A DNA stretch of 64,000 nucleotides. Origin: an uncultured Acidimicrobiales bacterium. Lineage in GTDB: Bacteria > Actinomycetota > Acidimicrobiia > Acidimicrobiales > SZUA-35. A program made the translations under genes and the position numbers. A model generated the notes under the pieces. The model had not been told where the DNA came from and did not search any database. It saw nothing but the letters and a program-made list of their open reading frames with translations. Numbering within the stretch: position 1 is the stretch's first letter; each line of letters opens with the position of its first letter. Where the stretch lies: positions 1-64,000 of the forward strand of contig CALKZY010000002.1 of NCBI GenBank assembly GCA_938002965.1, in the 5' to 3' direction. This document shows positions 1 to 64,000 of this stretch, in pieces.

Positions 1-745
1 CGATCAGCATCTCCCCGCCGACGGTTCTGTCGCCTACCAAACGCTCGGCTGGGAGACCTGCGGGTTGTCCGTTGCCGGGCCACAGGCTCGGACGCTGCTC
101 GAACGGGTCTGCGCTGTTGACGTGTCGGCCGAGGCGTTCCGGTTCATGGACTTCCGGCCGCTCGACCTCGGCCACGTGCCCACCTGGTGCGGTCGTGTCA
201 CCTTTACCGGCGACCTCGGTTACGAGTTCTGGATGCCTGCCAGCTATCAGCGGGCCGCGTTCGACCTGTTGCGGGCGGCGGGGGAGGACCTCGGGTTGCG
301 GCTCTTTGGCCTGTCTGCGCTGAACTCGCTGCGGCTCGACAAGAGCTTTGGCAGCTGGGCACGCGAGTACCGCCCGATCTATGACCCGATCGAGGCCGGG
401 CTCGGCCGCTTCGTGAAGTTGGACAAGGACTTCATCGGCAGGGACGCGCTCGCAGCGAAGGAAGGCCCGGAACGTCGGCTGCTGACGTGGACGGTTGAGA
501 CGGGTGATCCGGCGTTCGACGTGATCGGCGATGAGCCGGTCTGGCACGACGACGAGGTTGTCGGGTGGGTGACCTCCGGTGGTTACTCGCACCACAGCGA
601 GGCCTCTGTCGCCATGGGCTACGTCCCGGCGGCGCTTGAGTCCGCCGGCGGAACGTTCGAAATCGAAGTCGTCGGCGTGCGGCGCCCGGCCACGCTGGTC
701 AACGGCTGCATCTGGGATAGTCACGGCGAGCGCATGCGTAGCTGA
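1..745 (+). CDS. GcvT-fold aminomethyltransferase-like protein, C-terminal part
   Basis: The reading frame is open from base 2 at the window edge, so the gene begins upstream; 247 residues are visible. The visible part matches the GcvT/aminomethyltransferase fold found in T-protein and in the C-terminal half of sarcosine and dimethylglycine dehydrogenases: an LSVAGPQAR-like segment near visible residue 22, a GDLGYEFW segment near residue 69, a LNSLRLDKSF segment, and a C-terminal barrel-like end (GWVTSGGYSHHSEASVAMGY). In that family the domain carries a methylene or methyl group from an N-methyl amine to tetrahydrofolate. Whether an FAD domain precedes it cannot be seen. It fits the methylamine-type corrinoid operon at the other end of the window, but direct linkage is inference. 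Confidence 0.75.
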   Translation, partial: DQHLPADGSVAYQTLGWETCGLSVAGPQARTLLERVCAVDVSAEAFRFMDFRPLDLGHVPTWCGRVTFTGDLGYEFWMPASYQRAAFDLLRAAGEDLGLRLFGLSALNSLRLDKSFGSWAREYRPIYDPIEAGLGRFVKLDKDFIGRDALAAKEGPERRLLTWTVETGDPAFDVIGDEPVWHDDEVVGWVTSGGYSHHSEASVAMGYVPAALESAGGTFEIEVVGVRRPATLVNGCIWDSHGERMRS

Positions 746-751
746 CTGGTC

Positions 752-796
752 ACGCACCCCGCCCAACGTCTTCCCCTAGCCGAGGACGGGGTGCGT
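752..796. terminator. Possible hairpin terminator between convergent genes
   Basis: A perfect 10-bp inverted repeat (ACGCACCCCG at 752-761, CGGGGTGCGT at 787-796) lies directly after the stop of the GcvT-like gene and faces the convergent HAD gene. The loop is long (25 nt) and there is no T-run, so it is a weak call. Confidence 0.35.
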
Positions 797-915
797 TCCC
801 TGCCCGAGCGTCGTGGCGACACTCACCCCCTACAAGCGCGTCGAGGGGTCGGTTACGTCACACGAAATTTGAAATTCTTCGCTCCGGTTTCAATTTGGGT
901 TTCTGTTCCGGGTTT

Positions 916-1593
916 CTATGTCCTGTGCTCGACACCGACCAGGTCGAGTACCGCCGCCAAGCCACGCACGTTCGCGGTCGGCCGTCCCGGAAGAATCAGA
1001 CATGGCATGCCGAGTTCGGCAGCGGCACCGTCACGGCTCGGTCGGTCTCCAACCATCAGGGTTCGTTCCGGCTCGGTGCCAAGTTCCGACAGCGCGGCAG
1101 CGAAGATGGCTGGATCCGGCTTTTGGATCCCGAGTTCGCATGACAGCGCCCAGGCCTGCACCAGCCGACCAAATCCGAACGCCTCGGCGTGGACCCGCAG
1201 GTCCACGTGAATGTCGCTAACGACACCAAGACGGATGCCCTGCGCCGCAAGCGCGGCGAGCGTCGGTTGCGAGTCCTGGTAGCACGGGTGGAAGTCGATG
1301 GTGCCGAGGAGACCGTAGAGTACGTCGGCCAGCTCCTGGTCCAGTCCGGCTCGTCGGTACAGCAGCTGCTCGGACCTGTAGTGCGCCTCGGGTGAGGTGT
1401 CTTCGATTGCCTCGGCCGCCTGGACATCGGGCAGGGTCTTGGCTTCGGTGAGCGCCTCGGTTATCTCCCTGACCGCCTGGTCATCGACGGGGCGACTGAG
1501 CACTTGAAGCGCCCGGGCAACGTGGTCTGCCGGTGGCGGGTAATCGGCCAACGTCAGCATCCAGTCGAAGATCACCGCATCGAATCTGGCCAT
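916..1593 (-). CDS. HAD-family hydrolase with altered motif I
   Basis: A 225-residue haloacid-dehalogenase-superfamily protein with a C1-type cap. Motif I is FDWMLT (nucleophile Asp10), motif II is the VVSD serine region, motif III is the Lys of IQKPDP, and motif IV is GDRPSRDG. These members are usually phosphoglycolate phosphatase or haloacid-dehalogenase-like. The oddity is Met12 where phosphatases carry the second Asp (general acid/base) of DxD. This could mean a dehalogenase- or phosphonatase-like chemistry or a weak enzyme; the substrate is unknown. ATG start at 1593 is preceded by an AAGG. It is divergent from the GntR regulator at 1698, with 104 bases between them, so it may be controlled by it. 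Confidence 0.85.
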   Translation of the reverse strand: MARFDAVIFDWMLTLADYPPPADHVARALQVLSRPVDDQAVREITEALTEAKTLPDVQAAEAIEDTSPEAHYRSEQLLYRRAGLDQELADVLYGLLGTIDFHPCYQDSQPTLAALAAQGIRLGVVSDIHVDLRVHAEAFGFGRLVQAWALSCELGIQKPDPAIFAAALSELGTEPERTLMVGDRPSRDGAAAELGMPCLILPGRPTANVRGLAAVLDLVGVEHRT

Positions 1594-1697
1594 CGACGGT
1601 GACCTTAGGTTGTTCGGCCACAGCGGCGCTGATGATTACGCGCCGAGCGCGGTACCATACTTATTGGTTCTATTGTCTGAATGGAAGGACCTGCCTG

Positions 1698-2522
1698 TTG
1701 GCATCGAAGAACGAGACTCCCAGCGCCGACTCGAACACTCCGACCGACGCTGTCGAGGGCGGACAGCAATCACCGCTGGACCGCAACAGCCCGATGCCAC
1801 TGTGGGCCCAGCTTGAAGCCGAACTGCGCAGGCGCCTTGAAGCCGGCGAGTTTGACGAGGGGTTCTTCCCAACCGACCACGAGCTGACCCAGTCCTATGA
1901 CGTCAGCCGACACACCGTGAGAGAAGCGGTGCGTCACCTGAACAAGACCGGCCTGCTCAAGCGCGAGCGGGGTCGTGGCACGGTGGTGAACCGGGCCGAG
2001 TTCGAGCAGTCCCTCGGCACGCTCTACAGCCTGTTCCAGTCGGTGGAGTCAGCGGGTGTCGAGCAGAACAGTGAGGTGCTCCAGCTCGAAGTGGTGACCG
2101 ACACCGTTGCGGCGTCGCACCTGGACCTTGCCGAGGACACCCAGCTGGTGCTGCTGGCTCGGCTTCGGATGGCGGGCGGTCTCCCGCTTGCGGTCGACCG
2201 AGCGTGGTTGCCGTTTGAGATCGCCGAACCTTTGCTCGCCGTTGACTGGAGCCACACCGCGCTCTACGCGGAGCTGGCAAAGCTTGGTGGTCCGGTGCCA
2301 AACCAGGGGACAGAGCGGCTGACCCCCATCGTGCCAACTCCGTCGGATCGGGCGCTGCTCGACCTGCGCAAAGGTGACGCGGCATTCTTTCTGGAACGTC
2401 GGGGGCTTCGTGACGGCAAGCCGATCGAATGGCGAACCACGATCGTGCGCGGTGACCGGTTCCGGTTCGTGAGCGACTGGACCGCCGGTTCGCATAGCCA
2501 GCTGCGGCCGAGCGCGGCCTGA
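1698..2522 (+). CDS. GntR/HutC-family transcriptional regulator
   Basis: A 274-residue regulator. The start is taken as TTG at 1698 because GGAAGGA lies 8 bases upstream, while the longer in-frame extension has no homology-like content and would overlap the HAD gene. Residues about 28-95 form the GntR winged helix (LTQSYDVSRHTVREAVRHL, then RGRGTVV); the C-terminal two thirds is a UTRA/HutC ligand-binding domain (LARLRMAGGLPLAVDRAWLP; ...FFLERRGLRDGKPIEWRTT). HutC-type proteins repress catabolic genes and are released by a small ligand. The target may be the divergent HAD gene or the downstream DUF1508 gene; the ligand is unknown. Confidence 0.88.
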   Translation: MASKNETPSADSNTPTDAVEGGQQSPLDRNSPMPLWAQLEAELRRRLEAGEFDEGFFPTDHELTQSYDVSRHTVREAVRHLNKTGLLKRERGRGTVVNRAEFEQSLGTLYSLFQSVESAGVEQNSEVLQLEVVTDTVAASHLDLAEDTQLVLLARLRMAGGLPLAVDRAWLPFEIAEPLLAVDWSHTALYAELAKLGGPVPNQGTERLTPIVPTPSDRALLDLRKGDAAFFLERRGLRDGKPIEWRTTIVRGDRFRFVSDWTAGSHSQLRPSAA

Positions 2523-2603
2523 GTCTCAGCGGATGCCAGCGAGCTGGCGGCGCCGATAGTAGCCTGCGAGGAAAAGGGCGAACCACCAACGAAAGGACTT
2601 CCA

Positions 2604-2792
2604 ATGGCAGGTAGCGGTGAGGTGTACGAACGCAAGGACGGAAAGTGGGCGTTTCGGGTTAAGGCATCGAACGGCCAAGTTGTGGCGACCGATGGAAGCC
2701 AGGGCTACAGCGACAAGGCCAGCGCCACGTCAACTCTGACCAAGCTTCTGGCTGGCGAGTACGACGGTCCGGTCAACGTCGTCGACGGCTGA
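2604..2792 (+). CDS. DUF1508/YegP-family small protein
   Basis: A 62-residue protein consisting of a single YegP-like unit: E-x-Y-x-x-x-D-GKW-F-R-x-KA-NG at the start, then GSQGYSDKASA. E. coli YegP has two such units in tandem. The role of the family is not established. ATG at 2604 is preceded by a GAAAGGA ribosome-binding site. It lies 81 bases after the GntR gene on the same strand and could be co-transcribed. Confidence 0.85.
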   Translation: MAGSGEVYERKDGKWAFRVKASNGQVVATDGSQGYSDKASATSTLTKLLAGEYDGPVNVVDG

Positions 2793-2838
2793 GTGTTTCT
2801 CTCCCCGGACCTTCCATGGACCCGTCAGGGTCTTTCAC

Positions 2839-2872
2839 AATGTGGAAGGTTCGGGGATGGGGCTTCCACATT
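2839..2872. repeat. 10-bp inverted repeat ahead of the Mo-oxidoreductase operon
   Basis: AATGTGGAAG (2839-2848) and CTTCCACATT (2863-2872) pair perfectly around a 14-nt G-rich loop. It lies 46 bases after the DUF1508 stop and 116 bases before the oxidoreductase start. It could be a weak terminator without a T-run or an operator; sequence alone does not decide. Confidence 0.45.
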
Positions 2873-2988
2873 CTGCAGTCACACGCTTGACCGAGTGCTG
2901 CAAGAGCCGTACATTTGGACTTTCTTCTGAGAGACGTTCGCGCCTTTTCCCGGCCGCATAACGCATCGGAACTACGAGGGAGTGGCCA

Positions 2989-4542
2989 ATGACGCGGATG
3001 GGTTTTCTGCTCGACAGCGACAACTGCATCGGGTGTCACGCATGCACTGTCGCCTGTAAGAGCGAGCACGACGTTCCGCTCGGCGTGAATCGAACGTGGG
3101 TCAAGTACATCGAGACCGGGACCTTCCCCGATGTCGCCCGCAAGTTCAATGTCATGCGGTGCAACCAGTGCGATGACGCACCGTGCATGACCATCTGCCC
3201 AACCTCGGCGCTGTTCCGAGCGGAGAACGGCGTGGTCGACTTCCAGGACGACGATTGCATCGGCTGCAAGTCATGCATGAACGCCTGTCCGTACGACGCG
3301 CTGTACATCAACCCGGAGACCAACACCGCGCACAAGTGCAACATGTGCAATCACCGGCTTGAGGTTGGCCTTGAGCCGTCATGCCAGATCGTGTGCCCGA
3401 CCGAGGCAATCAAGATCGGCGACCTCGACGACCCAACGTCGGAGATCAGCAAGATCATCGCCCGTGACGACGTTGCGGTCCGGGCCCCCGAGCAGAACAC
3501 AAAGCCGAAGGTCTACTACCGGGGCGCCGACCAGGCGTCGCTCGATCCGACCAGGACCGCTATCGCCAACGACGGCATGATCTGGGCCGACACCCTCTCC
3601 GGGGACGAGGGCGGTAACCGCCACCCGACCGTTCCGGTCACCCTCGGCACAAAGCCGAGCGATGGCGACGGCATCGTCGCACGGACCGCCTACACCACGG
3701 CGCACCAGATGACCTGGAAAGAAAAGGTGTCCGGCTACCTGGTCACCAAGGCCATCGCCGCCGGTGTGATGATGGTCGCCGCGCTCCTCGTGCTGATGGG
3801 GCACGCCGACAGCCAAGCAGCGGTCGGTGTTGTGCCGCCGATGATTGCCGGGTTCTTCCTTGCCGTGACCGGCGTGCTGTTGGTCGCCGACCTCAAGCAA
3901 CCAGGGCGGTTCCACTACCTGCTGACCAAGGGCAACTGGTCGTCGTGGCTGGTGAAGGGCGCATACATACTTATGGCGTTCGCCGTGGTGTGTGGCCTGT
4001 GGTGGATCGGTGGCCTCGCCGGTTCCGGCGGTCTCCTGAAGATTCTCGCCGTTCCCGCCGCGCTGACCGCGGCCGGAACCGCTGGCTACACGGCGTTCCT
4101 GTTCGGGCAGTGTGAGGGTCGAGATTTGTGGCAGACCCCGCTCCTGCTCCCGGTCCTGCTCGCCCAGGCGGTAACGGCCGGTGGTGCCACCTTCGCCATC
4201 CTCGAAGTCTTTATGGACGTCCCAGAGCCGATCGCCATCTGCTGGGTACTGCTTGGCGGCGTTGTCGCAACCGGCGCACTCATCGCCATGGAACTCACCT
4301 CCAAGGGCAGCCGTCACGTTGAACTCGCCGTGCATGAGATGACACACGGCCGGTACGCAACTCAGTTCTGGGTCGGCGGCATCGGTCTTGGCGTGGTGGT
4401 TCCGGCCATCCTGTTGATCATCACGCTCGCCACGGGCGCCCATGCCGGTGTCGCTGCGGTCGCCGGTGTGCTCGCACTTGTCGGACTCTTCGCCTACGAG
4501 GACAGCTTCGTCCGCGCCGGCCAGTCCGTCCCGCTCTCGTAG
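2989..4542 (+). CDS. Fe-S electron-transfer subunit fused to NrfD/DmsC-type membrane anchor
   Basis: A 517-residue fusion. Residues 1-140 form a DmsB/PsrB-like ferredoxin with four Cys clusters (CIGCHACTVAC; CNQCDDAPCMTIC; CIGCKSCMNAC; CNMCNHRLEVG...C...C), enough for four [4Fe-4S] centres. Residues about 245-515 contain eight hydrophobic helices of the NrfD/DmsC type, with GQCEGRDLWQTP between helices 4 and 5. In related complexes these are two separate subunits that move electrons between the quinone pool and a molybdopterin enzyme. The catalytic subunit follows 53 bases downstream, so they form an operon. There is no Tat or Sec signal before the ferredoxin domain, so it should face the cytoplasm. 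Confidence 0.9.
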   Translation: MTRMGFLLDSDNCIGCHACTVACKSEHDVPLGVNRTWVKYIETGTFPDVARKFNVMRCNQCDDAPCMTICPTSALFRAENGVVDFQDDDCIGCKSCMNACPYDALYINPETNTAHKCNMCNHRLEVGLEPSCQIVCPTEAIKIGDLDDPTSEISKIIARDDVAVRAPEQNTKPKVYYRGADQASLDPTRTAIANDGMIWADTLSGDEGGNRHPTVPVTLGTKPSDGDGIVARTAYTTAHQMTWKEKVSGYLVTKAIAAGVMMVAALLVLMGHADSQAAVGVVPPMIAGFFLAVTGVLLVADLKQPGRFHYLLTKGNWSSWLVKGAYILMAFAVVCGLWWIGGLAGSGGLLKILAVPAALTAAGTAGYTAFLFGQCEGRDLWQTPLLLPVLLAQAVTAGGATFAILEVFMDVPEPIAICWVLLGGVVATGALIAMELTSKGSRHVELAVHEMTHGRYATQFWVGGIGLGVVVPAILLIITLATGAHAGVAAVAGVLALVGLFAYEDSFVRAGQSVPLS

Positions 4543-4595
4543 CCCGATTCCGTCCTCCTCCAGCACGCTCCCCACGATCGAAGAAACCGAGAATC

Positions 4596-7421
4596 ATGAC
4601 CGAACTTCGGAACTACCCGCCACACGACAAATGGCACGACTGGCGGGAACTGGACGCCAAGGCGTGGCCGGAGCGCAAGGAACGCAAGTACACCATCGTC
4701 CCAACCACCTGCTTCAACTGCGAAGCGGGCTGTGGCCTGGTCGCCTACTTCGACCAGGAGACCGACGAGATCACCAAGATCGAGGGCAACCCGGAGCATC
4801 CGGCCAGCCGCGGTCGCAACTGTGCAAAGGGTCCGGCCACCCTCAATCAGGTCTATGACCCCGAGCGAATCCTCTACCCGATGCGCCGGGTTGGTGAGCG
4901 CGGTTCGGGCCAGTGGGAACGCATCAGCTGGGACACCGCGCTGGAGGAGATCGGCGGTCGAATTCGTACCGCCATCCAAGAGGATCGCCACAACGAGATC
5001 ATGTACCACGTCGGTCGACCCGGAGAAGACGGGTACACCGATCGGGTATTGAAGGCATGGGGCGTTGACGGTCACAACTCCCACACCAACATCTGCTCGT
5101 CCAACGCTCGTATCGGCTACCAGTCGTGGATGGGACACGACCGTCCTTCATCAGACTTTGCCAACGCCAAAGTCATCATGCTGATCTCGGCTCACCTTGA
5201 GTCCGGGCACTACTTCAACCCGCACGCCCAGCGAATCATGGAGGCTCAGGCAAACGGGGCCAAGATCATCGCCGTTGACACCAGGCTGTCCAATACCGGA
5301 GCCAAAGCCGACTATTGGCTCTCCACCTGGCCCGGAACCGAGCCGTTCCTGTGTTTGGCCATCGCCCGCCAGCTCATCGAAGATGAGACCTGGAACGCCG
5401 AGTTCATGGAGCGGTGGACCAACTGGCAAACCTACCTGGAAAACAAGCGCCCCGACCTGCCGGTCGAATTCGCTTCGGTCCGCACCGCCTTGTTGGACGA
5501 GTACGCCGAGTACACGATGGAAGCGGCCGAGCAAAAGACCGGGGTTGAAGCCTCAGTTATTGCTGAGATCGCCGACATCATTGGCCGTCACCCGACCCAG
5601 TTCGCCTCTCACAACTGGCGTTCAGCCGGTGCCGGCAACTTTGGTGGCTGGCAGGTAGCTCGATGCCTGTTCTTCCTGAATGTGCTAACTGGCTCGGTAG
5701 CCACCAAGGGCGGCACTGCCGGAAACGGCATGAACAAATTCAAGTCTCCGGCCCCCCTCGGCGCTCCAAACATCACCAAGTGGAACCACTTGGAGTGGCC
5801 GAAGGAATTCCCGCTTTCGTACCACGAGATGTCAATCCTGCTGCCGCACTTCCTCAAGGAAGGTCGAGGCAAACTGGATGTCTATTTCTCCCGGGTCTAC
5901 AACCCGATCTGGACCAACCCCGATGGCTTCACCTGGCTGGAAGCCCTGACCGATGAGTCCATGGTCAATTGCCATGTGGCCCTCACGCCGACGTGGTCGG
6001 AGACGTCCTGGTTCGCCGATTACGTGCTTCCGATGGGTGTTTCGGCTGAACGCCATGATGTTCACAGCTACGAAACTCACGCTGGCCGCTGGATTGGATT
6101 CCGCCAATCGGTGTTCCGTCGCTATGCCGAAATCAAGGCCGCTCGCAAGGGTGAGAAGCTTGACCCCGAAACCCGCAGCCATGAGCACAACCCTGGCGAG
6201 GTGTGGGAAGAGAACGAATTTTGGATCGACCTGTCGTGGCGGATCGACCCCGATGGTTCGCTTGGCATTCGCAAGTGGTTTGAATCTCCCGAGCGGCCGG
6301 GCAAGCCGATTTCGATTGACGAGTACTACGCCAAGATGTTCTCCGAGAAGATTCCTGGTCTCACCGATGCTGCGGCCGCCGTTGGTCAGACACCGCTTGA
6401 ATACATGCGAGATCGTTCGGCCTTTGGCGTCCCCACCGACCCGTACGAGCCCTATGAGAAGGTCGTCGATTCCGAGAGCCTGGATGGCTGCATCCAAGAT
6501 GACAGCGGCGTGTATCGCAAGCCGGGAACCCCGGGAACCTGGGATGGCGACATGTCCACCTTGGACGACCTCACGCTGTCTCCGTTGGGCGACGGTTCAC
6601 CGGCTGTCGAAGTGGGCGGCGAGGCTCGCGAAGGCTTCCCGACACCGTCGAAGAAGCTTGAGCTGTACTCAGAGACACTGGCCGAATGGGGCTGGCCTGA
6701 ATATGCCACACCGAAGTGGATTCCTTCCCACGTCCATTGGGAAGACATCGACATGGCAGGCAACGAGCGCATCTTGTTGCCGACGTTCCGCATCCCTACT
6801 CTCATTCATACCCGCTCGGCCAACTCCAAGTGGCTGAACGAAATCAGTCACCGCCACCCGTTGTGGATTCATCCAGAGGATGCTGAGAAGCTGGGTATCG
6901 AGGTAAACGGGCTAATCCGGGTGTCCACCCGCATCGGTCACTTCGTGATCGGCTCGTGGCGAACTGAGGGTATTCGGCCCGGGGTAGTTGCAGCGTCGCA
7001 TCACATGGGGCGTTGGCGTCTTGACGAGGACAAAGCTCGCTCCTGGGGTGCAGGCAAGTTTGAGATCGCCAACGATGGCACCACATGGAAGCTCAAGCGA
7101 GATCACGGCAACGAGCCGTACGAGTCCGAGGATTCTGACACCGGTCGTATCTGGTGGACCGACACCGGGGTGCATCAGAACGCCACGTTCTGTGTTCAGC
7201 CCGACCCGATTTCCGGCATGCAGTGTTGGCATCAACGGGTCACGGTTGGCCCAGCTGAGTCTGGTGACAACTACGGCGATGTGGTAGTCGACACCGACAA
7301 GGCCCGCGAGGCTTATCTGGAGTGGATGTCGAAGACTCGACCACCTTCCAACGGCCTGCGACGCCCGCTGTGGTATGCCCGGCCCCTCAAGCCCTCGCCG
7401 TCGGCCTATCGGGCTGACTAA
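4596..7421 (+). CDS. Molybdopterin-dependent oxidoreductase catalytic subunit
   Basis: A 941-residue member of the DMSO-reductase superfamily (bis-MGD cofactor). The N-terminal [4Fe-4S] ligands are Cys39, Cys42, Cys46 and Cys76; Cys167 in HTNICSSN is the likely Mo ligand. Later regions include the Mo-pterin binding parts (HNWRSAGAGNFGG; WSETSWFADYVLPMG) and the C-terminal molydopterin-dinucleotide barrel (IHPEDAEKLGI...). There is no twin-arginine signal, so the enzyme should stay in the cytoplasm with the fused Fe-S/membrane partner upstream. Candidate roles are formate-, polysulfide- or DMSO-type redox; the substrate cannot be named from sequence. ATG at 4596 has a weak GA-rich upstream region. 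Confidence 0.9.
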   Translation: MTELRNYPPHDKWHDWRELDAKAWPERKERKYTIVPTTCFNCEAGCGLVAYFDQETDEITKIEGNPEHPASRGRNCAKGPATLNQVYDPERILYPMRRVGERGSGQWERISWDTALEEIGGRIRTAIQEDRHNEIMYHVGRPGEDGYTDRVLKAWGVDGHNSHTNICSSNARIGYQSWMGHDRPSSDFANAKVIMLISAHLESGHYFNPHAQRIMEAQANGAKIIAVDTRLSNTGAKADYWLSTWPGTEPFLCLAIARQLIEDETWNAEFMERWTNWQTYLENKRPDLPVEFASVRTALLDEYAEYTMEAAEQKTGVEASVIAEIADIIGRHPTQFASHNWRSAGAGNFGGWQVARCLFFLNVLTGSVATKGGTAGNGMNKFKSPAPLGAPNITKWNHLEWPKEFPLSYHEMSILLPHFLKEGRGKLDVYFSRVYNPIWTNPDGFTWLEALTDESMVNCHVALTPTWSETSWFADYVLPMGVSAERHDVHSYETHAGRWIGFRQSVFRRYAEIKAARKGEKLDPETRSHEHNPGEVWEENEFWIDLSWRIDPDGSLGIRKWFESPERPGKPISIDEYYAKMFSEKIPGLTDAAAAVGQTPLEYMRDRSAFGVPTDPYEPYEKVVDSESLDGCIQDDSGVYRKPGTPGTWDGDMSTLDDLTLSPLGDGSPAVEVGGEAREGFPTPSKKLELYSETLAEWGWPEYATPKWIPSHVHWEDIDMAGNERILLPTFRIPTLIHTRSANSKWLNEISHRHPLWIHPEDAEKLGIEVNGLIRVSTRIGHFVIGSWRTEGIRPGVVAASHHMGRWRLDEDKARSWGAGKFEIANDGTTWKLKRDHGNEPYESEDSDTGRIWWTDTGVHQNATFCVQPDPISGMQCWHQRVTVGPAESGDNYGDVVVDTDKAREAYLEWMSKTRPPSNGLRRPLWYARPLKPSPSAYRAD

Positions 7422-7478
7422 AGCCAGGGCGGTGCACAAGCACCGCTAGTGCAACAACTATCTAGAGTCGATTTCCGA

Positions 7479-7523
7479 GACCGCTAGCGGCTATCGCCGT
7501 TAGCGGTCTTGTTTGTTGTTTCT
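7479..7523 (+). terminator. Rho-independent terminator after Mo-oxidoreductase operon
   Basis: A 12-bp stem (GACCGCTAGCGG 7479-7490 with CCGTTAGCGGTC 7497-7508, one G-T wobble) has a 6-nt loop and is followed by the T-rich stretch TTGTTTGTTGTTTCT. It lies 57 bases after the catalytic subunit stop. Confidence 0.8.
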
Positions 7524-7708
7524 ATGCGTAGCGACGATATTCATGTTGGTATTTGAACATGGTTACCGGTCGGTACTAGGGTTATCGCTGGCGTGTGGCA
7601 TTCGTTGGGCAAGACCCCGAGTGGCAGTTTGGCTGTTTCGGGGGAAGGCTTGGCGAGCTAAAAGACAGTCCTAGCAACAGCACATCAACACATTGGAGTG
7701 AACAACCT

Positions 7709-9796
7709 ATGAGTTCGTCCCAGCACAACGCTGCGGCCCGGCGGTCGGGGTATCCCAGACGCAGCTGGATCGCAGCGGTTCTTGGCGCTATGGCGCTAAT
7801 GGCAACTATTTTGGTTGCCCCGTCGGCCGCTCACGAAAGTAACAATGACGGTCACATTCCCGCAAATACGAACTACGGCTTCGAGGTAATCGGTCGCGAC
7901 ACCCTGGAAGGAATCCAGGACGGCAAATACACCGATGTCTGGTCCCTGAACGGCTTCGCGTACATCGGAACCTTCCAGGACCCCGAGTGCACGACCTCCG
8001 GTGTGTTCATCGTCGACATGGCTCAGGCCATCGAGAATTACCCGGATATCGCAGGTGCCACAGTTGCCGAAATCAAGTCGCCACCTGATACCCGGGTTAA
8101 CGACGTGAAGGCCATCACCATTGGCGACCGAGATGTTCTCATCACCACCGAGGAGCCATGCGGCGCTGGAACCAACGGTGGCGCTGTCTCGGACTTCAAT
8201 ATCAACAAGCCCTGCCCTCTCACCGAGAACGAGGACGGAGTTGAGGTTGAGAAGGACTGCAACCGTGCTAACGACAACGGCCGCAAGGGCGACATTGGTC
8301 GTCGTGACCCCGGTGCAGGCGACAAGGACGGCCGCGGCGGCATCTCGTTGTGGGATGTAACTAATCCTGCCAAGCCGACACCGCTGGCTAAGAGCTTCCT
8401 GTACTTCGGTGGTGTGCACAACACCTACCCGTGGACCAGCGCCGATGGCAGCACCTACCTCATAGGTACCGCCGACACGTTTGACTTCTTCGACACCTTC
8501 TTTGTGGACATTAGCAATCCCAAGAAGCCTGAGTTCCTTGGCATCACTGGCGCTCTCGACTGGTTCGCTGAAGGCGCTTTCGCCGACGGCCAGTTCGAGA
8601 CTGGCAACTCTGCCGGTGGCTTCAACCACGATGTTTGGGTCAACAACATTGACGGCCGCGACATAGCCGTTGTTCCGTATTGGGACTTTGGTCAGGTGAC
8701 GCTGGACGTAACCGATCCGACCAATCCGATCTTCCTCGGCGACTCCACGTTCCCGGAAACCGATCCTCTGGGTCGCCCCTATGAGGGCAACGCCCACGCG
8801 GCGACCTTCGGTGCCGGCGGCGACATTATCGTCGGCGGTGACGAGGACTTCGACCCGGCCGGTCTGGCTGTGAGCTTCAACGGCGAGAACTACGCCGCCG
8901 GCGGAGCGAACTTCGGTGCGTCGGCTAACGACGGGTTTGCCGGAGATGTCATCTGGACGGGCGGTGAAGGTTGCAGCACAGCTGAGGTTCCGGCCGCAAC
9001 CGCCGATGGCCAGATTGCTCTCATGCAGCGAGGAAGTTGCGAATTCTCGACAAAGGCATTCAGCGCCCAAGAGCAGGGATACGACGGCTACATCGTGGCC
9101 AACGATGCCGCTAGAGGCGATGCCATCTTGACTATGGCGCCGGGAGCGACCGCTGACGACGTCACCATTCCTGGTGTCTTTGTCGGCTTCGGCACCGGTG
9201 AGATCATGAAAGAAGGCGGCTCTGCCGATGAGGCCGGCTTCCTTGACTTCGACGGCTGGGGTTACCTCCGCGTGATGAACAACACCGGTGGCGACGTTAC
9301 TGTCCCTGACCAGTTCCCTGGACCGACACCGACCACCACCATCGGTCAGCTTGGTGAAATCGGCTACTACGCTCCGGCTGAAACGCTAGAAGCCGGACTC
9401 GGTGGCGAAAACTTCACCGAGTTTGGTGACCTCACCATGCACAACGTCGAGCCCGACCCGACCACTCAGGACATCGAGCCGATGTTTACTCAGGGTCCAC
9501 GATTCTTCGTGTCCTGGTATTCGCTTGGTATGCGGGCCATCGAGTATCGCCCCGGTCACTTCCACGACAACTCACGTGGTGAGGGCAGCTACTCATGGAA
9601 CGTGCACGAGGTCGGTCGCTTCATTGCTGAGGACGGCTCCAACTTCTGGGGCGTTCACGTCGACACCGTCAACATTGACGGCGAAGACCAGCAGATCATC
9701 CTCGGATCCGACCGCAACACCGGTCTGTGGATCTTCACCTTCGGGTGTGACGAGGAAGTCGAAGGACCGTTCTACTGCGACGATTCCAACGACTAG
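7709..9796 (+). CDS. Secreted LVIVD-repeat protein with inserted PA domain
   Basis: A 695-residue exported protein. The ATG at 7709 is chosen because it gives a clean Sec signal (RR, then a hydrophobic core IAAVLGAMALMATILVAP, cleavage near SAA-H) and has TTGGAG 10 bases upstream; the frame is open further back to 7595 without signal-like content. The mature part carries LVIVD-type beta-propeller repeats (GFAYIGTF..., ISLWDVTNPAKP, FFVDISNPKKPEFL, VTLDVTDPTNPIFLGD). A protease-associated (PA) domain follows at about residues 380-470 (GQIALMQRGSCEFSTKAF; GYDGYIVAND), and a propeller-like C-terminus ends it. The family is cell-surface or secreted with unknown substrate. A hairpin terminator follows. 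Confidence 0.85.
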   Translation: MSSSQHNAAARRSGYPRRSWIAAVLGAMALMATILVAPSAAHESNNDGHIPANTNYGFEVIGRDTLEGIQDGKYTDVWSLNGFAYIGTFQDPECTTSGVFIVDMAQAIENYPDIAGATVAEIKSPPDTRVNDVKAITIGDRDVLITTEEPCGAGTNGGAVSDFNINKPCPLTENEDGVEVEKDCNRANDNGRKGDIGRRDPGAGDKDGRGGISLWDVTNPAKPTPLAKSFLYFGGVHNTYPWTSADGSTYLIGTADTFDFFDTFFVDISNPKKPEFLGITGALDWFAEGAFADGQFETGNSAGGFNHDVWVNNIDGRDIAVVPYWDFGQVTLDVTDPTNPIFLGDSTFPETDPLGRPYEGNAHAATFGAGGDIIVGGDEDFDPAGLAVSFNGENYAAGGANFGASANDGFAGDVIWTGGEGCSTAEVPAATADGQIALMQRGSCEFSTKAFSAQEQGYDGYIVANDAARGDAILTMAPGATADDVTIPGVFVGFGTGEIMKEGGSADEAGFLDFDGWGYLRVMNNTGGDVTVPDQFPGPTPTTTIGQLGEIGYYAPAETLEAGLGGENFTEFGDLTMHNVEPDPTTQDIEPMFTQGPRFFVSWYSLGMRAIEYRPGHFHDNSRGEGSYSWNVHEVGRFIAEDGSNFWGVHVDTVNIDGEDQQIILGSDRNTGLWIFTFGCDEEVEGPFYCDDSND

Positions 9797-9848
9797 CAGC
9801 TGGTCAGCACTCGCCTGAGTGCCGATAGTTCCTAGAACGAACGGTGTT

Positions 9849-9886
9849 GATGGCCGGGAGCTTGACTCCCGGCCATCAGCCGTTTT
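9849..9886 (+). terminator. Rho-independent terminator after LVIVD gene
   Basis: A perfect 12-bp stem (GATGGCCGGGAG 9849-9860 with CTCCCGGCCATC 9866-9877) has a 5-nt loop. A short TTTT follows at 9883-9886. It separates the LVIVD gene from pyrE. Confidence 0.8.
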
Positions 9887-9916
9887 GGTGTTCGGTAGCC
9901 GCTAGCCTTTGGGACG

Positions 9917-10600
9917 ATGTCTCCCGAGTCGTCCAGCCCCAATCAAGATCACAAAGCAGCGTTCGTTAGCTTCATGATGGAGGCCGAGGTTCTTCGATTC
10001 GGCTCGTTTGTGACAAAGAGCGGTCGGCAAACCCCGTACTTCATCAACACCGGGCTGTATCGCACCGGCAGCCAGATCGGCCGCCTCGGACGCTTCTACG
10101 CCAACGCCATCCGGGACAACATCGGGACCGAGTTCGACGTCCTGTTCGGCCCGGCCTATAAAGGCATTCCCCTGGCGGTCACCACCGCGGCCGCCTTGGC
10201 CGCTGATGGGGTTGACGTGGCCTACTGCTTCAATCGTAAGGAAGCCAAAGATCACGGCGAAGGTGGTGTACTGGTGGGCCACGAGTTGACTGACGGTGAT
10301 CGGGTTGTGATCATCGAAGACATCACCACCGCCGGTACTGCGGTTCGCCAGGTCGTCCCGGTACTACAAGCTGCGGCCGACGTTGAGGTGGTGGCCATGG
10401 TGGTTTCGGTTGATCGCCGAGAGCGCGGACCGGAACAGCAAGACACAGCGGCCCAGTCAGCGCTTCAATCGTTGGCCGAGGAGTTTGACATGGCCACCTT
10501 CGCCATCGTCGACGTGCACGACATCATGGGCCACGGGGGCCTCGACGAAGCGCAACTGGCAGCGATGCAGGAGTACCTGGACCGCTACGGCGTTGACTAG
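9917..10600 (+). CDS. pyrE: Orotate phosphoribosyltransferase
   Basis: A 227-residue enzyme that joins orotate and PRPP to give OMP in pyrimidine synthesis. The PRPP-binding motif is EDITTAGT (134-141), preceded by the hydrophobic VVII strand. The FGPAYKGIPLA segment (78-87) and the NRKEAKDHGEGG loop (106-117) match the catalytic loop and pyrophosphate-binding parts of PyrE. No other pyrimidine-synthesis gene is near. No strong ribosome-binding site precedes ATG 9917. The 3' end overlaps by 4 bases the convergent PLP-enzyme gene. Confidence 0.93.
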   Translation: MSPESSSPNQDHKAAFVSFMMEAEVLRFGSFVTKSGRQTPYFINTGLYRTGSQIGRLGRFYANAIRDNIGTEFDVLFGPAYKGIPLAVTTAAALAADGVDVAYCFNRKEAKDHGEGGVLVGHELTDGDRVVIIEDITTAGTAVRQVVPVLQAAADVEVVAMVVSVDRRERGPEQQDTAAQSALQSLAEEFDMATFAIVDVHDIMGHGGLDEAQLAAMQEYLDRYGVD

Positions 10601-11745
10601 GTCCGCTGGAGGCCGGTGAAGAACACCCCGACCCTGGGGCGTTGACCATTAAGCCGGGGTAATTCGCCGAGGTGTTGCCGGAACGCCACCAGTCCGGCCA
10701 TTCCGGCGGTCGCGGTGGCTGTCGCGGCAATGCCGGTAACTGAGGTAGCGGCGGCGTGGGTGTCGACCACGGTGGCTTCGGGGGCTACGATAGGGTGGCC
10801 GCCGCTGCGGTGGGTCTCGGCCAGGAGCGGCAACCAGTCGTAGGTGACGTCGTCGAGGATGCCGTCGGCCGCGCTTTGGGGGTCATCCCATGGCCACATG
10901 TAGCTCTCAGAGTTGGTGGCGGCGCTGGCGAAATCGAAGTCCGGGGACATCAGGTCCCAGGCGCGTGCCAGCGGAGCGCACCCCTCGGCCTGTACCGGAA
11001 ACAGCTTGGCCTCGGGTAGAGCCCGCGAGGTGGCAGTGGCCAACGCTCCGCCGCCCACCTGGATGAAAATGGCGTCGAGACCGCCACCAACACGCTCAGC
11101 GATCTGGTCGGCCATCTCCCAGCCCAGCGTGCGACCGCCGTCAAAGGTCGATGGTGTGTCGGTGCCTTGCACACTGAACGGTTGAGCGCCGTCAGCCGCC
11201 GCTTCGGAGAACCGTAAATAGGCCGGATCGCCGGCTTCTCCTTCAATCCGAGGGCATCGGTGCAGATCGGCTCCGAGGTCTTCGAGACGGGCTACCACTG
11301 TTTGATCGGCCCACTCGGGAACAAAGACCAACAGGTGTCGCTTCATGGCGGCAGCCACGATTCCTGCCGCCATGGCTGCATTCCCACAGCTGGCTATGGC
11401 CAGCGGTGGGGGAGTACTGGCGGCGGCCGACTCGGTTGCCGACAACACGCTCTCGATCGCCATGTGAATGGCCACGCCGAAGAGATGGCGTGATTTGTGC
11501 GACCCGCTGACGTTGCCGGTGTCGTTCTTGATCCACAGATCGACCCCGACGTCGAGGACGGCTGCCAAGTCGGAGCCGTCAACGACCGGCGTCCGGGCGA
11601 ACCCATGGCCGTCCACGTCGGCTACTGCGGAATCCAGCGTCGACACAATGTCGACGAACTGTTGGTCGCTCAGGTGACCATCGGTTACCGCTTCATAGGA
11701 GTCCAGACGCTTGCGATACCGCAGGAACGGATTCGCCTCATCCAT
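10597..11745 (-). CDS. PLP-dependent enzyme, threonine-synthase-like (fold type II)
   Basis: A 382-residue fold-type-II PLP enzyme. Lys84 in SGSHKSRH is the predicted Schiff-base lysine. Asn122 in SCGNAAM should contact the PLP ring hydroxyl, and GGGAL (231-235) is the phosphate loop. It is close in layout to threonine synthase and cysteine synthase, but no thrA or thrB is nearby, so a degradative lyase or ammonia-lyase is as likely. The start overlaps the upstream PLP gene by 8 bases, implying translational coupling. In the E. coli ygeX-ssnA-xdhD group, the PLP enzyme is a diaminopropionate ammonia-lyase; whether this protein replaces that step is inference. Confidence 0.8.
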   Translation of the reverse strand: MDEANPFLRYRKRLDSYEAVTDGHLSDQQFVDIVSTLDSAVADVDGHGFARTPVVDGSDLAAVLDVGVDLWIKNDTGNVSGSHKSRHLFGVAIHMAIESVLSATESAAASTPPPLAIASCGNAAMAAGIVAAAMKRHLLVFVPEWADQTVVARLEDLGADLHRCPRIEGEAGDPAYLRFSEAAADGAQPFSVQGTDTPSTFDGGRTLGWEMADQIAERVGGGLDAIFIQVGGGALATATSRALPEAKLFPVQAEGCAPLARAWDLMSPDFDFASAATNSESYMWPWDDPQSAADGILDDVTYDWLPLLAETHRSGGHPIVAPEATVVDTHAAATSVTGIAATATATAGMAGLVAFRQHLGELPRLNGQRPRVGVFFTGLQRT

Positions 11746-13303
11746 GGGAGGCGCCGGTGGCGGTGTTGAACTCCTCGATCATCTCATCCCAGCGGGCAAC
11801 GAGAGGTCGGAGTCCGTTCCACCACTCCTGGTCCCGGCGACGCTCGAAGTCGGGGATGGAAACGCCCTGCTGCTCCACCCAAGTGAAGTAGCCGAGGTTG
11901 AACACTCGATCCCGCTCAACCGGAGTCATCTCCATCGAATGCACGGTTTCGGTGTTGGCTGCCTCGACAGCAGTCAGGTGTTGGTCGAAGATGTGTCGAG
12001 CGTTGTCTTCATCGAAGCCTCCGGCGAAGTGTGACGACATGACCTTCTCCCGCTCCGAGTTGTATAGCTCGGAACCATCAGTGGCAACTGAGACAATGAC
12101 ATCATCAGGGCCCAGATCCCACTTCTTGGCCGCAGCGATGGCGGCCAGCGTGTTGCAGATGGACGAGTAGCCCATGTCGACCAGCATTGGGATTAGCGCC
12201 TCACTGATGCCACGTTCGGCCAGGACTCGTTTGCCTGCCGGGGTGTTGAACAACACGTCGAGCTGGTCGGTGGACTGATCGCTTACCGCCACCACCAGGT
12301 CGGTGTTGGTAACGTTGTGGATCAACGGGACGTGCTTGTCACCAATGCCTTGAATGTTGTGGTCGCCGAACCCGTTGTACAGCATGGTCGGAACCTGTAG
12401 AGCTTCGACGGCGACAATGCGGGCACCGTGAGCGTCCTTCAGGTAATCGCCGGCCCCAAGGGTTCCCGACGACCCAGAAGCCGACACGTAGGCCGCCAGA
12501 TTGCCTGGCTTATGGGCGGTGACATGTTTGTAGACCGTCTCTAAGGCCGGTCCGGTGACAGCATAGTGACCGAGGTGATTGGAGAACTCGCTGAATTGGT
12601 TCAGGATGACGTTGGTCGGGTCTTGGGCCAACCGGTTGCACTCGTCGTAGATCTCCTTGACGTTGCTCTCAGTACCGTAGGTGCGAATGACGTCGTCAGG
12701 ATGATCGATCCAACGGTCGAGCCACTCGAACCGTTCCCTACTCATGCCTTCGGGAAGAACAGCTACGCCCCGGCAACCCATGATTTTCGAGATGGCTATA
12801 CCGCCTCGGGCGTAGTTGCCCGTTGACGGCCAAATGGCCCGACTGCGGGTTGGGTCAAAGCGGCCGGTTACCAAGCGGGCCACAAGACAGGAGTAGGCAG
12901 CCAACACCTTGTGCGCCCGAATCATGGGAAAGCGGTTTCCGAAGGCCAACACGATTCGCGCGTCGACTCCAGTCATTTCCGACGGCAGCTCGATGTGGTC
13001 TGGCACGTCGACAAGGCCCGGGAAGTTGCCAGTCCTGGGCTCGTCGGCGTGAGCGTTGAACCAATGAACACGGAAGAGATTCCGCGGATCAGGCGCGTCT
13101 TTCTCAACAGTGGCCAGCGCCGCCTTGGTCGGCTCCGGAATAGTTGAGGGATCTCGGAGCTGGGCGAAGGTTGGCAGGACGATGTTGTTGTCCCGAAACC
13201 GGGCCACAGCATTGTCGTAGTTTTCTTGCCCGCCGGGATCGAATTCGCCGAAAACTGCCAGCTGGCTTGCCTCATCAGTGGTACCGGATGTGCTGTCGGT
13301 CAT
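11738..13303 (-). CDS. PLP-dependent enzyme, cysteine-synthase-like (fold type II), 521 aa
   Basis: A 521-residue fold-type-II PLP enzyme, longer than cysteine synthase (about 310). Lys132 in RAHKVLAAY is the probable PLP lysine. STGN (160-163) is the substrate/cofactor loop, followed by ARGGIA and a second conserved block VAVLPEGMSRERFEWL. ASGSSGTLGAG is the glycine-rich phosphate-binding loop. About 75 N-terminal and 100 C-terminal residues lie outside the core. The catalysed reaction is not identifiable; beta-elimination or beta-replacement on a small amino acid is likely for the fold. It sits 82 bases after the SsnA-like gene and overlaps the next PLP gene. Confidence 0.8.
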   Translation of the reverse strand: MTDSTSGTTDEASQLAVFGEFDPGGQENYDNAVARFRDNNIVLPTFAQLRDPSTIPEPTKAALATVEKDAPDPRNLFRVHWFNAHADEPRTGNFPGLVDVPDHIELPSEMTGVDARIVLAFGNRFPMIRAHKVLAAYSCLVARLVTGRFDPTRSRAIWPSTGNYARGGIAISKIMGCRGVAVLPEGMSRERFEWLDRWIDHPDDVIRTYGTESNVKEIYDECNRLAQDPTNVILNQFSEFSNHLGHYAVTGPALETVYKHVTAHKPGNLAAYVSASGSSGTLGAGDYLKDAHGARIVAVEALQVPTMLYNGFGDHNIQGIGDKHVPLIHNVTNTDLVVAVSDQSTDQLDVLFNTPAGKRVLAERGISEALIPMLVDMGYSSICNTLAAIAAAKKWDLGPDDVIVSVATDGSELYNSEREKVMSSHFAGGFDEDNARHIFDQHLTAVEAANTETVHSMEMTPVERDRVFNLGYFTWVEQQGVSIPDFERRRDQEWWNGLRPLVARWDEMIEEFNTATGASHG

Positions 13304-13385
13304 CCCGACAGACTAGGGCACGCTGCCCGATTTTGGAGGGCCTGGGGCCGGTTGACTTCTCGAACTGCTGGGTGCCAGGGTCGGG

Positions 13386-14432
13386 CTAACGCAGATCAGC
13401 CAGCCTGGCCCATAGCCGAGTTGCCGCTTCGGCTGCTTTGGCTTTGATTTCGTCGCCGTCGACGGTTGTCGGTGAACCGTCGGCCCAAACGATCTTGTCA
13501 TCGAGCTTCACCTCGACAGGCGAGAGTTGGGTGGTGTAGGCCAGGCGCCACGGGTCCATGACCTCGTAGCTCCAGGTCACTGTGTCGTTGGCGGCTTGGG
13601 GGAAGAGCTGCCAGCCGGTCTCGAGCCAGCTCCAGGCCAGGTCTGGCCCAAGAGTCACGTCGACTTCGCGGGACTTGACGAACGCCACTCGAAACTCGTC
13701 CAACATGTCACTGCCGATGCCGTCGGTGCCGAGAGCTACCGGTTGGTCAAACCGCCACGGTCGGGAGTAACCAACGCCGTTGTTCATGTTGGATCGAGGA
13801 TTGTGGACGATGGTGCCAGCCAGCCCGTGGTCATCAGGTAGATGCACGCCGTGGATCAGCAGCCACTGGTCGTTGGTGTGACCGACCAGGCGCTCCCAGT
13901 CGTCGACCTTGCCTTCGGCGACGTGTACATGGACGCCGACACCATGGCTCTCAGCCAACTCGGCAGCGGCGGCGATGGTGTCGTCACTGCAAGTGAAGGC
14001 GGCGTGAAGGCCGACCATCCCGATCCCGCCCTCGGAGAGGAACCGGTCGTTCTCGGCCAATCCGGCGGCTGCCCCTTCGGGGCCGTGGCGGTCGGTGATG
14101 CCGTAGGTGCAGTTGACCCGCAGCCCGACTTCGGCACAGGCGTCGGCGATTACTGACAACGAGCCCTCGATGGCGTTTGGCGACTCGTGGTGGTCTATGA
14201 CTGCGGTACACCCAGATTCCAGAGCGGTCAACGCTGCCAGCTTGGCCGACCACTCAATGATGTCGAGATCGAGGGCCCGATCCAGGCGCCACCACACCAG
14301 TTCCAGGATCTCGCTGAAGTCCGTCGGCGTCGTCGGCGGGGCGGGCATGCCGCGGGCCAGCGCGGAATAGAAGTGGTTGTGGGCGCACACCAAACCCGGA
14401 GTTTGGTTTGCTGCTAGGTCATCTTGTCTCAC
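13386..14432 (-). CDS. SsnA-like amidohydrolase, short N-terminus
   Basis: A 348-residue protein closely resembling E. coli SsnA (about 440 aa): PGLVCAHNHFYS, DFSEILELVWWRLDRAL, IDHHESP, NPRSNMNNGVGY and GTDGIGSDM are near family identity. Metal ligands visible are His18, His20, a later HVHVAEG His and the Asp of GTDG. The GTG start at 14432 overlaps the XdhD stop as GTGA. Only 12 residues precede the PGLVCAHNH strand, whereas SsnA has about 55 that form half of the beta-sandwich, so the N-terminal subdomain is missing. A TTG at 14459 would add only 9 residues. The role is expected in N-heterocycle ring opening next to the Mo hydroxylase. Confidence 0.85.
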   Translation of the reverse strand: MRQDDLAANQTPGLVCAHNHFYSALARGMPAPPTTPTDFSEILELVWWRLDRALDLDIIEWSAKLAALTALESGCTAVIDHHESPNAIEGSLSVIADACAEVGLRVNCTYGITDRHGPEGAAAGLAENDRFLSEGGIGMVGLHAAFTCSDDTIAAAAELAESHGVGVHVHVAEGKVDDWERLVGHTNDQWLLIHGVHLPDDHGLAGTIVHNPRSNMNNGVGYSRPWRFDQPVALGTDGIGSDMLDEFRVAFVKSREVDVTLGPDLAWSWLETGWQLFPQAANDTVTWSYEVMDPWRLAYTTQLSPVEVKLDDKIVWADGSPTTVDGDEIKAKAAEAATRLWARLADLR

Positions 14433-17140
14433 GTCGAGCCTGGAATGGTCCCGGCCCAAGCGCTCGCCCGCTCCCGATTCGATTCGTTGACCATGGGCAA
14501 CTCGCAGGCCCAGTCGTGACCGGCGGCTCGGCGGGCAGCGGCCACAGCACCGGCAGTTGGGACCAGGCCAATTTCGCCCACCCCTTTGATGCCGTAGGGG
14601 GAATTGGGTTCAGCTGATTCCACCAGGATGACGTCTACCGGTGGCATGTCTTTGGGGCGGATGATGTCAAGGCTGCGGAGCGTCTCGTTGGTTGGACGGC
14701 CGTCAGGGTCACACGGGAAGCCTTCGGTGAGGGCATAGCCAAGACCCATATGGACGGCGCCCTCGATTTGGCCTTCGCACAACAGGGGATTGACTGCCCG
14801 ACCGACATCGTGGGCGGCCACCACCCGATCGATGTCCCCGGTGTCAGGGTCGATCACCACAAGTTGGGCGGCGTAGCCGAACGTGGAGTGAATGATGGGG
14901 TTCTCCAGGCCATCGGACAGCGAGTTAGTCCAATCGACCCGATATTCGCCTTCGTAGTCAACGCCAATCTGGCAGCCGTCGGCTAGAGCGTTGGCGCAGG
15001 CATCGGCCACCGAACCGGCGCCCATCAGGGTTCCCCGGCTGCCGGTCGTTTGGCCAGCACCGAGTTCCCGGGTCGAGTCGACGATGACGTCGATGCGCTC
15101 AGCGGGAACGCCGAGTTCTTCGGTGGCCACTTGTTGGGCAACAGTGTGGATGCCTTGGCCCATCTCGGTCCAGCAGTGGCGAACCTCAACCCGGCCGTCG
15201 TCGTTGAAACGCACGACCGCCTTGGCGATTTCTTTGAAGCCGTTACCCAGGCCGGAGTTTTTTAGCCCCAGGCCGACACCGACCGCTTTGCCTTCGGCCA
15301 AAGCCTGGTCATAGGCCGGCTTGACCGCGTCCAGACAAGCTTGGGCGCCGAGGCACCCGTCATCCATGACCTGACCCGGACCCCACACCACACCAGGTGC
15401 GATCACGTTGAGGTTGCGCATGTCCCACCCGGAGATACCGACCTTCTCGGCCAGGCGGTCCATGACACCCTCCATGGCGAACTGGGCTTGATTGGCGCCG
15501 AAACCGCGGAAGGCTCCGCATACGGAGTTGTTGGACCGCGCCGCTATCGCCTCGACGTCGATGTTGGGCACGACGTACGGGCCGCTGGCGTGCCCGGCTG
15601 CCCGCTCCAGCACCTTCATACCAACCGAGGCGTACGGGCCGGAGTCACCGATCATGCGAACTCGTAGGGCGGTCAACCGCCCCGCAGCGTCACAACCGGC
15701 CTGATACGCCATCTTGATGGGATGGCGCTTGGCGTGGATGAGAAGCGACTCCTCGCGGGTGAGCGTGCAACGAACCGGGCGTTTCAGCAGCCAGGAGGCC
15801 AATGCCGCCTGAGCCTGATTGGACATGTCTTCCTTGCCGCCGAAGGCTCCGCCGTTGGAGACTAGCTCGGTGACGATGACCGAAGGATCAACATCCAGGA
15901 CCCGGGCGATGTCGTTACGATCATCCCAAATGCCCTGGCCGCCGGTGAATACCAACAGGCGATCGAATTCCGCTGCCGCTCCAGGCGTACCGGTCAAAGG
16001 AAGAGGTTCGCCGGCCGGAACCGGTAGAGCCAAGGTGGATTCCGGTTCAACAAAGGCGTGTTCTATGCGTTGGGTCTGGAACGTTTCGGTCACTACGTAT
16101 TCCGAGGCTCGCAGCGCCTGGGCGGTCGATCCCCGTTGGTAGGTGGACGTGGACAACACGTTGCCGTCAAGGCCCCAAACGGCGTCCTCCTTGGAGGCCA
16201 CATTGCTGACCGGGTCGACCATAGGAGCCAGAACGTCGTAGGTGACGTCGATCAAGGCGGCAGCCTCGCGGGCGACGGCAGCGCTTTCGGCCACCACCAA
16301 GGCCAGGACGTCGCCGAGGTAGGAGGTCCGGCCGCCGACGGGAATGAAGATCGGCCAATCCTTGTGAATCAGACCGCACCGGAGCTCGCCGGGAACGTCG
16401 GCCGCGGTGAAGACCCGCTCAACCCCGGAGACAGCTTCGGCGGCGCTGGTGTCGATAGCGATCACGTCGGCTCGGGCGTGTTCAGCGAGATGAAAGACGC
16501 CGTGCAACAGGCCGTCGGGGTACATGTCGTCAATAAACGGGCGACTACCGAGAGTGAGTGGCTCAGCCTCGTACTTGACACCTCTGGAGCCGACGCCCTT
16601 GGGCTGAAGGGCCACCGGAGTCTCGCCGGACGCCAACGTTTCAACCGCATCAAGGATCTTGATGTAGCCGGTACAACGGCAGAGATGGGCTCCGAGCAGT
16701 CGGGACGCATCTTCACGGGTGAGATCCGAGCCCTTCTTGTCCAGCATTGCTTTGGTTCGCATCACGATGCCCGGTGTGCAAAAGCCGCACTGAAGAGCCC
16801 CATGGGCGGCGAATGCTGTGGCCATGGCCTCGGTTTCAGCCGGTTCGAGGCCCTCCACCGTGGTGACCTCGGCGCCTTCGGCCTTGGTCATGGGTATTTG
16901 GCAGGCAACCCGGGCCTTGCCGTCGATCAGCACGGTGCAACAGCCGCACTGGCCCGAAGGAGCGCAGCCGTCCTTGGGAGAGATGATGCCGAGCTCGTTC
17001 CGCAGGGCTGCCAGCAGATGTTCATGGTCGGCCGATACCGAAACCGGACTCCCATTCAAAGAAAAGTCTGTCAATGTCACATCCGATAGGAGAGCGAAGT
17101 GTGGTGGGTGGGGCAGGCCGGAGTCATCAAGAGGGGCCAT
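14429..17140 (-). CDS. XdhD-like molybdenum hydroxylase with fused 2Fe-2S domain
   Basis: A 903-residue protein (ATG 17140; the frame is open further upstream but without domain-like content, so the start is uncertain). Residues 20-160 hold two [2Fe-2S] domains (Cys59, Cys65, Cys67 or Cys68, Cys80; then CGFC near 118-121 and CRC near 154-156). The rest is the aldehyde oxidase/xanthine dehydrogenase Mo-binding part (GGQGIWDDRNDIA, GGAFGGKEDMS, GAFRGFGANQAQFAMEG, and KGVGEIGLVPTAGAV with the catalytic Glu). E. coli XdhD has the same fused form. There is no FAD subunit (YgfM-like) in the window, so the electron acceptor is unclear. Purine or other N-heterocycle hydroxylation is likely. It is the first gene of a minus-strand operon. 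Confidence 0.88.
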   Translation of the reverse strand: MAPLDDSGLPHPPHFALLSDVTLTDFSLNGSPVSVSADHEHLLAALRNELGIISPKDGCAPSGQCGCCTVLIDGKARVACQIPMTKAEGAEVTTVEGLEPAETEAMATAFAAHGALQCGFCTPGIVMRTKAMLDKKGSDLTREDASRLLGAHLCRCTGYIKILDAVETLASGETPVALQPKGVGSRGVKYEAEPLTLGSRPFIDDMYPDGLLHGVFHLAEHARADVIAIDTSAAEAVSGVERVFTAADVPGELRCGLIHKDWPIFIPVGGRTSYLGDVLALVVAESAAVAREAAALIDVTYDVLAPMVDPVSNVASKEDAVWGLDGNVLSTSTYQRGSTAQALRASEYVVTETFQTQRIEHAFVEPESTLALPVPAGEPLPLTGTPGAAAEFDRLLVFTGGQGIWDDRNDIARVLDVDPSVIVTELVSNGGAFGGKEDMSNQAQAALASWLLKRPVRCTLTREESLLIHAKRHPIKMAYQAGCDAAGRLTALRVRMIGDSGPYASVGMKVLERAAGHASGPYVVPNIDVEAIAARSNNSVCGAFRGFGANQAQFAMEGVMDRLAEKVGISGWDMRNLNVIAPGVVWGPGQVMDDGCLGAQACLDAVKPAYDQALAEGKAVGVGLGLKNSGLGNGFKEIAKAVVRFNDDGRVEVRHCWTEMGQGIHTVAQQVATEELGVPAERIDVIVDSTRELGAGQTTGSRGTLMGAGSVADACANALADGCQIGVDYEGEYRVDWTNSLSDGLENPIIHSTFGYAAQLVVIDPDTGDIDRVVAAHDVGRAVNPLLCEGQIEGAVHMGLGYALTEGFPCDPDGRPTNETLRSLDIIRPKDMPPVDVILVESAEPNSPYGIKGVGEIGLVPTAGAVAAARRAAGHDWACELPMVNESNRERASAWAGTIPGST

Positions 17141-17269
17141 CCGCCACAGAATCATCCATAAGCTATCGGCCGTTAAAGGATCTGTAAAGCTCACCTCTAG
17201 TAGCTTCCAAGCAGATTTTTCTGCCCACACTGTTAATGATTCGGAACAATCCGGACCCTGTACAGATGC

Positions 17270-17830
17270 ATGCGAGTGACAGCGATGATCGACCATGGAG
17301 AATCGGACGGATGGCGCACCACGCCTGAGACCCGTTCGCAGAGCGACGCCAAAGGCGACGACCGCCATAGGCGCATCGAGTCGGCGTATCGGCGCGAACA
17401 CGAGCGTTTATGGCGTTCGTTGTATGCGTTCTGCGGTGATAGTGAGATAGCGTCTGACGCTGCTGCCGAGACGGTTTCCCAGGCGCTGCGCCACCAAGGT
17501 GAGCTCCGAGACCCGGCGGCATGGATGTGGCGTACCGCCTTCAAAGTGGCATCCGGCCTCCTAGCGCGACGCAATCGTCACCTTGAGTTGGTGACATCTG
17601 ACGACGGCCGCTTAGCCGGCGATCTTCCGGTGGATGACTCTTCGATGGTCGAGTTCCTCGATCTGTTGAAGACGCTGTCCGATCAGCAACGGGCGATTGT
17701 AGTGCTCCGCTATGCCGGAGGTTTCACCGCCGGCGACATCGCTGAGCTACTCGACACCTCTGCGAACACCATTCGCGTGCAACTTCACCGGGCCCAGGCC
17801 CACCTACGGGAGAGGATCGATCTTCGATGA
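17270..17830 (+). CDS. ECF-type RNA polymerase sigma factor
   Basis: A 186-residue sigma-70-family factor. Residues 38-90 form region 2 (YRREHERLWRSLYAFCGD...AAETVSQALR). Residues 125-186 form region 4 (LLKTLSDQQRAIVVLRYAGGFTAGDIAELL, then NTIRVQLHRAQAHLRERI). An in-frame ATG at 17285 is an alternative start. Its stop overlaps the next gene by ATGA, a membrane protein that is probably its anti-sigma partner. It is divergent from the XdhD operon (129 bases between start codons) and lies between the two catabolic operons, so it may control them; that is inference. Confidence 0.85.
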   Translation: MRVTAMIDHGESDGWRTTPETRSQSDAKGDDRHRRIESAYRREHERLWRSLYAFCGDSEIASDAAAETVSQALRHQGELRDPAAWMWRTAFKVASGLLARRNRHLELVTSDDGRLAGDLPVDDSSMVEFLDLLKTLSDQQRAIVVLRYAGGFTAGDIAELLDTSANTIRVQLHRAQAHLRERIDLR

Positions 17831-18822
17831 CAAACGAACCACAGGGACCCACCCACGACGGTGATGAACCGGAAACAGTTACCCCAATTGATGATCCGGT
17901 TATTGCCCGGGAATTCTCCCGACTGGAGACCCACCCGTTGCCGACTGCCGAGGCCATCCTGGGCGAAGTCGAGAGCGACGCCATCACGGTCGCCGGCACA
18001 GCACCCCAAATCGGCACCAGTGAGCGGTCGATGCTTGACGGCGTTACCCAGTACCGGGTGCTGGCAGCGGCGGCAGTAGCGGCAGTCCTGGCCATCAGTG
18101 CCGTTGCCCTGTCTAACCGGGGTGACGACACCGTGGGGACCGATGAAGTGGCAGGGCAAGCCACCGTGGAGGCTGATAGCGCCACCGATGAGCAGGCGGA
18201 CGAGGATCAGCTGACCAGCGAGGCTGTCGTCGACGATGTAGCGGAGATGGCCGGCGACTCATCCGATGATGTCGTTAGCGAGGTTGAAGACGATTCAGCC
18301 GTCGAACAACCCGAGCCCGAAGATGAAAGTGTGCTGGTAATCCAGGAGCCCGACGACGGCGCGGACACGACAGCCGATGACAGCGCCACCTCAACAACGC
18401 CAACGACCGCAGCCGACGACTCGTCGAACGAAGACGATCAGCCCGAGGGCGAAACAGCGGAGGAGTCGGGTGATGAGATTCCGCCTCCGACAACGGAGGC
18501 TGTCGTTGAAAACCCCCCAGTTGAAACCACTCGAATTAGCGGGACGGTTACCGAAGTCATGGTCGACTGCGTCAGCCACCAGGTGCTAGGCGACGACGGA
18601 AGCATCCAGGACGTCGGTGCGGTCACTTGCGACGGCGGCTCGTTCATCGTGGTCAACGGAACCCGCATCTTCACCTCGGCCGGCTACACCGCCGCTGAGT
18701 TCTACTGGGACAAGCACAACTCGAAGCTGCGCCCTGGCATCTCGGTGTCAGTCGTCGCAGCCCCTGTGGCTGGCGGCCCGCTCGGGCTGGCCTGCGATGA
18801 GTGTGGGGTTCGGATCGGCTAA
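17827..18822 (+). CDS. Single-pass membrane protein, probable anti-sigma partner
   Basis: A 331-residue protein coupled to the sigma factor by a 4-bp overlap. A cytoplasmic part of about 75 residues has no obvious ZAS zinc motif. A single TM helix (about 76-96, LAAAAVAAVLAISAVAL) follows, then a very acidic, Thr/Ser-rich stalk (about 97-235). A C-terminal extracellular domain of about 95 residues (ISGTVTEVMVDCVSHQV ... CDECGVRIG) carries four Cys. The layout fits a membrane-held sigma regulator with an outside sensing domain, but homology to known anti-sigma factors is not evident to me. A strong hairpin terminator follows. Confidence 0.65.
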   Translation: MTNEPQGPTHDGDEPETVTPIDDPVIAREFSRLETHPLPTAEAILGEVESDAITVAGTAPQIGTSERSMLDGVTQYRVLAAAAVAAVLAISAVALSNRGDDTVGTDEVAGQATVEADSATDEQADEDQLTSEAVVDDVAEMAGDSSDDVVSEVEDDSAVEQPEPEDESVLVIQEPDDGADTTADDSATSTTPTTAADDSSNEDDQPEGETAEESGDEIPPPTTEAVVENPPVETTRISGTVTEVMVDCVSHQVLGDDGSIQDVGAVTCDGGSFIVVNGTRIFTSAGYTAAEFYWDKHNSKLRPGISVSVVAAPVAGGPLGLACDECGVRIG

Positions 18823-18850
18823 TCTCGGCCTCCTTCTAGGAAGCAAAAGC

Positions 18851-18888
18851 AAGTGGCCCCCACCTTTGGGTGGGGGCCACTTGTCTTT
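18851..18888. terminator. Bidirectional hairpin terminator
   Basis: A perfect 14-bp stem (AAGTGGCCCCCACC 18851-18864 with its complement 18869-18882) has a 4-nt loop. It has GTCTTT on the plus side and GCTTTTGCTT on the minus side. It lies between the membrane protein gene and the convergent metzincin-like gene and should stop both. Confidence 0.88.
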
Positions 18889-18912
18889 CAAGTTTGCTTC
18901 AACTGCTGGTGT

Positions 18913-20142
18913 CTACTTCGGTCCACCACCCCGTGGTACCTGGAGGCTTCCGGTGCTCAGCCCGAATGTCGAACGACCGGCTGTGTCCTCGACCCCGTTG
19001 AACCCTTCGAAGCTGTTGAAGACGTCTTCGACGAAGTCTGGGTCGTTGTCATCTGCGGTTCCGTAGACACCGTCGGCGCCCACACCGGCAATCGCCGGGA
19101 AGTCGCCGCCGGCGTCCATGATGGCCAGGATCTCATTGAAGGTCTCCTGATGCCAGTTACCGATGTAGTGGCCAATCTCATGAGCGGTGATGTTGCCGAC
19201 CACAAAGCCCACGAACTCTGCTTTCGTGACGCCGTCAGCCAGTTCGTAGCTGTTGATGCTTGGGCTGCCGACACCGGCGGCCGGTTCGCTCATCACATCA
19301 AGTAGGACGATGGCTGTTTCCTCGGTCTCAAGGTTGCCCGGATCAATCGACTGGGCAATACCGATGGTCGGAATCTGAACCTCCTCGATAGTTCCACCGA
19401 TAATGACCCTGGAGACGTTGGGTTCACCCCAGCGGTCACCGTGGTCCCGGCTGTTCAAGATCTCAATATCGAACTGAGTTCCCTTGCCTGCGGCATCACG
19501 GTCGCCATTGCGGCCGTCACGTACCCGTAGATCGGTGTCCAGCGTTTCCACTACGGCATCGATCGTGGCGTCGATGACTGCGTCCTCATCGGCTGGGGTC
19601 AGATCCCACCGGTCGAGGAATGCCGACAGAGGTGACATGTCAGCATCGAAACTGGTGCCGAAGGTGTCGCCCGGCAACGTTGCGCCGTCGAAGTCGAGGA
19701 AAATGATTTGCTGATTGCGCGAACGCTCACCGGCCAGGCCGGATCGAACCACACGCAGCTCGCCTTCGTACTCACCGATGCCGTCGCTCACGAAGACGGC
19801 ATGTTGGCCATCAACAGTGGCGACGTGGTCGAAGCCGTTCAACCGGTCATGTCGCAACGGTGAGGACTCTGGGTAGATGAAGCTCGGGTTGAACTGCGAA
19901 CCTGAGCGTTGCACCCCGTCCGGATCGAGGATGCCGACTTGGCGGGCCCTGTCGAAGCCACCGGCGATGGCGTCACCCTTGTTCAGGTGGACCAGGAAGA
20001 AGTCAGTGTCGACCACTGGTTCTTCCTCGGCGGATATCGCTTCGGCTTCGGCCGTGGCTTCCTGCTTCGCTTGACTCAGGAGCCCGGCGAACTGCGGTTC
20101 GGCCACCGGACGCTCGGTGTTTCGAGTCGACCAGTCAGTCAT
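18913..20142 (-). CDS. Metzincin-like zinc metalloprotease, no signal peptide
   Basis: A 409-residue protein. HEIGHYIGNWH at 321-331 is the full HExxHxxGxxH zinc motif, and Met342 in ILAIMDAGG is a plausible Met-turn, so this is a metzincin. Residues about 44-125 (VDTDFFLVHLNKGD... VGILDPDG) look like a PPC-type beta domain seen in secreted peptidases. No signal peptide or TM precedes it: the N-terminus is polar (MTDWSTRNTE). The 30-bp gap to the N-carbamoylase gene upstream leaves no room for one. It may be a truncated relic of a larger secreted protease or be exported another way. Substrate unknown. Confidence 0.75.
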   Translation of the reverse strand: MTDWSTRNTERPVAEPQFAGLLSQAKQEATAEAEAISAEEEPVVDTDFFLVHLNKGDAIAGGFDRARQVGILDPDGVQRSGSQFNPSFIYPESSPLRHDRLNGFDHVATVDGQHAVFVSDGIGEYEGELRVVRSGLAGERSRNQQIIFLDFDGATLPGDTFGTSFDADMSPLSAFLDRWDLTPADEDAVIDATIDAVVETLDTDLRVRDGRNGDRDAAGKGTQFDIEILNSRDHGDRWGEPNVSRVIIGGTIEEVQIPTIGIAQSIDPGNLETEETAIVLLDVMSEPAAGVGSPSINSYELADGVTKAEFVGFVVGNITAHEIGHYIGNWHQETFNEILAIMDAGGDFPAIAGVGADGVYGTADDNDPDFVEDVFNSFEGFNGVEDTAGRSTFGLSTGSLQVPRGGGPK

Positions 20143-20172
20143 GGCGCCACCACCGAAGCGAGATGGCGATGC

Positions 20173-21090
20173 TCAGTCGGGCTCGATCACGCCCTTTTGG
20201 CCGGTGATACGACCGTAGGCCTCAGGGCGGCGGTAACGAGCGAAGTCGAACAGCGTTTCTTTGTAGTGGCGGCACCAATCCAGATCGCAATCGGCGACAA
20301 CTACCTCATCGTCTGTGGTCACCGCTTGTGCCACGATTTGTCCCGACGGGGCGATGATGACCGATTGGGCCAGCGATTCGACACCCTCTTCCGTCCCGCC
20401 TTTGGCCACACCAACCACCCAGGTGCCGTTCTGGTACGCACCGGCCTGCATGCACAGGTGATTGTGAAAGCCCTGAAGCGGGTTCTGTCCCGGATCAGGA
20501 GCGTAGTGAATCGGAGTGTTGTAGCCGATAAGGATCAGCTCAACTCCCTGGAGGCCCATCTCCCTGTACGTTTCCGGCCAGCGCCGGTCGTTACACGTGG
20601 CCATGCCGACGATGCCGTCGAACGCCCGCCAAACCGGGAAGCCCTCAGTTGATTCTTCGAAGTACCGACGTTCCAGGTGCTGAAACGGCCGCCACGGCTC
20701 ATCGTTCTCGTGGCCCGGGATGTGGACCTTTCGGAACCTGCCGACAGTGGTGCCGGTCTCATCGACCAAGATGGTGGTGTTGAAGCGACGGCCATCGGGA
20801 GTCAACTCGGCATAGCCCAGCGAGAAGCCAACGTGCAGTTTCCGTGCCTCGTCGAACAACGGCTGGGTTTGCGGGCTCGGCATCTCGGTTTCGAAGTAGT
20901 GGTCGTGGCCCGAGACGTCGTCGGTGTACCAGCGGGGGAAGAACGTGGTGAGGGCCAGCTCGGGAAACACGACAAGTCGTGCTCCGCGGCTTGCGGCTTC
21001 GCTGAGCATCGAGCACAGCCGCTTCACCACGGCTGAGCGCGACTCGTCCCGGCCGATTGGCCCAAGCTGGGCGGCCGCCACCGTGACCAT
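20173..21090 (-). CDS. N-carbamoyl-D-amino-acid hydrolase
   Basis: A 305-residue nitrilase-superfamily enzyme that closely matches Agrobacterium N-carbamoyl-D-amino-acid amidohydrolase (304 aa). It shares FPELALTTFFPRW (catalytic Glu), RKVHIPGHE (catalytic Lys), CNDRRWPE (catalytic Cys), GYNTPIH and MQAGAYQNG. It cuts N-carbamoyl groups from D-amino acids (or carbamoylated intermediates of hydantoin and pyrimidine-type ring breakdown), releasing CO2 and ammonia. ATG 21090 is chosen for length; a TTG at 21114 is also in frame. It follows the YgfK-like gene in one operon. No hydantoinase is present in the window. Confidence 0.88.
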   Translation of the reverse strand: MVTVAAAQLGPIGRDESRSAVVKRLCSMLSEAASRGARLVVFPELALTTFFPRWYTDDVSGHDHYFETEMPSPQTQPLFDEARKLHVGFSLGYAELTPDGRRFNTTILVDETGTTVGRFRKVHIPGHENDEPWRPFQHLERRYFEESTEGFPVWRAFDGIVGMATCNDRRWPETYREMGLQGVELILIGYNTPIHYAPDPGQNPLQGFHNHLCMQAGAYQNGTWVVGVAKGGTEEGVESLAQSVIIAPSGQIVAQAVTTDDEVVVADCDLDWCRHYKETLFDFARYRRPEAYGRITGQKGVIEPD

Positions 21091-21160
21091 ACGATCACCC
21101 GGGGATCTACTCAACCACGTCCTCCTTGATCATTGATATGTCTTGCTCGCTGTGTCTCGA

Positions 21161-22942
21161 TCACTGGCTTGGGGTTTCAGTTGATGCCCGGAGCGGATTG
21201 CCGGCGGGGGAGCGTAACAGGTCGAGCACCACTGAGGTCGCCCCATCTCCGACGTTAGGCGCAGTGTCATCATCGAAGCGAGCGGTGAGATCACCGTCGG
21301 CGCCGATTAGGAAACCCTGACCGCTCCGGCCGTCGTAGACCGAGGGGTCGGTGTACAGCCGGGGCTTGATCATGGCCGGATCTCCGTTCTCCGGGCAGAA
21401 GGTCATGCAGTTGCCGCACTCGTTGCACAATTCGGCCCAAACCAGATACTGCTGACGGCTGGTCTGATCGGTGAGGCTGGGGATGGAGAAAAAGGCGTCG
21501 TTGGGACAGACCGTGATGCAAAGGTTGCAGGCCACACATTCGAACATCTCCAGTTCGTTGTCGACCTCCCGGGGCTGCTTGGTGTTGCCCTCCAAGGCGT
21601 AGCGGCCGACATCTGCACCGCGAATTTTGTTGACATGGGCGGCCACGCTGTCGCGATGCCCGTCGCTTCGGGCTGCATCGAGCCGGGATGATCGCCATTG
21701 ATCCAGGCTGCCTGCCCCCTCGGAGCTCATCTCTTTGGTCAGAGCCTTCAACTCTTTGGTCAGAGCCTTCAACATCGGCGCTAATCGACCGTAACCACCT
21801 GGCTTGAGTAGGTCAGAGCAGATGGTGGCCGGCTTCACCCCCATGGCCAAGGTGTCGGCCAGATTGTCCTTGGTCACACCGGCAGAAAAGCTGACCATGA
21901 TGTCGCCATTGTGGCCGGGAAGATCCAACACGCCAGGTAGTTCCCCACACAGCCGATCGAGAAGAGATGAAGCCAGGACGTGCAGGGGTGGGCCCGACAG
22001 GTACATCGTCTCCTCCGGCATCCATGCCTTGACGTTGTTGACCACCAGCGTGTTGGTCAATTTGATGCCGAACCGATGCCCTCGCTCAGCGGCGTAGGCA
22101 TTGAGCTCGCCGATCAGTTCGACGCCACGGGCGAACTGCAGATCCTCGGCGAACGCCTGCTCTTTGACATCAACGTCGGTGTAACCCAGCTCGTCGTTCA
22201 CGATCCCGGCCACAGTCTCGTAGCCGAGCAACGTCGGATTGAGTTTGACGATGACATCAAGGTCGTGAACGTCGATGAGATGTTTGGTGATGGCCTCGAT
22301 CTCCTCCGGAGGGCAGCCGTGGAACGTCGACAGGGTCAACGAGTCGGACAACCCGGTGGTGAAATCTAGATCCCGGAAGTCAGCGAACGCCGAGGGAATG
22401 GTTGCCCGCAGAGCATCGACCTCGGAGGTGGCGTCAGCCATGCCGCGGACGAACGCAGCCACCCGTTCATTGGAAATGCCGGCCAAGTCGTAACCGACCG
22501 ACATGTCGAATACGTGGGGACCGGGATCTCCCAGATGGTGGCGTAGGGGTTCCCACTGCGACAGGATCTCCAACATCATTGATGCCTTCACGTACTCAGT
22601 GAGGCTCTGTTCGAGGTTTAGCTCCTGGCTCCACTCGATGTTGTAGCCGATCGTGGCCATGTCGATGCACGGGCGGGCGATGTCTAACTCATCGAGGATC
22701 TGGACTGTCTTGAGCTCAAACAGCCGGGAGCCGCCGAGCCACGACAAGACAATGTTCTGGGCCAGCTGCGAATGGGGCCCCGCCGCCGGACCGATGGGAG
22801 TGGCGGCCGGACGACCGAGAAAGCTGAACCCCAGATCAACTGCCGGGTCGGCTGACCAGAAACGTCCCGTGGGTAGATCAAAGACTCGATTGCGGCTGTC
22901 GAACTCGTGGGCCACTCGGTTCAACAACGTGGCGAGGTCCAT
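21161..22942 (-). CDS. YgfK-like Fe-S protein lacking the central NADPH/FAD domain
   Basis: A 593-residue protein with the N-terminal dihydroorotate-dehydrogenase-like barrel of E. coli YgfK (ATPIGPAAGPHSQLAQNIV, GGSRLFELKTVQILD, LSTFHGCPPEEIEAI, VKLNPTLLGYE, LLKPGGYGRL). The C-terminal two [4Fe-4S] sites follow (CVACNLCITVCP, CNECGNCMTFCP). E. coli YgfK is about 1030 aa because a GltD-like FAD/NADPH domain sits between these parts; here the barrel joins the ferredoxin domain after about 60 residues. ATG 22942 is chosen as homology starts there. The proposed role is passing electrons in purine or N-heterocycle catabolism with the XdhD-like enzyme. It carries an internal 21-bp duplication. Confidence 0.87.
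   Translation of the reverse strand: MDLATLLNRVAHEFDSRNRVFDLPTGRFWSADPAVDLGFSFLGRPAATPIGPAAGPHSQLAQNIVLSWLGGSRLFELKTVQILDELDIARPCIDMATIGYNIEWSQELNLEQSLTEYVKASMMLEILSQWEPLRHHLGDPGPHVFDMSVGYDLAGISNERVAAFVRGMADATSEVDALRATIPSAFADFRDLDFTTGLSDSLTLSTFHGCPPEEIEAITKHLIDVHDLDVIVKLNPTLLGYETVAGIVNDELGYTDVDVKEQAFAEDLQFARGVELIGELNAYAAERGHRFGIKLTNTLVVNNVKAWMPEETMYLSGPPLHVLASSLLDRLCGELPGVLDLPGHNGDIMVSFSAGVTKDNLADTLAMGVKPATICSDLLKPGGYGRLAPMLKALTKELKALTKEMSSEGAGSLDQWRSSRLDAARSDGHRDSVAAHVNKIRGADVGRYALEGNTKQPREVDNELEMFECVACNLCITVCPNDAFFSIPSLTDQTSRQQYLVWAELCNECGNCMTFCPENGDPAMIKPRLYTDPSVYDGRSGQGFLIGADGDLTARFDDDTAPNVGDGATSVVLDLLRSPAGNPLRASTETPSQ
21731..21772. repeat. 21-bp perfect tandem duplication in YgfK-like gene
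   Basis: Two identical 21-bp units adjoin (21731-21751 and 21752-21772). They add one in-frame copy of the heptad LKALTKE on the coding strand, within the linker between the barrel and the ferredoxin domain. Confidence 0.9.
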
Positions 22943-23047
22943 TGGTGTCAGCGGCGCCGTAGTACCGATGTGCTGATGGCCTGGATGGTTCTCTGCTAAG
23001 GCTCGCTGCGACACGTCGCCAAAGCTACTCCTCCGCCAAGGGCCTTG

Positions 23048-23091
23048 TCTAGGTTTGGGGGGTCTAGGTTTGGGGGGTTCAGGTTTGGGGG
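23048..23091. repeat. Three G-rich 14-15-bp tandem repeats in the YgfK-gene leader
   Basis: TCTAGGTTTGGGGGG occurs at 23048-23062 and 23063-23077. A variant TTCAGGTTTGGGGG follows at 23078-23091. The array lies in the 175-base spacer between the 8-oxoguanine-deaminase-like stop and the YgfK-like start. The runs of five to six G could form a quadruplex in one strand; no function is shown. Confidence 0.85.
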
Positions 23092-23117
23092 TTGCGAACA
23101 AACTGTGGTGGGAATAC

Positions 23118-24548
23118 CTACAGGCTCTGGAACCGTTGCGCCACCTGTCGATGAGCGGCCAGCCGTTCATCCAGCCTTTCATCGGCGAGCTGGCCATCTC
23201 CCACCACGACCTTGCCAGCGATAACGGTGTGCTTGGCCGATGCCGGGCCGCAACGCAGCCAGCCTTCGACCGGATCGGTAACCCCGGCATAGGCTGGTCC
23301 GCTTAGACCCCAGACGGCAACGTCTCCGGCTGAGCCGACCGAAAGCTGGCCAATCTCACCGTCACGACCAAGACAGCGGGCGCCGTGAATAGTGGCCATC
23401 TCCAGCACCTGACGGGCTGAGATGGAACTTGGGCCGGAAACCAGCTTCGCCTGAAGCAACGATGTCCGTGCCTCCAACCAAAGCGACGCTGCGTCGGCCG
23501 ACGATGACCCGTCACACCCCAAACCGACCGGGGACCCGGCGGCCATCATGGCCACAGTTGGCGCCAAGCCCGACCCAAGAATCATGTTGGAGCTGGGACA
23601 GTGGGCCACGCCGACACCGGCGGCACCCAACCGTGAGATCTCCTCAGGGTTCGGTTTCACCACATGGGCGGCCCAGGCACGATCGGTCATCCAGCCGACC
23701 TCTTCGAAGTACTCGACCGGACGCATGCCGAACTGCTCCAAGGAGTAGGCGTCGTCTTCGTCGTTCTCAGCCAGATGGGTGTGCAGTCGGACGTCCAACT
23801 GTTCGGCCAAGGCGGCCGTTTCGGTCAGAAGTTCGGTGCTTACCGAGAAGGGCGAACACGGTGCTAACCCGATACGGACCATGGCCATCGGGGATCGGTC
23901 GTGCCACCGTTCGACGTGTTGTACCGACTGGGCCAGAATGTCGTCTTCGTCCAGCACTGCTCGGTCAGGTGGCAGCCCGCCTTTGGATCGGCCTACGCTC
24001 ATTGATCCGAAAGTCGGGTGGAATCGGACACCGAGTTCTCGGGCGGCGGCGATCTCGGCGGCCAGAAGGTCTCCAGCACCGACCGGGTGGATGTAGTGGT
24101 GGTCGGTCGATGTCGTGCAGCCCGACATTGCTAACTCGGCCAACCCGACCCAGGCGGCCAGGAAGACTGCCTCTTCGTCCAGATTGTCGGTCCATGTGGG
24201 ATACAGCGCCTCCAGCCAGCCGAACAGTGGTTTTTGGGTCATCGGCGCCCACGCCCGGGTTAGGTTCTGGTAGAGGTGGTGGTGCGTGTTGACCAGCCCG
24301 GGTGTGACCAGACATCCTGTGGCGTCAAGGCGCTCGGTCGACGGGGGAACGGGGTCGGCGGACCGGCCGACCTGAGTGATAACCCCGTCGGTGATTGCCA
24401 CCCACCCCCCGCCATGCTCATCTCGTGCGTTGTTGACGGTGCAAACCAACTCGGCGTTGATGATCACAAGATCGACGTGGCTGACGGGCCGGTTGTCCGA
24501 CGAGTCATTTGTGCTAAATCTTGGGTGAGGTTGGGGCGGTTGGGACAC
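23118..24548 (-). CDS. 8-oxoguanine-deaminase-like amidohydrolase
   Basis: A 476-residue amidohydrolase. The segments PGLVNTHHHLYQNLTRAW, STDHHYIHP, LHTHLAEN, HCPSSNMILGSG and GCDGSSSAD match the 8-oxoguanine deaminase / TrzA-AtzB branch (metal His of HTHHH, His of THLAE, His of HVVKP region, Asp of GCDGS). That activity would turn 8-oxoguanine into urate. The GTG start at 24548 gives about 23 residues before the family-typical VDLVIINAELV strand; a later start is possible. It heads the second minus-strand operon and is divergent, with a 22-base gap, from the protease gene at 24571. Confidence 0.82.
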   Translation of the reverse strand: MSQPPQPHPRFSTNDSSDNRPVSHVDLVIINAELVCTVNNARDEHGGGWVAITDGVITQVGRSADPVPPSTERLDATGCLVTPGLVNTHHHLYQNLTRAWAPMTQKPLFGWLEALYPTWTDNLDEEAVFLAAWVGLAELAMSGCTTSTDHHYIHPVGAGDLLAAEIAAARELGVRFHPTFGSMSVGRSKGGLPPDRAVLDEDDILAQSVQHVERWHDRSPMAMVRIGLAPCSPFSVSTELLTETAALAEQLDVRLHTHLAENDEDDAYSLEQFGMRPVEYFEEVGWMTDRAWAAHVVKPNPEEISRLGAAGVGVAHCPSSNMILGSGLAPTVAMMAAGSPVGLGCDGSSSADAASLWLEARTSLLQAKLVSGPSSISARQVLEMATIHGARCLGRDGEIGQLSVGSAGDVAVWGLSGPAYAGVTDPVEGWLRCGPASAKHTVIAGKVVVGDGQLADERLDERLAAHRQVAQRFQSL

Positions 24549-24570
24549 CCACCAAATCTAAACTGATCAA

Positions 24571-25182
24571 GTGATATCGGACCACCGTGATCCAGAAATG
24601 GGGGGAGAAGTAACAGAGGCCGCCAGCTTGACCAAAGGGCCAAAGCGAATGCCTCGACGTGGCGCGTCGCGCAAGCGGGTCCCTCGCTCCGTCGTTGGTT
24701 GGCGAGAGTGGACGATGTTGCCGTTGCTGTCCTCTGAGCCGATCCGGGCCAAGATCGACACCGGTGCGGCAACCTCGTCGATTCACGCCCACAATCTCGA
24801 AATCTTCGAGGTGGCGAACCATCTTGATCTCGATGACGGACCTGAATCACTCACGATCGCCCGCTTCACGATTAGTCCGACCAGCGATCCGCATGGTGGT
24901 CCAGCGGCCGTAGCCGAAGTCCCGGTCGTGGGCTTTCGCAACGTCAAATCTTCTAACGGTCACAGCGAGCTCCGGCCGGTCGTACGGACCCAAATTGTGC
25001 TCGGCACCCGCCGCTTCGACATCGACTTGACGCTGGCCGACCGTGACACAATGGGCTACCGAATGCTGTTGGGGCGCCGGGCACTCCGTCGACGATTCTT
25101 AGTCGACCCAGGCAAGTCCTTCCTGCTAGATCGCCCAGCCGAAAACAACCAGAAAAACGACCAGGAACGTGAGACCGCATGA
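24571..25182 (+). CDS. RimK-associated retropepsin-like protease (RimB-type)
   Basis: A 203-residue protein of the COG4067 'ATP-dependent zinc protease' family. VGWREW...LP, AKIDTGAATSSIHA (active-site Asp of DTGA), FRNVKSSNG...RPV, and MGYRMLLGRRAL...FLVDP are conserved blocks. The fold is that of aspartic retropepsins. The GTG at 24571 is the longest start; ATG 24598 or 24649 (AAAGGG upstream of the last) are alternatives. Its stop overlaps the rimK start (ATGA). In Pseudomonas the RimA/B/K proteins modify ribosomal S6 with glutamate tails; a similar partnership is expected. Confidence 0.83.
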   Translation: MISDHRDPEMGGEVTEAASLTKGPKRMPRRGASRKRVPRSVVGWREWTMLPLLSSEPIRAKIDTGAATSSIHAHNLEIFEVANHLDLDDGPESLTIARFTISPTSDPHGGPAAVAEVPVVGFRNVKSSNGHSELRPVVRTQIVLGTRRFDIDLTLADRDTMGYRMLLGRRALRRRFLVDPGKSFLLDRPAENNQKNDQERETA

Positions 25183-26384
25183 AGCTGGCCGTTCTTTCCC
25201 GCCAACCACGTTCCTACAGCACAAGACGGTTAGTCGCCGCCGCCGCCGAGCGGGGTCATGAGGTGGACATCTTGGACACCTTGCATTTGGCCATCGACCT
25301 GGCCGGCGACGAATCCGAGATGTTGTACCGCGGTCGCCCACTCGACGACTACGACGCCTTCATCCCTAGGATCGGTGCATCCATCACGTTCTACGGCACG
25401 GCTGTCGTTCGCCAGCTGGAGCAGATGGATATGTACACGCCGGTGACAGCTATGGGCATTGCCAACTCGCGGGACAAACTGCGGGCCACACAGCTGTTGA
25501 GTCGCAACGCGATTCCCATACCCGAGACCATGTTCGTCAAGGACAGCCGTGATATCGCGCTAGCAATCGACCGGGTGGGCGGGGCGCCAGTAGTCATCAA
25601 GCTGTTGGAGGGAACACAAGGCATCGGGGTGATTCTCGCTCCCGACGTAACGGTGGCCGAGTCGGTCATTGAAACTCTGACCGTCACTCAGCAGAACGTG
25701 CTGATCCAACGGTTCATCTCCGAGAGTCGGGGTCGTGACGTTCGAGCGTTTGTGGTCGGTGATCGAGTGGTTGCCGCTATGCGCCGCATCAGCAAAGGCG
25801 ACGAGTTCCGCTCCAATGTCCATCGAGGCGGGCGAACCGAATCAGTAGAGCTGGACGAACACACCAAGCGCCTGGCGGTCAGGGCAGCGCGCACCATGGA
25901 CCTCCACTTGGCCGGGGTTGACATGCTCGAAAGCGATCGGGGCCCGCTGGTGATGGAGGTCAACTCGTCACCAGGTTTGGAAGGCATCGAGGGCGCCACC
26001 GATCTCGACGTTGCCGGTGCGGTCGTCGAATACATCGAGAGTCAGGTGGCGTTCCCGGACTTGGACATTCGCCAGCGGTTGGCCGACGCCACCGGCTACG
26101 GCGTGGCCGAAATCTACCTTGGGCCGGGAACCGAGATCATTGGCAGCACAATTCGCGAAGGTCTGCGGGACCGTGATATAACGGCGCTTACCCTCATCCG
26201 AGGTGACAATGTCGTACCCAATCCTCGCGAAGATCGGATCCTGGAGCAGGAGGACCGCCTTCTGTGTTTCGGGAAGTTGACCGAGATGAAATACATCATT
26301 CCCGCCCGCCGACGCAGAAGAGCCCGGCCCAAGGCGCAGCCGCTACCAGCGGAACCTCTGCCCGACTCGCCTGGCAACGGTTAG
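25179..26384 (+). CDS. rimK: RimK-type ATP-grasp alpha-L-glutamate ligase with C-terminal RCK_C-like domain
   Basis: A 401-residue protein. Residues 1-290 match E. coli RimK (300 aa) across the length: IPRIGASITFYG, SRDKLRATQLL, VIKLLEGTQGIGV, FRSNVHRGG, AGVDML...GPLVMEVNSSPGLEGIE. RimK adds glutamates to the C-terminus of ribosomal protein S6. Residues about 295-385 form an extra domain (ATGYGVAEIYLGPGTEIIGSTIREGL... VVPNPREDRILEQEDRLLCFG) that looks like the TrkA-C/RCK_C ligand-binding fold, suggesting control by a small ligand. A basic tail (RRRRRARPK) follows. It is translationally coupled to the protease and followed 30 bases later by the aspartoacylase-family gene. Confidence 0.9.
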   Translation: MKLAVLSRQPRSYSTRRLVAAAAERGHEVDILDTLHLAIDLAGDESEMLYRGRPLDDYDAFIPRIGASITFYGTAVVRQLEQMDMYTPVTAMGIANSRDKLRATQLLSRNAIPIPETMFVKDSRDIALAIDRVGGAPVVIKLLEGTQGIGVILAPDVTVAESVIETLTVTQQNVLIQRFISESRGRDVRAFVVGDRVVAAMRRISKGDEFRSNVHRGGRTESVELDEHTKRLAVRAARTMDLHLAGVDMLESDRGPLVMEVNSSPGLEGIEGATDLDVAGAVVEYIESQVAFPDLDIRQRLADATGYGVAEIYLGPGTEIIGSTIREGLRDRDITALTLIRGDNVVPNPREDRILEQEDRLLCFGKLTEMKYIIPARRRRRARPKAQPLPAEPLPDSPGNG

Positions 26385-26414
26385 ATCTCCTGAGTACCTC
26401 AGACGGAACCTCAA

Positions 26415-27377
26415 ATGGCTAAAGCCCGCAGGGCGCCCTTCTCGATCGCCGGTGAATCCGTACCTTCAGGAAAGCGGGCACACATCGAGTTGCCCACTGC
26501 CCGTTTGGTGACCGGAAGCAAAGTCGAAGTTCCACTGGTGGTGTTGCACGGCGCCAGCGACGGTCCAACCGTCTGGATCAGTGCCGCCATACACGGCGAC
26601 GAGTTGAACGGCATCGAGATCGTTCGCCGAGTGCTGGCCTCCATCAATATTCGTTCAGTGTCTGGGACTTTGATTGCGGCGCCGATCGTGAACGTTCACG
26701 GCTTCAACGCCGGTGCTCGCACGCTGCCTGACGGCCGGGACCTGAACCGGTCGTTCCCGGGATCGCCTCGGGGGTCGATGGCATCGCGAGTAGCCAATAC
26801 GTTTATGACTGAAGTAATCCAGCGTTGCGATGTCGGCATCGACCTTCACACCGGCTCAGGCAACCGAACGAATATGCCCCAGATCCGGGGCCGTCTGTCC
26901 GATCCTCGTACCAGAGATCTGGCCCAGGTCTTCGGCGCACCGGTGACGGTCGACTCGCGGGTCCGGGACGGCTCGGTGCGTCAGGTGGCGGCCGAACACG
27001 GAGCCACCGCTCTGTTGTTCGAGGGTGGCGAAGCAAATCGGTTCGACGACGACGCCATTGCCATCGGCACCGAAGGCGTGCTTCGCTGCCTGGCTGAAAT
27101 CGAGATGATCCCCGCCGGAGACCGACTACCGCCACCTCCCACCGTCATTGTGAAGTCACCTAAGTGGACAAGGGCATCGCGCAGCGGCGTCCTGCATATG
27201 GAAACGGCGCTTGGCAGGGAGGTGCGATCCGGCGATGTTGTTGCGCTGCTTCGAGATGTCTTTGGGCGAAAGGTTCACTCGGTAAAGGCGCGATCAGGCG
27301 GCATTGTGATCGGGCAGGCATGGAGCGCCCTAATTCACCAGGGCGAAGGAATCGTAAACATCGCCGAGGTGGAGTAA
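26415..27377 (+). CDS. Succinylglutamate desuccinylase/aspartoacylase-family zinc hydrolase
   Basis: A 320-residue M14-like protein. The zinc ligands are in HGDELNGIE (HxxE) and in DLHTGS (His); PDGRDLNRSFPG carries the substrate Arg/Asn block, and LLFEGGEANRFD holds the likely catalytic Glu. The C-terminal 75 residues form the beta domain typical of AstE-like proteins. Members next to rimK and its protease could remove C-terminal glutamates or work on gamma-glutamyl or N-acyl amino acids; the true substrate is not known. ATG 26415, 30 bases after rimK, same operon. Confidence 0.82.
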   Translation: MAKARRAPFSIAGESVPSGKRAHIELPTARLVTGSKVEVPLVVLHGASDGPTVWISAAIHGDELNGIEIVRRVLASINIRSVSGTLIAAPIVNVHGFNAGARTLPDGRDLNRSFPGSPRGSMASRVANTFMTEVIQRCDVGIDLHTGSGNRTNMPQIRGRLSDPRTRDLAQVFGAPVTVDSRVRDGSVRQVAAEHGATALLFEGGEANRFDDDAIAIGTEGVLRCLAEIEMIPAGDRLPPPPTVIVKSPKWTRASRSGVLHMETALGREVRSGDVVALLRDVFGRKVHSVKARSGGIVIGQAWSALIHQGEGIVNIAEVE

Positions 27378-27411
27378 TACGGTCGATTGACCCAGCGGGA
27401 GTCGAATGCTC

Positions 27412-28191
27412 CTACTCGGCTTCTTCGGACGCGTGCTGGGCTGCGTCAGGACTTCGTTCACCGGGGCTATGAGCGGTAAGAAACGTGTACACCTTTTCCA
27501 TCGCCACTTTTCGAGCCGGATCGTCTTTCCAGTTCTCGATGAGTGTGGCGTCGTGTGCCGACTCGGCCAGTAGGCGGGAACTGGCTGTCGGGTGGTAGAG
27601 ATCGTCGCCTTGCAGGGCCATGATTGGAGTGTCCACGGCGAAGGCTTCGGCCTTGACGGAGAAGAAGGGCTTGTCGCTGCCATACATGTTGTGGCGGAGC
27701 GAAGGCCAGGCGTCGTCGCCAACATCAGGCCGCTTCGCTTTTAGGTCGTCGGCCCAACGGTCGAACATGTCGTAGAACGCCTGGCGGTTATCGGTAAGTC
27801 CGATTGTTTGCATGACCACGGCGGCCGTGACTCGGTGCGGCGCGGATTCCAGCAAGCCACCGATGTAGGAACCTCCGATGCACATACCAACGACGTGGAA
27901 GTGACCGATGCCTAGGTGGTTCATCAAAGCCAGCTGGTCTTGACGGTAGGTCTCCCAGCCGTCACCTGAGGTGATGGGCCCGGTCGATCGGCCGGCGTTT
28001 CGCTGATCCATGGCGATTACCCGGAAGCCATCCGACAACTGTTTCGCCGGATTCCAGGGCGCGTTCTCCCAGGCCGAAATGGTAGATCGCATACCTCCGG
28101 GGGCAATCAGGAGAACCGGATAGCCCGATCCCGACTCCTCGTAGTAGAGGCTGACGATTCCCGAGGGCGTGAATCGCTGGTAGCTGGGCAC
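27412..28191 (-). CDS. Alpha/beta-hydrolase with Cys in the nucleophile elbow
   Basis: A 259-residue alpha/beta-hydrolase. The oxyanion region is APGGMRS, the nucleophile elbow is VVGMCIGG (Cys104 in place of Ser), and GDDLYHP gives the acid Asp. I see no His at the usual place about 25 residues after the acid (the stretch reads ENWKDDPAR), so the triad may be incomplete or use another residue. Cys nucleophiles occur in dienelactone-hydrolase-type enzymes, but the overall pattern here is that of esterase/perhydrolase relatives. Convergent with the aspartoacylase gene; 101 bases separate it from the divergent nuclease gene. Confidence 0.8.
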   Translation of the reverse strand: MPSYQRFTPSGIVSLYYEESGSGYPVLLIAPGGMRSTISAWENAPWNPAKQLSDGFRVIAMDQRNAGRSTGPITSGDGWETYRQDQLALMNHLGIGHFHVVGMCIGGSYIGGLLESAPHRVTAAVVMQTIGLTDNRQAFYDMFDRWADDLKAKRPDVGDDAWPSLRHNMYGSDKPFFSVKAEAFAVDTPIMALQGDDLYHPTASSRLLAESAHDATLIENWKDDPARKVAMEKVYTFLTAHSPGERSPDAAQHASEEAE

Positions 28192-28292
28192 AGGATCATT
28201 GTAGATCGAGCATCGGTAGATTTACCTACGTCCAGGCCACCAAGGCCGCAGTGTTAACGGAACCCTTACACACGACTGCTAGCCTCTGACCC

Positions 28293-29219
28293 GTGGTAAA
28301 TCGGCGGCGATTCGGTCTTTGGTTGGCTGTCGCCGCGTGGCTACTGGCGGCGTGTGGGAACTTTTCGATCGACTTTGAGGTTGACTCGGCCCCACCCGAG
28401 TTCGAAGCTGACGACCCGCTCGACCCGGTCGAGAGCCAGCCCGATATTGTCGATTCGGAACTTGACTCGGAGCTCCCTTCGGAGTCCTTCGTGCGCCTGG
28501 ATCGGGTGGTGGACGGTGACTCAATTGACGTCATCGACTCCGACGGTCGAGAGGTTGAAGTTCGCCTTGTGGGTTACAACGCCCCCGAGCTGTTCAACGA
28601 TGACAATGAGCGAACCTGCAATGGGGACAGGGCACGTAGTGAGCTTGAAGCCATGCTGGGCGAATCGGCTCAACTCACGGTCCTCGATGAAGGCATCGAT
28701 CGCTACGGTCGCCTGCTGGCTGATATAGCGCTGCCCGTCGACGCTGAGCAGCCAACCGTTGTGGCTGCACTGGTAGCCTCGGGAACAGGCCTCGCCACCG
28801 GGGATGACGAGCGTCACCGGCAACTCATGGTCGAAGCGGCCGGCCAAGGTCTGGGGATGTGGGGGAGTCAGTGCGGGGAGCCGCTACACACTGACTTGGT
28901 CATCGCCGAGACCCAGGTGAACCCCGAAGGAAACGATCGCTTCAACCTGGCCGAGGAGTGGGTGTCCATCCGAAACCGGTCGTCAAGTGATGTCAGCCTT
29001 CAAGGCTGGGTACTCCGGGACGACACCACCGGCCACCGCTTTGGGTTGGCCGGCACGTTGTCGCCGTCGGCCGAATTGAAAGTTCGTACTGGCGACGGCC
29101 GAGACGACACCGAGAACTTCTACCTGGATGAAAGCTTCCCGGTGTGGAGCAACCAGTGGGAGACCGTCATCCTGGTCGATCCAAACGGCGTCCTGGCCCA
29201 CTGGGTCTTCGTCGGCTAA
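28293..29219 (+). CDS. Staphylococcal-nuclease-like lipoprotein with lamin-tail domain
   Basis: A 308-residue exported lipoprotein (GTG start). The signal ends in the lipobox LAAC with Cys21. An acidic linker follows (about 25-65). The SNase (TNase) domain at about 66-200 has the active residues in place: VVDGDSIDV, VRLVGYNAPE (Arg and Glu), and DRYGRLLA (Arg). Residues about 205-305 are a lamin-tail (LTD) domain (AEEWVSIRNRSSSDVSLQGWVLRDD). It probably degrades nucleic acid outside the membrane; LTD domains often anchor nucleases to surfaces or DNA. Single gene, with an intergenic start region at 28192-28292. Confidence 0.88.
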   Translation: MVNRRRFGLWLAVAAWLLAACGNFSIDFEVDSAPPEFEADDPLDPVESQPDIVDSELDSELPSESFVRLDRVVDGDSIDVIDSDGREVEVRLVGYNAPELFNDDNERTCNGDRARSELEAMLGESAQLTVLDEGIDRYGRLLADIALPVDAEQPTVVAALVASGTGLATGDDERHRQLMVEAAGQGLGMWGSQCGEPLHTDLVIAETQVNPEGNDRFNLAEEWVSIRNRSSSDVSLQGWVLRDDTTGHRFGLAGTLSPSAELKVRTGDGRDDTENFYLDESFPVWSNQWETVILVDPNGVLAHWVFVG

Positions 29220-29261
29220 ACCAGTGCCTTGGGACCACCTGACGTGCAGTACGGTGGTGAC

Positions 29262-30092
29262 ATGGCTGAGTCACCAATCGAAGTGGACACCTACACCCAT
29301 GGTCATCACGCCAGTGTGCTTCGTTCCCACACCTGGCGGACGGTGGCGAACTCGGCTGCATATCTCGCTCCATACCTCGAGCCCGGTAGGTCGCTGCTCG
29401 ACGTCGGCTGTGGACCGGGCACGTTGACAGCCGACATCGCCGCTCTGGTCGCCCCCGGGCCGGTAATCGGCATGGACAACGCAGCCGACATCGTGGCATC
29501 GGCCAACGCCGACCACGGCTCCGCCCCCGGTGAGGCGAGCCTGTCCTTTGAGACCGGTGACGTGTACGCACTGAGCTACAAAGACGACCTGTTTGATATC
29601 GTCCACGCCCACCAGGTACTCCAACACCTATCGAACCCCATTGCCGCACTGCGGGAAATGAGGCGGGTAGTGGCCCCGGGCGGGGTTGTGGCGGTCAGGG
29701 ACGCCGACTATCAAGCCATGACCTGGTATCCGGCGGTACCGGCGCTGAACGAATGGATGACGCTTTATCAGGCGGTGGCTCGCCGCAACGACGCCGAGCC
29801 CAATGCCGGGCGCCACCTTCTGGCCTGGGCCCGAGCAGCCGGCTTCGTCGAACCGCTGCCCTCAGCCTCGGTCTGGTGTTTCGCCACCGACACCGATCGG
29901 CAGTGGTGGGGAGGACTTTGGGCTGAGCGCATCCTCTCGTCGTCGCTGGCTTCACAAGCCGTAGAGTACGGTCTCGCATCGCAGGCCGACCTTGAACGGA
30001 TATCGCAAGGGTGGCGTCAGTGGATGATGCATCCCGACGCCTGGTTCACCGTGCTGAATGGCGAGTTGATTCTGCCGATCCAACCGGATTGA
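29262..30092 (+). CDS. Class I SAM-dependent methyltransferase
   Basis: A 276-residue methyltransferase (UbiE/COQ5-like). Motif I is LLDVGCGPGTLTAD; GMDNAADIV is motif post-I; DIVHAHQVLQHLSNP is motif II; and RVVAPGGVVAVRDADYQAM is motif III. The ATG at 29262 is chosen because it opens with a typical polar N-terminus and follows GGTGGTGA; the frame continues back to a TTG at 29229. The substrate is unknown. It stands 42 bases after the nuclease gene on the same strand. Confidence 0.83.
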   Translation: MAESPIEVDTYTHGHHASVLRSHTWRTVANSAAYLAPYLEPGRSLLDVGCGPGTLTADIAALVAPGPVIGMDNAADIVASANADHGSAPGEASLSFETGDVYALSYKDDLFDIVHAHQVLQHLSNPIAALREMRRVVAPGGVVAVRDADYQAMTWYPAVPALNEWMTLYQAVARRNDAEPNAGRHLLAWARAAGFVEPLPSASVWCFATDTDRQWWGGLWAERILSSSLASQAVEYGLASQADLERISQGWRQWMMHPDAWFTVLNGELILPIQPD

Positions 30093-30214
30093 CCTGCACC
30101 GACCACCTGCGACATGGCGCCTGCACATAGCCCCGACCTGGCGTTCAACCTATGTGAGGATACTTAGCCATCGCTCGCCGAGTGCGGTTGAGGCTTCGAT
30201 GCTTGTGTTAGCCT

Positions 30215-31093
30215 TTGGCTGTCTTGCAAATATGTGTCTTTGGTCTAGGTGAAGCCGGATCTTTGATCGCCGCCGAACTTGCCGCTTCGGGGTCAACGGT
30301 TGTCGCCTTTGATCCGGCCGACGTATCTACGCCGGCCGGAGTTCAGCGCGTCCCTCACCCTGCATTGGCTGTCCGGCGAGCCGAACTGGTTCTCGCCCTG
30401 ACCGCTGCCGCCGATTCCAGGCTGGCGATCATCCAGGCGTCCGATGCCGTCAGCGAAGACGCCGTTTACGCTGACTTCTCAACCGCGTCGCCGGAAATGA
30501 AGGCCGAGCTGGCGTCAGTGGCGCAAGCCAAAGGCTTCGACTTCGTCGATGTGGCCTTGGTCGGCATGGTTCCGGGAAACGGTGTCACCACCCGGGCGCT
30601 GGCTTCAGGTACCGGAGCCAAGCGTTTCGCCGAGGCGTTTAACGCTGTTGGCGGTTCCGTAGAGCCAATTGACGCTCCCGCCGGTCACGCCGCCAGGCGG
30701 AAGCTGTTGCGCAGTGTGGCCATGAAAGGCTTCGCCGCTGTAGCCCAGGAGGCGTTAGCGGCGGCTGATGCCGTCGGGGACATCCAATGGTTAGCTGACA
30801 ATCTGTCCAGCGAGATTGAGACTGCCGACCGGGCGTGGCTCCAGCGGCTGGTTGACGGCACACCTCGGCACGCGATCCGGCGGTTGGCTGAAATGGAATC
30901 GGCCTTTGAGCTGTTGGAGGACTTGGGGCAACCAACGACCATGACCAGCGGGACGGTTAAGTCGCTGAGGGCGATCGCCGAGGAACCCGATATGGCTGCC
31001 ACAGTTCCCGATCCAATCATGTCAACAGAACACGACATCGCGGACAACAACAGCCTGAACAACGAAACCTCGGCCGACGAAGCCTCACCCTGA
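30215..31093 (+). CDS. 6-phosphogluconate-dehydrogenase-like NAD(P) reductase (DUF1932)
   Basis: A 292-residue protein. The N-terminal Rossmann fold has the dinucleotide motif FGLGEAGSLIA. The segment DFVDVALVG is the typical substrate-loop strand, and the C-terminal helical domain with KLLRSVAMKGFAAVAQEAL matches DUF1932 (the Lys is the likely catalytic residue). Family members are beta-hydroxyacid-dehydrogenase-like with mostly unassigned substrates. The start is TTG 30215; TTG 30224 is possible. The last 40 residues are acidic and probably disordered. Confidence 0.8.
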   Translation: MAVLQICVFGLGEAGSLIAAELAASGSTVVAFDPADVSTPAGVQRVPHPALAVRRAELVLALTAAADSRLAIIQASDAVSEDAVYADFSTASPEMKAELASVAQAKGFDFVDVALVGMVPGNGVTTRALASGTGAKRFAEAFNAVGGSVEPIDAPAGHAARRKLLRSVAMKGFAAVAQEALAAADAVGDIQWLADNLSSEIETADRAWLQRLVDGTPRHAIRRLAEMESAFELLEDLGQPTTMTSGTVKSLRAIAEEPDMAATVPDPIMSTEHDIADNNSLNNETSADEASP

Positions 31094-31124
31094 ACCCACC
31101 GCGGTAGACCATTAGGCTGGTGGC

Positions 31125-31964
31125 ATGGGACGCCACGCCATCAAAACACCGCCACACCACGCCACTTGGTCGAACTTTCTCGACACGTGGGTGGAGGCCG
31201 ATCGTCTCGACGTATTCGAGTCAGCCTGGAACTGGGATCACTTCTACCCGCTGGCCGAACCATGGGACGGCCCCAATCTGGAGGGCTGGACGATGCTGGC
31301 CGCCATGGCTCAAGCGACCACCCGAATTCGGATTGGCTGCATGGTCAACGGAATGCATCACCGTCACCCATCGGTTACCGCCAACATGATCGCCACCCTC
31401 GACCACATCTCTGGTGGCCGCTTCGAGTTCGGTATTGGTGCCGGGTGGAACGAAATGGAGTCGGCGGCTTACGGACTTGAACTCGGCCCGATGCGGGATC
31501 GCTCGGATCGACTGGAAGAGGGTCTCGAGGTGATCGTGTCGCTATTGACGAACGATGTCACCAATCATTCAGGCCGGTTCTTCCAGCTGACCGATGCCTA
31601 CTGCGAACCTAAGCCGATCCAGAAGCCCTATCCGCCGATTGTCGTCGGAGGTAAGGGACGGCTTCGGACATTGCGGACAGCGGCGCGATTGGCCGACCAA
31701 TGGGACATGACCTTCCCGGAAGATCCGGCGGCCTGGCAGGAACTGAACGAGGTCCTCATCGGCCACTGTGCGAAGGTGGGACGCGACCCGTCGGAGATCA
31801 CCCGTAGCGTCCACCTGGGTTACTCGCCCGACGATGACCCCAACGCTCTGGCGGCGCTGGCCGAAACGTTCTTCGATGTTGGTGTGGACGTTGCCGTGTG
31901 GTCGATGCGCGGCCCGGTCACGCCCGATCGGTTGGAGCCGTTGGCCGTGGCCCTTGCCGACTAG
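31125..31964 (+). CDS. F420-dependent LLM-class oxidoreductase
   Basis: A 279-residue luciferase-like monooxygenase-fold protein of the F420-dependent type. It shows FESAWNWDHF near the start, LAAMAQATTRIRIGCMV, the GGRFEFGIGAGW loop, and a PKPIQKPYPPIVVGGKGR segment. Such enzymes use F420 or FMN to reduce or oxidise varied substrates. Use of F420 fits an actinobacterium; F420 biosynthesis genes are not in the window. It overlaps by 4 bases the convergent DUF6941-like gene. Confidence 0.85.
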   Translation: MGRHAIKTPPHHATWSNFLDTWVEADRLDVFESAWNWDHFYPLAEPWDGPNLEGWTMLAAMAQATTRIRIGCMVNGMHHRHPSVTANMIATLDHISGGRFEFGIGAGWNEMESAAYGLELGPMRDRSDRLEEGLEVIVSLLTNDVTNHSGRFFQLTDAYCEPKPIQKPYPPIVVGGKGRLRTLRTAARLADQWDMTFPEDPAAWQELNEVLIGHCAKVGRDPSEITRSVHLGYSPDDDPNALAALAETFFDVGVDVAVWSMRGPVTPDRLEPLAVALAD

Positions 31965-32434
31965 GTAGGGCGTGTACGGCGTTGGGCGTCGACGACGAAG
32001 AATCTGACTCGCCAGTCCGGCCGGTGCTCGTCGCCTATGGACAGGGCAAAGGCATAGCTTCGCCCACCGCCGATTGGGAACGGTGAGAGGTTGATGGCCA
32101 GCGAAACGCCGAGAGGTGTTCCCGGCTGCAGTCCGGCCGGGCGCCCAGCCTCGAATCGCCCCTTTAGTACAACGGGCTTCTCTTTGATCTGAACCGGCTG
32201 TCCGTCCTCATCAACCAAGTCGATTCGCCAGTCATGAGCGATGTTCGCCCGATCCCATGGAACGGTTATTTGCAGCGCGATGGCCAACGGTTGGGGCTTT
32301 GGGCCTATGGAGGCCAAACCTCCACCCAGGATGAACAGCTTTCCGCCTGCTACCTGAGCCGAGTCGCACAACAACATGTCGACCGTCAGCCCTGATCTGG
32401 ACAGGTAGTCCTCGTCATTGGCCCAATCGGTCAT
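31961..32434 (-). CDS. Conserved hypothetical protein (DUF6941-like)
   Basis: A 157-residue protein. The segment DMLLCDSAQVAGGKLFILGGG resembles the conserved opening of a small actinobacterial family I know as DUF6941; the rest is beta-rich with no TM or signal. Function unknown. It converges on the LLM oxidoreductase with a 4-bp overlap of the 3' ends. Confidence 0.6.
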   Translation of the reverse strand: MTDWANDEDYLSRSGLTVDMLLCDSAQVAGGKLFILGGGLASIGPKPQPLAIALQITVPWDRANIAHDWRIDLVDEDGQPVQIKEKPVVLKGRFEAGRPAGLQPGTPLGVSLAINLSPFPIGGGRSYAFALSIGDEHRPDWRVRFFVVDAQRRTRPT

Positions 32435-32516
32435 CGCCTAGATCGTATCGCCCACCCTGCAGATCGGTGGTGGGGTCCCCGGTGGCTCAATGCAGCGCTG
32501 AAACATTGACTACAGC

Positions 32517-32912
32517 ATGGACTGGAACATTGACCTGGGGTGTCGTGATGATCTTGTAACAGAAAAAGATGAACTAATCGGTGATCTCATGCGTCTATTA
32601 GACATGGAACCAAATCGAACAAACCAGACGCGGAACGTGCGTGTACGTTACCTGCCCGGTGAGTACGGCTTGGCCTTGTCCATCTTTGATGAGCTGGAGG
32701 AGTCCACTGATGACAACGCCAACCAGCACGAAAGTGCATTGGTTGATGGTGTCGACACGGTGGGCGAGGATGCTGACGAAGATAAAGGTGTTCTTACCGT
32801 CATCAAGTCCGGTGTCACCACCCTCGAATTGCGTCGACGTGAAGGTAGCGGTCCTTCGATGCTGATTTGGGATGAGGCGGAAGTCGACTGGGAGGCCGTG
32901 CAGGCAAGTTAG
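32517..32912 (+). CDS. Acidic hypothetical protein, 131 aa
   Basis: A 131-residue acidic protein that I do not recognise. It begins MDWNIDLGCRDDL, has a central segment VRYLPGEYGLALSIFDELEE and a C-terminal strand-rich part. No signal, TM or metal motif is visible. Codons at its start are more AT-rich than those of its neighbours, hinting at a different history. A hairpin terminator follows, supporting a real transcription unit. Confidence 0.55.
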   Translation: MDWNIDLGCRDDLVTEKDELIGDLMRLLDMEPNRTNQTRNVRVRYLPGEYGLALSIFDELEESTDDNANQHESALVDGVDTVGEDADEDKGVLTVIKSGVTTLELRRREGSGPSMLIWDEAEVDWEAVQAS

Positions 32913-32944
32913 GTGTCGGCACGCTAGTTATCGACCTACAAGTC

Positions 32945-32980
32945 CGGCCGGCTGCCTGTGCAGTCGGCCGAAGTCGTTTT
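32945..32980 (+). terminator. Rho-independent terminator
   Basis: An 11-bp stem (CGGCCGGCTGC 32945-32955 with GCAGTCGGCCG 32960-32970, one G-T wobble) has the tetraloop CTGT. AAGTCGTTTT follows. It lies 32 bases after the 131-aa gene. Confidence 0.7.
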
Positions 32981-33028
32981 CCATGGTGTTCAGGCGTCTT
33001 CGCATCTGACTGCCTAACCTGACTAGTT

Positions 33029-33865
33029 GTGTCCAACATCGAGTCCGCATCATCTGCAACGCTTCGGCTCGGAGGCGTGCCCGAGCACTTCAACCTGCCG
33101 TGGCACTTGGCTATGGACACCGCCGAGCTGGCTGATCTCGATCTAATTTGGGAAGATCAGCACGGTGGGACAGGCGAGATGCTGGAGAAACTGGCTGACG
33201 GCGCCCTCGACGTCGTCAGCATCCTCACCGAAGGCACGGTCAAGGCAATCGACAAGGGCTTGGCGGTAACGATGCTGCAGGTATACGTGAGCTCGCCGTT
33301 GCAGTGGGGGGTGTTCGTTCCGGCCAAGTCGTCCTACACCGACGAGGCTGAGCTGGCCGGCGTCAGGGTGGCCATCTCGCGGTTCAATTCCGGATCTCAC
33401 CTGATGGCCTATGTTCACGCCGAGCGGCTGGGCTGGAAGATCGATCCCGATCAGTTCGTCATCGTTGGTGGACTTGACGGAGCGGAACAGGCGTTGAGCA
33501 ACGGAGAGGCTGACCTTTTCCTCTGGGAGCAGTTCATGACCCGACCGCTGGTTCAGAACGGCACGTTCCGCCAGCTCGCCGTACAGCCCACCCCATGGCC
33601 CTCGTTTGTCATTGCCGCCCGGGACGAGGTGGTCACGGGCCGAACGGCCGAGTTGGGTCGCGTGGTCGACGAGGTGGTGGCTCAGGCCGGAAGATACGTG
33701 GACCGCTCTGATCGAATCGACTTGGTGACCAGCCGGTACGGCATCGACGCCGAGACCGCCGAGGCATGGTTTGCGTCCACCACCTTCGCTCCACGTGGGG
33801 CCATGGACCCGACCATCGCCGGAACCGTTCGGAAAACGTTGCAGCGACTGGGCGCATCCGACTGA
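33029..33865 (+). CDS. Substrate-binding-protein-like (NMT1/PhnD fold) without signal peptide
   Basis: A 278-residue protein with the layout of periplasmic-binding-protein type 2 domains (LRLGGVPEHFNLPWHLAMDTAEL; LADGALDVVSILTEGTVKAI; VRVAISRFNSGSHLMAYVHA; GEADLFLWEQFMT). The GTG start at 33029 gives no signal peptide and no Cys lipobox, so it seems to be a cytoplasmic ligand-binding protein rather than a transporter part. No permease or ATPase is adjacent. The ligand is unknown; NMT1/THI5-like and SsuA-like folds are the nearest in general appearance. Confidence 0.68.
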   Translation: MSNIESASSATLRLGGVPEHFNLPWHLAMDTAELADLDLIWEDQHGGTGEMLEKLADGALDVVSILTEGTVKAIDKGLAVTMLQVYVSSPLQWGVFVPAKSSYTDEAELAGVRVAISRFNSGSHLMAYVHAERLGWKIDPDQFVIVGGLDGAEQALSNGEADLFLWEQFMTRPLVQNGTFRQLAVQPTPWPSFVIAARDEVVTGRTAELGRVVDEVVAQAGRYVDRSDRIDLVTSRYGIDAETAEAWFASTTFAPRGAMDPTIAGTVRKTLQRLGASD

Positions 33866-33985
33866 TCGCTCGACTCCCGGGTCGCCACGCCGCCTGGGCG
33901 ATTGGAGCATCCCAATCGCTACCACTAACTTGGTTGATAGCCACCCAGTGGCTCAAGGGGATAACAAGAGCGTGGAGGACCTGCC

Positions 33986-34870
33986 GTGGAACTGCCATTC
34001 GGAGTGCTTGGAATTTACGTCGCTCTGGTCCTGTGGGTTGTCCTGCTGGCCCGAGGGCTTAGGACAAGATCGTTCGGACCGTTCTTCGTCTTGGGCATCG
34101 TCTTGCTTCTCGTCTTGAATGTTCGCTACTTCATCGAAGGCATCCCCTCGTCGATCGCCTTCTTTATCGGTATCTACGACGTGCTCAACAATCTCGGGCT
34201 TTCCAATGGCGAATCGGCTGATGGGCTGGCGACATGTGCGGACAATGCCTGCACCGTTTGGGGTGACCGCTACACCAATCACACGTCGTGGGGAGTCGCC
34301 TTCCACGAGCGGTTCCTCAACGGCCCGCAGTTTCGCCGCAACCTTCTGTACGGCCACATCGGCTTGAACTCGATCGCCTTCGTCTTCATGCATTTTCAGC
34401 TGCTTCGACCCGGAATAGGGGCTAACCGAAGTCGCCATCGCATGCTGGGGCGCATCACGTTTGCTGCCATCACGTTGGGTACAGTTTGCGCCGTCTGGTT
34501 GGCATCGGAGCACGGCTCGGTCAGCGAATACGGCGGAGCGCTTTCGATGTGGGGCTTCTGGTCCATGTCGGCCTTCGTTTACGGCTGTGCCGTGATGACC
34601 GTGGTGACGATTCGTCGAGGCGATCGAGACAGCCACCGGAGGTGGTCGATTCGCTTCGCCGGATCTATGTGGGGTTCGTTCTGGTTGTTTCGGGCCATGC
34701 TGTTGGTCCTCGATCCGCTGTTTCGCAATCAGGAGACGGTGGCCATCTTGGCCTGCATCTGGCTTTCAGTCCCGCTGGGCATCGCCATTGCCGAATTCTT
34801 CAGAAGACGCTATGACCTCAGCAGTGGTGTCGACGTGGAGCGGGTTGACTCGACTCCGGTGACCGCATAG
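33986..34870 (+). CDS. DUF2306-type multi-pass membrane protein
   Basis: A 294-residue membrane protein with about seven hydrophobic helices. The pattern HRMLGRITFAAITLG ... GGALSMWGFWSMSAFVYG ... RRGDRDSHRRWSIRFAGSMWG is that of DUF2306 proteins, with conserved His and Arg near helix ends. Function unknown; such proteins are sometimes discussed as haem- or quinone-associated. A large loop (about 70-110) with two Cys lies between helices 2 and 3. Confidence 0.72.
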   Translation: MELPFGVLGIYVALVLWVVLLARGLRTRSFGPFFVLGIVLLLVLNVRYFIEGIPSSIAFFIGIYDVLNNLGLSNGESADGLATCADNACTVWGDRYTNHTSWGVAFHERFLNGPQFRRNLLYGHIGLNSIAFVFMHFQLLRPGIGANRSRHRMLGRITFAAITLGTVCAVWLASEHGSVSEYGGALSMWGFWSMSAFVYGCAVMTVVTIRRGDRDSHRRWSIRFAGSMWGSFWLFRAMLLVLDPLFRNQETVAILACIWLSVPLGIAIAEFFRRRYDLSSGVDVERVDSTPVTA

Positions 34871-34979
34871 TCCTGCCCGACCGCGTTATCCCGTTTGGCC
34901 GTTCCTTCCTGCATTGCCTCCGAAACGTGCGCTGCGTTCGACTACTAATCGATTTGCCGGGTTCGGGTAACCTGAGACC

Positions 34980-36212
34980 ATGACTTCGCTATCACCGGAG
35001 CAGCTGAACACGGGGCCACAGCCGATCTCCAGGGTCGATGCCGAAGGCTGCTTCATTGATGATCTCCGGATGATCATCGAGGCCAAACCGGCCGACGGTG
35101 AGCTAGCCGACCAGATGAGGTTTACTGAGCGGGTTACACAGGGCGTCCCAGTGTTCGAAGCCGGGTCTATACGCAACGCCTTGCACGACGGCGAGCACGA
35201 AACCACAAAGGCATTGCTGGCTGAACTCCACTGGACATTGTCCGACGGTCCGGGGATCTTCGTTGTCGGTGGCGCCTTTGAGCACGATGTGGTTGATCGA
35301 ACCTCGGGGCAGTTTGAGGCCATAATCGCCGACGAGAAGCAGGGGCGGGACCATTCCGGCGATCACTTCGCCGCGGCGGGCGCCAACGATCGGGTGTGGA
35401 ACGCGTTGGAAAAGCTGGCGCTGCGGGCCCCGGCTGCGTTTGTCGACTACTACCGCAACGACATGGTTGCTCTCGGTGCGCTGGCCTGGCTTGGACCGGG
35501 CTATCTGGTTACGAGCCAGGTGAATGTTGTGAACCCTGGCGGCTCCGCCCAGCAGCCTCATCGTGACTATCACCTAGGGTTCATGACGGCCGAACGGGCC
35601 GGGCAGTATCCGCCGGCGGTCCATCGATTGTCTCCGGCGCTCACGTTGCAGGGGGCGATAGCCCACTGCGATATGCCGGTCGAAACCGGGCCGACCACGT
35701 ACCTGCCACACTCACAGAAGTATGAGCTTGGCTATATGGCGTGGCGGCTGCAGCCGTTCATCGAGTACTTCGCCCAGCACCACGTGCAACTGCCACTTAG
35801 CAAAGGCGATCTGGTCTACTTCAATCCAGCACTCTTTCATGCCGCCGGTGCCAACGTGACCGGCGGAGATGGTAGTGGCACGGCGGTCCGACGAATGGCG
35901 AATTTGCTGCAGATCTCCTCCGCCTTCGGCCGTCCGATGGAAACCGTCGACCACATCAAGGTCGCCTCCGCCGTGTACCCCGCCCTGCGGGCAGCGGTTG
36001 CTGGCGGAATGGATGCCAGTGCGCTATCCGCCGCTGTGGCGGCTGCCACCGACGGCTATGCCTTCCCGACCAACCTGGACCGCGACCCTCCGGTGGGCGG
36101 CCTGACCCCACCGTCACAGTACGACATTGTGTTGGCGGCCCTGGACTCAGACGTGGGCGAAGCTGAGCTTCAGCAGCGGCTAGTGTCCCACGTCGAGCGT
36201 CGATCAACCTGA
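34980..36212 (+). CDS. Phytanoyl-CoA-dioxygenase-family protein
   Basis: A 410-residue Fe(II)/2-oxoglutarate-dependent oxygenase of the PhyH type. QPHRDYHLGF supplies the HxD iron ligands, FNPALFHAAGANV the distal His, and the Arg of VRRMANLLQISSA the 2-oxoglutarate contact. The C-terminal 90 residues have no clear match. The substrate could be a fatty acyl-CoA, an alkylated natural product or ectoine-like molecule. It lies 22 bases upstream of the B12 mutase operon and probably shares its transcript, which hints at acyl-CoA or branched-chain substrates. Confidence 0.8.
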   Translation: MTSLSPEQLNTGPQPISRVDAEGCFIDDLRMIIEAKPADGELADQMRFTERVTQGVPVFEAGSIRNALHDGEHETTKALLAELHWTLSDGPGIFVVGGAFEHDVVDRTSGQFEAIIADEKQGRDHSGDHFAAAGANDRVWNALEKLALRAPAAFVDYYRNDMVALGALAWLGPGYLVTSQVNVVNPGGSAQQPHRDYHLGFMTAERAGQYPPAVHRLSPALTLQGAIAHCDMPVETGPTTYLPHSQKYELGYMAWRLQPFIEYFAQHHVQLPLSKGDLVYFNPALFHAAGANVTGGDGSGTAVRRMANLLQISSAFGRPMETVDHIKVASAVYPALRAAVAGGMDASALSAAVAAATDGYAFPTNLDRDPPVGGLTPPSQYDIVLAALDSDVGEAELQQRLVSHVERRST

Positions 36213-36234
36213 CAAGCAGATCGGAATCACCAAG

Positions 36235-37914
36235 ATGAGCAGTGAGGAAACCTCCAGCGACCCGGCCGGTGTCGATGGCGAATCGGAGGCCAGAGCCGAA
36301 TGGCAGGCGGCCTACGATGCTGCGGCCGAGGCAGGCAAGCTTCGGGACGTACCGTTCGAGACCATGTCGGGCGTTCCCGTCGACGCCGTCTACGGCGACG
36401 CCCCATACCCGGGCCAGTACCCGTACACCAGGGGGGTATACCCCACGATGTACCGATCCCGGTTGTGGACCATGCGTATGTTCGCCGGGTTTGGGACCGC
36501 CGAGGACACCAACGCTCGATTCAAAGATATTCTCCGCAACGGCGGCAGCGGCCTGTCCACGGCCTTCGATATGCCGACGCTCATGGGCCGTGATTCTGAC
36601 AGCCCGTGGGCCAAAGGTGAAGTCGGGCGCTGCGGTGTCGCAGTTGACACGCTGGCCGACATGGAAGATCTCTACGCCGACATCGACCTGGGTGCGGTGT
36701 CCACCTCGATGACCATCAACGGCCCGGCCGCCGTCATCATGGCGATGTACATTGCGGTGGCCGAAGCTAACGGTGTGGCCCGGCAGGATTTGGCCGGCAC
36801 CATCCAAAACGACATCTTCAAGGAGTATCAAGCCCAGAAAGAGTACATCTATCCTCCTCGGCCATCGGTGCGGATAATCACCGACATGATTCGATTCATG
36901 AACGCCGAGATGCCGAAGTGGCATCCCATTTCGATCTCGGGCTACCACATTCGCGAGGCCGGTTCGACCGCAGCTCAAGAGTTGGCCTTCACCTTGGCCA
37001 ACGGATTTGCCTACGTTGAAGCAGCAGTCGCCGCCGGGGTCGACGTTGACGATTGCGCCAAGCGACTGAGCTTCTTCTTCAACAGCCACAGCGACTTCTT
37101 TGAAGAGATCGGCAAGTTCCGGGCGGCCCGTCGCATCTGGGCCCGGTGGATGAAAGAACGCTACGGGGCAAAGAATGAGCGCTCGATGCTGTGTCGATTC
37201 CACACTCAGACCGCAGGCGTCTCGTTGACTGCGCAACAGTCGGAGATCAACATCGCCCGAGTCGCCATCCAAGCCATGGCCGGGGCCCTTGGCGGAACCC
37301 AAAGTCTGCACACCGACTCCTATGACGAGGCGATGGCCCTGCCGACGGAGAAGGCGGCCCGCATCGCACTGCGAACCCAGCAGATTGTGGCCCACGAAAC
37401 AGGTGTCACCAATGTGGCCGACCCTCTCGGTGGGGCCCCCTACGTCGAGTGGATGACTGACGAGATGGAACGCCAGGCCGAAGCGATTTTCGCTCACCTT
37501 GATGAACTGGGTAACGGCTCAATTCTCGAAGGTGTGTACGCCGGTATTGAGAACGGCTACTTCGTTGGTGAGATCGCCGACGCCGCCTACCGGTTCGAAC
37601 GAGAGGTTAACGACGACAAGCGCATCATCGTCGGAGTTAACGCCTTCACCGACGGCGACGAGGGTCAAGGCGACCTGCTGAGAATCGGCAACGAGACCGA
37701 GGACCTGCAGCTCAAACGCTTAGGCGAAGTCCGCCGGCGTCGCGATGAAGATGCTGTGGCCGCCGCCCTTGCCGCCGTAAGGTCTGGGGCCGAAGACGAT
37801 GCCAACCTGATGCCGCTGTTACTGAATGCGGTGAAGACCTATGCCACCGTGGAGGAACTCTCCATGGCCATGGAGTCGGTATTCGGGACCTACGTGGAAA
37901 AGGCCATCATCTGA
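36235..37914 (+). CDS. B12-dependent acyl-CoA mutase large subunit, isobutyryl-CoA-mutase-like
   Basis: A 559-residue catalytic subunit of the methylmalonyl-CoA mutase family (TRGVYPTMYRSRLWTMRMFAGFG; STAFDMPTLMG; NDIFKEYQAQKEYIYPP; HTQTAGVSL). Three residues that set substrate choice can be read by alignment from memory. Phe83 replaces MCM Tyr89, Gln201 replaces MCM Arg207, and Ala110 stands where 2-hydroxyisobutyryl-CoA mutase has Asp. Loss of the Arg/Tyr pair argues against methylmalonyl-CoA and for isobutyryl-CoA or a related uncharged acyl-CoA. The B12-binding domain is a separate gene that starts on the last base of this stop codon, as in IcmA/IcmB. Confidence 0.87.
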   Translation: MSSEETSSDPAGVDGESEARAEWQAAYDAAAEAGKLRDVPFETMSGVPVDAVYGDAPYPGQYPYTRGVYPTMYRSRLWTMRMFAGFGTAEDTNARFKDILRNGGSGLSTAFDMPTLMGRDSDSPWAKGEVGRCGVAVDTLADMEDLYADIDLGAVSTSMTINGPAAVIMAMYIAVAEANGVARQDLAGTIQNDIFKEYQAQKEYIYPPRPSVRIITDMIRFMNAEMPKWHPISISGYHIREAGSTAAQELAFTLANGFAYVEAAVAAGVDVDDCAKRLSFFFNSHSDFFEEIGKFRAARRIWARWMKERYGAKNERSMLCRFHTQTAGVSLTAQQSEINIARVAIQAMAGALGGTQSLHTDSYDEAMALPTEKAARIALRTQQIVAHETGVTNVADPLGGAPYVEWMTDEMERQAEAIFAHLDELGNGSILEGVYAGIENGYFVGEIADAAYRFEREVNDDKRIIVGVNAFTDGDEGQGDLLRIGNETEDLQLKRLGEVRRRRDEDAVAAALAAVRSGAEDDANLMPLLLNAVKTYATVEELSMAMESVFGTYVEKAII

Positions 37915-38351
37915 TGTCAGACGAAGCAAGCGGCGAAGCTGCACCGGTTCGAGTTGTCCTGGCCAAACTTGGGCTGGACGGTCACGACCGGGGTTTGAAA
38001 GTGGTGGCCCGAATCCTCCGTGATGCCGGGATGGAAGTGATCTATCTCGGGCTTCGTCAAACCGCCGACAGCATCATTGCCGCCGCTGAGCAGGAAGATG
38101 CCGAAGTCATCGGTGTCTCCATGCACAACAACGGACACCTCACGCTGGCACCGGAGATCCTTTCTGCGCTGGCTGCTGCCGGTTTGGACACACCGCTGGT
38201 GGTTGGCGGCATCGTGCCGCAGGAAGATCTCGACGATCTTTACTCCGTCGGCGTGGCCTTGGTGCTAGGCCCCGGGGCGTCGGCCGAAGAAGTGGCCGAA
38301 TCGGTGCGTCGCGCCGCCAGAGGCGAAGCGCCCGCTTCCAGTGTCGGGTGA
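37914..38351 (+). CDS. B12-binding small subunit of acyl-CoA mutase
   Basis: A 145-residue cobalamin-binding domain. KLGLDGHDRG (18-27) contains DxHxxG with His24 as the lower Co ligand; SMHNNGH and GGIVPQEDL are the other conserved loops. It completes the mutase encoded just upstream (stop and start share one base, TGATG) and overlaps the MeaB gene by 4 bases. Separate small subunits of this size are typical of isobutyryl-CoA and 2-hydroxyisobutyryl-CoA mutases. Confidence 0.92.
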   Translation: MSDEASGEAAPVRVVLAKLGLDGHDRGLKVVARILRDAGMEVIYLGLRQTADSIIAAAEQEDAEVIGVSMHNNGHLTLAPEILSALAAAGLDTPLVVGGIVPQEDLDDLYSVGVALVLGPGASAEEVAESVRRAARGEAPASSVG

Positions 38352-39400
38352 CGGCGTTGTCTGACTCCAGCTCTGGGGTAGTCCAACCACGTCGCCCGAG
38401 GCCAAGCGTCGAAGACATGTTTGCCGACGCGGTAGCCGGTAGCCGACTGGCTCTCGGTCGGCTGTTGACCGTGGTCGAGCGGGGAGGCCCTTCGGCCGAT
38501 GTGGTCAGCGACCTGGCTCAACCGTTGACCGGACGAGCTCACATCCTTGGGATCACCGGGGCGCCCGGAGCCGGAAAGTCAACATTGGTCGGCGAGTTGG
38601 TAGCCCGTCTCGTGGCCTCGGGTTGCCGGCCGGCGGTCCTGGCCGTTGACCCGTCATCACCATTGACCGGAGGCGCCATACTCGGCGACAGGATACGTAT
38701 GGACGGTGCTGCCGGTTCTAGCGTTGATGTTGCCGCTGGGAAGGCGCCTGCGTCTCAGTTGGGTCATGCGTTTATCCGGTCGATGGCCACCCGAGGCCAC
38801 TCTGGTGGCCTGGCTGTTGCCGTGCCATTGGCAGTTCGCCTGTTCGACGCGGCGGGCTATGATCCGGTCATCATTGAAACCGTTGGCGTAGGCCAGGTTG
38901 AAGTTGATGTCGTCGGTGCCGCCGATACTGCTGTCGTGGTGGCCACACCGGGTATGGGCGACGCCGTCCAGGCCAACAAGGCCGGACTGTTGGAAGTGGC
39001 CGACGTCTTTGTGGTCAACAAGGCCGACCGTCCCGGTGCTAGTGACGTCCGGCGCGATCTTGAGCTGATGCTTGATCTCGGCCACATCACGGGCCAGGAG
39101 GCTCCCGATGGTTACCGGCCACCGATTGTGATGGCCTCGGCCCTTGAAGGAACCGGGTCCGGCGACGTGCTTGATGCGGTGGCCGCCCACCTGGACTATT
39201 TGGAATCGACCGGACGGCGGGCGCAGCGTCGCCGGCATCGGGTTCGGGCCGAGGTCCTGGCTCGAATGGAACAAGCCATGGTTCGGCGAGCCGTGGAACT
39301 GGCTGATGGGGCTGAAGGTCGAGAGCTGTTGAACGCGGCCGAGAACGGTGAACTCTCGCCGACATCGGTGAGCGCCAAGCTTCTGGAGCAGTTAGGTTAG
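38348..39400 (+). CDS. MeaB/ArgK-family G-protein chaperone of B12 mutase
   Basis: A 350-residue P-loop GTPase: Walker A GAPGAGKST (near 78-86), AVDPSSPLTGGAILGDRIRM, ETVGVGQVEVDVVGAADTA, VVNKADR and the C-terminal helical dimer arm. MeaB proteins gate loading of adenosylcobalamin into the mutase and protect it from inactivation. The GTG start overlaps the small-subunit stop (GTGA), making a three-gene coupled operon. The 3' end overlaps the convergent membrane-protein gene by 9 bases. Confidence 0.92.
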   Translation: MTALSDSSSGVVQPRRPRPSVEDMFADAVAGSRLALGRLLTVVERGGPSADVVSDLAQPLTGRAHILGITGAPGAGKSTLVGELVARLVASGCRPAVLAVDPSSPLTGGAILGDRIRMDGAAGSSVDVAAGKAPASQLGHAFIRSMATRGHSGGLAVAVPLAVRLFDAAGYDPVIIETVGVGQVEVDVVGAADTAVVVATPGMGDAVQANKAGLLEVADVFVVNKADRPGASDVRRDLELMLDLGHITGQEAPDGYRPPIVMASALEGTGSGDVLDAVAAHLDYLESTGRRAQRRRHRVRAEVLARMEQAMVRRAVELADGAEGRELLNAAENGELSPTSVSAKLLEQLG

Positions 39401-39895
39401 CCGGCCGGTTGACGAGACTTCTGTCCGAGCACCGTAGGCCCAGATCGACACCAGGATCTGTAGGGCGCCGACGAGCACAATAAGCCCGTAAAGCAGGACT
39501 GTGTCCAAGCTGACCGGCCCCTGACCGATGTCGCTAATCATGACCCAAACCAAGATCAGGTCAAATACCGAGAGAACAACGCTGGCGGCCAAAACGAGGC
39601 CAGCGTGCCGAATGGCGAGAGCGAGCAGCTTCAGCGCCACCGGAGCCGCTACAACTAGGACAACCATGATTGCAAACGCCCCCAGTAGGAGTCCAATGCC
39701 AGCACCGGGTGCACAATCGGCTCCACAGTCTTGGGAAAGGTCCGCGTTGAGAATGGCGACGACGGCTATTGGCGGCACGATCTTCACGATCGAAACGGCT
39801 ATGGCCAAGGCGGTGAGACGTGTCGGCAGTCGCTTGCGGACTGATTCGTTGACCTTGACGTCATCTACAGCCGAGGAGTTATTGAGCGTTTGCAC
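39392..39895 (-). CDS. Four-helix membrane protein, unknown
   Basis: A 167-residue protein with a polar N-terminus (about 28 residues) and four predicted TM helices (about 30-50, 66-88, 96-118, 130-152). Two Cys (CGADC) lie in the first loop. I recognise no family. It is a single gene convergent with meaB; the gap to the decarboxylase gene end (39923) is 27 bases on the upstream side. Confidence 0.6.
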   Translation of the reverse strand: MQTLNNSSAVDDVKVNESVRKRLPTRLTALAIAVSIVKIVPPIAVVAILNADLSQDCGADCAPGAGIGLLLGAFAIMVVLVVAAPVALKLLALAIRHAGLVLAASVVLSVFDLILVWVMISDIGQGPVSLDTVLLYGLIVLVGALQILVSIWAYGARTEVSSTGRLT

Positions 39896-39922
39896 AATAG
39901 TGGCGGCAGCGCAGAAAAGTCG

Positions 39923-41284
39923 CTAGGCCATCGCGGCAATCAAGGCGTCGACATCCTCCGCTGTTGTGCGGGGGTTGACGAAGCAGAATCGGTAGACCGG
40001 CCTGCCATCGTGACGGGTGGGGGTTACGAATCCGGTTCCACTGGCGATCATGGCGTCAGTACATGCCTCGTAGTCGGATGCACCCCAGCCGATCCGTTCG
40101 AATACAACAACGCTGAGCGACGGCCCCCACAGCAGATTTAGATGGTCGGCGGCATGCACTCGGTCGGCTGCCACCTGGGCAATATCAAGCGTGGCCTGCA
40201 AGCTCTCGGCGTAGGCATCGGTTCCGTAGGCGGCCACCGAGAACCAGAACGGTAGGCCCCTGGCCCGGCGCGACAACTGAATGGCGTAGTCGCTGGGGTT
40301 CCATTCGCCGTAGCGATCCAGGAAGCTCAGGTAGTCTGCGTGCTGGGCGTGGACAACCTGGGCTTGAGCCGGGTCTCTCCATAACAACGCACAGGAGTCG
40401 AACGGGGCGAACAACCACTTGTGGGGATCGATGATGATCGAGTCGGCTAACTCGATGCCGTCGAACAGCGGCCGGGCTTTAGGAGCGGCCAGAGCGGCGC
40501 CCCCGTAGGCGGCATCGACGTGAAAGAAGACCTCATTGGCCCGGCACACCTCGCCGACCGATTGGAGATCGTCGATGACTCCCAGGTTTGTGCTGCCAGC
40601 CGTGGCGACCACCCCGGCTACTCGGTCGCCATAGGTGGCGAGTGCTTCAGCCACACCGGAGCCGGTCAAGCGACGATCGGAGCCCGTGGCTACCTCTACC
40701 ACCTCGGCATCCATGATCATGGCTGCCGACGGCACCGAGGAGTGGGCGGTATCGGAGATCAGGAACACCCAGTGATTAGGGCGGGGTCGGCCAAGACGCT
40801 CAAGACGAGCCCCTGCCGCTCCGCGTGCCCCAACCATGGCCGACAGGTTGCCGACGGTTCCCCCTTGGACGAAGACCCCTCCGGCATCCGGTCCGAGTCC
40901 AGCCAGATCGGACAGCCACCGGAGCGCCTGATTCTCGGCGTAGGTCGATCCGGCGGCTTCCAACCATGACCCGGCGTAGATCGACTCCGATCCGACGACT
41001 AGATCAAACAGGATCGAAGCTTCGGTCGGTGCAGCGGGAACGAATGCCAGGAAACGGGGATTATCGACCGAGAGACAGTTGGGGGCCAGGAGCTCGATGA
41101 ACACTCGAAGCGCTTCACTTCCGCCAAGACCGCCGGTTGTTATCGTCTCGCCAACCAGCTCGGCCAAGGCTTCGGGCGTTGCCGTGCCCCCGGTCGGGAT
41201 CGGTTCGAGCTCTGTGCGACGACGGGCGTAGTCAAGGATCTCCTCGGCCAGGCGACCGATCTCTTCGCTGTAGTCGTGCATCAT
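39923..41284 (-). CDS. PLP-dependent group II amino-acid decarboxylase
   Basis: A 453-residue enzyme of the aromatic-amino-acid/glutamate decarboxylase family (fold type I). DPHKWLFAPFD holds the PLP lysine, HVDAAYGG the ring-stacking and Asp contacts, and the N-terminal PRFLAFVPAAPTEASILFDL segment the substrate side. ATG 41284 or 41281 is the start (the open frame upstream overlaps the binding-protein gene). It lies 28 bases after the PotD-like gene in the same operon, so its substrate may be the amino acid sensed or bound by that protein. Which amino acid (aromatic, Glu, Asp, diaminobutyrate) is not clear from sequence. Confidence 0.85.
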   Translation of the reverse strand: MMHDYSEEIGRLAEEILDYARRRTELEPIPTGGTATPEALAELVGETITTGGLGGSEALRVFIELLAPNCLSVDNPRFLAFVPAAPTEASILFDLVVGSESIYAGSWLEAAGSTYAENQALRWLSDLAGLGPDAGGVFVQGGTVGNLSAMVGARGAAGARLERLGRPRPNHWVFLISDTAHSSVPSAAMIMDAEVVEVATGSDRRLTGSGVAEALATYGDRVAGVVATAGSTNLGVIDDLQSVGEVCRANEVFFHVDAAYGGAALAAPKARPLFDGIELADSIIIDPHKWLFAPFDSCALLWRDPAQAQVVHAQHADYLSFLDRYGEWNPSDYAIQLSRRARGLPFWFSVAAYGTDAYAESLQATLDIAQVAADRVHAADHLNLLWGPSLSVVVFERIGWGASDYEACTDAMIASGTGFVTPTRHDGRPVYRFCFVNPRTTAEDVDALIAAMA

Positions 41285-41312
41285 GGACGGTGATTCCGAT
41301 CTGGCGGGGAGT

Positions 41313-42506
41313 TCAACCGACCAGAGCGGCGAAGTCGGCGTCGAGCCGATCCTCAATGTCGGAGTCCAGTCCGCCCCAGGTGAACAAGCGGTTTCGGGTC
41401 GCCGGGTCGGGGAACAACACTTGGCTTTGAGCCAACTCCGCACTGGACCCTCCACGGGAAGCCAGAACGTCCTGAACCCCGAGCACGGGCGAGATGTATG
41501 AAACCCACTCGGTAATGTTTGCCGCGTTGTCAGGGTCGTAAACGAAGTTCATGAACCGGCCGGCGGCGGCAATGCTGGCTGAGCCCTTCGGGATGACCAT
41601 GGTGTCGAACCACTGGATGGCGCCCTCGTCGGGAATCACGAACTCGATGTCCGGCCGCTCTGCCTGAAGGAGGGCAACGTCGCCAGACCAAGCCATAGCC
41701 GCCGCTAGTTGGCCGTTGGCCAACATGTCGGCAAATTCTCCGAAGGTGAACGCCGCCACCTGACCTGATTGAGCAGCAGCGGTTATCCGGTCCAAACCGG
41801 CTTGGGCTGCGGCTTCGGTCGGGCGGGAGGGGTCGGCCCCATCGGCCAGCATTGCCAGGCCGACGGCTTCGCGCATTTCTCCGATGAAGCCGACCCGTCC
41901 CGCCAGCGACGAGTCGAAGAGTTGATTGATCGAACTGATCGGTCCGCCGGTGGCCGACGGGTCGTAGGCAATCCCAGTGATGCCAGCTTGCCACGGCATC
42001 TGGAACCGACAGCCGCGGTCCCATGCGTTGGTCAGGAAGGCCGGATCGATATTGGCATGGTTGGGAATCAATTCGATGGGTAGCGGCTCGGCCCAACCGT
42101 TCCTGATCATTTGAGCGGCCCGCCAGTTGGTGGGAACGACGATGTCATAGAGCGGGGTCGACGCGCCGACGGCATTGTTGAGAACAAGATCGAAGCCGCC
42201 GTAGTTGTCCTCGTATTCGGCCCTGTAGTCCACGGCCACACCTTCGGCCTGAAGCCGATCCAGGGTGCCTCCGGCGTAGTACAGGTTTCCACCGTCGTCG
42301 GCATCGACGTACTCCGGCCAGTTCAGCATTACCAATCGGTCCGAGTCGCCGTAGTCGGTGATCCGAGAGGTGTTTGGCGTAGCGCATCCGGACAATCCGA
42401 TGCCGGCCAGACCACCGGCGGCCAAGCCGCCGATAAAGCGACGTCGGGTCATCGGGGCCACTGCTCCCGGCTGAATTGGGGCCTGCGGAAGGGAGTTAGA
42501 CGTCAT
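41313..42506 (-). CDS. PotD-type substrate-binding lipoprotein (orphan)
   Basis: A 397-residue extracytoplasmic binding protein. The N-terminus has a twin-arginine-like TRRRFIGG (20-27) and a lipobox LSGC with Cys41. The body matches spermidine/putrescine-type binding proteins (LNWPEYVDAD; YDIVVPTNW; GWAEPLP; WQAGITGIAYDP; WSGDVALLQAERPDIEFVIPDEGA; FMNFVYDP). No permease or ATPase gene is present, which is unusual for a transporter part. Its start overlaps the stop of the GlnX-like receptor gene (ATGA), so it is more likely the ligand sensor of that receptor. Ligand prediction is polyamine or amino acid. Confidence 0.88.
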   Translation of the reverse strand: MTSNSLPQAPIQPGAVAPMTRRRFIGGLAAGGLAGIGLSGCATPNTSRITDYGDSDRLVMLNWPEYVDADDGGNLYYAGGTLDRLQAEGVAVDYRAEYEDNYGGFDLVLNNAVGASTPLYDIVVPTNWRAAQMIRNGWAEPLPIELIPNHANIDPAFLTNAWDRGCRFQMPWQAGITGIAYDPSATGGPISSINQLFDSSLAGRVGFIGEMREAVGLAMLADGADPSRPTEAAAQAGLDRITAAAQSGQVAAFTFGEFADMLANGQLAAAMAWSGDVALLQAERPDIEFVIPDEGAIQWFDTMVIPKGSASIAAAGRFMNFVYDPDNAANITEWVSYISPVLGVQDVLASRGGSSAELAQSQVLFPDPATRNRLFTWGGLDSDIEDRLDADFAALVG

Positions 42507-43909
42507 CGGTAATCCTGTCGACGTTGTTGAACCCCGGCAACCGACAACAATGCCGCCACCACGCTGAGGGCCAGCACAATCCAGGGCACGAAGTCCACCA
42601 CTTGTCGGGCCGAAGCGGCACCATCGAGGAACTGGGTTCGGTTGTCGGACAGCGAGCTCTCGAGGCCGGTGTTGAATCCGTTGAAGTCGGTCAGCGCCTC
42701 ACCTCGCAACAGCGCCAGTGCACCTTCGGCGTCGCCGCTACGGGCACTGCTACTAATTGTTGATGCGGTTTGCCTGTATCGCGACCAGCGAAGTCCTAGG
42801 GTTTCGGCCGCCGCCTGTTCGCGGGCCGAATCCGCTCGGTTGGCTACATCGGCTACCCCGGCGTCGACCCGTTCAACCAACGCCACTAGTTCGGGTTGGC
42901 GCTGGGTCGCCTGGCTCTCGTCCAAGAGCAGCAGGCTCAACGATGATTGGAGGGTGAAGGCATCGCTCTGCAGTTCACCGGTTGTGGTCACCGAATCGTA
43001 GCCACCGGCCAGTGCGTCGGTCAGAACGACGTTGCGAACGTAGAGCGACCAGGCCAGTAGACCGATGATGGCTACTACCGCTAGCGACGCCGCGAGGAGG
43101 TACCGGTTGAGGATACGGCGGGTGCGGTAGGCGAGGCCGCGCTGCATCCACAACATGACGACTAGAGCCAGTACGGCCGCCGCCAACGCTCCGGTCAAGA
43201 ATACGGTGCCTTCGGCTATCTCTTCGTCGATCTGGTCCTGACCTATGCCGGTCAGGCTTCTGACGGCCGGTTCGACTTCGGCCTCAACCGAAGACAGGCT
43301 GTCGATCAGCAGGGCGTCGGCCTGGGGGAGCGCGTTGAGGTTGGCCAAACGGGCAGCCTCGATACCGGCCCGGTAGTCGGCTACCGAGGCACTAATGTCT
43401 TCCAAACCGTCAAGCGACGCTCCGGTGGCAGCGGTAGACACTGTTTCTGCCAGTGCCCGGTCGACGGCGGCTTCGTAGAGGCCGCGGCTGGCACGATCTT
43501 CGACGCCTTCGGCCCGGATGGAAAGATGGGCCGAGGTGGCGGCTGCGTTGGCTTCGGCCACGTTGGCCAGCAGATCCTGCAAGTCGACCAGGGCCGGTGC
43601 CGCGCTGTCGGCCACTGACCGGGCCGACTGTTGAGCCAAAAAAGTAAGCGCCACACAGGCGGCGGCCATCAAGCCCAGAACCAAGGGAAGTTGCCACAAC
43701 CAGCGGTCGAGGAACCTGCGTGTACCGGTGGAGCGGACGGGCGACGTCGCGGCAGTCGGTGGTGGCGGCGTTGACCGTCGTGGACGAGAGGCCGCGCTTG
43801 ATCCGGAAGTGTTCCGGGGTGGGGGAGGTTGGGTTGCCGACGCTGTCACCAGTTGCGATCCTAGTCGCCATGGGCAACGATGGCTGCGCAACATGACCGG
43901 TACTACCAT
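42503..43909 (-). CDS. GlnX-like four-TM sensor membrane protein
   Basis: A 468-residue membrane protein with a Pro/Ser-rich cytoplasmic N-terminus, TM1 about 67-90, a helical outside domain (about 91-235), TM2 (about 237-257), TM3 (about 268-290), a second helical outside domain, and TM4 (about 438-460). The two outside domains are long, Ala/Ser-rich helices resembling four-helix-bundle sensor domains. The order receptor - binding lipoprotein next to a PknG gene matches mycobacterial glnX-glnH-pknG. The likely role is passing ligand state from the binding protein to the kinase. ATG 43909 has no ribosome-binding site; GTG 43849, after a GGATCG, is an alternative. Confidence 0.7.
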   Translation of the reverse strand: MVVPVMLRSHRCPWRLGSQLVTASATQPPPPRNTSGSSAASRPRRSTPPPPTAATSPVRSTGTRRFLDRWLWQLPLVLGLMAAACVALTFLAQQSARSVADSAAPALVDLQDLLANVAEANAAATSAHLSIRAEGVEDRASRGLYEAAVDRALAETVSTAATGASLDGLEDISASVADYRAGIEAARLANLNALPQADALLIDSLSSVEAEVEPAVRSLTGIGQDQIDEEIAEGTVFLTGALAAAVLALVVMLWMQRGLAYRTRRILNRYLLAASLAVVAIIGLLAWSLYVRNVVLTDALAGGYDSVTTTGELQSDAFTLQSSLSLLLLDESQATQRQPELVALVERVDAGVADVANRADSAREQAAAETLGLRWSRYRQTASTISSSARSGDAEGALALLRGEALTDFNGFNTGLESSLSDNRTQFLDGAASARQVVDFVPWIVLALSVVAALLSVAGVQQRRQDYR

Positions 43910-43932
43910 TACGAGTGAGCCCCGATTGAGCT

Positions 43933-45120
43933 ATGACCGTTAACCGGCCGAACCCACAGAATCAGCGTTCGTTGTCGGAGTCGCTCAGAGGATTTCGGAT
44001 TGCATCCGGACATTTGGCCGATGGCTTGAACGAGGTTGAACAGCTGCCCTCGCATTTGATGTTGGCCGATGTAGCCCCCGGCTCGAAGACGGCGGTCGAC
44101 TATCAGGCTTTGGGCGTGACTGCTGTTGATCTGCGCCGAGGACTTCAGGCGATTGGAGCGCACCTTGATCTGGTTGAGGCTCCGTCTTCGGAACGTGACG
44201 CGCTAGCGATGCTCAGCACGCCATTTGATCTTGGGCTGCCCGTCGATCGCCCAAAGCCGGTATCGCTGGCTGCAGCGATACCGCTTCTACGGACGAAGCT
44301 TGACGCTCTTGTTGATTTCGTCGCCCGAATCGACCGCATCTGGCTTCAAAATCTGAGTCGTCTCGACGCCGCCAACAAAACCTTGAACCGGCTCGACACC
44401 GAAGTTGCCGGTCTTGGCATCGTTGAACCGCTGCTCGGTCGGACGCGCCAGCGGGTAGAGGGCCTGAAAGAACTGTTGATGACCGATCCGCTGGCGGCTG
44501 AATCCGACACCGGTGCCGAGATCGACCGTCTTGTCGCCGAGGCGGCCAGACACGTTTCGTCAGCTCGATCCGGGCGCGACAACCTTGATTCCGATCTGGC
44601 CGAAACCGAAGTCCTGTTGGCTTCGCTGCGGGTCCTGCGCAATCGGGCACAGGCGGCCTTGGATGAGTCGCAGGCGAAGATCGTTGATCCACCGAATCTA
44701 GTGGTGGTACCCACCGCGTTGGTCTTGGACGGTTCGGGAGGTTTGGGTGAGCAACTCGATGAGGTGAATGAAGCCATGGGTCGGCCGCACGCCTCCAGTC
44801 AGCCCGATTGGGCGGTTCAGCGCAGTCGCCTTGACCGATGGCTGCAAACAGCTAGGAATCTTGAGTCCCAGTTGGCCGAAGCCGTGGATCGCAACAGTGT
44901 CGGTCTCGACCGCCGCCACGAGCTACGTGGTGCCTTCGGTGCGTTCGAAGCCAAGATGGCGGCGTTGGGTCGAGCGGAGGATCCACTACTCATGGACATT
45001 GTCGACGAAGTGTGGAACGAGCTGTACACCGCTCCAACCGATCTCGTCCGGGCAGCTGGCGGTCTGGCTCGATTAGCCGAATCGCTGCGCTCGACCACTG
45101 AATCGGACCGACAACCGTGA
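43933..45120 (+). CDS. Alpha-helical coiled-coil protein of the PknG cluster
   Basis: A 395-residue protein, almost all helical, rich in Leu, Ala, Arg and Glu, with coiled-coil-like stretches (for example about 120-160 and 190-245). No TM, signal or known catalytic motif is visible. It starts 23 bases from the divergent receptor gene and ends 70 bases before the PknG-like kinase, so it is the first gene of the kinase operon. It may be a scaffold for kinase, phosphatase and FHA protein or link them to the receptor; that is inference from position. Confidence 0.7.
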   Translation: MTVNRPNPQNQRSLSESLRGFRIASGHLADGLNEVEQLPSHLMLADVAPGSKTAVDYQALGVTAVDLRRGLQAIGAHLDLVEAPSSERDALAMLSTPFDLGLPVDRPKPVSLAAAIPLLRTKLDALVDFVARIDRIWLQNLSRLDAANKTLNRLDTEVAGLGIVEPLLGRTRQRVEGLKELLMTDPLAAESDTGAEIDRLVAEAARHVSSARSGRDNLDSDLAETEVLLASLRVLRNRAQAALDESQAKIVDPPNLVVVPTALVLDGSGGLGEQLDEVNEAMGRPHASSQPDWAVQRSRLDRWLQTARNLESQLAEAVDRNSVGLDRRHELRGAFGAFEAKMAALGRAEDPLLMDIVDEVWNELYTAPTDLVRAAGGLARLAESLRSTTESDRQP

Positions 45121-45190
45121 CAACGGCTAGTGGTACAGGTTGGGGCAAGACGGTGCCAGGCCGTCGGCGTTGGCGACTAGTGTTGGAGCG

Positions 45191-47746
45191 ATGAGCGTCA
45201 TGGCCCACGCCAGCGGTACACCGAGGTGCACGCAACCGGCGTGCGGTGGTTCGATTGATACCAACGGCTACTGCGATACCTGCGGTATGCGGGCGTCGGC
45301 GAACAAGACCGCTCCAGCATCATCGCCGGTTGGGTCGTCGGTTGCTGGCGCCCCGCCAACCAATCCGGCTTCGCCTCCTCCTGGCCCGAGACAAGCCAAG
45401 GCTCCCGGCGCCATTTGTGGCCGGGACGGCTGCGCCGGAACGATAAGCAGTGACGGCTATTGCGACACCTGTGGGTTGTCCGGACAGTCGACCGGTGGAG
45501 CTCCGGTGGCCGATGGGTCGACTGCTTCGCCAACCGCTCAAGGTACCGGCTCGATGCCATCCATCGCTGTGCCTGTGCCCCCAGACGTTTCGACCTCCCG
45601 ACAGACCTCGGGCTCGCCGAGCGGGCGGACGAGGGATGCCTCATCGACTCGAATCGGTGGAACCCGGTCGGGCCTTGGTTTGGGAATGGTGACGGTTCCT
45701 CCGACCGAGGTCGGCGATCCGGCAATGGCCGTCATGTCGGAAGCGAAGGTTCAGCAGGTGCTCGGCGTTGTCCCTGAGGACGAGCGAAACTGCAGCTCGT
45801 GCGGCAAGCCGGTGGGCCGGACGGCCGGAGGCGCTGAGGGCCGCATCGAGGGTTTTTGTGGCAACTGTCGGGAGCCTTTCAACTTCGTCACCAACCGACC
45901 TGTGCTCGTTCCGGAGGAGTTGGTGGCCGGGCAGTATGAGATTCTCGGGCCTTTGGCCCACGGCGGTATGGGCTGGATTTACCTTGGGAAGGACAATGCG
46001 GTCTCGGATCGCTGGGTGGTCCTCAAGGGGCTGTTGAATCAAGACGACCCGGACGCCATCGCCGCTGCGGTGGCCGAACGTCGTTTCTTGGCCCAGATCG
46101 AACACGCCAACATCGTTAACATCTACAACTTCGTCTCCCATCGCGGTGCCGGCTACATCGTCATGGAGATGGTGGGTGGTGAGTCGCTTAACTCAAAGCT
46201 GAAGAACCGTCGCACCGCCAACGGTGGTGTTCCCGATCCGCTGGACGTTGCCGACGCCGTGTCCTACATGCTCGGGATTCTCCCGGCACTTGGTTATCTG
46301 CACGACCTCGGCCTGGTCTACAACGATCTAAAACCGGCCAACGTCATGGCGGTGGGCGACGACGTAAAGCTCATTGATGTCGGTGCGGTAATGCGGGCCG
46401 ATGACGTTCAGGCCGCCATCTTTGGAACCGAGGGATTCCAGGCCCCCGAGGTGGCTACGCACGGTCCGTCGGCCCAGTCCGACTTGTACACGGTGGGCCG
46501 GACCTTAGCGGTGCTGATCATCAAATTCGTGTTCCATACCGGCACGTACCAATACAGCCTCCCGGATCAAGTCAACGAGCCGCTTTTCCGGCAGTGGGAA
46601 TCGCTCTACCGGTTCTTGTTGAAGGCAACAGCCCACCACCCCGATGACCGGTTCCAGACCGCGGGTGAGATGACCGAACAACTGAGCGGGGTGCTACGGG
46701 AAATCGTGGCCCTCACCGACGGCCAGCCACGATCCGCAGTGTCTCACCACTTCGAAACGGACCGTACCGCTCAGCTGTTGTTGGACAACGTGGACTCGGC
46801 GGCCGCCTCCGGTCCCTACTGGCGAATACTGCCGCCGGCTCGAATCAACGAGGACAGCCCCGATGCCCGGATCGTGCTGGACCTGATCGATCTTCGCCCG
46901 GCGGAGAACGCCGAGAAGATTCGAATTGGCATCGAGACACTAGGTAGCCAGGCCACCCACGAACTGACGCTCCGATACGCGTGGGAGATCATCCTCCTCA
47001 CCGGCGACGCCAGCGGGGAAACAACCGCTTACCCCGAACCAAGCCAGCTGCTGTCGAGGGTGGCCGCCGATGACCCCTGGGACTGGCGGGTGTCGTGGTA
47101 CGAAGGGGTGTTGCTGTTGACGCGTGCCCGCTTCGGCGAAGCAGCGGAGAAATTCAACAGAGTCTGGACCGAGGTCCCGGGCGAGACGGCCCCAAAGGTG
47201 GCGGTGGCCTTGGCGGCCGAGTTGGCCGGTCAGCTTGATCGGGCTGAAGAACTGTACGATCTGGTCTCGCGGTCCGATTCGAGTTTTGTTTCCGCCGCTT
47301 TCGGATTGGCCCGCTGCCGCTTGGCCCGGGCCAAAGCCGACACCGCGGTCGAAGCTCTCAATCGGGTTCCCGCCACCTCCGCCGCCTACTACGACGCCCA
47401 GGTGGCGGCGGCACGAACGTTGGCCGGTGGGGGCTTCAGCACCCGGGTGCCCGCCATGGTCGAGTTGAAAGCTGCGTCCGACATCGTCGAGCGCCTACAG
47501 CTCGATGCCACCGAGCGGGCCTCGATTTCTGCTGAGATCTTTGAACAGGCGCTGACTAAAGTCGGTGCTGGCGGTTCCAGCCACGGTGGGGTCGACAGGC
47601 TTCTTGGTCGACCGCTCACCGTTGAACAGCTTCAGATGGGACTGCACGACGTCTACCGGGAGCAGGCCCGATTGGCCGATTCCGCCCCAGAGCGAGAAGA
47701 ACTCATCGACAAGGCGAATCAGGTCCGGCCATGGAGCTGGTTCTAA
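45191..47746 (+). CDS. PknG-like serine/threonine protein kinase
   Basis: An 851-residue kinase. Two N-terminal zinc ribbons (Cys13, 18, 28, 31 and Cys76, 81, 91, 94) precede a Pro/Ser-rich linker. The rubredoxin-like site follows (Cys201, 204, 223, 226), then the kinase domain at about 248-510: Gly loop AHGGMG, Lys279, Glu297, catalytic NDLKPAN with Asp379, and DVG with Asp396. The C-terminal about 300 residues are TPR-like helices. Lack of the HRD Arg and the rubredoxin site are PknG hallmarks; the two extra ribbons are additional. The start at ATG 45191 is uncertain: ATG 45200 has better spacing to GGAG, and the frame is open to TTG 45140. Confidence 0.92.
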   Translation: MSVMAHASGTPRCTQPACGGSIDTNGYCDTCGMRASANKTAPASSPVGSSVAGAPPTNPASPPPGPRQAKAPGAICGRDGCAGTISSDGYCDTCGLSGQSTGGAPVADGSTASPTAQGTGSMPSIAVPVPPDVSTSRQTSGSPSGRTRDASSTRIGGTRSGLGLGMVTVPPTEVGDPAMAVMSEAKVQQVLGVVPEDERNCSSCGKPVGRTAGGAEGRIEGFCGNCREPFNFVTNRPVLVPEELVAGQYEILGPLAHGGMGWIYLGKDNAVSDRWVVLKGLLNQDDPDAIAAAVAERRFLAQIEHANIVNIYNFVSHRGAGYIVMEMVGGESLNSKLKNRRTANGGVPDPLDVADAVSYMLGILPALGYLHDLGLVYNDLKPANVMAVGDDVKLIDVGAVMRADDVQAAIFGTEGFQAPEVATHGPSAQSDLYTVGRTLAVLIIKFVFHTGTYQYSLPDQVNEPLFRQWESLYRFLLKATAHHPDDRFQTAGEMTEQLSGVLREIVALTDGQPRSAVSHHFETDRTAQLLLDNVDSAAASGPYWRILPPARINEDSPDARIVLDLIDLRPAENAEKIRIGIETLGSQATHELTLRYAWEIILLTGDASGETTAYPEPSQLLSRVAADDPWDWRVSWYEGVLLLTRARFGEAAEKFNRVWTEVPGETAPKVAVALAAELAGQLDRAEELYDLVSRSDSSFVSAAFGLARCRLARAKADTAVEALNRVPATSAAYYDAQVAAARTLAGGGFSTRVPAMVELKAASDIVERLQLDATERASISAEIFEQALTKVGAGGSSHGGVDRLLGRPLTVEQLQMGLHDVYREQARLADSAPEREELIDKANQVRPWSWF

Positions 47747-48948
47747 TGCCCGACGATCTACAGCCGGACGACCAACAGCGAGACAGCGAGTCGGCTGATC
47801 AACCGACAGGTGTTGACGTCTGCCCGGCCTGCGCCGAGCCGGTCACCGCCGGGGCCAATTGGTGTGAGGCATGTGGGCATGACCTGGTCAACAACCAGAC
47901 TTTCATCGAGCCTGCGCCGATGCCAGGGCTAGCCGCCGAGCCCGAGACACACCAGCCGCCAGAATCGCGAACTGTACCATCTGCTCCCTGCCAGGCCTGT
48001 GGCGAAACCGACATCGACGCCGACGGCTACTGCTTGAGCTGCGGGTACCGCCAGCCTTCTGAACGCAACCATATAAGCGAGGTTGTCGGGTCGGTAGCGG
48101 CCGCCACCGATCGCGGCAGCGTTCGCCACCGAAACGAAGATGCGTATGCCATCGCAGTGGCCGATGCCGGCCAAGCAATACTGGTTGTGTGCGACGGAGT
48201 GTCATCGACGCCGGGTTCGGAGGAGGCGTCGACATCGGCGGCCAAAGCCACCTGCCGAACGATCGTCGACGGCCTGAATCAACACGACGGCGATCATCTC
48301 GGTGAGTCGGAAATGGACAAGCTCCTTCGTGCCGCGGTTGCCGATGGGCAACAAGCAGCCGCTGAAGCCGCAGCCACCGTCGGAGCGGCTTTTGGCGGCG
48401 CCTCACTGCCGCTGGCCGATCCGCCCTCCACCACATTGGTCTGCGCCGTCGTATCCGTTGACGAGCGCACCGAGGGCGACCCGGCGGTTGATCTAGACGT
48501 GGCCTGGGTAGGCGACAGTCGCTGTTACTGGGTAACGGCGGACGAAGAACGACTATTGACCTCAGATCACGAGGAACTGGGTGCGCTGAGCCGGTGGCTC
48601 GGTGCCGACTCCATGCAGCCTGAACCCGACATTGTTCGACATCGCTACGCTCTGGGCCCTGATGCCAGACCAGGCTTGGTGTTGGTCTGCTCTGATGGTC
48701 TTTGGCGTTACCTTTCGCCGTCCACGGGCATGCCGGCCAACGAGCTGGTTGCAGCCATCACCCACAATCTCACCGGGTCAACTCACTCCGACGAATCGCT
48801 CGACGAAAACGAAGCAGGTGGTGAGACGGCTCGAAGCATCGTCGAGAGCCTCATCGAGTTCGCCAATAATCGAGGCGGGCACGACAACATCACCGCCGCC
48901 ATCACATCCCCAGTGGTTTCCCTCCAGCCCTCTCAGGAGAGTCAATGA
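47746..48948 (+). CDS. PP2C-family phosphatase with two zinc ribbons
   Basis: A 400-residue protein Ser/Thr phosphatase. Two ribbons come first (Cys26, 29, 40, 43 and Cys82, 85, 96, 99), then the PP2C domain at about 115-395: RGSVRHRNEDAY (metal Asp132), VVCDGVSS (Asp150), WVGDSRCYW, and GGHDNITAA. ATG 47746 shares its A with the kinase stop (TAATG); an ATG at 47731 inside the kinase is also in frame. It is expected to reverse PknG phosphorylation, probably on the FHA or VWA proteins encoded after it. Confidence 0.92.
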   Translation: MPDDLQPDDQQRDSESADQPTGVDVCPACAEPVTAGANWCEACGHDLVNNQTFIEPAPMPGLAAEPETHQPPESRTVPSAPCQACGETDIDADGYCLSCGYRQPSERNHISEVVGSVAAATDRGSVRHRNEDAYAIAVADAGQAILVVCDGVSSTPGSEEASTSAAKATCRTIVDGLNQHDGDHLGESEMDKLLRAAVADGQQAAAEAAATVGAAFGGASLPLADPPSTTLVCAVVSVDERTEGDPAVDLDVAWVGDSRCYWVTADEERLLTSDHEELGALSRWLGADSMQPEPDIVRHRYALGPDARPGLVLVCSDGLWRYLSPSTGMPANELVAAITHNLTGSTHSDESLDENEAGGETARSIVESLIEFANNRGGHDNITAAITSPVVSLQPSQESQ

Positions 48949-50243
48949 CCGGTTTCAGCGCTCAAGTATTCCAGAACGAGTACCTCCCGGCGGGAGCCGA
49001 AGTAGTCGACGCCGTCGTCACCGTTCGATCCTCAGGGGAGGGAACCGGGCCGCCGGCGCGAGCCGAGTCGGTTGAGGTACTCATTATCGACACCTCCGGA
49101 TCGATGAGCGAAGAAGGCGGCCGGAAGATGCGGGGTGCGATTACCGCCACTCAGGCCGCCATCGACACCATCGACGATGGTGTCCACTTTGCTGTTGTAG
49201 GGGGAACAACCGGCGCCTACATGATTTACCCGCGGGAAGGTCTGGCCACAGCCAGCGACCAGACTCGAAGAAAAGCCAAGCAGATGGTCGGTCGGGTCCG
49301 ACCTAAGGGTGGCACGGCCATGGGCGCATGGCTGATGGCCGCCGCATATCTGGTGGCCAAACGCCCCGATGCCATAGCTCACGCCCTGTTGCTAACCGAC
49401 GGCAAGAACCAGAACCAGGCTCCGGGCGAGCTCGAGGCCAACATTGCCGAGTGCGTCGGCCGCTTTCAGTGCGACGCCCGCGGTTTGGGCGTCGACTGGG
49501 ATATCGATGAGTTGCGTAAAGTCGCCTCAGGACTGCTTGGCACCGTCGATATCATTCCCCGGCCTGAAGACATGCACGCCGAATTCACCAAACTCACTCG
49601 ACAGGCAATGGGTAAACAAGTGGGCCGGGTGGCTCTTCGCATGTGGACGCCGAAAGGTTCTACCTGCGAGTTCGTCAAGCAGGTGTCTCCGTCGCTGGAA
49701 GATCTCACGCCCAAGGGAACTCCAGTCAATGCTTTGACTACCGAATATCCCCTCGGGGCATGGGCCGGTGAGGAAGAACGAGACTATCACCTGCGTATCC
49801 GCGTGCCGGTCGGAGCGGTCGGCGATGAAAGGTTGGCGGCCCGGGTGATGCTGTCGGTAGACGGCACCGATCAGCCTGCGGCCCTGGTTCGGGCGATCTG
49901 GACAGGAGACGAGAGGCTGTCAACGAAGATCAATCGGGCAGTGGCCCACTACACCGGTCAGGCCGAACTGGCCGATGCGATCGCCGACGGCCTTGCTGCA
50001 CGGGAGTCCGGAGATGGGGCTACGGCCACCGTGAGGTTGGGGCGTGCGGTGCAGCTGGCCCACGAAAGCGGAAACGAGGATACGGTTCGACTCCTTCAAA
50101 AAGTGGTGGAAGTAGACGATCCGGCCACAGGCACCGTTCGGTTGAGGCGCGAAGTAGAAAAGAGCGATGAGATGGCTCTCGATGTGAGGTCTACTCGAAC
50201 GGTTCGGGTCAATCGAGGTGGACCGAAAGGTGATAACTCATGA
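48945..50243 (+). CDS. Von Willebrand factor A (MIDAS) protein of the kinase cluster
   Basis: A 432-residue VWA protein. The metal-ion site is DTSGS (Asp49, Ser51, Ser53) with KGGTAMG (Thr) and LLTDGKNQN (Asp) completing MIDAS. It is followed by a beta-rich middle region and a helical C-terminus (AIADGLAARESGDGATATVRLGRAVQL). No signal or TM, so it is cytoplasmic. TerY-like VWA proteins are found with PP2C and kinases in tellurite-resistance phosphorylation triads, and the same set is seen here. It overlaps both neighbours by ATGA. Confidence 0.88.
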   Translation: MTGFSAQVFQNEYLPAGAEVVDAVVTVRSSGEGTGPPARAESVEVLIIDTSGSMSEEGGRKMRGAITATQAAIDTIDDGVHFAVVGGTTGAYMIYPREGLATASDQTRRKAKQMVGRVRPKGGTAMGAWLMAAAYLVAKRPDAIAHALLLTDGKNQNQAPGELEANIAECVGRFQCDARGLGVDWDIDELRKVASGLLGTVDIIPRPEDMHAEFTKLTRQAMGKQVGRVALRMWTPKGSTCEFVKQVSPSLEDLTPKGTPVNALTTEYPLGAWAGEEERDYHLRIRVPVGAVGDERLAARVMLSVDGTDQPAALVRAIWTGDERLSTKINRAVAHYTGQAELADAIADGLAARESGDGATATVRLGRAVQLAHESGNEDTVRLLQKVVEVDDPATGTVRLRREVEKSDEMALDVRSTRTVRVNRGGPKGDNS

Positions 50244-50896
50244 CCAGTAGTGATGACGGTGGGAAGGTTTGCGAAAACTGTCAATCGGTCTGCGGGATCG
50301 ACGATATCTTTTGTGAACGCTGCGGCTATGACTTCATTACCGGCTCAATGCCGGGCGCCGCCACGTCGGAGTCCGTCGGCGTCGCTGGCGCCACCGGGCC
50401 GGTGCCCACACCATCGCCCGCTTCAACGCCATCACCGGCGACCCAAAATTCTGTGCCCAGCGTGTTAGATACCGAGCCTCAACAAGTCGTGGGGAGCGTC
50501 GGTCGGGTGCTTATCGACATCGGTTTCGATCGCGAGTACTTCGCTTCGGTTGTAACCGAAGGCGAAGTGTCTGTACCGACGCAGATGCCGACCGACCAGC
50601 GGTTGGAGTTGCACGGCGGTGAACTCCATGTTGGGCGAACCAGCGCCAGCCGTGGTGTCCATCCCACGATTGACGTGGAAGCCTTGACTGGCGATCCCGC
50701 TGTGTCTTCCCAGCACGCAGTGTTGCGTGTCGCCGATGATGGTTCAGCCACGATCATCGATGTCGGGTCGACCAATGGAACCTTCGTGGGTTCCTACGCC
50801 GGTGATCCAATCACCCAGGGTGTGTCGGTCGACCTGCCGCCCGGCTTGCCGGTCTACCTGGGCGCCTGGACACGGTTAGTCGTAGTTAGCGGCTAG
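50240..50896 (+). CDS. FHA-domain protein with N-terminal zinc ribbon
   Basis: A 218-residue protein. Cys11, 14, 25 and 28 make a zinc ribbon. A Pro/Ser/Thr-rich linker (about 40-80) and a conserved helix/strand region follow, then an FHA domain at about 120-215 with GR (132-133), SSQH (156-159) and GSTNGT (176-181), the phosphothreonine-binding residues. In mycobacteria the FHA protein GarA is the PknG substrate that controls glutamate metabolism; this could play that part, although the zinc ribbon is an added feature. Last gene of the coupled kinase operon. Confidence 0.88.
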   Translation: MTSSDDGGKVCENCQSVCGIDDIFCERCGYDFITGSMPGAATSESVGVAGATGPVPTPSPASTPSPATQNSVPSVLDTEPQQVVGSVGRVLIDIGFDREYFASVVTEGEVSVPTQMPTDQRLELHGGELHVGRTSASRGVHPTIDVEALTGDPAVSSQHAVLRVADDGSATIIDVGSTNGTFVGSYAGDPITQGVSVDLPPGLPVYLGAWTRLVVVSG

Positions 50897-50901
50897 AGCC
50901 T

Positions 50902-51606
50902 CTAGTTAGGGAGCACGAGAGTCACGGCTAATGCGGTGTCGGTTTCGTGTCCTGCCGGCGGGTCGTCGTAGATGCGGGCTGACGTCACTCGGCGCTCGGC
51001 CAGTTCTCCACTCTTGCTCAGGTCGTCCAGCTTTTGTCGAAACCCGGAGGCTTCGTAGAACTGTTCGTTCACCCCGAGGCAAAGCACTCCGCCGGAGCGC
51101 ACAATCCGAACTAGTTCGTCTAGAGGTTCCGGCCCCACGTGGCCGTGGGTGAAGGTGCCGGAACTGATGACCGCACCGAATCGACCGTCGGGGAAATCGA
51201 GCGGCAAGGTTAGGTCCGCCTCGGTCAGTGAGCGGTACACGGTTTGGCCGTCGTCGGCCTGTTGCCGCTGCGCTTCGGCGAGCATTTCTGGTGAAATGTC
51301 CAGTCCGTGTATGTCGCGGACCCCTTGTTCCCACAGCGCAGAGCCCACTATGCCGGTGCCACACCCGATGTCCAGAACCGGTTCGATCCTGCTGACCCCG
51401 ACGCAGTTGAGAAGGGCGGCGGTGACCTCACGGTGATAGATGTACTGGTGCCGGTCGACGAAGTCGGCGTCATAGCTTGCCGCCCATGCTTGATACAGGC
51501 GCCTGTTGTCGTCAGGGGTTTCCAGGCTGTAGGCGGCGTCGAGACCGACGGTAGTGGCGCCGTTGGTTCGAGTGTCTTCATCATTGTGATCGGAACCAGG
51601 AGTCAT
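50902..51606 (-). CDS. SAM-dependent methyltransferase
   Basis: A 234-residue class I methyltransferase: DIGCGTGIVGSALWEQGV is motif I, GLDISPEMLAEA is post-I, and FGAVISSGTFTHGHVGPEPLDELVRIVRSGGVLCLGVNE covers motifs II-III. ATG 51606 is used; the frame is open back to 51642. The substrate is unknown. Convergent with the FHA gene (5-base gap) and divergent from TerC. Its tie to the kinase cluster is by position only. Confidence 0.82.
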   Translation of the reverse strand: MTPGSDHNDEDTRTNGATTVGLDAAYSLETPDDNRRLYQAWAASYDADFVDRHQYIYHREVTAALLNCVGVSRIEPVLDIGCGTGIVGSALWEQGVRDIHGLDISPEMLAEAQRQQADDGQTVYRSLTEADLTLPLDFPDGRFGAVISSGTFTHGHVGPEPLDELVRIVRSGGVLCLGVNEQFYEASGFRQKLDDLSKSGELAERRVTSARIYDDPPAGHETDTALAVTLVLPN

Positions 51607-51767
51607 GCAGCCAGTGTGGTCCAGATCCAACGCACAGTCCAAGGCCTGCCTGGGCCACTGGTCACGCCCGAAACTGGGCCTAGAAGCGACAACGGTATGC
51701 TAAATCGCCGACAACTGCCGACAGGCTATGAAGCCGGTCCAGACTTGAGAACCAGAGGTCAATCACA

Positions 51768-52769
51768 GTGCTACAACGGTCCTTTCTGACACTTGCCGCT
51801 GAGGCGGGATCAGGCAACTTCGTTGATCTTGGTGATATCGGCGCCGGTCCGTGGATCATCCTTCTTGGCTTGGTTCTTTTGCTTCTAGGCATCGATCTAT
51901 ACCGACACCGTGATGCCCACGAACCTACGTTCCGAGAGGCACTGTTCGAGTCACTCTTTTGGGTGGCTTGCGGTCTCGGTTTTTCCGTCTACGTTCTGGT
52001 CTCCTTCGGTGACCTTGCCTTCGGCGAGTATCTCAGCGGTTATCTCATCGAGAAGGCGCTCAGCGTTGACAACGTCTTCGTTTGGTCGATGTTGTTCAGC
52101 TCGCTGGCCATTCCGCTGAGATATCAGCACCGAGTGCTTTTCTACGGCATCTTCGGCGCGCTGGTTATGAGGGCCATCTTCATTTGGCTCGGGGCGGCGC
52201 TGCTGGCTCAGTTCGAGTTTCTGCTGCTGGTGTTCGGAGCTTTCTTGATCTACACCGGTTTGGGGGTCATGAGGCACAAAGAGGGGGAGGGCGATATGTC
52301 CTCCAACCGGGCGCTGCAGTTTGTGCGTCGCTTTGTGCCGGTAACCGACGACTTCCACGGCCAGCAGTTCTTCACTCGGATCGACGGTCGACGGGTGGCA
52401 ACTCCGCTGCTGGCGGCGCTGGTAGTGGTCGAAGCCACCGACGTGGTGTTCGCCGTGGATTCGGTGCCGGCGATTCTGGCCATCTCAACCGAGGAGTTCC
52501 TGATCTTCTCGTCGAATGCTTTCGCCATTCTCGGTCTCAGAGCGATGTACTTCTTGTTGGCTGGAGCCAAGGAACGGTTCCATTATTTGAACCACGGTCT
52601 CGGGGCAATCTTGGTGTTCGTTGGTCTGAAGATGTTGGCCACCGGCTTGTTCGAGTACCACCTGAATGTGTGGATCTCGTTGACCATCATTGCTGGAATT
52701 CTGGCAGCCGCCATTGTGTTCTCGGAGCGGAAGAACCGCGAACTTGAACGCCAACGGGTGGCATCATAG
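51768..52769 (+). CDS. TerC-family integral membrane protein
   Basis: A 333-residue TerC/Alx-type protein with about nine TM helices. Conserved TerC blocks include SVDNVFVWSMLF, EATDVVFAVDSVPAI (acidic residues inside helices that may bind metal), FIVFSSNAFAILGLRAMYF-like sequence near 245, and KMLA. TerC proteins take part in tellurite resistance and manganese homeostasis or metalation of exported proteins. GTG start with AGAGG 9 bases upstream. Only one small gene separates it from the PknG-PP2C-VWA-FHA operon. Confidence 0.92.
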   Translation: MLQRSFLTLAAEAGSGNFVDLGDIGAGPWIILLGLVLLLLGIDLYRHRDAHEPTFREALFESLFWVACGLGFSVYVLVSFGDLAFGEYLSGYLIEKALSVDNVFVWSMLFSSLAIPLRYQHRVLFYGIFGALVMRAIFIWLGAALLAQFEFLLLVFGAFLIYTGLGVMRHKEGEGDMSSNRALQFVRRFVPVTDDFHGQQFFTRIDGRRVATPLLAALVVVEATDVVFAVDSVPAILAISTEEFLIFSSNAFAILGLRAMYFLLAGAKERFHYLNHGLGAILVFVGLKMLATGLFEYHLNVWISLTIIAGILAAAIVFSERKNRELERQRVAS

Positions 52770-52840
52770 ATCGCATCGCCTCTGCCACTCCCACTGCGAC
52801 CAGTCATCGGTCGAGCCCGATCATTGCCTGGCTGCCCGCA

Positions 52841-54319
52841 TTGTGGGCTCTGACCGAGTTGCTCCATCTGCTCGCCAACCCCCGGGATCTGGTAGGTGTG
52901 CTTGTCGGCCAGTTCTCCGCCGCTTCGATCGTGGCGTGGGCATCGGCCATTGTCGCCGCAGCGGTGTTGGCCACTCCGATTGTTCGTGTCGAAGCCTCCA
53001 GCGAAGACGGAGTCAGGTCGAAGGCAACGCCCAGTTACTCTGAGGCTTCGCTGATTCTGTTCATGACGCTGTGCGCGTTGTTGGTTGCCGATCTTGTCGT
53101 GTCGGCTCCGTTGGTCGGCAACCATCAGATGATCATTGCCTTGGGATCGTTGTTGCTGCTGGCCGCTTGGTGTTGGGCAGCGGTCACCCGGGCCAGCGGC
53201 ATGTTCGGCGGCTGGGCCGACGCTGCCATCGCCGGCCTGAGGTGGCTACTGTTGCTCGCCTACGGATTGATCGCCTTTTCTAAGCTCAACAGCGACTATT
53301 TGAATCCAGTCGTGAGTTGCGCCGTCGTGTTCAGCAACGAGATGTCCGAATGGTTTGGGTTGTCAGTCTCAGACAGCAAGGTGGCCTCTGGGTTTGCCAT
53401 CTACGGCTCGTTGCTTACCGAGCTGTCAGTCCCCGTGCTGTTATCGATACGGCGCTTGCGTTCGGTTGGCGTTCTACTCGCTCTGGGGTTTCACGGCTTT
53501 CTCAGTCTCGAACCGGTAGGTCACGTATATGACTTCACCGCGGTCCTGATCCCGTTCTTCCTCCTGTTCGCCCCGGTCCAGGTACAGCAGATACTGGCGG
53601 GGGTAGTTGGCCGAGTGCAGTCTCGGTTATCGCCGCCAATGACGATCATGGTCGTCCTGGTTGTACTGCTAGGCAATCTCATTGCAGTTGGCGCGGGCCT
53701 TCCAATCTGGGTCATCGGGTTTACGTTGTGGCTGGTGTACGGAGTGGTCCTTTGCTGGTTGGTTGTTCCGCTCCTGGTCAGGTCCATCGGGAGGCCTTCA
53801 CCGGCAACCGAGCGCCCGCTGTTGTTCGGTTATCGCCTGGCTCCGCCGGTGTTGGCCGTTCTAGCTCTGGCGTTGGCGAATGGCATGGCGCCCTACCTTC
53901 AGTTGAAGACGGCGACCGCCTTCAACATGTACTCCAACCTCCGGGTGCTTGGGGAGGAGTCCAACCACGTTATTGTTCCTGCCACGGTGGCCCTCCGGAC
54001 GCCCGAGCTTCAGATGGTGGCAACCGTCGATAGCGATGACCCGCTCTCGTTCTATTCCGACGCCGGCCTTGCGTTGCCTCGAGAAAATCTCGTGAGGTAT
54101 TTGAAGCAGTCTGAGGGAGAAGATGTCGTTGATCTGGTGATTCAACCGGTTGACGGCGTGACCGAACCACGGTCGGCTGACGAATTCCTGCGCTTGGCTC
54201 TAGATGACGGCGAGGAAATGTCGGTGTCGTCCACGATCTCGCGTTTATTCGGCCTGCGGCGAGCGGTTGACGTTGAAGGACCGTCGCAGTGCCTTCGGCT
54301 GTGGGGCCCTGCGTATTAG
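52841..54319 (+). CDS. HTTM/gamma-carboxylase-like multi-pass membrane protein
   Basis: A 492-residue protein with about 11 hydrophobic helices and a C-terminal soluble part (about 390-492). The segment LLLLAYGLIAFSKLNSDYLNP plus later FHGFLSLEPVGHVYDFTAVLI and TAFNMYSNLRVLG resemble HTTM (vitamin-K-dependent-carboxylase-like) proteins. The first usable start is TTG 52841, but codons are open upstream from inside terC. A segment read as SPIIAWLPAL just before it would complete the first helix, so the real start may be a rare codon near 52763. Function unknown. Confidence 0.7.
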   Translation: MWALTELLHLLANPRDLVGVLVGQFSAASIVAWASAIVAAAVLATPIVRVEASSEDGVRSKATPSYSEASLILFMTLCALLVADLVVSAPLVGNHQMIIALGSLLLLAAWCWAAVTRASGMFGGWADAAIAGLRWLLLLAYGLIAFSKLNSDYLNPVVSCAVVFSNEMSEWFGLSVSDSKVASGFAIYGSLLTELSVPVLLSIRRLRSVGVLLALGFHGFLSLEPVGHVYDFTAVLIPFFLLFAPVQVQQILAGVVGRVQSRLSPPMTIMVVLVVLLGNLIAVGAGLPIWVIGFTLWLVYGVVLCWLVVPLLVRSIGRPSPATERPLLFGYRLAPPVLAVLALALANGMAPYLQLKTATAFNMYSNLRVLGEESNHVIVPATVALRTPELQMVATVDSDDPLSFYSDAGLALPRENLVRYLKQSEGEDVVDLVIQPVDGVTEPRSADEFLRLALDDGEEMSVSSTISRLFGLRRAVDVEGPSQCLRLWGPAY

Positions 54320-54434
54320 TCCACTACGTTGTGTCGTTCGGTTGATCGGAGGGCCGAAGAACCGACAGCCATTCGGCGCCGGTGAGGTTCGTTTGCATGG
54401 GGAGGATTTCGGTCGTTGCTGAGCCGAGAGTCCT

Positions 54435-54692
54435 ATGTATCGCACGGTTGTAGCTGCCGACTGTCTTTCTATGAATGTTGTCTCATCATGTGGCCGCCGA
54501 TGCGTCACCTGGATGGTCGGACTTCAGGCTCGACTGACTGCCGACAGTGGGTTTCGTGCCGAGAGGGGCGCGTCTTTGGTGGAGTACGCTCTTCTTGTCG
54601 GCCTCCTGGCGTTAGTTTGCTTTGGCGCTGTCACCATTTTTGGCAACGACACGTCTCAGATTTACAGCGACGTCGGCAACTCGATCAACTGA
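54435..54692 (+). CDS. Flp-family type IVb pilin
   Basis: An 85-residue prepilin. ERGASLVEYALLVGLLALVCFGAVTIFG contains the processing site Gly45/Ala46, Glu50 at mature position +5, and the hydrophobic assembly helix. Mature pilin would be 40 residues, typical for Flp. Starts at ATG 54471 or 54513 would give more usual short leaders (33 or 19 residues); none has a clear ribosome-binding site. No prepilin peptidase or tad assembly genes are in the window. Confidence 0.78.
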   Translation: MYRTVVAADCLSMNVVSSCGRRCVTWMVGLQARLTADSGFRAERGASLVEYALLVGLLALVCFGAVTIFGNDTSQIYSDVGNSIN

Positions 54693-54714
54693 GGTTGCCT
54701 GCGCTCCACTCTGG

Positions 54715-55146
54715 CTAAGCAGCGTCGATGGACCAACCAACGCCGGTGATCTCGGCGTAGGAGCGGACGATGTCGCCGTCCGTCGCTAGCCAGTCCAGCA
54801 GCTTGATTCCACAAGCTCCGGCAAGTGACATGGTTGCGCGGTAGTGCTCCAAGTCGGCTTCGTAGAGCACCTCGCTGTCGACCACGCCAACTGTGATCGC
54901 GACGACCGCGCAGGTCGACGGCTGAAAGGCCGAACTCAGAAGCCGGGTGGTGATGGTGCGGGCATCGAGATGAGAGTGCCAAGGAGTGTCAGCTGTTGAG
55001 GCCATCGTGATGACATCCCGGCAGTACAGGTCTTCGTCGAGAAGAATGGCCGACTGAACGAAGAGGTAATGTTCGCACAGTTCGAGAGCGATGCCAATGG
55101 CGTCTGCAGGCTGAATAGGCGAGTCGGGTAGGGGTACAGCAGTCAT
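54715..55146 (-). CDS. Hypothetical protein, 143 aa
   Basis: A 143-residue soluble-looking protein. ATG 55146 is chosen for GAGG 6 bases upstream. It has mixed helix/strand content (LLDEDLYCRDVITMAS; CAVVAITVGVVD; GIKLLDWLATDGD) with a loose resemblance to JAB/RadC-like folds but no metal-binding His/Asp motif that I can see. Function unknown. Convergent with the pilin gene (22 bases apart). Confidence 0.55.
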   Translation of the reverse strand: MTAVPLPDSPIQPADAIGIALELCEHYLFVQSAILLDEDLYCRDVITMASTADTPWHSHLDARTITTRLLSSAFQPSTCAVVAITVGVVDSEVLYEADLEHYRATMSLAGACGIKLLDWLATDGDIVRSYAEITGVGWSIDAA

Positions 55147-55325
55147 GAAAGCCTCAGAGAATGGACGTTCCCGGTGACCTTCGACCCAAGGACAGATCAC
55201 GAACTGTTCGGCTCCCGCCGATTGCTAGCTGAAGCGAAACCTACCTGGGGTCTGTGACACTCTGAGATTTGCAACAGCCCGCGACCCGTCAAAGGTTCAG
55301 GCGCTTGAGACAGCCTGGACAGATG

Positions 55326-55793
55326 TTAGAGGTCGAAGCCGGTGCGTTGACAGATTGCCCGCAACGCGAAGTTTGATCTGATTCGGGCGACGCCGGGCAT
55401 CTGGGCGATGTATGTGCGATGGATACGCTCGTAGTCCTCCACATTGGCGCAGGCCACCTGTACCAGGTAGTCGGCGTTGCCGGCCATCAGGTGGCAGCTC
55501 ATGACCTCCGGGCACTCGACCACGGCCGCTTCGAATGCGTCGAGTTCGGGCTCTGACTGGCTGGCCAGGGAGACTTCGATGAATACGGTTGTTGCCCGGC
55601 CTATGTGCTCGCGGTTAACAAGGGTCACGTACCGCTGGATTATCCCTGCATCTTCGAGAGCGCGGACCCGCCTAAGAGTGGCCGAGGGAGAAAGCCCGAC
55701 CCGTTCGGCCAGAACAGCGTTTGTTTGTCGGCTGTCGGTCTGGAGGTGGTTCAACAGACTTCTATCGATTGAATCCAGCTCATCCATCATCAT
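55326..55793 (-). CDS. Lrp/AsnC-family regulator, probable alanine dehydrogenase regulator
   Basis: A 155-residue feast/famine regulator. The HTH is at about 8-56 (LDSIDRSLLNHLQTDSRQTNAVLAERVGLSPSATLRRVR...), and the C-terminal RAM ligand-binding domain follows from about 68 (FIEVSL...HLMAGNADYLVQVAC). It is divergent from the alanine dehydrogenase gene across an AT-rich 156-base spacer, the usual arrangement for AldR-type control of ald by alanine. Confidence 0.9.
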   Translation of the reverse strand: MMMDELDSIDRSLLNHLQTDSRQTNAVLAERVGLSPSATLRRVRALEDAGIIQRYVTLVNREHIGRATTVFIEVSLASQSEPELDAFEAAVVECPEVMSCHLMAGNADYLVQVACANVEDYERIHRTYIAQMPGVARIRSNFALRAICQRTGFDL

Positions 55794-55949
55794 GTGTCGA
55801 ACTATATTGCTTTAGAAGACCTTAAGCCAGCCAAAAATTGCTCAAACGCCCTAATTTGATGCAGAATTCGCAATCGGCAGTCTCGGCTGTTGAATTATGC
55901 TTGCACAGACCCGAGCAACACCAAATCATCTGTCCAAAGGGGGACAACA
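55794..55949. promoter_or_regulatory. Divergent lrp/ald control region
   Basis: The spacer is visibly more AT-rich than its surroundings. It holds an inverted pair ATTGC (55837-55841) and GCAAT (55870-55874), and a TATGCT at 55896-55901 that could serve as a -10 element for ald. Lrp-type sites are often loose AT-rich palindromes; binding is inferred. Confidence 0.45.
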
Positions 55950-57077
55950 GTGCGAGTCGGTGTACCAACAGAAATCAAGACCGCCGAGCGGAGGGTGGGC
56001 CTAACGCCCACGTCAGTTCGAGAGCTGGTAGAGGACGGACATGAGGTCATGGTCCAATCCGGTGCCGGTCTGGGAATTGGTGCCACCGATAGTGTGTACA
56101 CCGGGGTGGGAGCGACCATTGGCGACGATGCCTCCCAGGTGTTCGACTTCGCCGAGATGGTGGTGAAAGTCAAAGAGCCTCAGCCTTCGGAGACGCAGAT
56201 GCTCCGCCCCGATCACCTGTTGTTCACCTACCTGCACCTTGCCCCGGATCCAGAGCAGACTAAGGCCTTGGTCGCCAGCGGAGCCACCTGCATCGCCTAC
56301 GAAACCGTGACCGACCACAATGGTGGTCTTCCACTTCTGGCCCCCATGTCGAAGGTGGCGGGCAGAATGGCTGTTCAGGCCGGTGCCCACAGCTTGGAGA
56401 GCCCCCAGGGCGGCTCCGGGCTGTTACTTGGCGGGGTTCCCGGCGTCGCTCCGGCCAAGGTCGTGATCATCGGCGGGGGAGTCGTCGGAGTAAACGCCAT
56501 TGAGATGGCGGTTGGACTTGGCGCCGATGTCTCGGTCCTGGACCGCCAACTTGATGTACTTGATGCGCTGTCGGCTCGATTTGGGCCGAGCCTCAAAACG
56601 GTGTTCTCCACTCGGGCGGCCCTGGAGGAACTGGTGCTCGACGCTGACCTCGTCGTCGGCGCCGTGCTGGTCAAAGGGGCACGGGCCCCGAAGCTGGTGA
56701 CGGCTGAAATGGTCAAGCACATGCGATCCGGATCCGTTCTAGTTGACGTCGCCATCGATCAGGGCGGTTGTATGGAGACCTCGCAGGCGACGACACACAC
56801 CGACCCCACATACGTCATTGACGGCGTGGTCCACTACTGCGTTGCCAACATGCCTGGCGGCGTCCCCAAGACGTCGACCTACGCCCTGAACAACGCCACT
56901 CTGCCGTTCACCTTGGCTTTGGCCAACAAAGGCGCTAAGGCAGCGCTGGAGGACGACGCTCATCTGCGGAACGGGCTCAACGTAGCGTCCGGGCACGTGA
57001 CCGAAGCAGCGGTGGCCGAGGCCCTAGGCTACGACTACGTGAGCGCAGACGACGTCTTGGCCCATCTGGCTGACTGA
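55950..57077 (+). CDS. ald: Alanine dehydrogenase
   Basis: A 375-residue enzyme that interconverts L-alanine and pyruvate plus ammonia with NAD. The GTG at 55950 is chosen: GGGGG 6 bases before it is a strong ribosome-binding site, and the length then matches the usual 371. Conserved parts are [24 protein letters not shown] (Lys), TYLHLA (His), [13 protein letters not shown] (NAD-binding glycines), and [13 protein letters not shown]. Alanine release or assimilation would be under the divergent Lrp regulator. A perfect hairpin follows the stop. Confidence 0.93.
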
Positions 57078-57102
57078 ATCGCGGTGCCGTCGGGCGCCCA
57101 AA

Positions 57103-57146
57103 CTAGGTAAGGCTGCCGGTCGTTGTCGATCGGCAGCCTTACCTAG
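57103..57146 (+). terminator. Long perfect hairpin after ald
   Basis: CTAGGTAAGGCTGCCG (57103-57118) pairs without mismatch with 57131-57146. The inner bases can extend the stem by four more pairs (one G-T wobble) to a TTGT tetraloop. There is no T-run behind it, so termination may depend on the stem alone; processing or a repeat role is possible. Confidence 0.6.
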
Positions 57147-57228
57147 CGAACGCTGCGTAAATCTACCCGGTGGCGGGACCAAGCCTTTCGAGAGGGCTAG
57201 TCTCTCACTGGAGACACGTTGCCCAACC

Positions 57229-58917
57229 ATGGCCAAGATTGAGCGGAAGCGAGCCGACGGCGGCATCGACCTGGGCGAAATGGAATCCGGACTTGTTCCG
57301 GGCCCGGTCGAGTACGCCATTCTGACTCCGGATTCTTTGAATCCGGAGGATCGTCCCATTCTCGTTTGGCTGCATGGCGGTGGCGGATCTCGTAGCTTCC
57401 TTGAAAGCTGTCGACCGCAATTTGTCGAATGCTGGGCTGATAAGTCGTTGCCGGCCATGATGGTCGCCACGCCGTCTGCTGGATGGTCGTACTACCTGGA
57501 CCGTCACGACGGTACGGAGCGGTGGGAGTCGTTTCTTCTGAACGAGTTCATTCCGCATATTCAAGCCGAGACCGGATCAACGAACGGGTCGGTCTATATA
57601 GGCGGGATCTCCGTCGGCGCCCTGGGCGCCCTCCGGATGGCATTCAAGTATCCCCAGCGGTTCGACGGTGTTGTTGCCATCCAGCCGACTCTTGAGGCGG
57701 CGCTCAGCTGGGACCGCGTTCCAGAGCGTGACAAAGTGCTTCTGCCGACTTCGCTGCGACGAAGGCTCTTCGGGCAACCCCTCGATCACTCATTCTGGAA
57801 GGTGAATCACCCCACGGCTATTGCCGTGGCAAACAGCACCGCAATCGCTTCACGAGATCTGGCAATCTACATTGAGTGCGGTGACGATGACCGAACCAAC
57901 GCCCAGTATGGCGCCGAGCTTTTGCACCGGTGCCTTTTCGATGTGGGAATCACTCACGAGTATCGGTTGACTCAGGGAGCCAATCATGTCGGTCCCTCGG
58001 TTGGCCCTCGCCTGGCCGCCGGCCTGCGGTATCTGGGCCGAACCCTTTGGAAGACCTACAACGCCAATGTGGCTATTGACGACATGGTCGCCGTCTCGAA
58101 CTTCGAATCGAGAATCCGACGGCTGGAAGAAAACAGCGGCTATCGGAAGACGGTGCGAATAGCCGGGCCGGACTGTGAGTTGACGGTTCATGTGCAGGGC
58201 GAAGGCAAGCCCGTGGTCATGTTGCCGTCACTAGGGCGCTCGGCCGCCGACTTTGTCAGCCTGGCTGGTGAATTGGCCGACGCCGGGTTCCAGGCTTTGG
58301 CCTTGGAACCCAGGGGTTTGCAAGGATCCTCCTCGGCTTTGGCGGGCATAACCCTTGAAGACCTGGCCGACGATGTGGCCCAGGTGATCCGTCGATTGGC
58401 CGATGAGCCGGCGGCTATTCTCGGCCACGACTTCGGTGGTCACATCGCCCGGACCGTGGCATCGCGCTATCCGTCGCTGGTTGGTAGCAGCATTCTCTTG
58501 GCCACGCCCGGACCTGAGCTTCCTCGTCCGGAGCCGGCCATAGCGCATCGCCGGGTGTTTGTGCCCGAGCTGACGATGGAAGAACACCTGGAAGCAGTAT
58601 CTGTCGCCTTCTTTGCCGAAGGCAACGACCCTGTCGCCTGGGTGGATGGTTGGCATCCCCTGCTGGCATCATCGCAAATGGAGGCGCAACAGCGGACGCC
58701 GACAGCGGCGTGGGCGTCGGGCGGAACAACCGACACCTTGATCGTCCGTCCATCGCAGGATCGTCTGGTTTCAAGCGAAAGTACGCGCTTGTTGGCCAAC
58801 GAGCTCGGGGGCAAGGTCTCGATTGTTGAGATTCCGGGTGCGGGCCACGCGCTTCTACCAGAGCAGCCGCGGGCCGTTGCCGTCACAGTTCTGACATGGC
58901 TTAGACGCCAAGGATGA
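57229..58917 (+). CDS. Tandem alpha/beta-hydrolase fusion (Ser-esterase domain + Asp-nucleophile domain)
   Basis: A 562-residue fusion of two hydrolase units. Residues about 20-275 are an esterase-D/PF00756-like domain: WLHGGGGS, nucleophile GISVG (Ser128), acid ECGDDD (Asp near 219), and GANHVG (His253). Residues about 310-560 are an alpha/beta-hydrolase with GHDFGG (Asp401 as nucleophile), SQDRL (Asp511) and GAGHALLPEQP (His540). An Asp nucleophile is the mark of epoxide hydrolases and dehalogenases, although the HGxP oxyanion motif is absent (MLPSLGRSA instead). No signal peptide. I do not know this domain pairing as a named family. Confidence 0.8.
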   Translation: MAKIERKRADGGIDLGEMESGLVPGPVEYAILTPDSLNPEDRPILVWLHGGGGSRSFLESCRPQFVECWADKSLPAMMVATPSAGWSYYLDRHDGTERWESFLLNEFIPHIQAETGSTNGSVYIGGISVGALGALRMAFKYPQRFDGVVAIQPTLEAALSWDRVPERDKVLLPTSLRRRLFGQPLDHSFWKVNHPTAIAVANSTAIASRDLAIYIECGDDDRTNAQYGAELLHRCLFDVGITHEYRLTQGANHVGPSVGPRLAAGLRYLGRTLWKTYNANVAIDDMVAVSNFESRIRRLEENSGYRKTVRIAGPDCELTVHVQGEGKPVVMLPSLGRSAADFVSLAGELADAGFQALALEPRGLQGSSSALAGITLEDLADDVAQVIRRLADEPAAILGHDFGGHIARTVASRYPSLVGSSILLATPGPELPRPEPAIAHRRVFVPELTMEEHLEAVSVAFFAEGNDPVAWVDGWHPLLASSQMEAQQRTPTAAWASGGTTDTLIVRPSQDRLVSSESTRLLANELGGKVSIVEIPGAGHALLPEQPRAVAVTVLTWLRRQG

Positions 58918-59056
58918 CGCCATTTGTCACCAGTTCGATTGGACTTCCCACTACAGTCAATGGTCAGCGTAGGCTAAAGCGGATCACTGCATTCGCCGCC
59001 CTTTGATCGGGAGGGGTGAGTAGGGGCGGGAGAGAACCAAGCTGGCTCGAATAGTA

Positions 59057-59548
59057 GTGCCTGTCGCCCTTCTAGTGGCACTGACAGTCTTGGCGTTGTC
59101 GCGCCTGTTGCCGTCCAACGATGATGGCGCTCGGGTTGAAGTCTTCCCGTCATCAACGGTGGCCGAGACCACAACGTCGGTCCCGCCGACCACTGGGATT
59201 GAGTTCGACGACGACGGCATTGAGATCGTCGACGACGATGACCCGCCTGCTACCCGACAGACGTCGACGTCCAGCACCACTTCGACTACTGCGGAGCCGA
59301 CGACAACCGCGGAGCCGACGACTACCGCAGGGCCGACGACTACCGCAGGGCCGACGACGACCGAGGACGAACCGACCACCACCCGGCGTCCAACGACGAC
59401 TGAGGCACCGGCGACAACCGAGGAGCCCCCGGCACCTACGGACCCACCTCCCACAACCGCCGAGCCGACAACAACAGTGCCTCCGCCGACGACTGAGGCA
59501 CCGGCGACAACCGAGGCGCCTCCAACGACGGCCGACGACGACGAGTGA
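59057..59548 (+). CDS. Secreted or anchored Thr/Pro-rich low-complexity protein
   Basis: A 163-residue protein. The GTG start is followed directly by one hydrophobic stretch (about 2-18, VALLVALTVLALSRLLP), then an Asp/Ser/Thr linker and a long Thr-Pro-Glu-rich tail of PTTT repeats to the end. This composition is common in actinobacterial surface proteins. The codons just upstream are also open (LARIV) to a TAG 36 bases before the GTG. Function unknown; the tail may be a wall-spanning stalk. The gene converges on the MttB homologue, 18 bases apart. Confidence 0.65.
   Translation: MPVALLVALTVLALSRLLPSNDDGARVEVFPSSTVAETTTSVPPTTGIEFDDDGIEIVDDDDPPATRQTSTSSTTSTTAEPTTTAEPTTTAGPTTTAGPTTTEDEPTTTRRPTTTEAPATTEEPPAPTDPPPTTAEPTTTVPPPTTEAPATTEAPPTTADDDE
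59291..59362. repeat. Four 18-bp tandem repeats encoding A-E/G-P-T-T-T
   Basis: Units at 59291, 59309, 59327 and 59345 share GCRGRGCCGACGACNACC. Each unit keeps the reading frame, so length changes would alter only tail length. Confidence 0.88.
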
Positions 59549-59566
59549 CGTCTTGGGCTAAGGCGA

Positions 59567-61111
59567 TCAGCCGAACTCGTCGGCCATTTCCGATTTCCGT
59601 CGAGCCATGAAGTCGGTCAACTCGGCATCAATGGCATCGTCAAGGGGCGGGGCTTCGTAGTCGGCCAACTGCTGCTTCCAAGTGGCGTTGGCCCGTTTGG
59701 CGGCATCAAGGCCGCCTTCTTCGGTCCACTGCTCGAAGCTTGAGTTGTCGGCCGTGGTCGAGCGGTAGAACGCTGATTCGAAGTTGGCCAATGTGTGGGC
59801 AGTACCCAAGAAGTGCTGGCCCGGTCCGTTCTCGATGATGGCATCAAGTGCTTGACCGTTGGGGGACATGTCCACTCCTTTGGCCATCACCTCCATCATC
59901 CCGCACTGATCGGCGTCCAAGATGAACTTCTCGTAGCCGACGGACAGGCCGCCCTCCTGCCATCCGGCTGAATGCAAAGCGAAGTTAACGCCTCCCATCA
60001 GCGTGGGGATAAGCGTTGATGCGCTCTCGTAGGCTGCTTGCGCGTCCGGTAGCTTAGACCCGCACAGCGAGCCTCCTGATCGGAACGGCACGCCCAGGCG
60101 CCGGGCGAGGGCGGCCACGGTGTAGAGAACGAGCGCAGGCTCGGGCGTCCCGAAGGTGGGGGCACCGGTCTGCATGGACATTGAGCTGGCGAACGAACCA
60201 AAGACGACAGGGGCTCCGGGTCGAACCAGCTGAACAAAGGTCATTCCAGCAAGGGCTTCGGCCAGAGTTTGGGCGGCGACACCGGCAACCGTCACCGGAG
60301 ACATGGCCCCGGCCAGGATGAACGGTGTAATGATGCACGCCTGATTAGCCCGGGCGTAGGTTTCGGCCGCCCCGAGCATTGTGGCATCCCACGACAGCGG
60401 CGAGTTGGCGTTGATGAGGCTGGTCATCACTGTTCGTTCTTGGAGATCGCCACCGAACGCCATGCGGGCCATCTCGATGGAGTCCGAGGCTCGTTCAGCG
60501 GCGGTTACCGACCCCATAAACGGCTTGTCGCTGTAGCGGATGTGCGAATAGACCATGTCGAGGTGGCGTTTGTTCGTCGGGATGTCGACCGGCTCGCAAA
60601 CAGTTCCGCCTGAGTGGTGTATCGAGGGCGCCGTGTAGGCCAGCTTCACGATGTTCCGGAAATCCTCGATGTTGGCGTAGCGTCGACCGTTATCAAGATC
60701 GAAGGCAAAGGGGGAGCCGTAGTTGGGGGCGAACACGGTGGCGTTCCCGCCGATCTGCACCGACTTGGCCGGGTTCCGTGCATGCTGGGTGTACACCTCT
60801 GGAGCGTTCTCGGAGACGATCTTTCGACACATACCACGGGGAAAGCGAACTCGTTCACCGTCGACATCTGCCCCTGCTTCGGCCAAAAGCTTGAGCGCGG
60901 AGGGGTACTCGGTGAAGTCGACCCCGACCCGTTCAAGAATGGTCTCGGCATTGTCTTCAATAGTGGCGAGGCCTTCCTCGCCGACCACCTCAAACGGCTT
61001 CAGACTGCGAGTAATGAAGGGACTCGAGACGGCGTCCTTCTGCGCAGAGGCTCGGGCCGCCTTGCGACCTGCTCGTCCACCGGTTCGCCGCCTCGATGTT
61101 GATTCGCTCAT
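59567..61111 (-). CDS. MttB-family corrinoid methyltransferase (non-pyrrolysine)
   Basis: A 514-residue trimethylamine-methyltransferase-family protein: VGVDFTEYPSALKLLAEAGADVDGERVRFP near the start, HHSGGTVCEPVDIP, SLINANSPLSWDATM, SGGSLCGSKLPDAQAAYESA and NGPGQHFLGTAHTLANF. No in-frame amber codon breaks the gene, so it is the non-pyrrolysine type, whose studied members demethylate glycine betaine, carnitine or proline betaine. The methyl group goes to a corrinoid protein; none is in the window. ATG 61111 with GGGAG 11 bases upstream. It lies 63 bases after the reductive activator gene, same operon. Confidence 0.88.
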   Translation of the reverse strand: MSESTSRRRTGGRAGRKAARASAQKDAVSSPFITRSLKPFEVVGEEGLATIEDNAETILERVGVDFTEYPSALKLLAEAGADVDGERVRFPRGMCRKIVSENAPEVYTQHARNPAKSVQIGGNATVFAPNYGSPFAFDLDNGRRYANIEDFRNIVKLAYTAPSIHHSGGTVCEPVDIPTNKRHLDMVYSHIRYSDKPFMGSVTAAERASDSIEMARMAFGGDLQERTVMTSLINANSPLSWDATMLGAAETYARANQACIITPFILAGAMSPVTVAGVAAQTLAEALAGMTFVQLVRPGAPVVFGSFASSMSMQTGAPTFGTPEPALVLYTVAALARRLGVPFRSGGSLCGSKLPDAQAAYESASTLIPTLMGGVNFALHSAGWQEGGLSVGYEKFILDADQCGMMEVMAKGVDMSPNGQALDAIIENGPGQHFLGTAHTLANFESAFYRSTTADNSSFEQWTEEGGLDAAKRANATWKQQLADYEAPPLDDAIDAELTDFMARRKSEMADEFG

Positions 61112-61174
61112 GTCTTCGCTATCTCCCTGTCAACCTCTGGTTGAGTCCGTCTATCGATTCGATGGATGTCGTCA

Positions 61175-63271
61175 TCAGCTGGCACTTTCGCCATTTGACC
61201 CTGATCTTGACTCTGACTCTGACTCTGACCTTGATCTTGATCTTGACCGTCTACGTCTACGTCGTTGCTCAGTCCCCGGTTCGCGACGGGCAGGCAACGT
61301 GACCACCTTGTCAAGATTGGGGTTTGCCGCGCTCTCGTGAGGGAAGGCCAAAGCGGCGACGAAAAGGTCCTGGAATCGAGGTTCGGTGGCTGTCTCGATC
61401 TTGGTGACCGATGCTACTACCCGTTCCATTTCCATGCGTTCGGTGGCTGATAACAGAGCCATAGTCGCCCCGGAACCGGCGGCATTGCCTACCGAAGTAA
61501 CGGCGTCAACCGGGCAGTCAGGTATGAGGCCGAGCACCATGGCATGGGTGGGGTCGATGTGAGCCCCGAATGCTCCGGCCAGACGGACCTGGTCCACGGC
61601 GTCGTACGGTGAGTGCTCCAGTAGGAGGTCGATCCCGGCCCGTAGAGCCGCCTTGGCCAACTGGATGGCCCGAACGTCGTCTTGCGTAATGGCGACGTTG
61701 TCAAACAACCGGTAGCTGAAGGTCCGCTCGTTGGGCTCGACCCGACTGGTCCGCTCCATTAGGTTGCCCTGGATCACCCCTTGGGGGTCGATTACGCCGG
61801 AGAGAAACAGCTCACTGATGACCTCGATGATTCCGGATCCGCAGATGCCGGTGACTGTTGGCGACTCGGCCGTGAACTCGACTGAATCGGACCAGTGGGG
61901 AAACCCGATAATCCGAAATGAAGGCTCAAGTGTCGTGCGGTCGATTCGAACCCGCTCGATAGCACCGGCCGTGGCGCGCTGCCCGGCCGAGATCTGGGCC
62001 CCTTCGAAGGCCGGCCCCGTCGGGCTTGATGCAGCCAGGAGACCTGAGTTGTTGCCCAGAACGATTTCAGCGTTGGTCCCGACGTCGACCAAAAGCTGAA
62101 CCTTGTCGCTGCGGTGCGGCTTTTCGGCCAGAATGGCGGCAGCTGTGTCGGCGCCGACGTGACCGGCGATGCAGGGCCCGAAGTACACCTGGGGACCATC
62201 TCGAAGGTCGAATTGTGCCGCTGATCCGGTAACTGCCCGGTCAGTGGCCAGCGGGAACGGTGCCTGGCCGAGGGGAGTGGGGTCGATGCCCAACAACAGG
62301 TGGCCCATGATGGGGTTGCCGACCAAGACGACGTCGAGGAGGGCTGAGTAGTCAAGCTCGGCTTCGGCCACTAGCTCGTCGAGCAGCTCTTGAATTGCCT
62401 CTCGTATGGCTTTGGTGAGTTGTTGATCTCCGCCGGGGTTCATCATGACGTAGGAGACCCTGCTCATTAGATCCTCACCGAAGCGAATCTGAGGGTTCAT
62501 ACGTCCGGCCGAAGCCAACACCTCACCGGTCTGCAGGTCACAGAGATGTCCGGCCACCGTTGTCGACCCGATGTCGATGGCGGCGCCGACGGCCCGGTCC
62601 ACAAAGCCCGGCCACACCGCAGCGACTTTGGGTGGCTGCGGGGCCACAGGTTGGCCCTCGGTTGCGGCGCTTGTTCGACGTATGGCGACAGTCAGTCGAG
62701 GAAAGGCTTTGTGCAGCCCGGCTAGGACCTCAAAGGGAACGACTGCGTCGGTGATGGCCCACTGATCGGCCAGCCCGTCAATAAGGCGACCAGCAAGGCT
62801 GTCGCCGTCGTCGAGCTGCTCTTGGAGAGTCTGGTCGGCAGCATTGGCCGCTTCGAGATCCATGTAGTGAAGCGAAATCGTGGGGTCAACCACTAACTCG
62901 CCGAGGTCTATCTCCTTGCGAACGACCTGACGGTGGATTTGACTCTCGGGCGGAACGTCTACGACAAGATCACCTAGGACTTGTACTCCGCAGCCCAGCC
63001 GGTTTCCGTCGCCGATCGCACGCTTGCCTCGGTAGTCGGTCTCGATGACTCCTGGGACCGACGCACTGTCATCGTCGACCGTGATAGCCCACTTCGAGTG
63101 AGTTCCAGGGGAGATCCCAACCTGGCAGCGTCCGCAGATGCCGCGGCCGCCGCAAACCGAGTCCAAGTCGACACCGAGTTCCCTGGCCGCTTCGAGGACA
63201 GTGGTCCCTATAGGTACTGTTCCACTCAGCCCGGATGGCGTGAAGACGATCCGAGCATCGGATGTGCCCAC
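61175..63271 (-). CDS. Reductive activator of corrinoid proteins (RACo/RamA-like) with Arg/Ser/Glu tail
   Basis: A 698-residue DUF4445-type protein. The N-terminal [2Fe-2S] domain has Cys40, Cys46, Cys49 and a later Cys near 97 (CGGRGICGRC; RLGCGVQV). A linker domain follows, then an ASKHA-type ATPase domain (AAIDIGSTTVAGHL; VDVGTNAEIVLGN; GSGIIEVISEL; LAGAFGAH). It re-reduces inactive Co(II) to Co(I) in methyl-transfer corrinoid proteins at the cost of ATP. The GTG at 63271, 8 bases after the upstream stop, is chosen; the frame is open to 63388. The last about 30 residues are RRRRRRSRSRS.. and SESES.., encoded by a hexanucleotide repeat. Confidence 0.86.
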   Translation of the reverse strand: MGTSDARIVFTPSGLSGTVPIGTTVLEAARELGVDLDSVCGGRGICGRCQVGISPGTHSKWAITVDDDSASVPGVIETDYRGKRAIGDGNRLGCGVQVLGDLVVDVPPESQIHRQVVRKEIDLGELVVDPTISLHYMDLEAANAADQTLQEQLDDGDSLAGRLIDGLADQWAITDAVVPFEVLAGLHKAFPRLTVAIRRTSAATEGQPVAPQPPKVAAVWPGFVDRAVGAAIDIGSTTVAGHLCDLQTGEVLASAGRMNPQIRFGEDLMSRVSYVMMNPGGDQQLTKAIREAIQELLDELVAEAELDYSALLDVVLVGNPIMGHLLLGIDPTPLGQAPFPLATDRAVTGSAAQFDLRDGPQVYFGPCIAGHVGADTAAAILAEKPHRSDKVQLLVDVGTNAEIVLGNNSGLLAASSPTGPAFEGAQISAGQRATAGAIERVRIDRTTLEPSFRIIGFPHWSDSVEFTAESPTVTGICGSGIIEVISELFLSGVIDPQGVIQGNLMERTSRVEPNERTFSYRLFDNVAITQDDVRAIQLAKAALRAGIDLLLEHSPYDAVDQVRLAGAFGAHIDPTHAMVLGLIPDCPVDAVTSVGNAAGSGATMALLSATERMEMERVVASVTKIETATEPRFQDLFVAALAFPHESAANPNLDKVVTLPARREPGTEQRRRRRRSRSRSRSESESESRSGSNGESAS
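61195..61260. repeat. Hexanucleotide microsatellite in 3' end of the activator gene
   Basis: Nine units of YTGAYY (61195-61248), with three identical CTGACY units in the centre, are followed by two GTCTAC units (61249-61260). On the coding strand they give the Ser-Arg, Ser-Glu and Arg tail. Units are whole codons, so copy-number change keeps the frame. Confidence 0.92.
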
Positions 63272-63278
63272 GGTCCGG

Positions 63279-64000
63279 CTAGGACTGAGCTCGGGCCCGG
63301 CGACCGCCGCGGCGTCGTCCACCAGCTCCGCGTGCACCGTTTGTGCCGTTTTCCCCCGGGTCCCGGTTGGCTTGAATCCAGTCGGCACAGTTGGCGTCCT
63401 GATTGTTCAACACGTCGGCGGCCATGACGGAGTTTCGGACGTCAGAATGCATTGGGTTCATGATGGCCGAGGTCATGCCATGAGAGATGGCCATTGCCAG
63501 GAAGTTGCCGGTAATGACATGGCGGTTGGGTAGACCGAAGCTGACGTTGCTGGCGCCGCAGGTGGTGTTGACGCCGAGGTCGGTCCGGAGACGGTGTACC
63601 AGCTGGAACACCTGTCGCCCTGCGGTGCCCATGGCCCCGATCGGCATGACCAGCGGATCGACCACTACGTCGGACTTCGGGATTCCGTAGTCGGCGGCGC
63701 GATTCACAATCTTTTCAGCCACGGCGTAGCGAACGTCGGGGTCCTCGGAGATGCCGGTGTCGTCGTTTGAAATGGCGACGACGGCGGCCCCGTACTTGGC
63801 GACGAATGGCAGAACCCGTTCCAGGGAGTCCTCTTCACCAGTCACCGAGTTGATGAGCGGCTTGCCCTTGTAGACGGCTATGGCCGACTCCAGCGCTTCG
63901 ATGATGGACGAGTCGATGGAGATAGGCACGTCGGTAATGGATTGAACGAGTTCTACCGCCCTGGTGAGCAGCGCTGGTTCGTCAGCCAGCGGAATACCGG
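63279..64000 (-). CDS. Pterin-binding methyltransferase (methyltetrahydrofolate:corrinoid type), 5' end outside window
   Basis: About 240 residues are visible and the frame is open to the window edge, so the N-terminus is missing. The TIM-barrel pterin-binding (DHPS/AcsE/MtgA-like) family is shown by PISIDSS, GKPLINSVTGEE, AVVAISNDDTG, DVVVDPLVMPIG, NTTCGASNVSFGLPNR and SAIMNPMH. It moves a methyl group from the methyl-corrinoid protein to tetrahydrofolate (or back). The C-terminal about 30 residues (GENGTNGARGAGGRRRGGRRARAQS-like) are basic and low in complexity, an unusual tail. First visible gene of the operon with the activator and MttB homologue. Confidence 0.86.
   Translation of the reverse strand, partial: GIPLADEPALLTRAVELVQSITDVPISIDSSIIEALESAIAVYKGKPLINSVTGEEDSLERVLPFVAKYGAAVVAISNDDTGISEDPDVRYAVAEKIVNRAADYGIPKSDVVVDPLVMPIGAMGTAGRQVFQLVHRLRTDLGVNTTCGASNVSFGLPNRHVITGNFLAMAISHGMTSAIMNPMHSDVRNSVMAADVLNNQDANCADWIQANRDPGENGTNGARGAGGRRRGGRRARAQS

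Follow-up and report, generated by a model that had tools for sequence, protein, structure and literature searches.

A GlnX–PknG locus with a PotD-like binding protein and a putative amine-sensing front end in an uncultured Acidimicrobiales bacterium

What switches bacterial Ser/Thr kinases on is named as an open question in the PknG literature, and the binding proteins linked to PknG have all been predicted to bind amino acids (PMC6069109; here and below, cited papers are represented by excerpts). Can such a kinase be given another kind of sensor? This question is raised by a locus within the window, a stretch of 64,000 nucleotides (contig CALKZY010000002.1) from an uncultured Acidimicrobiales bacterium, in which a kinase that is switched on by amino acids in its relatives appears to have been given a sensor from the stock of polyamine transporters and a type of enzyme that forms amines, its other machinery being unchanged. 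Such a PotD-like sensor conflicts with the prediction of PMC6069109, as excerpted.

The locus and its kinase operon

From the ORF list of the window and Pfam and NCBIfam profiles, all eight genes described in an earlier note on this DNA were found, in place and on the strands given there. In order, the left half reads decarboxylase, PotD-like lipoprotein and GlnX, opposite a right half of helical protein, PknG, PP2C, VWA and FHA:

39923..41281, minus strand: PLP-dependent group II amino-acid decarboxylase (PF00282); listed ORF to 41455, likely start ATG 41281
41313..42506, minus strand: PotD-like solute-binding protein (SBP8) with Tat-type signal and lipobox Cys41 (SBP_bac_8/PotD profiles)
42503..43909, minus strand: GlnX-family receptor (NF058618, hydropathy, model); start ATG 43909 or GTG 43849
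43910..43932, no strand: divergent intergenic region, 83 bp long at most, should GTG 43849 be the receptor start
43933..45120, plus strand: protein modelled as all-helical (CC; AlphaFold), with invariant P368
45140..47746, plus strand: PknG-type Ser/Thr kinase with N-terminal zinc ribbons, rubredoxin-like domain, kinase domain and TPR (Pfam)
47731..48948, plus strand: PP2C phosphatase with N-terminal double zinc ribbon (Pfam, alignment)
48945..50243, plus strand: VWA protein bearing the metal-site motif DxSGSM and, at its C-terminus, a conserved Thr tail (Pfam, alignment)
50190..50207, plus strand: VWA tail STRTVR (S416–R421), candidate phospho-acceptor (tail conservation)
50240..50896, plus strand: zinc ribbon–FHA protein, distinct from the GarA-like protein (Pfam; ribbon cysteines in 77/77 rows)

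The ATGA overlap that had been reported between the receptor and lipoprotein genes can be read in the sequence, as can those at PP2C/VWA and VWA/FHA. Conservation of the decarboxylase begins at M59, which makes 41281 its likely start, and with this start the gene does not overlap that of the lipoprotein. For PknG, ATG 45191 or 45200 are possible alternative starts. Depending on which of its two starts the receptor uses, 23 to 83 bp separate the halves, which are divergent, not co-transcribed, in the window; a scan of this intergenic region found no sigma-70-like promoter. Residue 21, considered as receptor start from a conserved Met column, was dropped, the starts of the other rows having been chosen by length.

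The assignment of the kinase as PknG-like holds, with the rubredoxin-like domain (PF16919, 3e-15), Hanks kinase domain (PF00069, 2e-27) and PknG-type TPR (PF16918, 7e-56, above the cut-off of that profile) all present. Downstream follow the PP2C protein (PP2C_2, 2e-13, with its double zinc ribbon), the VWA protein (VWA_3, 8e-12; VWA_3_C, 4e-26) and the FHA protein (3.5e-10). The helical protein, modelled as all-helical (AlphaFold mean pLDDT 93.4), has no Pfam or NCBIfam family, weak profile matches to coiled coils only, and no known fold match, its best PDB hit in Foldseek reaching E 0.99.

How widespread is this arrangement? The PknG loci compared are the best 80 (79 distinct) of 266 candidate stretches, a sample biased to close relatives; with duplicates of the G loci removed, the set comprised 92 loci. 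For the operon counts, loci had to reach a PknG profile score of 600 or more; L179–L183 (second copies, one fragment) and short fragments are thereby excluded. PknG is followed by co-directional PP2C, VWA and FHA genes in 72 of the 74 non-mycobacterial loci (one cyanobacterial) with at least 5 kb downstream of PknG, and in none of 14 mycobacterial-type loci. Furthermore, by the rule used, the helical gene precedes PknG in 88 of 93 loci versus 0 of 16 mycobacterial-type ones; among the five misses, three (L064, L085, L130) do have the gene and reflect start-site artefacts, one is sub-threshold (L171), and only L120 is without the gene. The conserved synteny for which a search had been suggested is found: many Actinomycetota and one cyanobacterium show the same gene order, far beyond chance. 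The earlier note's "signalling island" has its partners as listed, but its right half is a conserved operon and no local island. A "TerY-like" addition is not supported either: wherever lineages of other than mycobacterial type were seen, PP2C, VWA and FHA regularly belong to the PknG operon; by profile comparison, no TerY model was matched in the Pfam and NCBIfam scans, libraries that may hold none. These gene orders show the well-studied mycobacterial operon to be the short form of a longer one.

A role in anti-phage defence was considered and rejected: the PADLOC matches listed for the kinase (25 of its 30) all fall in or around the kinase domain, the PP2C protein has one weak match, and the helical, VWA, FHA and GlnX proteins have none.

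The receptor and its PotD-like partner

Hydropathy supports four TM segments in the receptor, as had been proposed. Its kinship to GlnX is supported by profile and model: the "GlnX family" profile NF058618 matches residues 77–468 at E 1.3e-48, and the model shows two periplasmic four-helix bundles (pLDDT 90.5; first 60 residues of low confidence), but the 166 bits lie below the curated cut-off of 250. Three other GlnX candidates were scanned against this profile, of which two pass 250 and one scores 224. Against the equivalog NF041460, the receptor scores 43 against 780. A structure search found no whole-chain fold match at E 0.001; ranked by E value, TTYH membrane proteins come first (E 0.01, TM about 0.2), and there are bundle-sized matches to the ligand-binding domains of MCP2201 and Vc1313 (prob 1.0, E about 0.5–1). 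The cytoplasmic loop, which carries R265 and N268, and the C-terminus, with its (E/D)YR-type tail, are the best conserved parts, with a mean column conservation of 0.58 and 0.61 versus 0.32–0.41 elsewhere. R265 and R463 are invariant in 65 rows, and all 25 further loci, of which 14 are of mycobacterial type, carry the tail motif.

The binding protein is not of the amino-acid type (GlnH, SBP_bac_3), which Pfam detects in GlnX-linked proteins of four other loci, but matches SBP_bac_8 (PF13416, 2e-22) and NCBIfam PotD (5e-23; 81 bits, below the cut-off of 582). Its Tat arginines (R21, R22) and C41 are kept in 23/23 rows. The PotD residues given in PMC11414716 as contacting spermidine, W34, E36, Y37, D168, E171, W229, W255 and D257, align, respectively, with W63, E65, Y66, E210, E213, W273, W299 and D301, so that all eight are matched by chemical class; seven of these are kept in 23/23 rows, and E65 is D/E in 22/23. 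The PotD-like character ascribed to the protein is borne out by profiles and pocket. Among the further contacts in the excerpt of PMC8666671, which include S83, Y85 and Q327, S83 and Y85 align with Thr126 and Trp128, and the distal end of the pocket thus differs from that of PotD. No ABC transporter subunit gene was seen among the scanned window genes beside the lipoprotein gene, and in six neighbourhoods of relatives the SBP gene is accompanied by genes resembling those of ABC transporters, as confirmed with Pfam in two and judged by eye in four. In a tree, the binding proteins of SBP8 loci form one clade (100/100) opposite 19 class relatives, the best-scoring loci of 119 matching genomes.

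The decarboxylase (PF00282, 5e-54) has its best PDB matches in aromatic-amino-acid, DOPA and desferrioxamine-pathway decarboxylases (157–148 bits). An HK pair at 345–346, of which we take the lysine to be the PLP lysine, is kept in 22/22 rows.

Distribution of the sensor trio

Outside one Acidimicrobiales clade, GlnX pairs with an SBP_bac_3 protein or with none; within that clade, made up mostly of uncultured bacteria, it pairs with the PotD-like Tat lipoprotein and the PLP decarboxylase. SBP8 loci are confined to one PknG clade of 35 rows, the window included (SH-aLRT 100, quick tree), and their GlnX rows form one 27-row clade (100) that also contains L077, whose contig ends before any SBP gene; five mycobacterial-type loci were kept in the PknG tree and three in the GlnX tree. 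An AU test rejected the SBP8-linked GlnX rows as one clade as posed (p 9e-5), a result that we give no weight, because L077, which lies inside the clade, was left out of the tested group.

A rarity of the two halves as neighbours, which the earlier note would have counted against its own reading, is not seen. In the 35-row clade, GlnX divergently adjoins the operon in 25 of 32 testable loci, with 1.3–2.4 kb between them in three, and the remaining seven have a GlnX gene elsewhere in the genome; three rows start inside PknG and are outside this count. Eight upstream genes at five GlnX-less operons (L034, L067, L069, L082, L088) were considered as replacement sensors and rejected as enzymes or an unrelated membrane protein. 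In all three genomes in which the trio was found off the kinase operon it is whole, about 10 kb upstream on the same contig (L066/L235) or on another contig (L082/L236, L070/L237). Moreover, the decarboxylase gene lies within 160 bp of SBP8, or overlaps it, in 21 of 22 loci, the last being cut by a contig end, and occurs in 0 of 57 loci with SBP3. As the trio stays together off the operon, the decarboxylase goes with the sensor side, and the output role that had been suggested for it is not supported. Some genomes of the same clade hold a GlnX–SBP3 pair instead of the trio, which suggests that the putative amine sensor is replaceable. Binding proteins of two unrelated types, or none adjoining, are found with one and the same receptor–kinase pair, so that the parts setting ligand specificity can be told apart from those that talk to the kinase.

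The closest known system is GlnH–GlnX–PknG of Mycobacterium and Corynebacterium (excerpts of PMC6069109, PMC9769921 and PMC8546545). Both have a PknG kinase with TPR (and, as in mycobacteria, a rubredoxin-like domain), a GlnX-family receptor with four-helix-bundle periplasmic domains and, encoded next to it, a lipoprotein binding protein. That protein is PotD-like SBP_bac_8 here and SBP_bac_3 there; the present locus furthermore has an extra PLP decarboxylase, divergent halves and a five-gene output operon, whereas there PknG stands alone.

The VWA tail, the proposed pathway and related systems

At the end of the VWA protein stands a near-invariant ST(K/R)TxR motif, found in 87 of 94 tails. 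Of the seven without it, L080, L116, L124 and L183 are cut or fragmentary, L168 reads STQTVR, and L180 and L181 are distant paralogues; the paralogue L182, in which the motif precedes a longer C-terminus, is counted as a match. S416, T417, T419 and R421 are each kept in 77/81 rows. The tail is a candidate phospho-site read by the FHA protein, and as such offers a testable substrate for the widespread long-form operon. In GarA, the Thr of ETTS is, we assume, the site phosphorylated by PknG; the aligned VWA residue is Val in 28/28 tails read from the window's clade, which would leave T417 or T419 as acceptor. When 13-mers of the operon proteins were compared with the GarA peptide, the tail ranked first in 38 of 90 loci and among the top five in 75, and a PknG stretch came first in 32; as the tails are homologous, this resemblance is suggestive only.

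The part of GarA that had been assigned to the FHA partner does not fit it: the operon FHA protein scores 24 bits against the OdhI/GarA model (cut-off 200), and a separate GarA-like gene (145 bits, likewise below that cut-off) adjoins gcvH and a BFN-domain gene. The latter protein has a zinc ribbon and is without the ETTS motif.

So how might the system work? Taken as a whole, we think it somewhat probable that this is a GlnX–PknG system with an exchanged, amine-sensing front end and the VWA tail as acceptor. The Tat-exported lipoprotein would bind an external amine, most likely a polyamine or diamine, and dock onto the two bundles of GlnX, which would relay its state via the four TM helices to the loop and (E/D)YR-type tail. 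These would engage PknG, as proposed for GlnH–GlnX–PknG, and the kinase, which has zinc ribbons in common with the PP2C and FHA proteins, would phosphorylate its operon partners, with the VWA tail as leading candidate acceptor and the FHA protein as its reader. The helical protein may serve as scaffold and PP2C as reset, while the decarboxylase could make or consume the sensed amine, thereby tuning the signal. A more specific version is put forward only tentatively: a polyamine-gated Ser/Thr kinase pathway, in which a sensor of polyamine-transporter stock and an amine enzyme replaced the amino-acid sensor of PknG, and the signal runs from PknG over the VWA Thr tail to the zinc-ribbon FHA protein, a branch that would be absent from the mycobacterial-type operon.

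Alternatively, the same circuit may respond to GABA or another omega-amino acid, made by a glutamate-type (or similar) decarboxylase and close to glutamate metabolism as in mycobacteria, which we regard as rather unlikely. Three SBP_bac_8 proteins of P. aeruginosa, predicted to bind spermidine or putrescine, prefer GABA or 5-aminovalerate, and their neighbouring sensor kinases were not activated (PMC11113362, as excerpted), so that the ligand assigned here may be wrong and the adjacency of genes may mislead as evidence of a sensor. Glutamate decarboxylases, too, are among the matches of the decarboxylase (e.g. 3vp6 at 86 bits), and genes for aldehyde dehydrogenase, a class III aminotransferase or alanine dehydrogenase occur near some transporter relatives, which fits the breakdown either of polyamines or of GABA. 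However, the conserved acidic residues at both ends of the pocket (E65; E210, E213 and D301) suit a diamine better than a carboxylate, and NCBIfam gives diaminobutyrate decarboxylase 167 bits against 27 for glutamate decarboxylase, both far below their cut-offs.

It is also conceivable, if quite improbable, that the trio is a separate amine-homeostasis receptor, next to the kinase operon by chance, with a GlnX that does not signal to PknG. Both the three genomes with the trio off the operon and the divergent halves would agree with this; yet the loop and C-terminus expected to face PknG are the best kept parts of GlnX, GlnX adjoins the operon in 25 of the 32 testable clade loci and the other seven hold one elsewhere, and a single match each to PknG_TPR and to GlnX is found in the window's genome (91% complete). 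As for the acceptor, the known PknG substrates are the FHA proteins GarA and OdhI (PMC8546545, as excerpted), and the operon FHA protein could itself be phosphorylated GarA-style, leaving the VWA tail a mere structural or metal-site element. We consider this unlikely: in FHA columns of at least 85% identity, Thr occurs solely as T181 and T211, which lie within the fold, compared with the four well-kept tail residues of VWA, and the N-terminal segment has no Ser/Thr column at that level, though poor alignment there could hide a site.

The preferred reading, an exchanged amine-sensing front end on GlnX–PknG, has a parallel in NspS–MbaA (Vibrio cholerae, PMC8079147; Sinorhizobium, PMC9993111; both excerpted), where a periplasmic polyamine-binding protein likewise addresses a membrane receptor and not a transporter; MbaA makes or breaks c-di-GMP, whereas the present locus has GlnX as receptor and a Ser/Thr kinase as output. 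Actinobacterial neighbourhoods of kinase (zinc ribbon), PP2C and vWA are known around GAP1-N2 GTPases (PMC7159879); the excerpted text does not mention PknG, while the kinase here has the PknG TPR. Among the genes read here, without a dedicated GAP1-N2 model, no GTPase was seen. In triads of the TerY-P type, vWA, PP2C and kinase genes stand together. They are adjacent here too, but the kinase is of PknG type, the VWA protein matches VWA_3/VWA_3_C, and a TerC neighbour is restricted to part of the clade. The window has such a TerC-family gene (PF03741) on the 3' side of the operon; of the 21 other clade loci that leave more than 4.5 kb of room, 7 have one within 3.6 kb of FHA, six of these on the same strand.

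Organization of the kinase half

All eight genes that the earlier note had named at 39923-50896 were confirmed in the window sequence: on the minus strand a PLP decarboxylase, a PotD-like lipoprotein of the SBP_bac_8 type (SBP8) and a GlnX-family receptor, and on the plus strand an all-helical protein, PknG, PP2C, VWA and FHA. The decarboxylase start is better placed at 41281, and alternative start sites are possible for the receptor and PknG. The closest PknG sequences come from Acidimicrobiales metagenome genomes (86% identity for that of locus L063), which makes an origin of the window in this order very probable, and the locus is both real and conserved.

Our PknG searches covered 79 named loci with flanks of up to 10 kb, the best of 266 candidates, plus genomes drawn from relatives, the class and the phylum; synteny was scored by running profiles from the window proteins and their relatives on the fetched loci. 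The distribution of PknG is patchy: within the window's genus 11 of 12 genomes carry it, versus 7 of 49 other genomes in the relatives draw, and 10 of 296 genomes of the class draw score above the cut-off. The genes of the kinase half form a conserved operon: the helical gene lies directly upstream of PknG in 88 of the 93 loci with enough sequence (start-site artefacts account for three of the five misses), and in 72 of 74 testable loci PknG is followed by PP2C, VWA and FHA genes of its own strand, within at most 4.5 kb in 69. The two misses are L104, whose contig stops short of any FHA gene, and the cyanobacterial L120, which has the kinase alone; all five genes are together in the cyanobacterial locus L128 too.

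In loci of the short, mycobacterial type (family f92 of the phylum draw, the identity of which we infer), the helical gene is found in 0/16 and PP2C, VWA and FHA in 0/14. Fourteen of these 16 loci read GlnX-SBP3-PknG, SBP3 being a binding protein of the amino-acid type SBP_bac_3, and two hold PknG alone. A PknG match of at least 190 bits was found in 26 of 396 genomes of the phylum draw, 14 of the short type and 12 with the long operon, the latter being ten of one genus (genomes of 7-10 Mb), one of family f102, and that of the window. This distribution indicates that the helical protein goes with PP2C, VWA and FHA, and not with the GlnX-PknG contact as such.

Within the otherwise tight operon, PP2C and VWA are separated by about 5 kb or more in L066 (at positions 12.5-17.9 kb), L099, L104 and L116. 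The PknG sequences of L120 and L128 are sister to the Acidimicrobiales clade in a quick tree (SH-aLRT 99), a placement that suggests transfer between phyla. On the 3' side of the operon, the window encodes a TerC-family membrane protein (51768-52769, plus strand). Of the 21 other clade loci with enough room for such a gene, 7 have one, 6 of these on the same strand; the synteny may be accidental or may mark a genuine partner.

Among the papers listed in our literature search, which was confined to open-licence texts, none describes the long operon or a PknG sensor of the PotD-like kind. A 2005 domain survey was the one paper to combine PknG with VWA (von Willebrand), FHA and phosphatase, and the portion available gives no account of this operon. 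Zinc-ribbon kinase-PP2C-vWA neighbourhoods are described in PMC7159879, the accessible part of which never names PknG, and PMC6069109 calls a three-gene operon widely conserved on the basis of STRING, in an excerpt without the word 'phosphatase'.

Exchange of the sensor

The divergent trio of the window is the arrangement of the Acidimicrobiales clade. In many lineages an SBP_bac_3-type protein adjoins GlnX (checked with Pfam in four loci, profile-based in the rest), often with a CbbX/SpoVK-like AAA ATPase gene ahead of the pair. Such CbbX/SpoVK/EccA-like genes often lie upstream of glnX in L107, L115, L134 and other actinomycete loci, and none was seen beside the Acidimicrobiales trio. GlnX is without an adjoining binding protein in Propionibacteriaceae, Micropruina and some other loci; those of the two named groups (L099-L122) combine GlnX with the kinase operon, and in the GlnX tree several of their receptors are on the longest branches.

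SBP8 loci are confined to one 35-row PknG clade (SH-aLRT 100, quick tree), their receptors form a single 27-row clade (support 100), and the PotD-like proteins form a single 26-row clade opposite 19 class relatives (100/100, midpoint root). In the six relatives' neighbourhoods that were read, the binding-protein gene is found with ABC ATPase or permease-like genes, called by Pfam for L224 and, within the L221 frame, for its ATPase portion, and by eye for the other four; furthermore, an aldehyde dehydrogenase, class III aminotransferase or alanine dehydrogenase gene lies nearby in L223, L224 and L226 (Pfam). Taken together, the single clades and the transporter-linked relatives indicate that the PotD-like sensor probably goes back to a single recruitment from transporter stock, and sensor exchange in the GlnX-PknG system is well supported by these sequence comparisons. 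In L221, a PotD-like binding protein shares a single open frame (3611-6007, plus strand) with a PotA-like, TOBE-domain ATPase, an odd cytoplasmic-exported fusion that may be an assembly error.

The decarboxylase adjoins SBP8 in 21 of 22 loci, the remaining one ending at a contig edge, and occurs in 0/57 SBP3 loci. Seven clade genomes have no GlnX beside the kinase operon, and all seven carry it elsewhere; the eighth genome covered by this comparison is cyanobacterial. The complete trio lies off the operon in three of the seven, on the operon's own contig some 10 kb upstream in one (L066/L235) and on a different contig in the others (L082/L236 and L070/L237). Since it pairs with SBP8 and not SBP3, and stays with SBP8 and GlnX off the operon, the decarboxylase is part of the sensor half. 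In four of the seven the distant GlnX pairs with SBP3 (L238 and L240 of one genome, L239, L241, and L242, where SBP3 is cut by the contig end); these receptors form one group (support 98), separate from the SBP8 clade.

Receptor and binding pocket

The receptor model is all helical (pLDDT 90.5), and a Foldseek search with it gave no match at E 0.001. Ranked by E-value, TTYH membrane proteins come first (E 0.01, TM about 0.2); ranked by probability, the best bundle-sized matches come from ligand-binding domains of chemoreceptors (prob 1.0, E about 0.5-1). R265 and R463 of GlnX are invariant across 65 rows, the cytoplasmic loop and C-terminus are most conserved (0.58 and 0.61 versus 0.32-0.41 for other parts), and the tail motif recurs in 25/25 further loci. 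The conservation of loop, C-terminus and tail motif is consistent with a receptor that keeps its kinase-facing side fixed and has an exchangeable outer side.

Spermidine contacts of E. coli PotD given in PMC11414716 include E36, D168, E171, D257, W34, Y37, W229 and W255, which align, in order, with E65, E210, E213, D301, W63, Y66, W273 and W299 of the window lipoprotein. The aligned residues are kept in 23/23 sequences except at position 65, which is D or E in 22/23. Only three of the 19 class relatives have an acidic residue at position 65, and all 19 carry Asp at position 213; judged by these differences, the sensor clade has a pocket of its own, with a proximal end nearer PotD than that of the class relatives. 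Further distal contacts of PotD include S83, Y85 and Q327 (PMC8666671), the first two aligning with Thr126 and Trp128. As a caution, PMC11113362 reports three proteins of the SBP_bac_8 type for which polyamine binding had been predicted but which bind GABA or 5-aminovalerate, without activating the kinases encoded next to them. The ligand assignment predicted from the PotD-like pocket is moderately supported.

Output proteins

The VWA protein carries an ST(K/R)TxR tail in 87/94 loci, and zinc-ribbon cysteines are found in PknG (84/92 rows, apart from the rubredoxin set), PP2C (80-85 of 87) and FHA (77/77). A GarA-like protein is encoded away from the operon, next to gcvH and a bifunctional-nuclease gene; the gcvH-garA order is also mycobacterial. 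In the window's genome this protein (L196:2062-2538, minus strand) has an N-terminal zinc ribbon and lacks the ETTS phospho-motif. The proposed phosphorylation scheme is put forward only by inference. Second, distant PknG-like loci (L180, L181 and L182) encode a VWA protein ending in a zinc-ribbon-like stretch, which is preceded by STKTVR in L182, with no motif match in L180 and L181.
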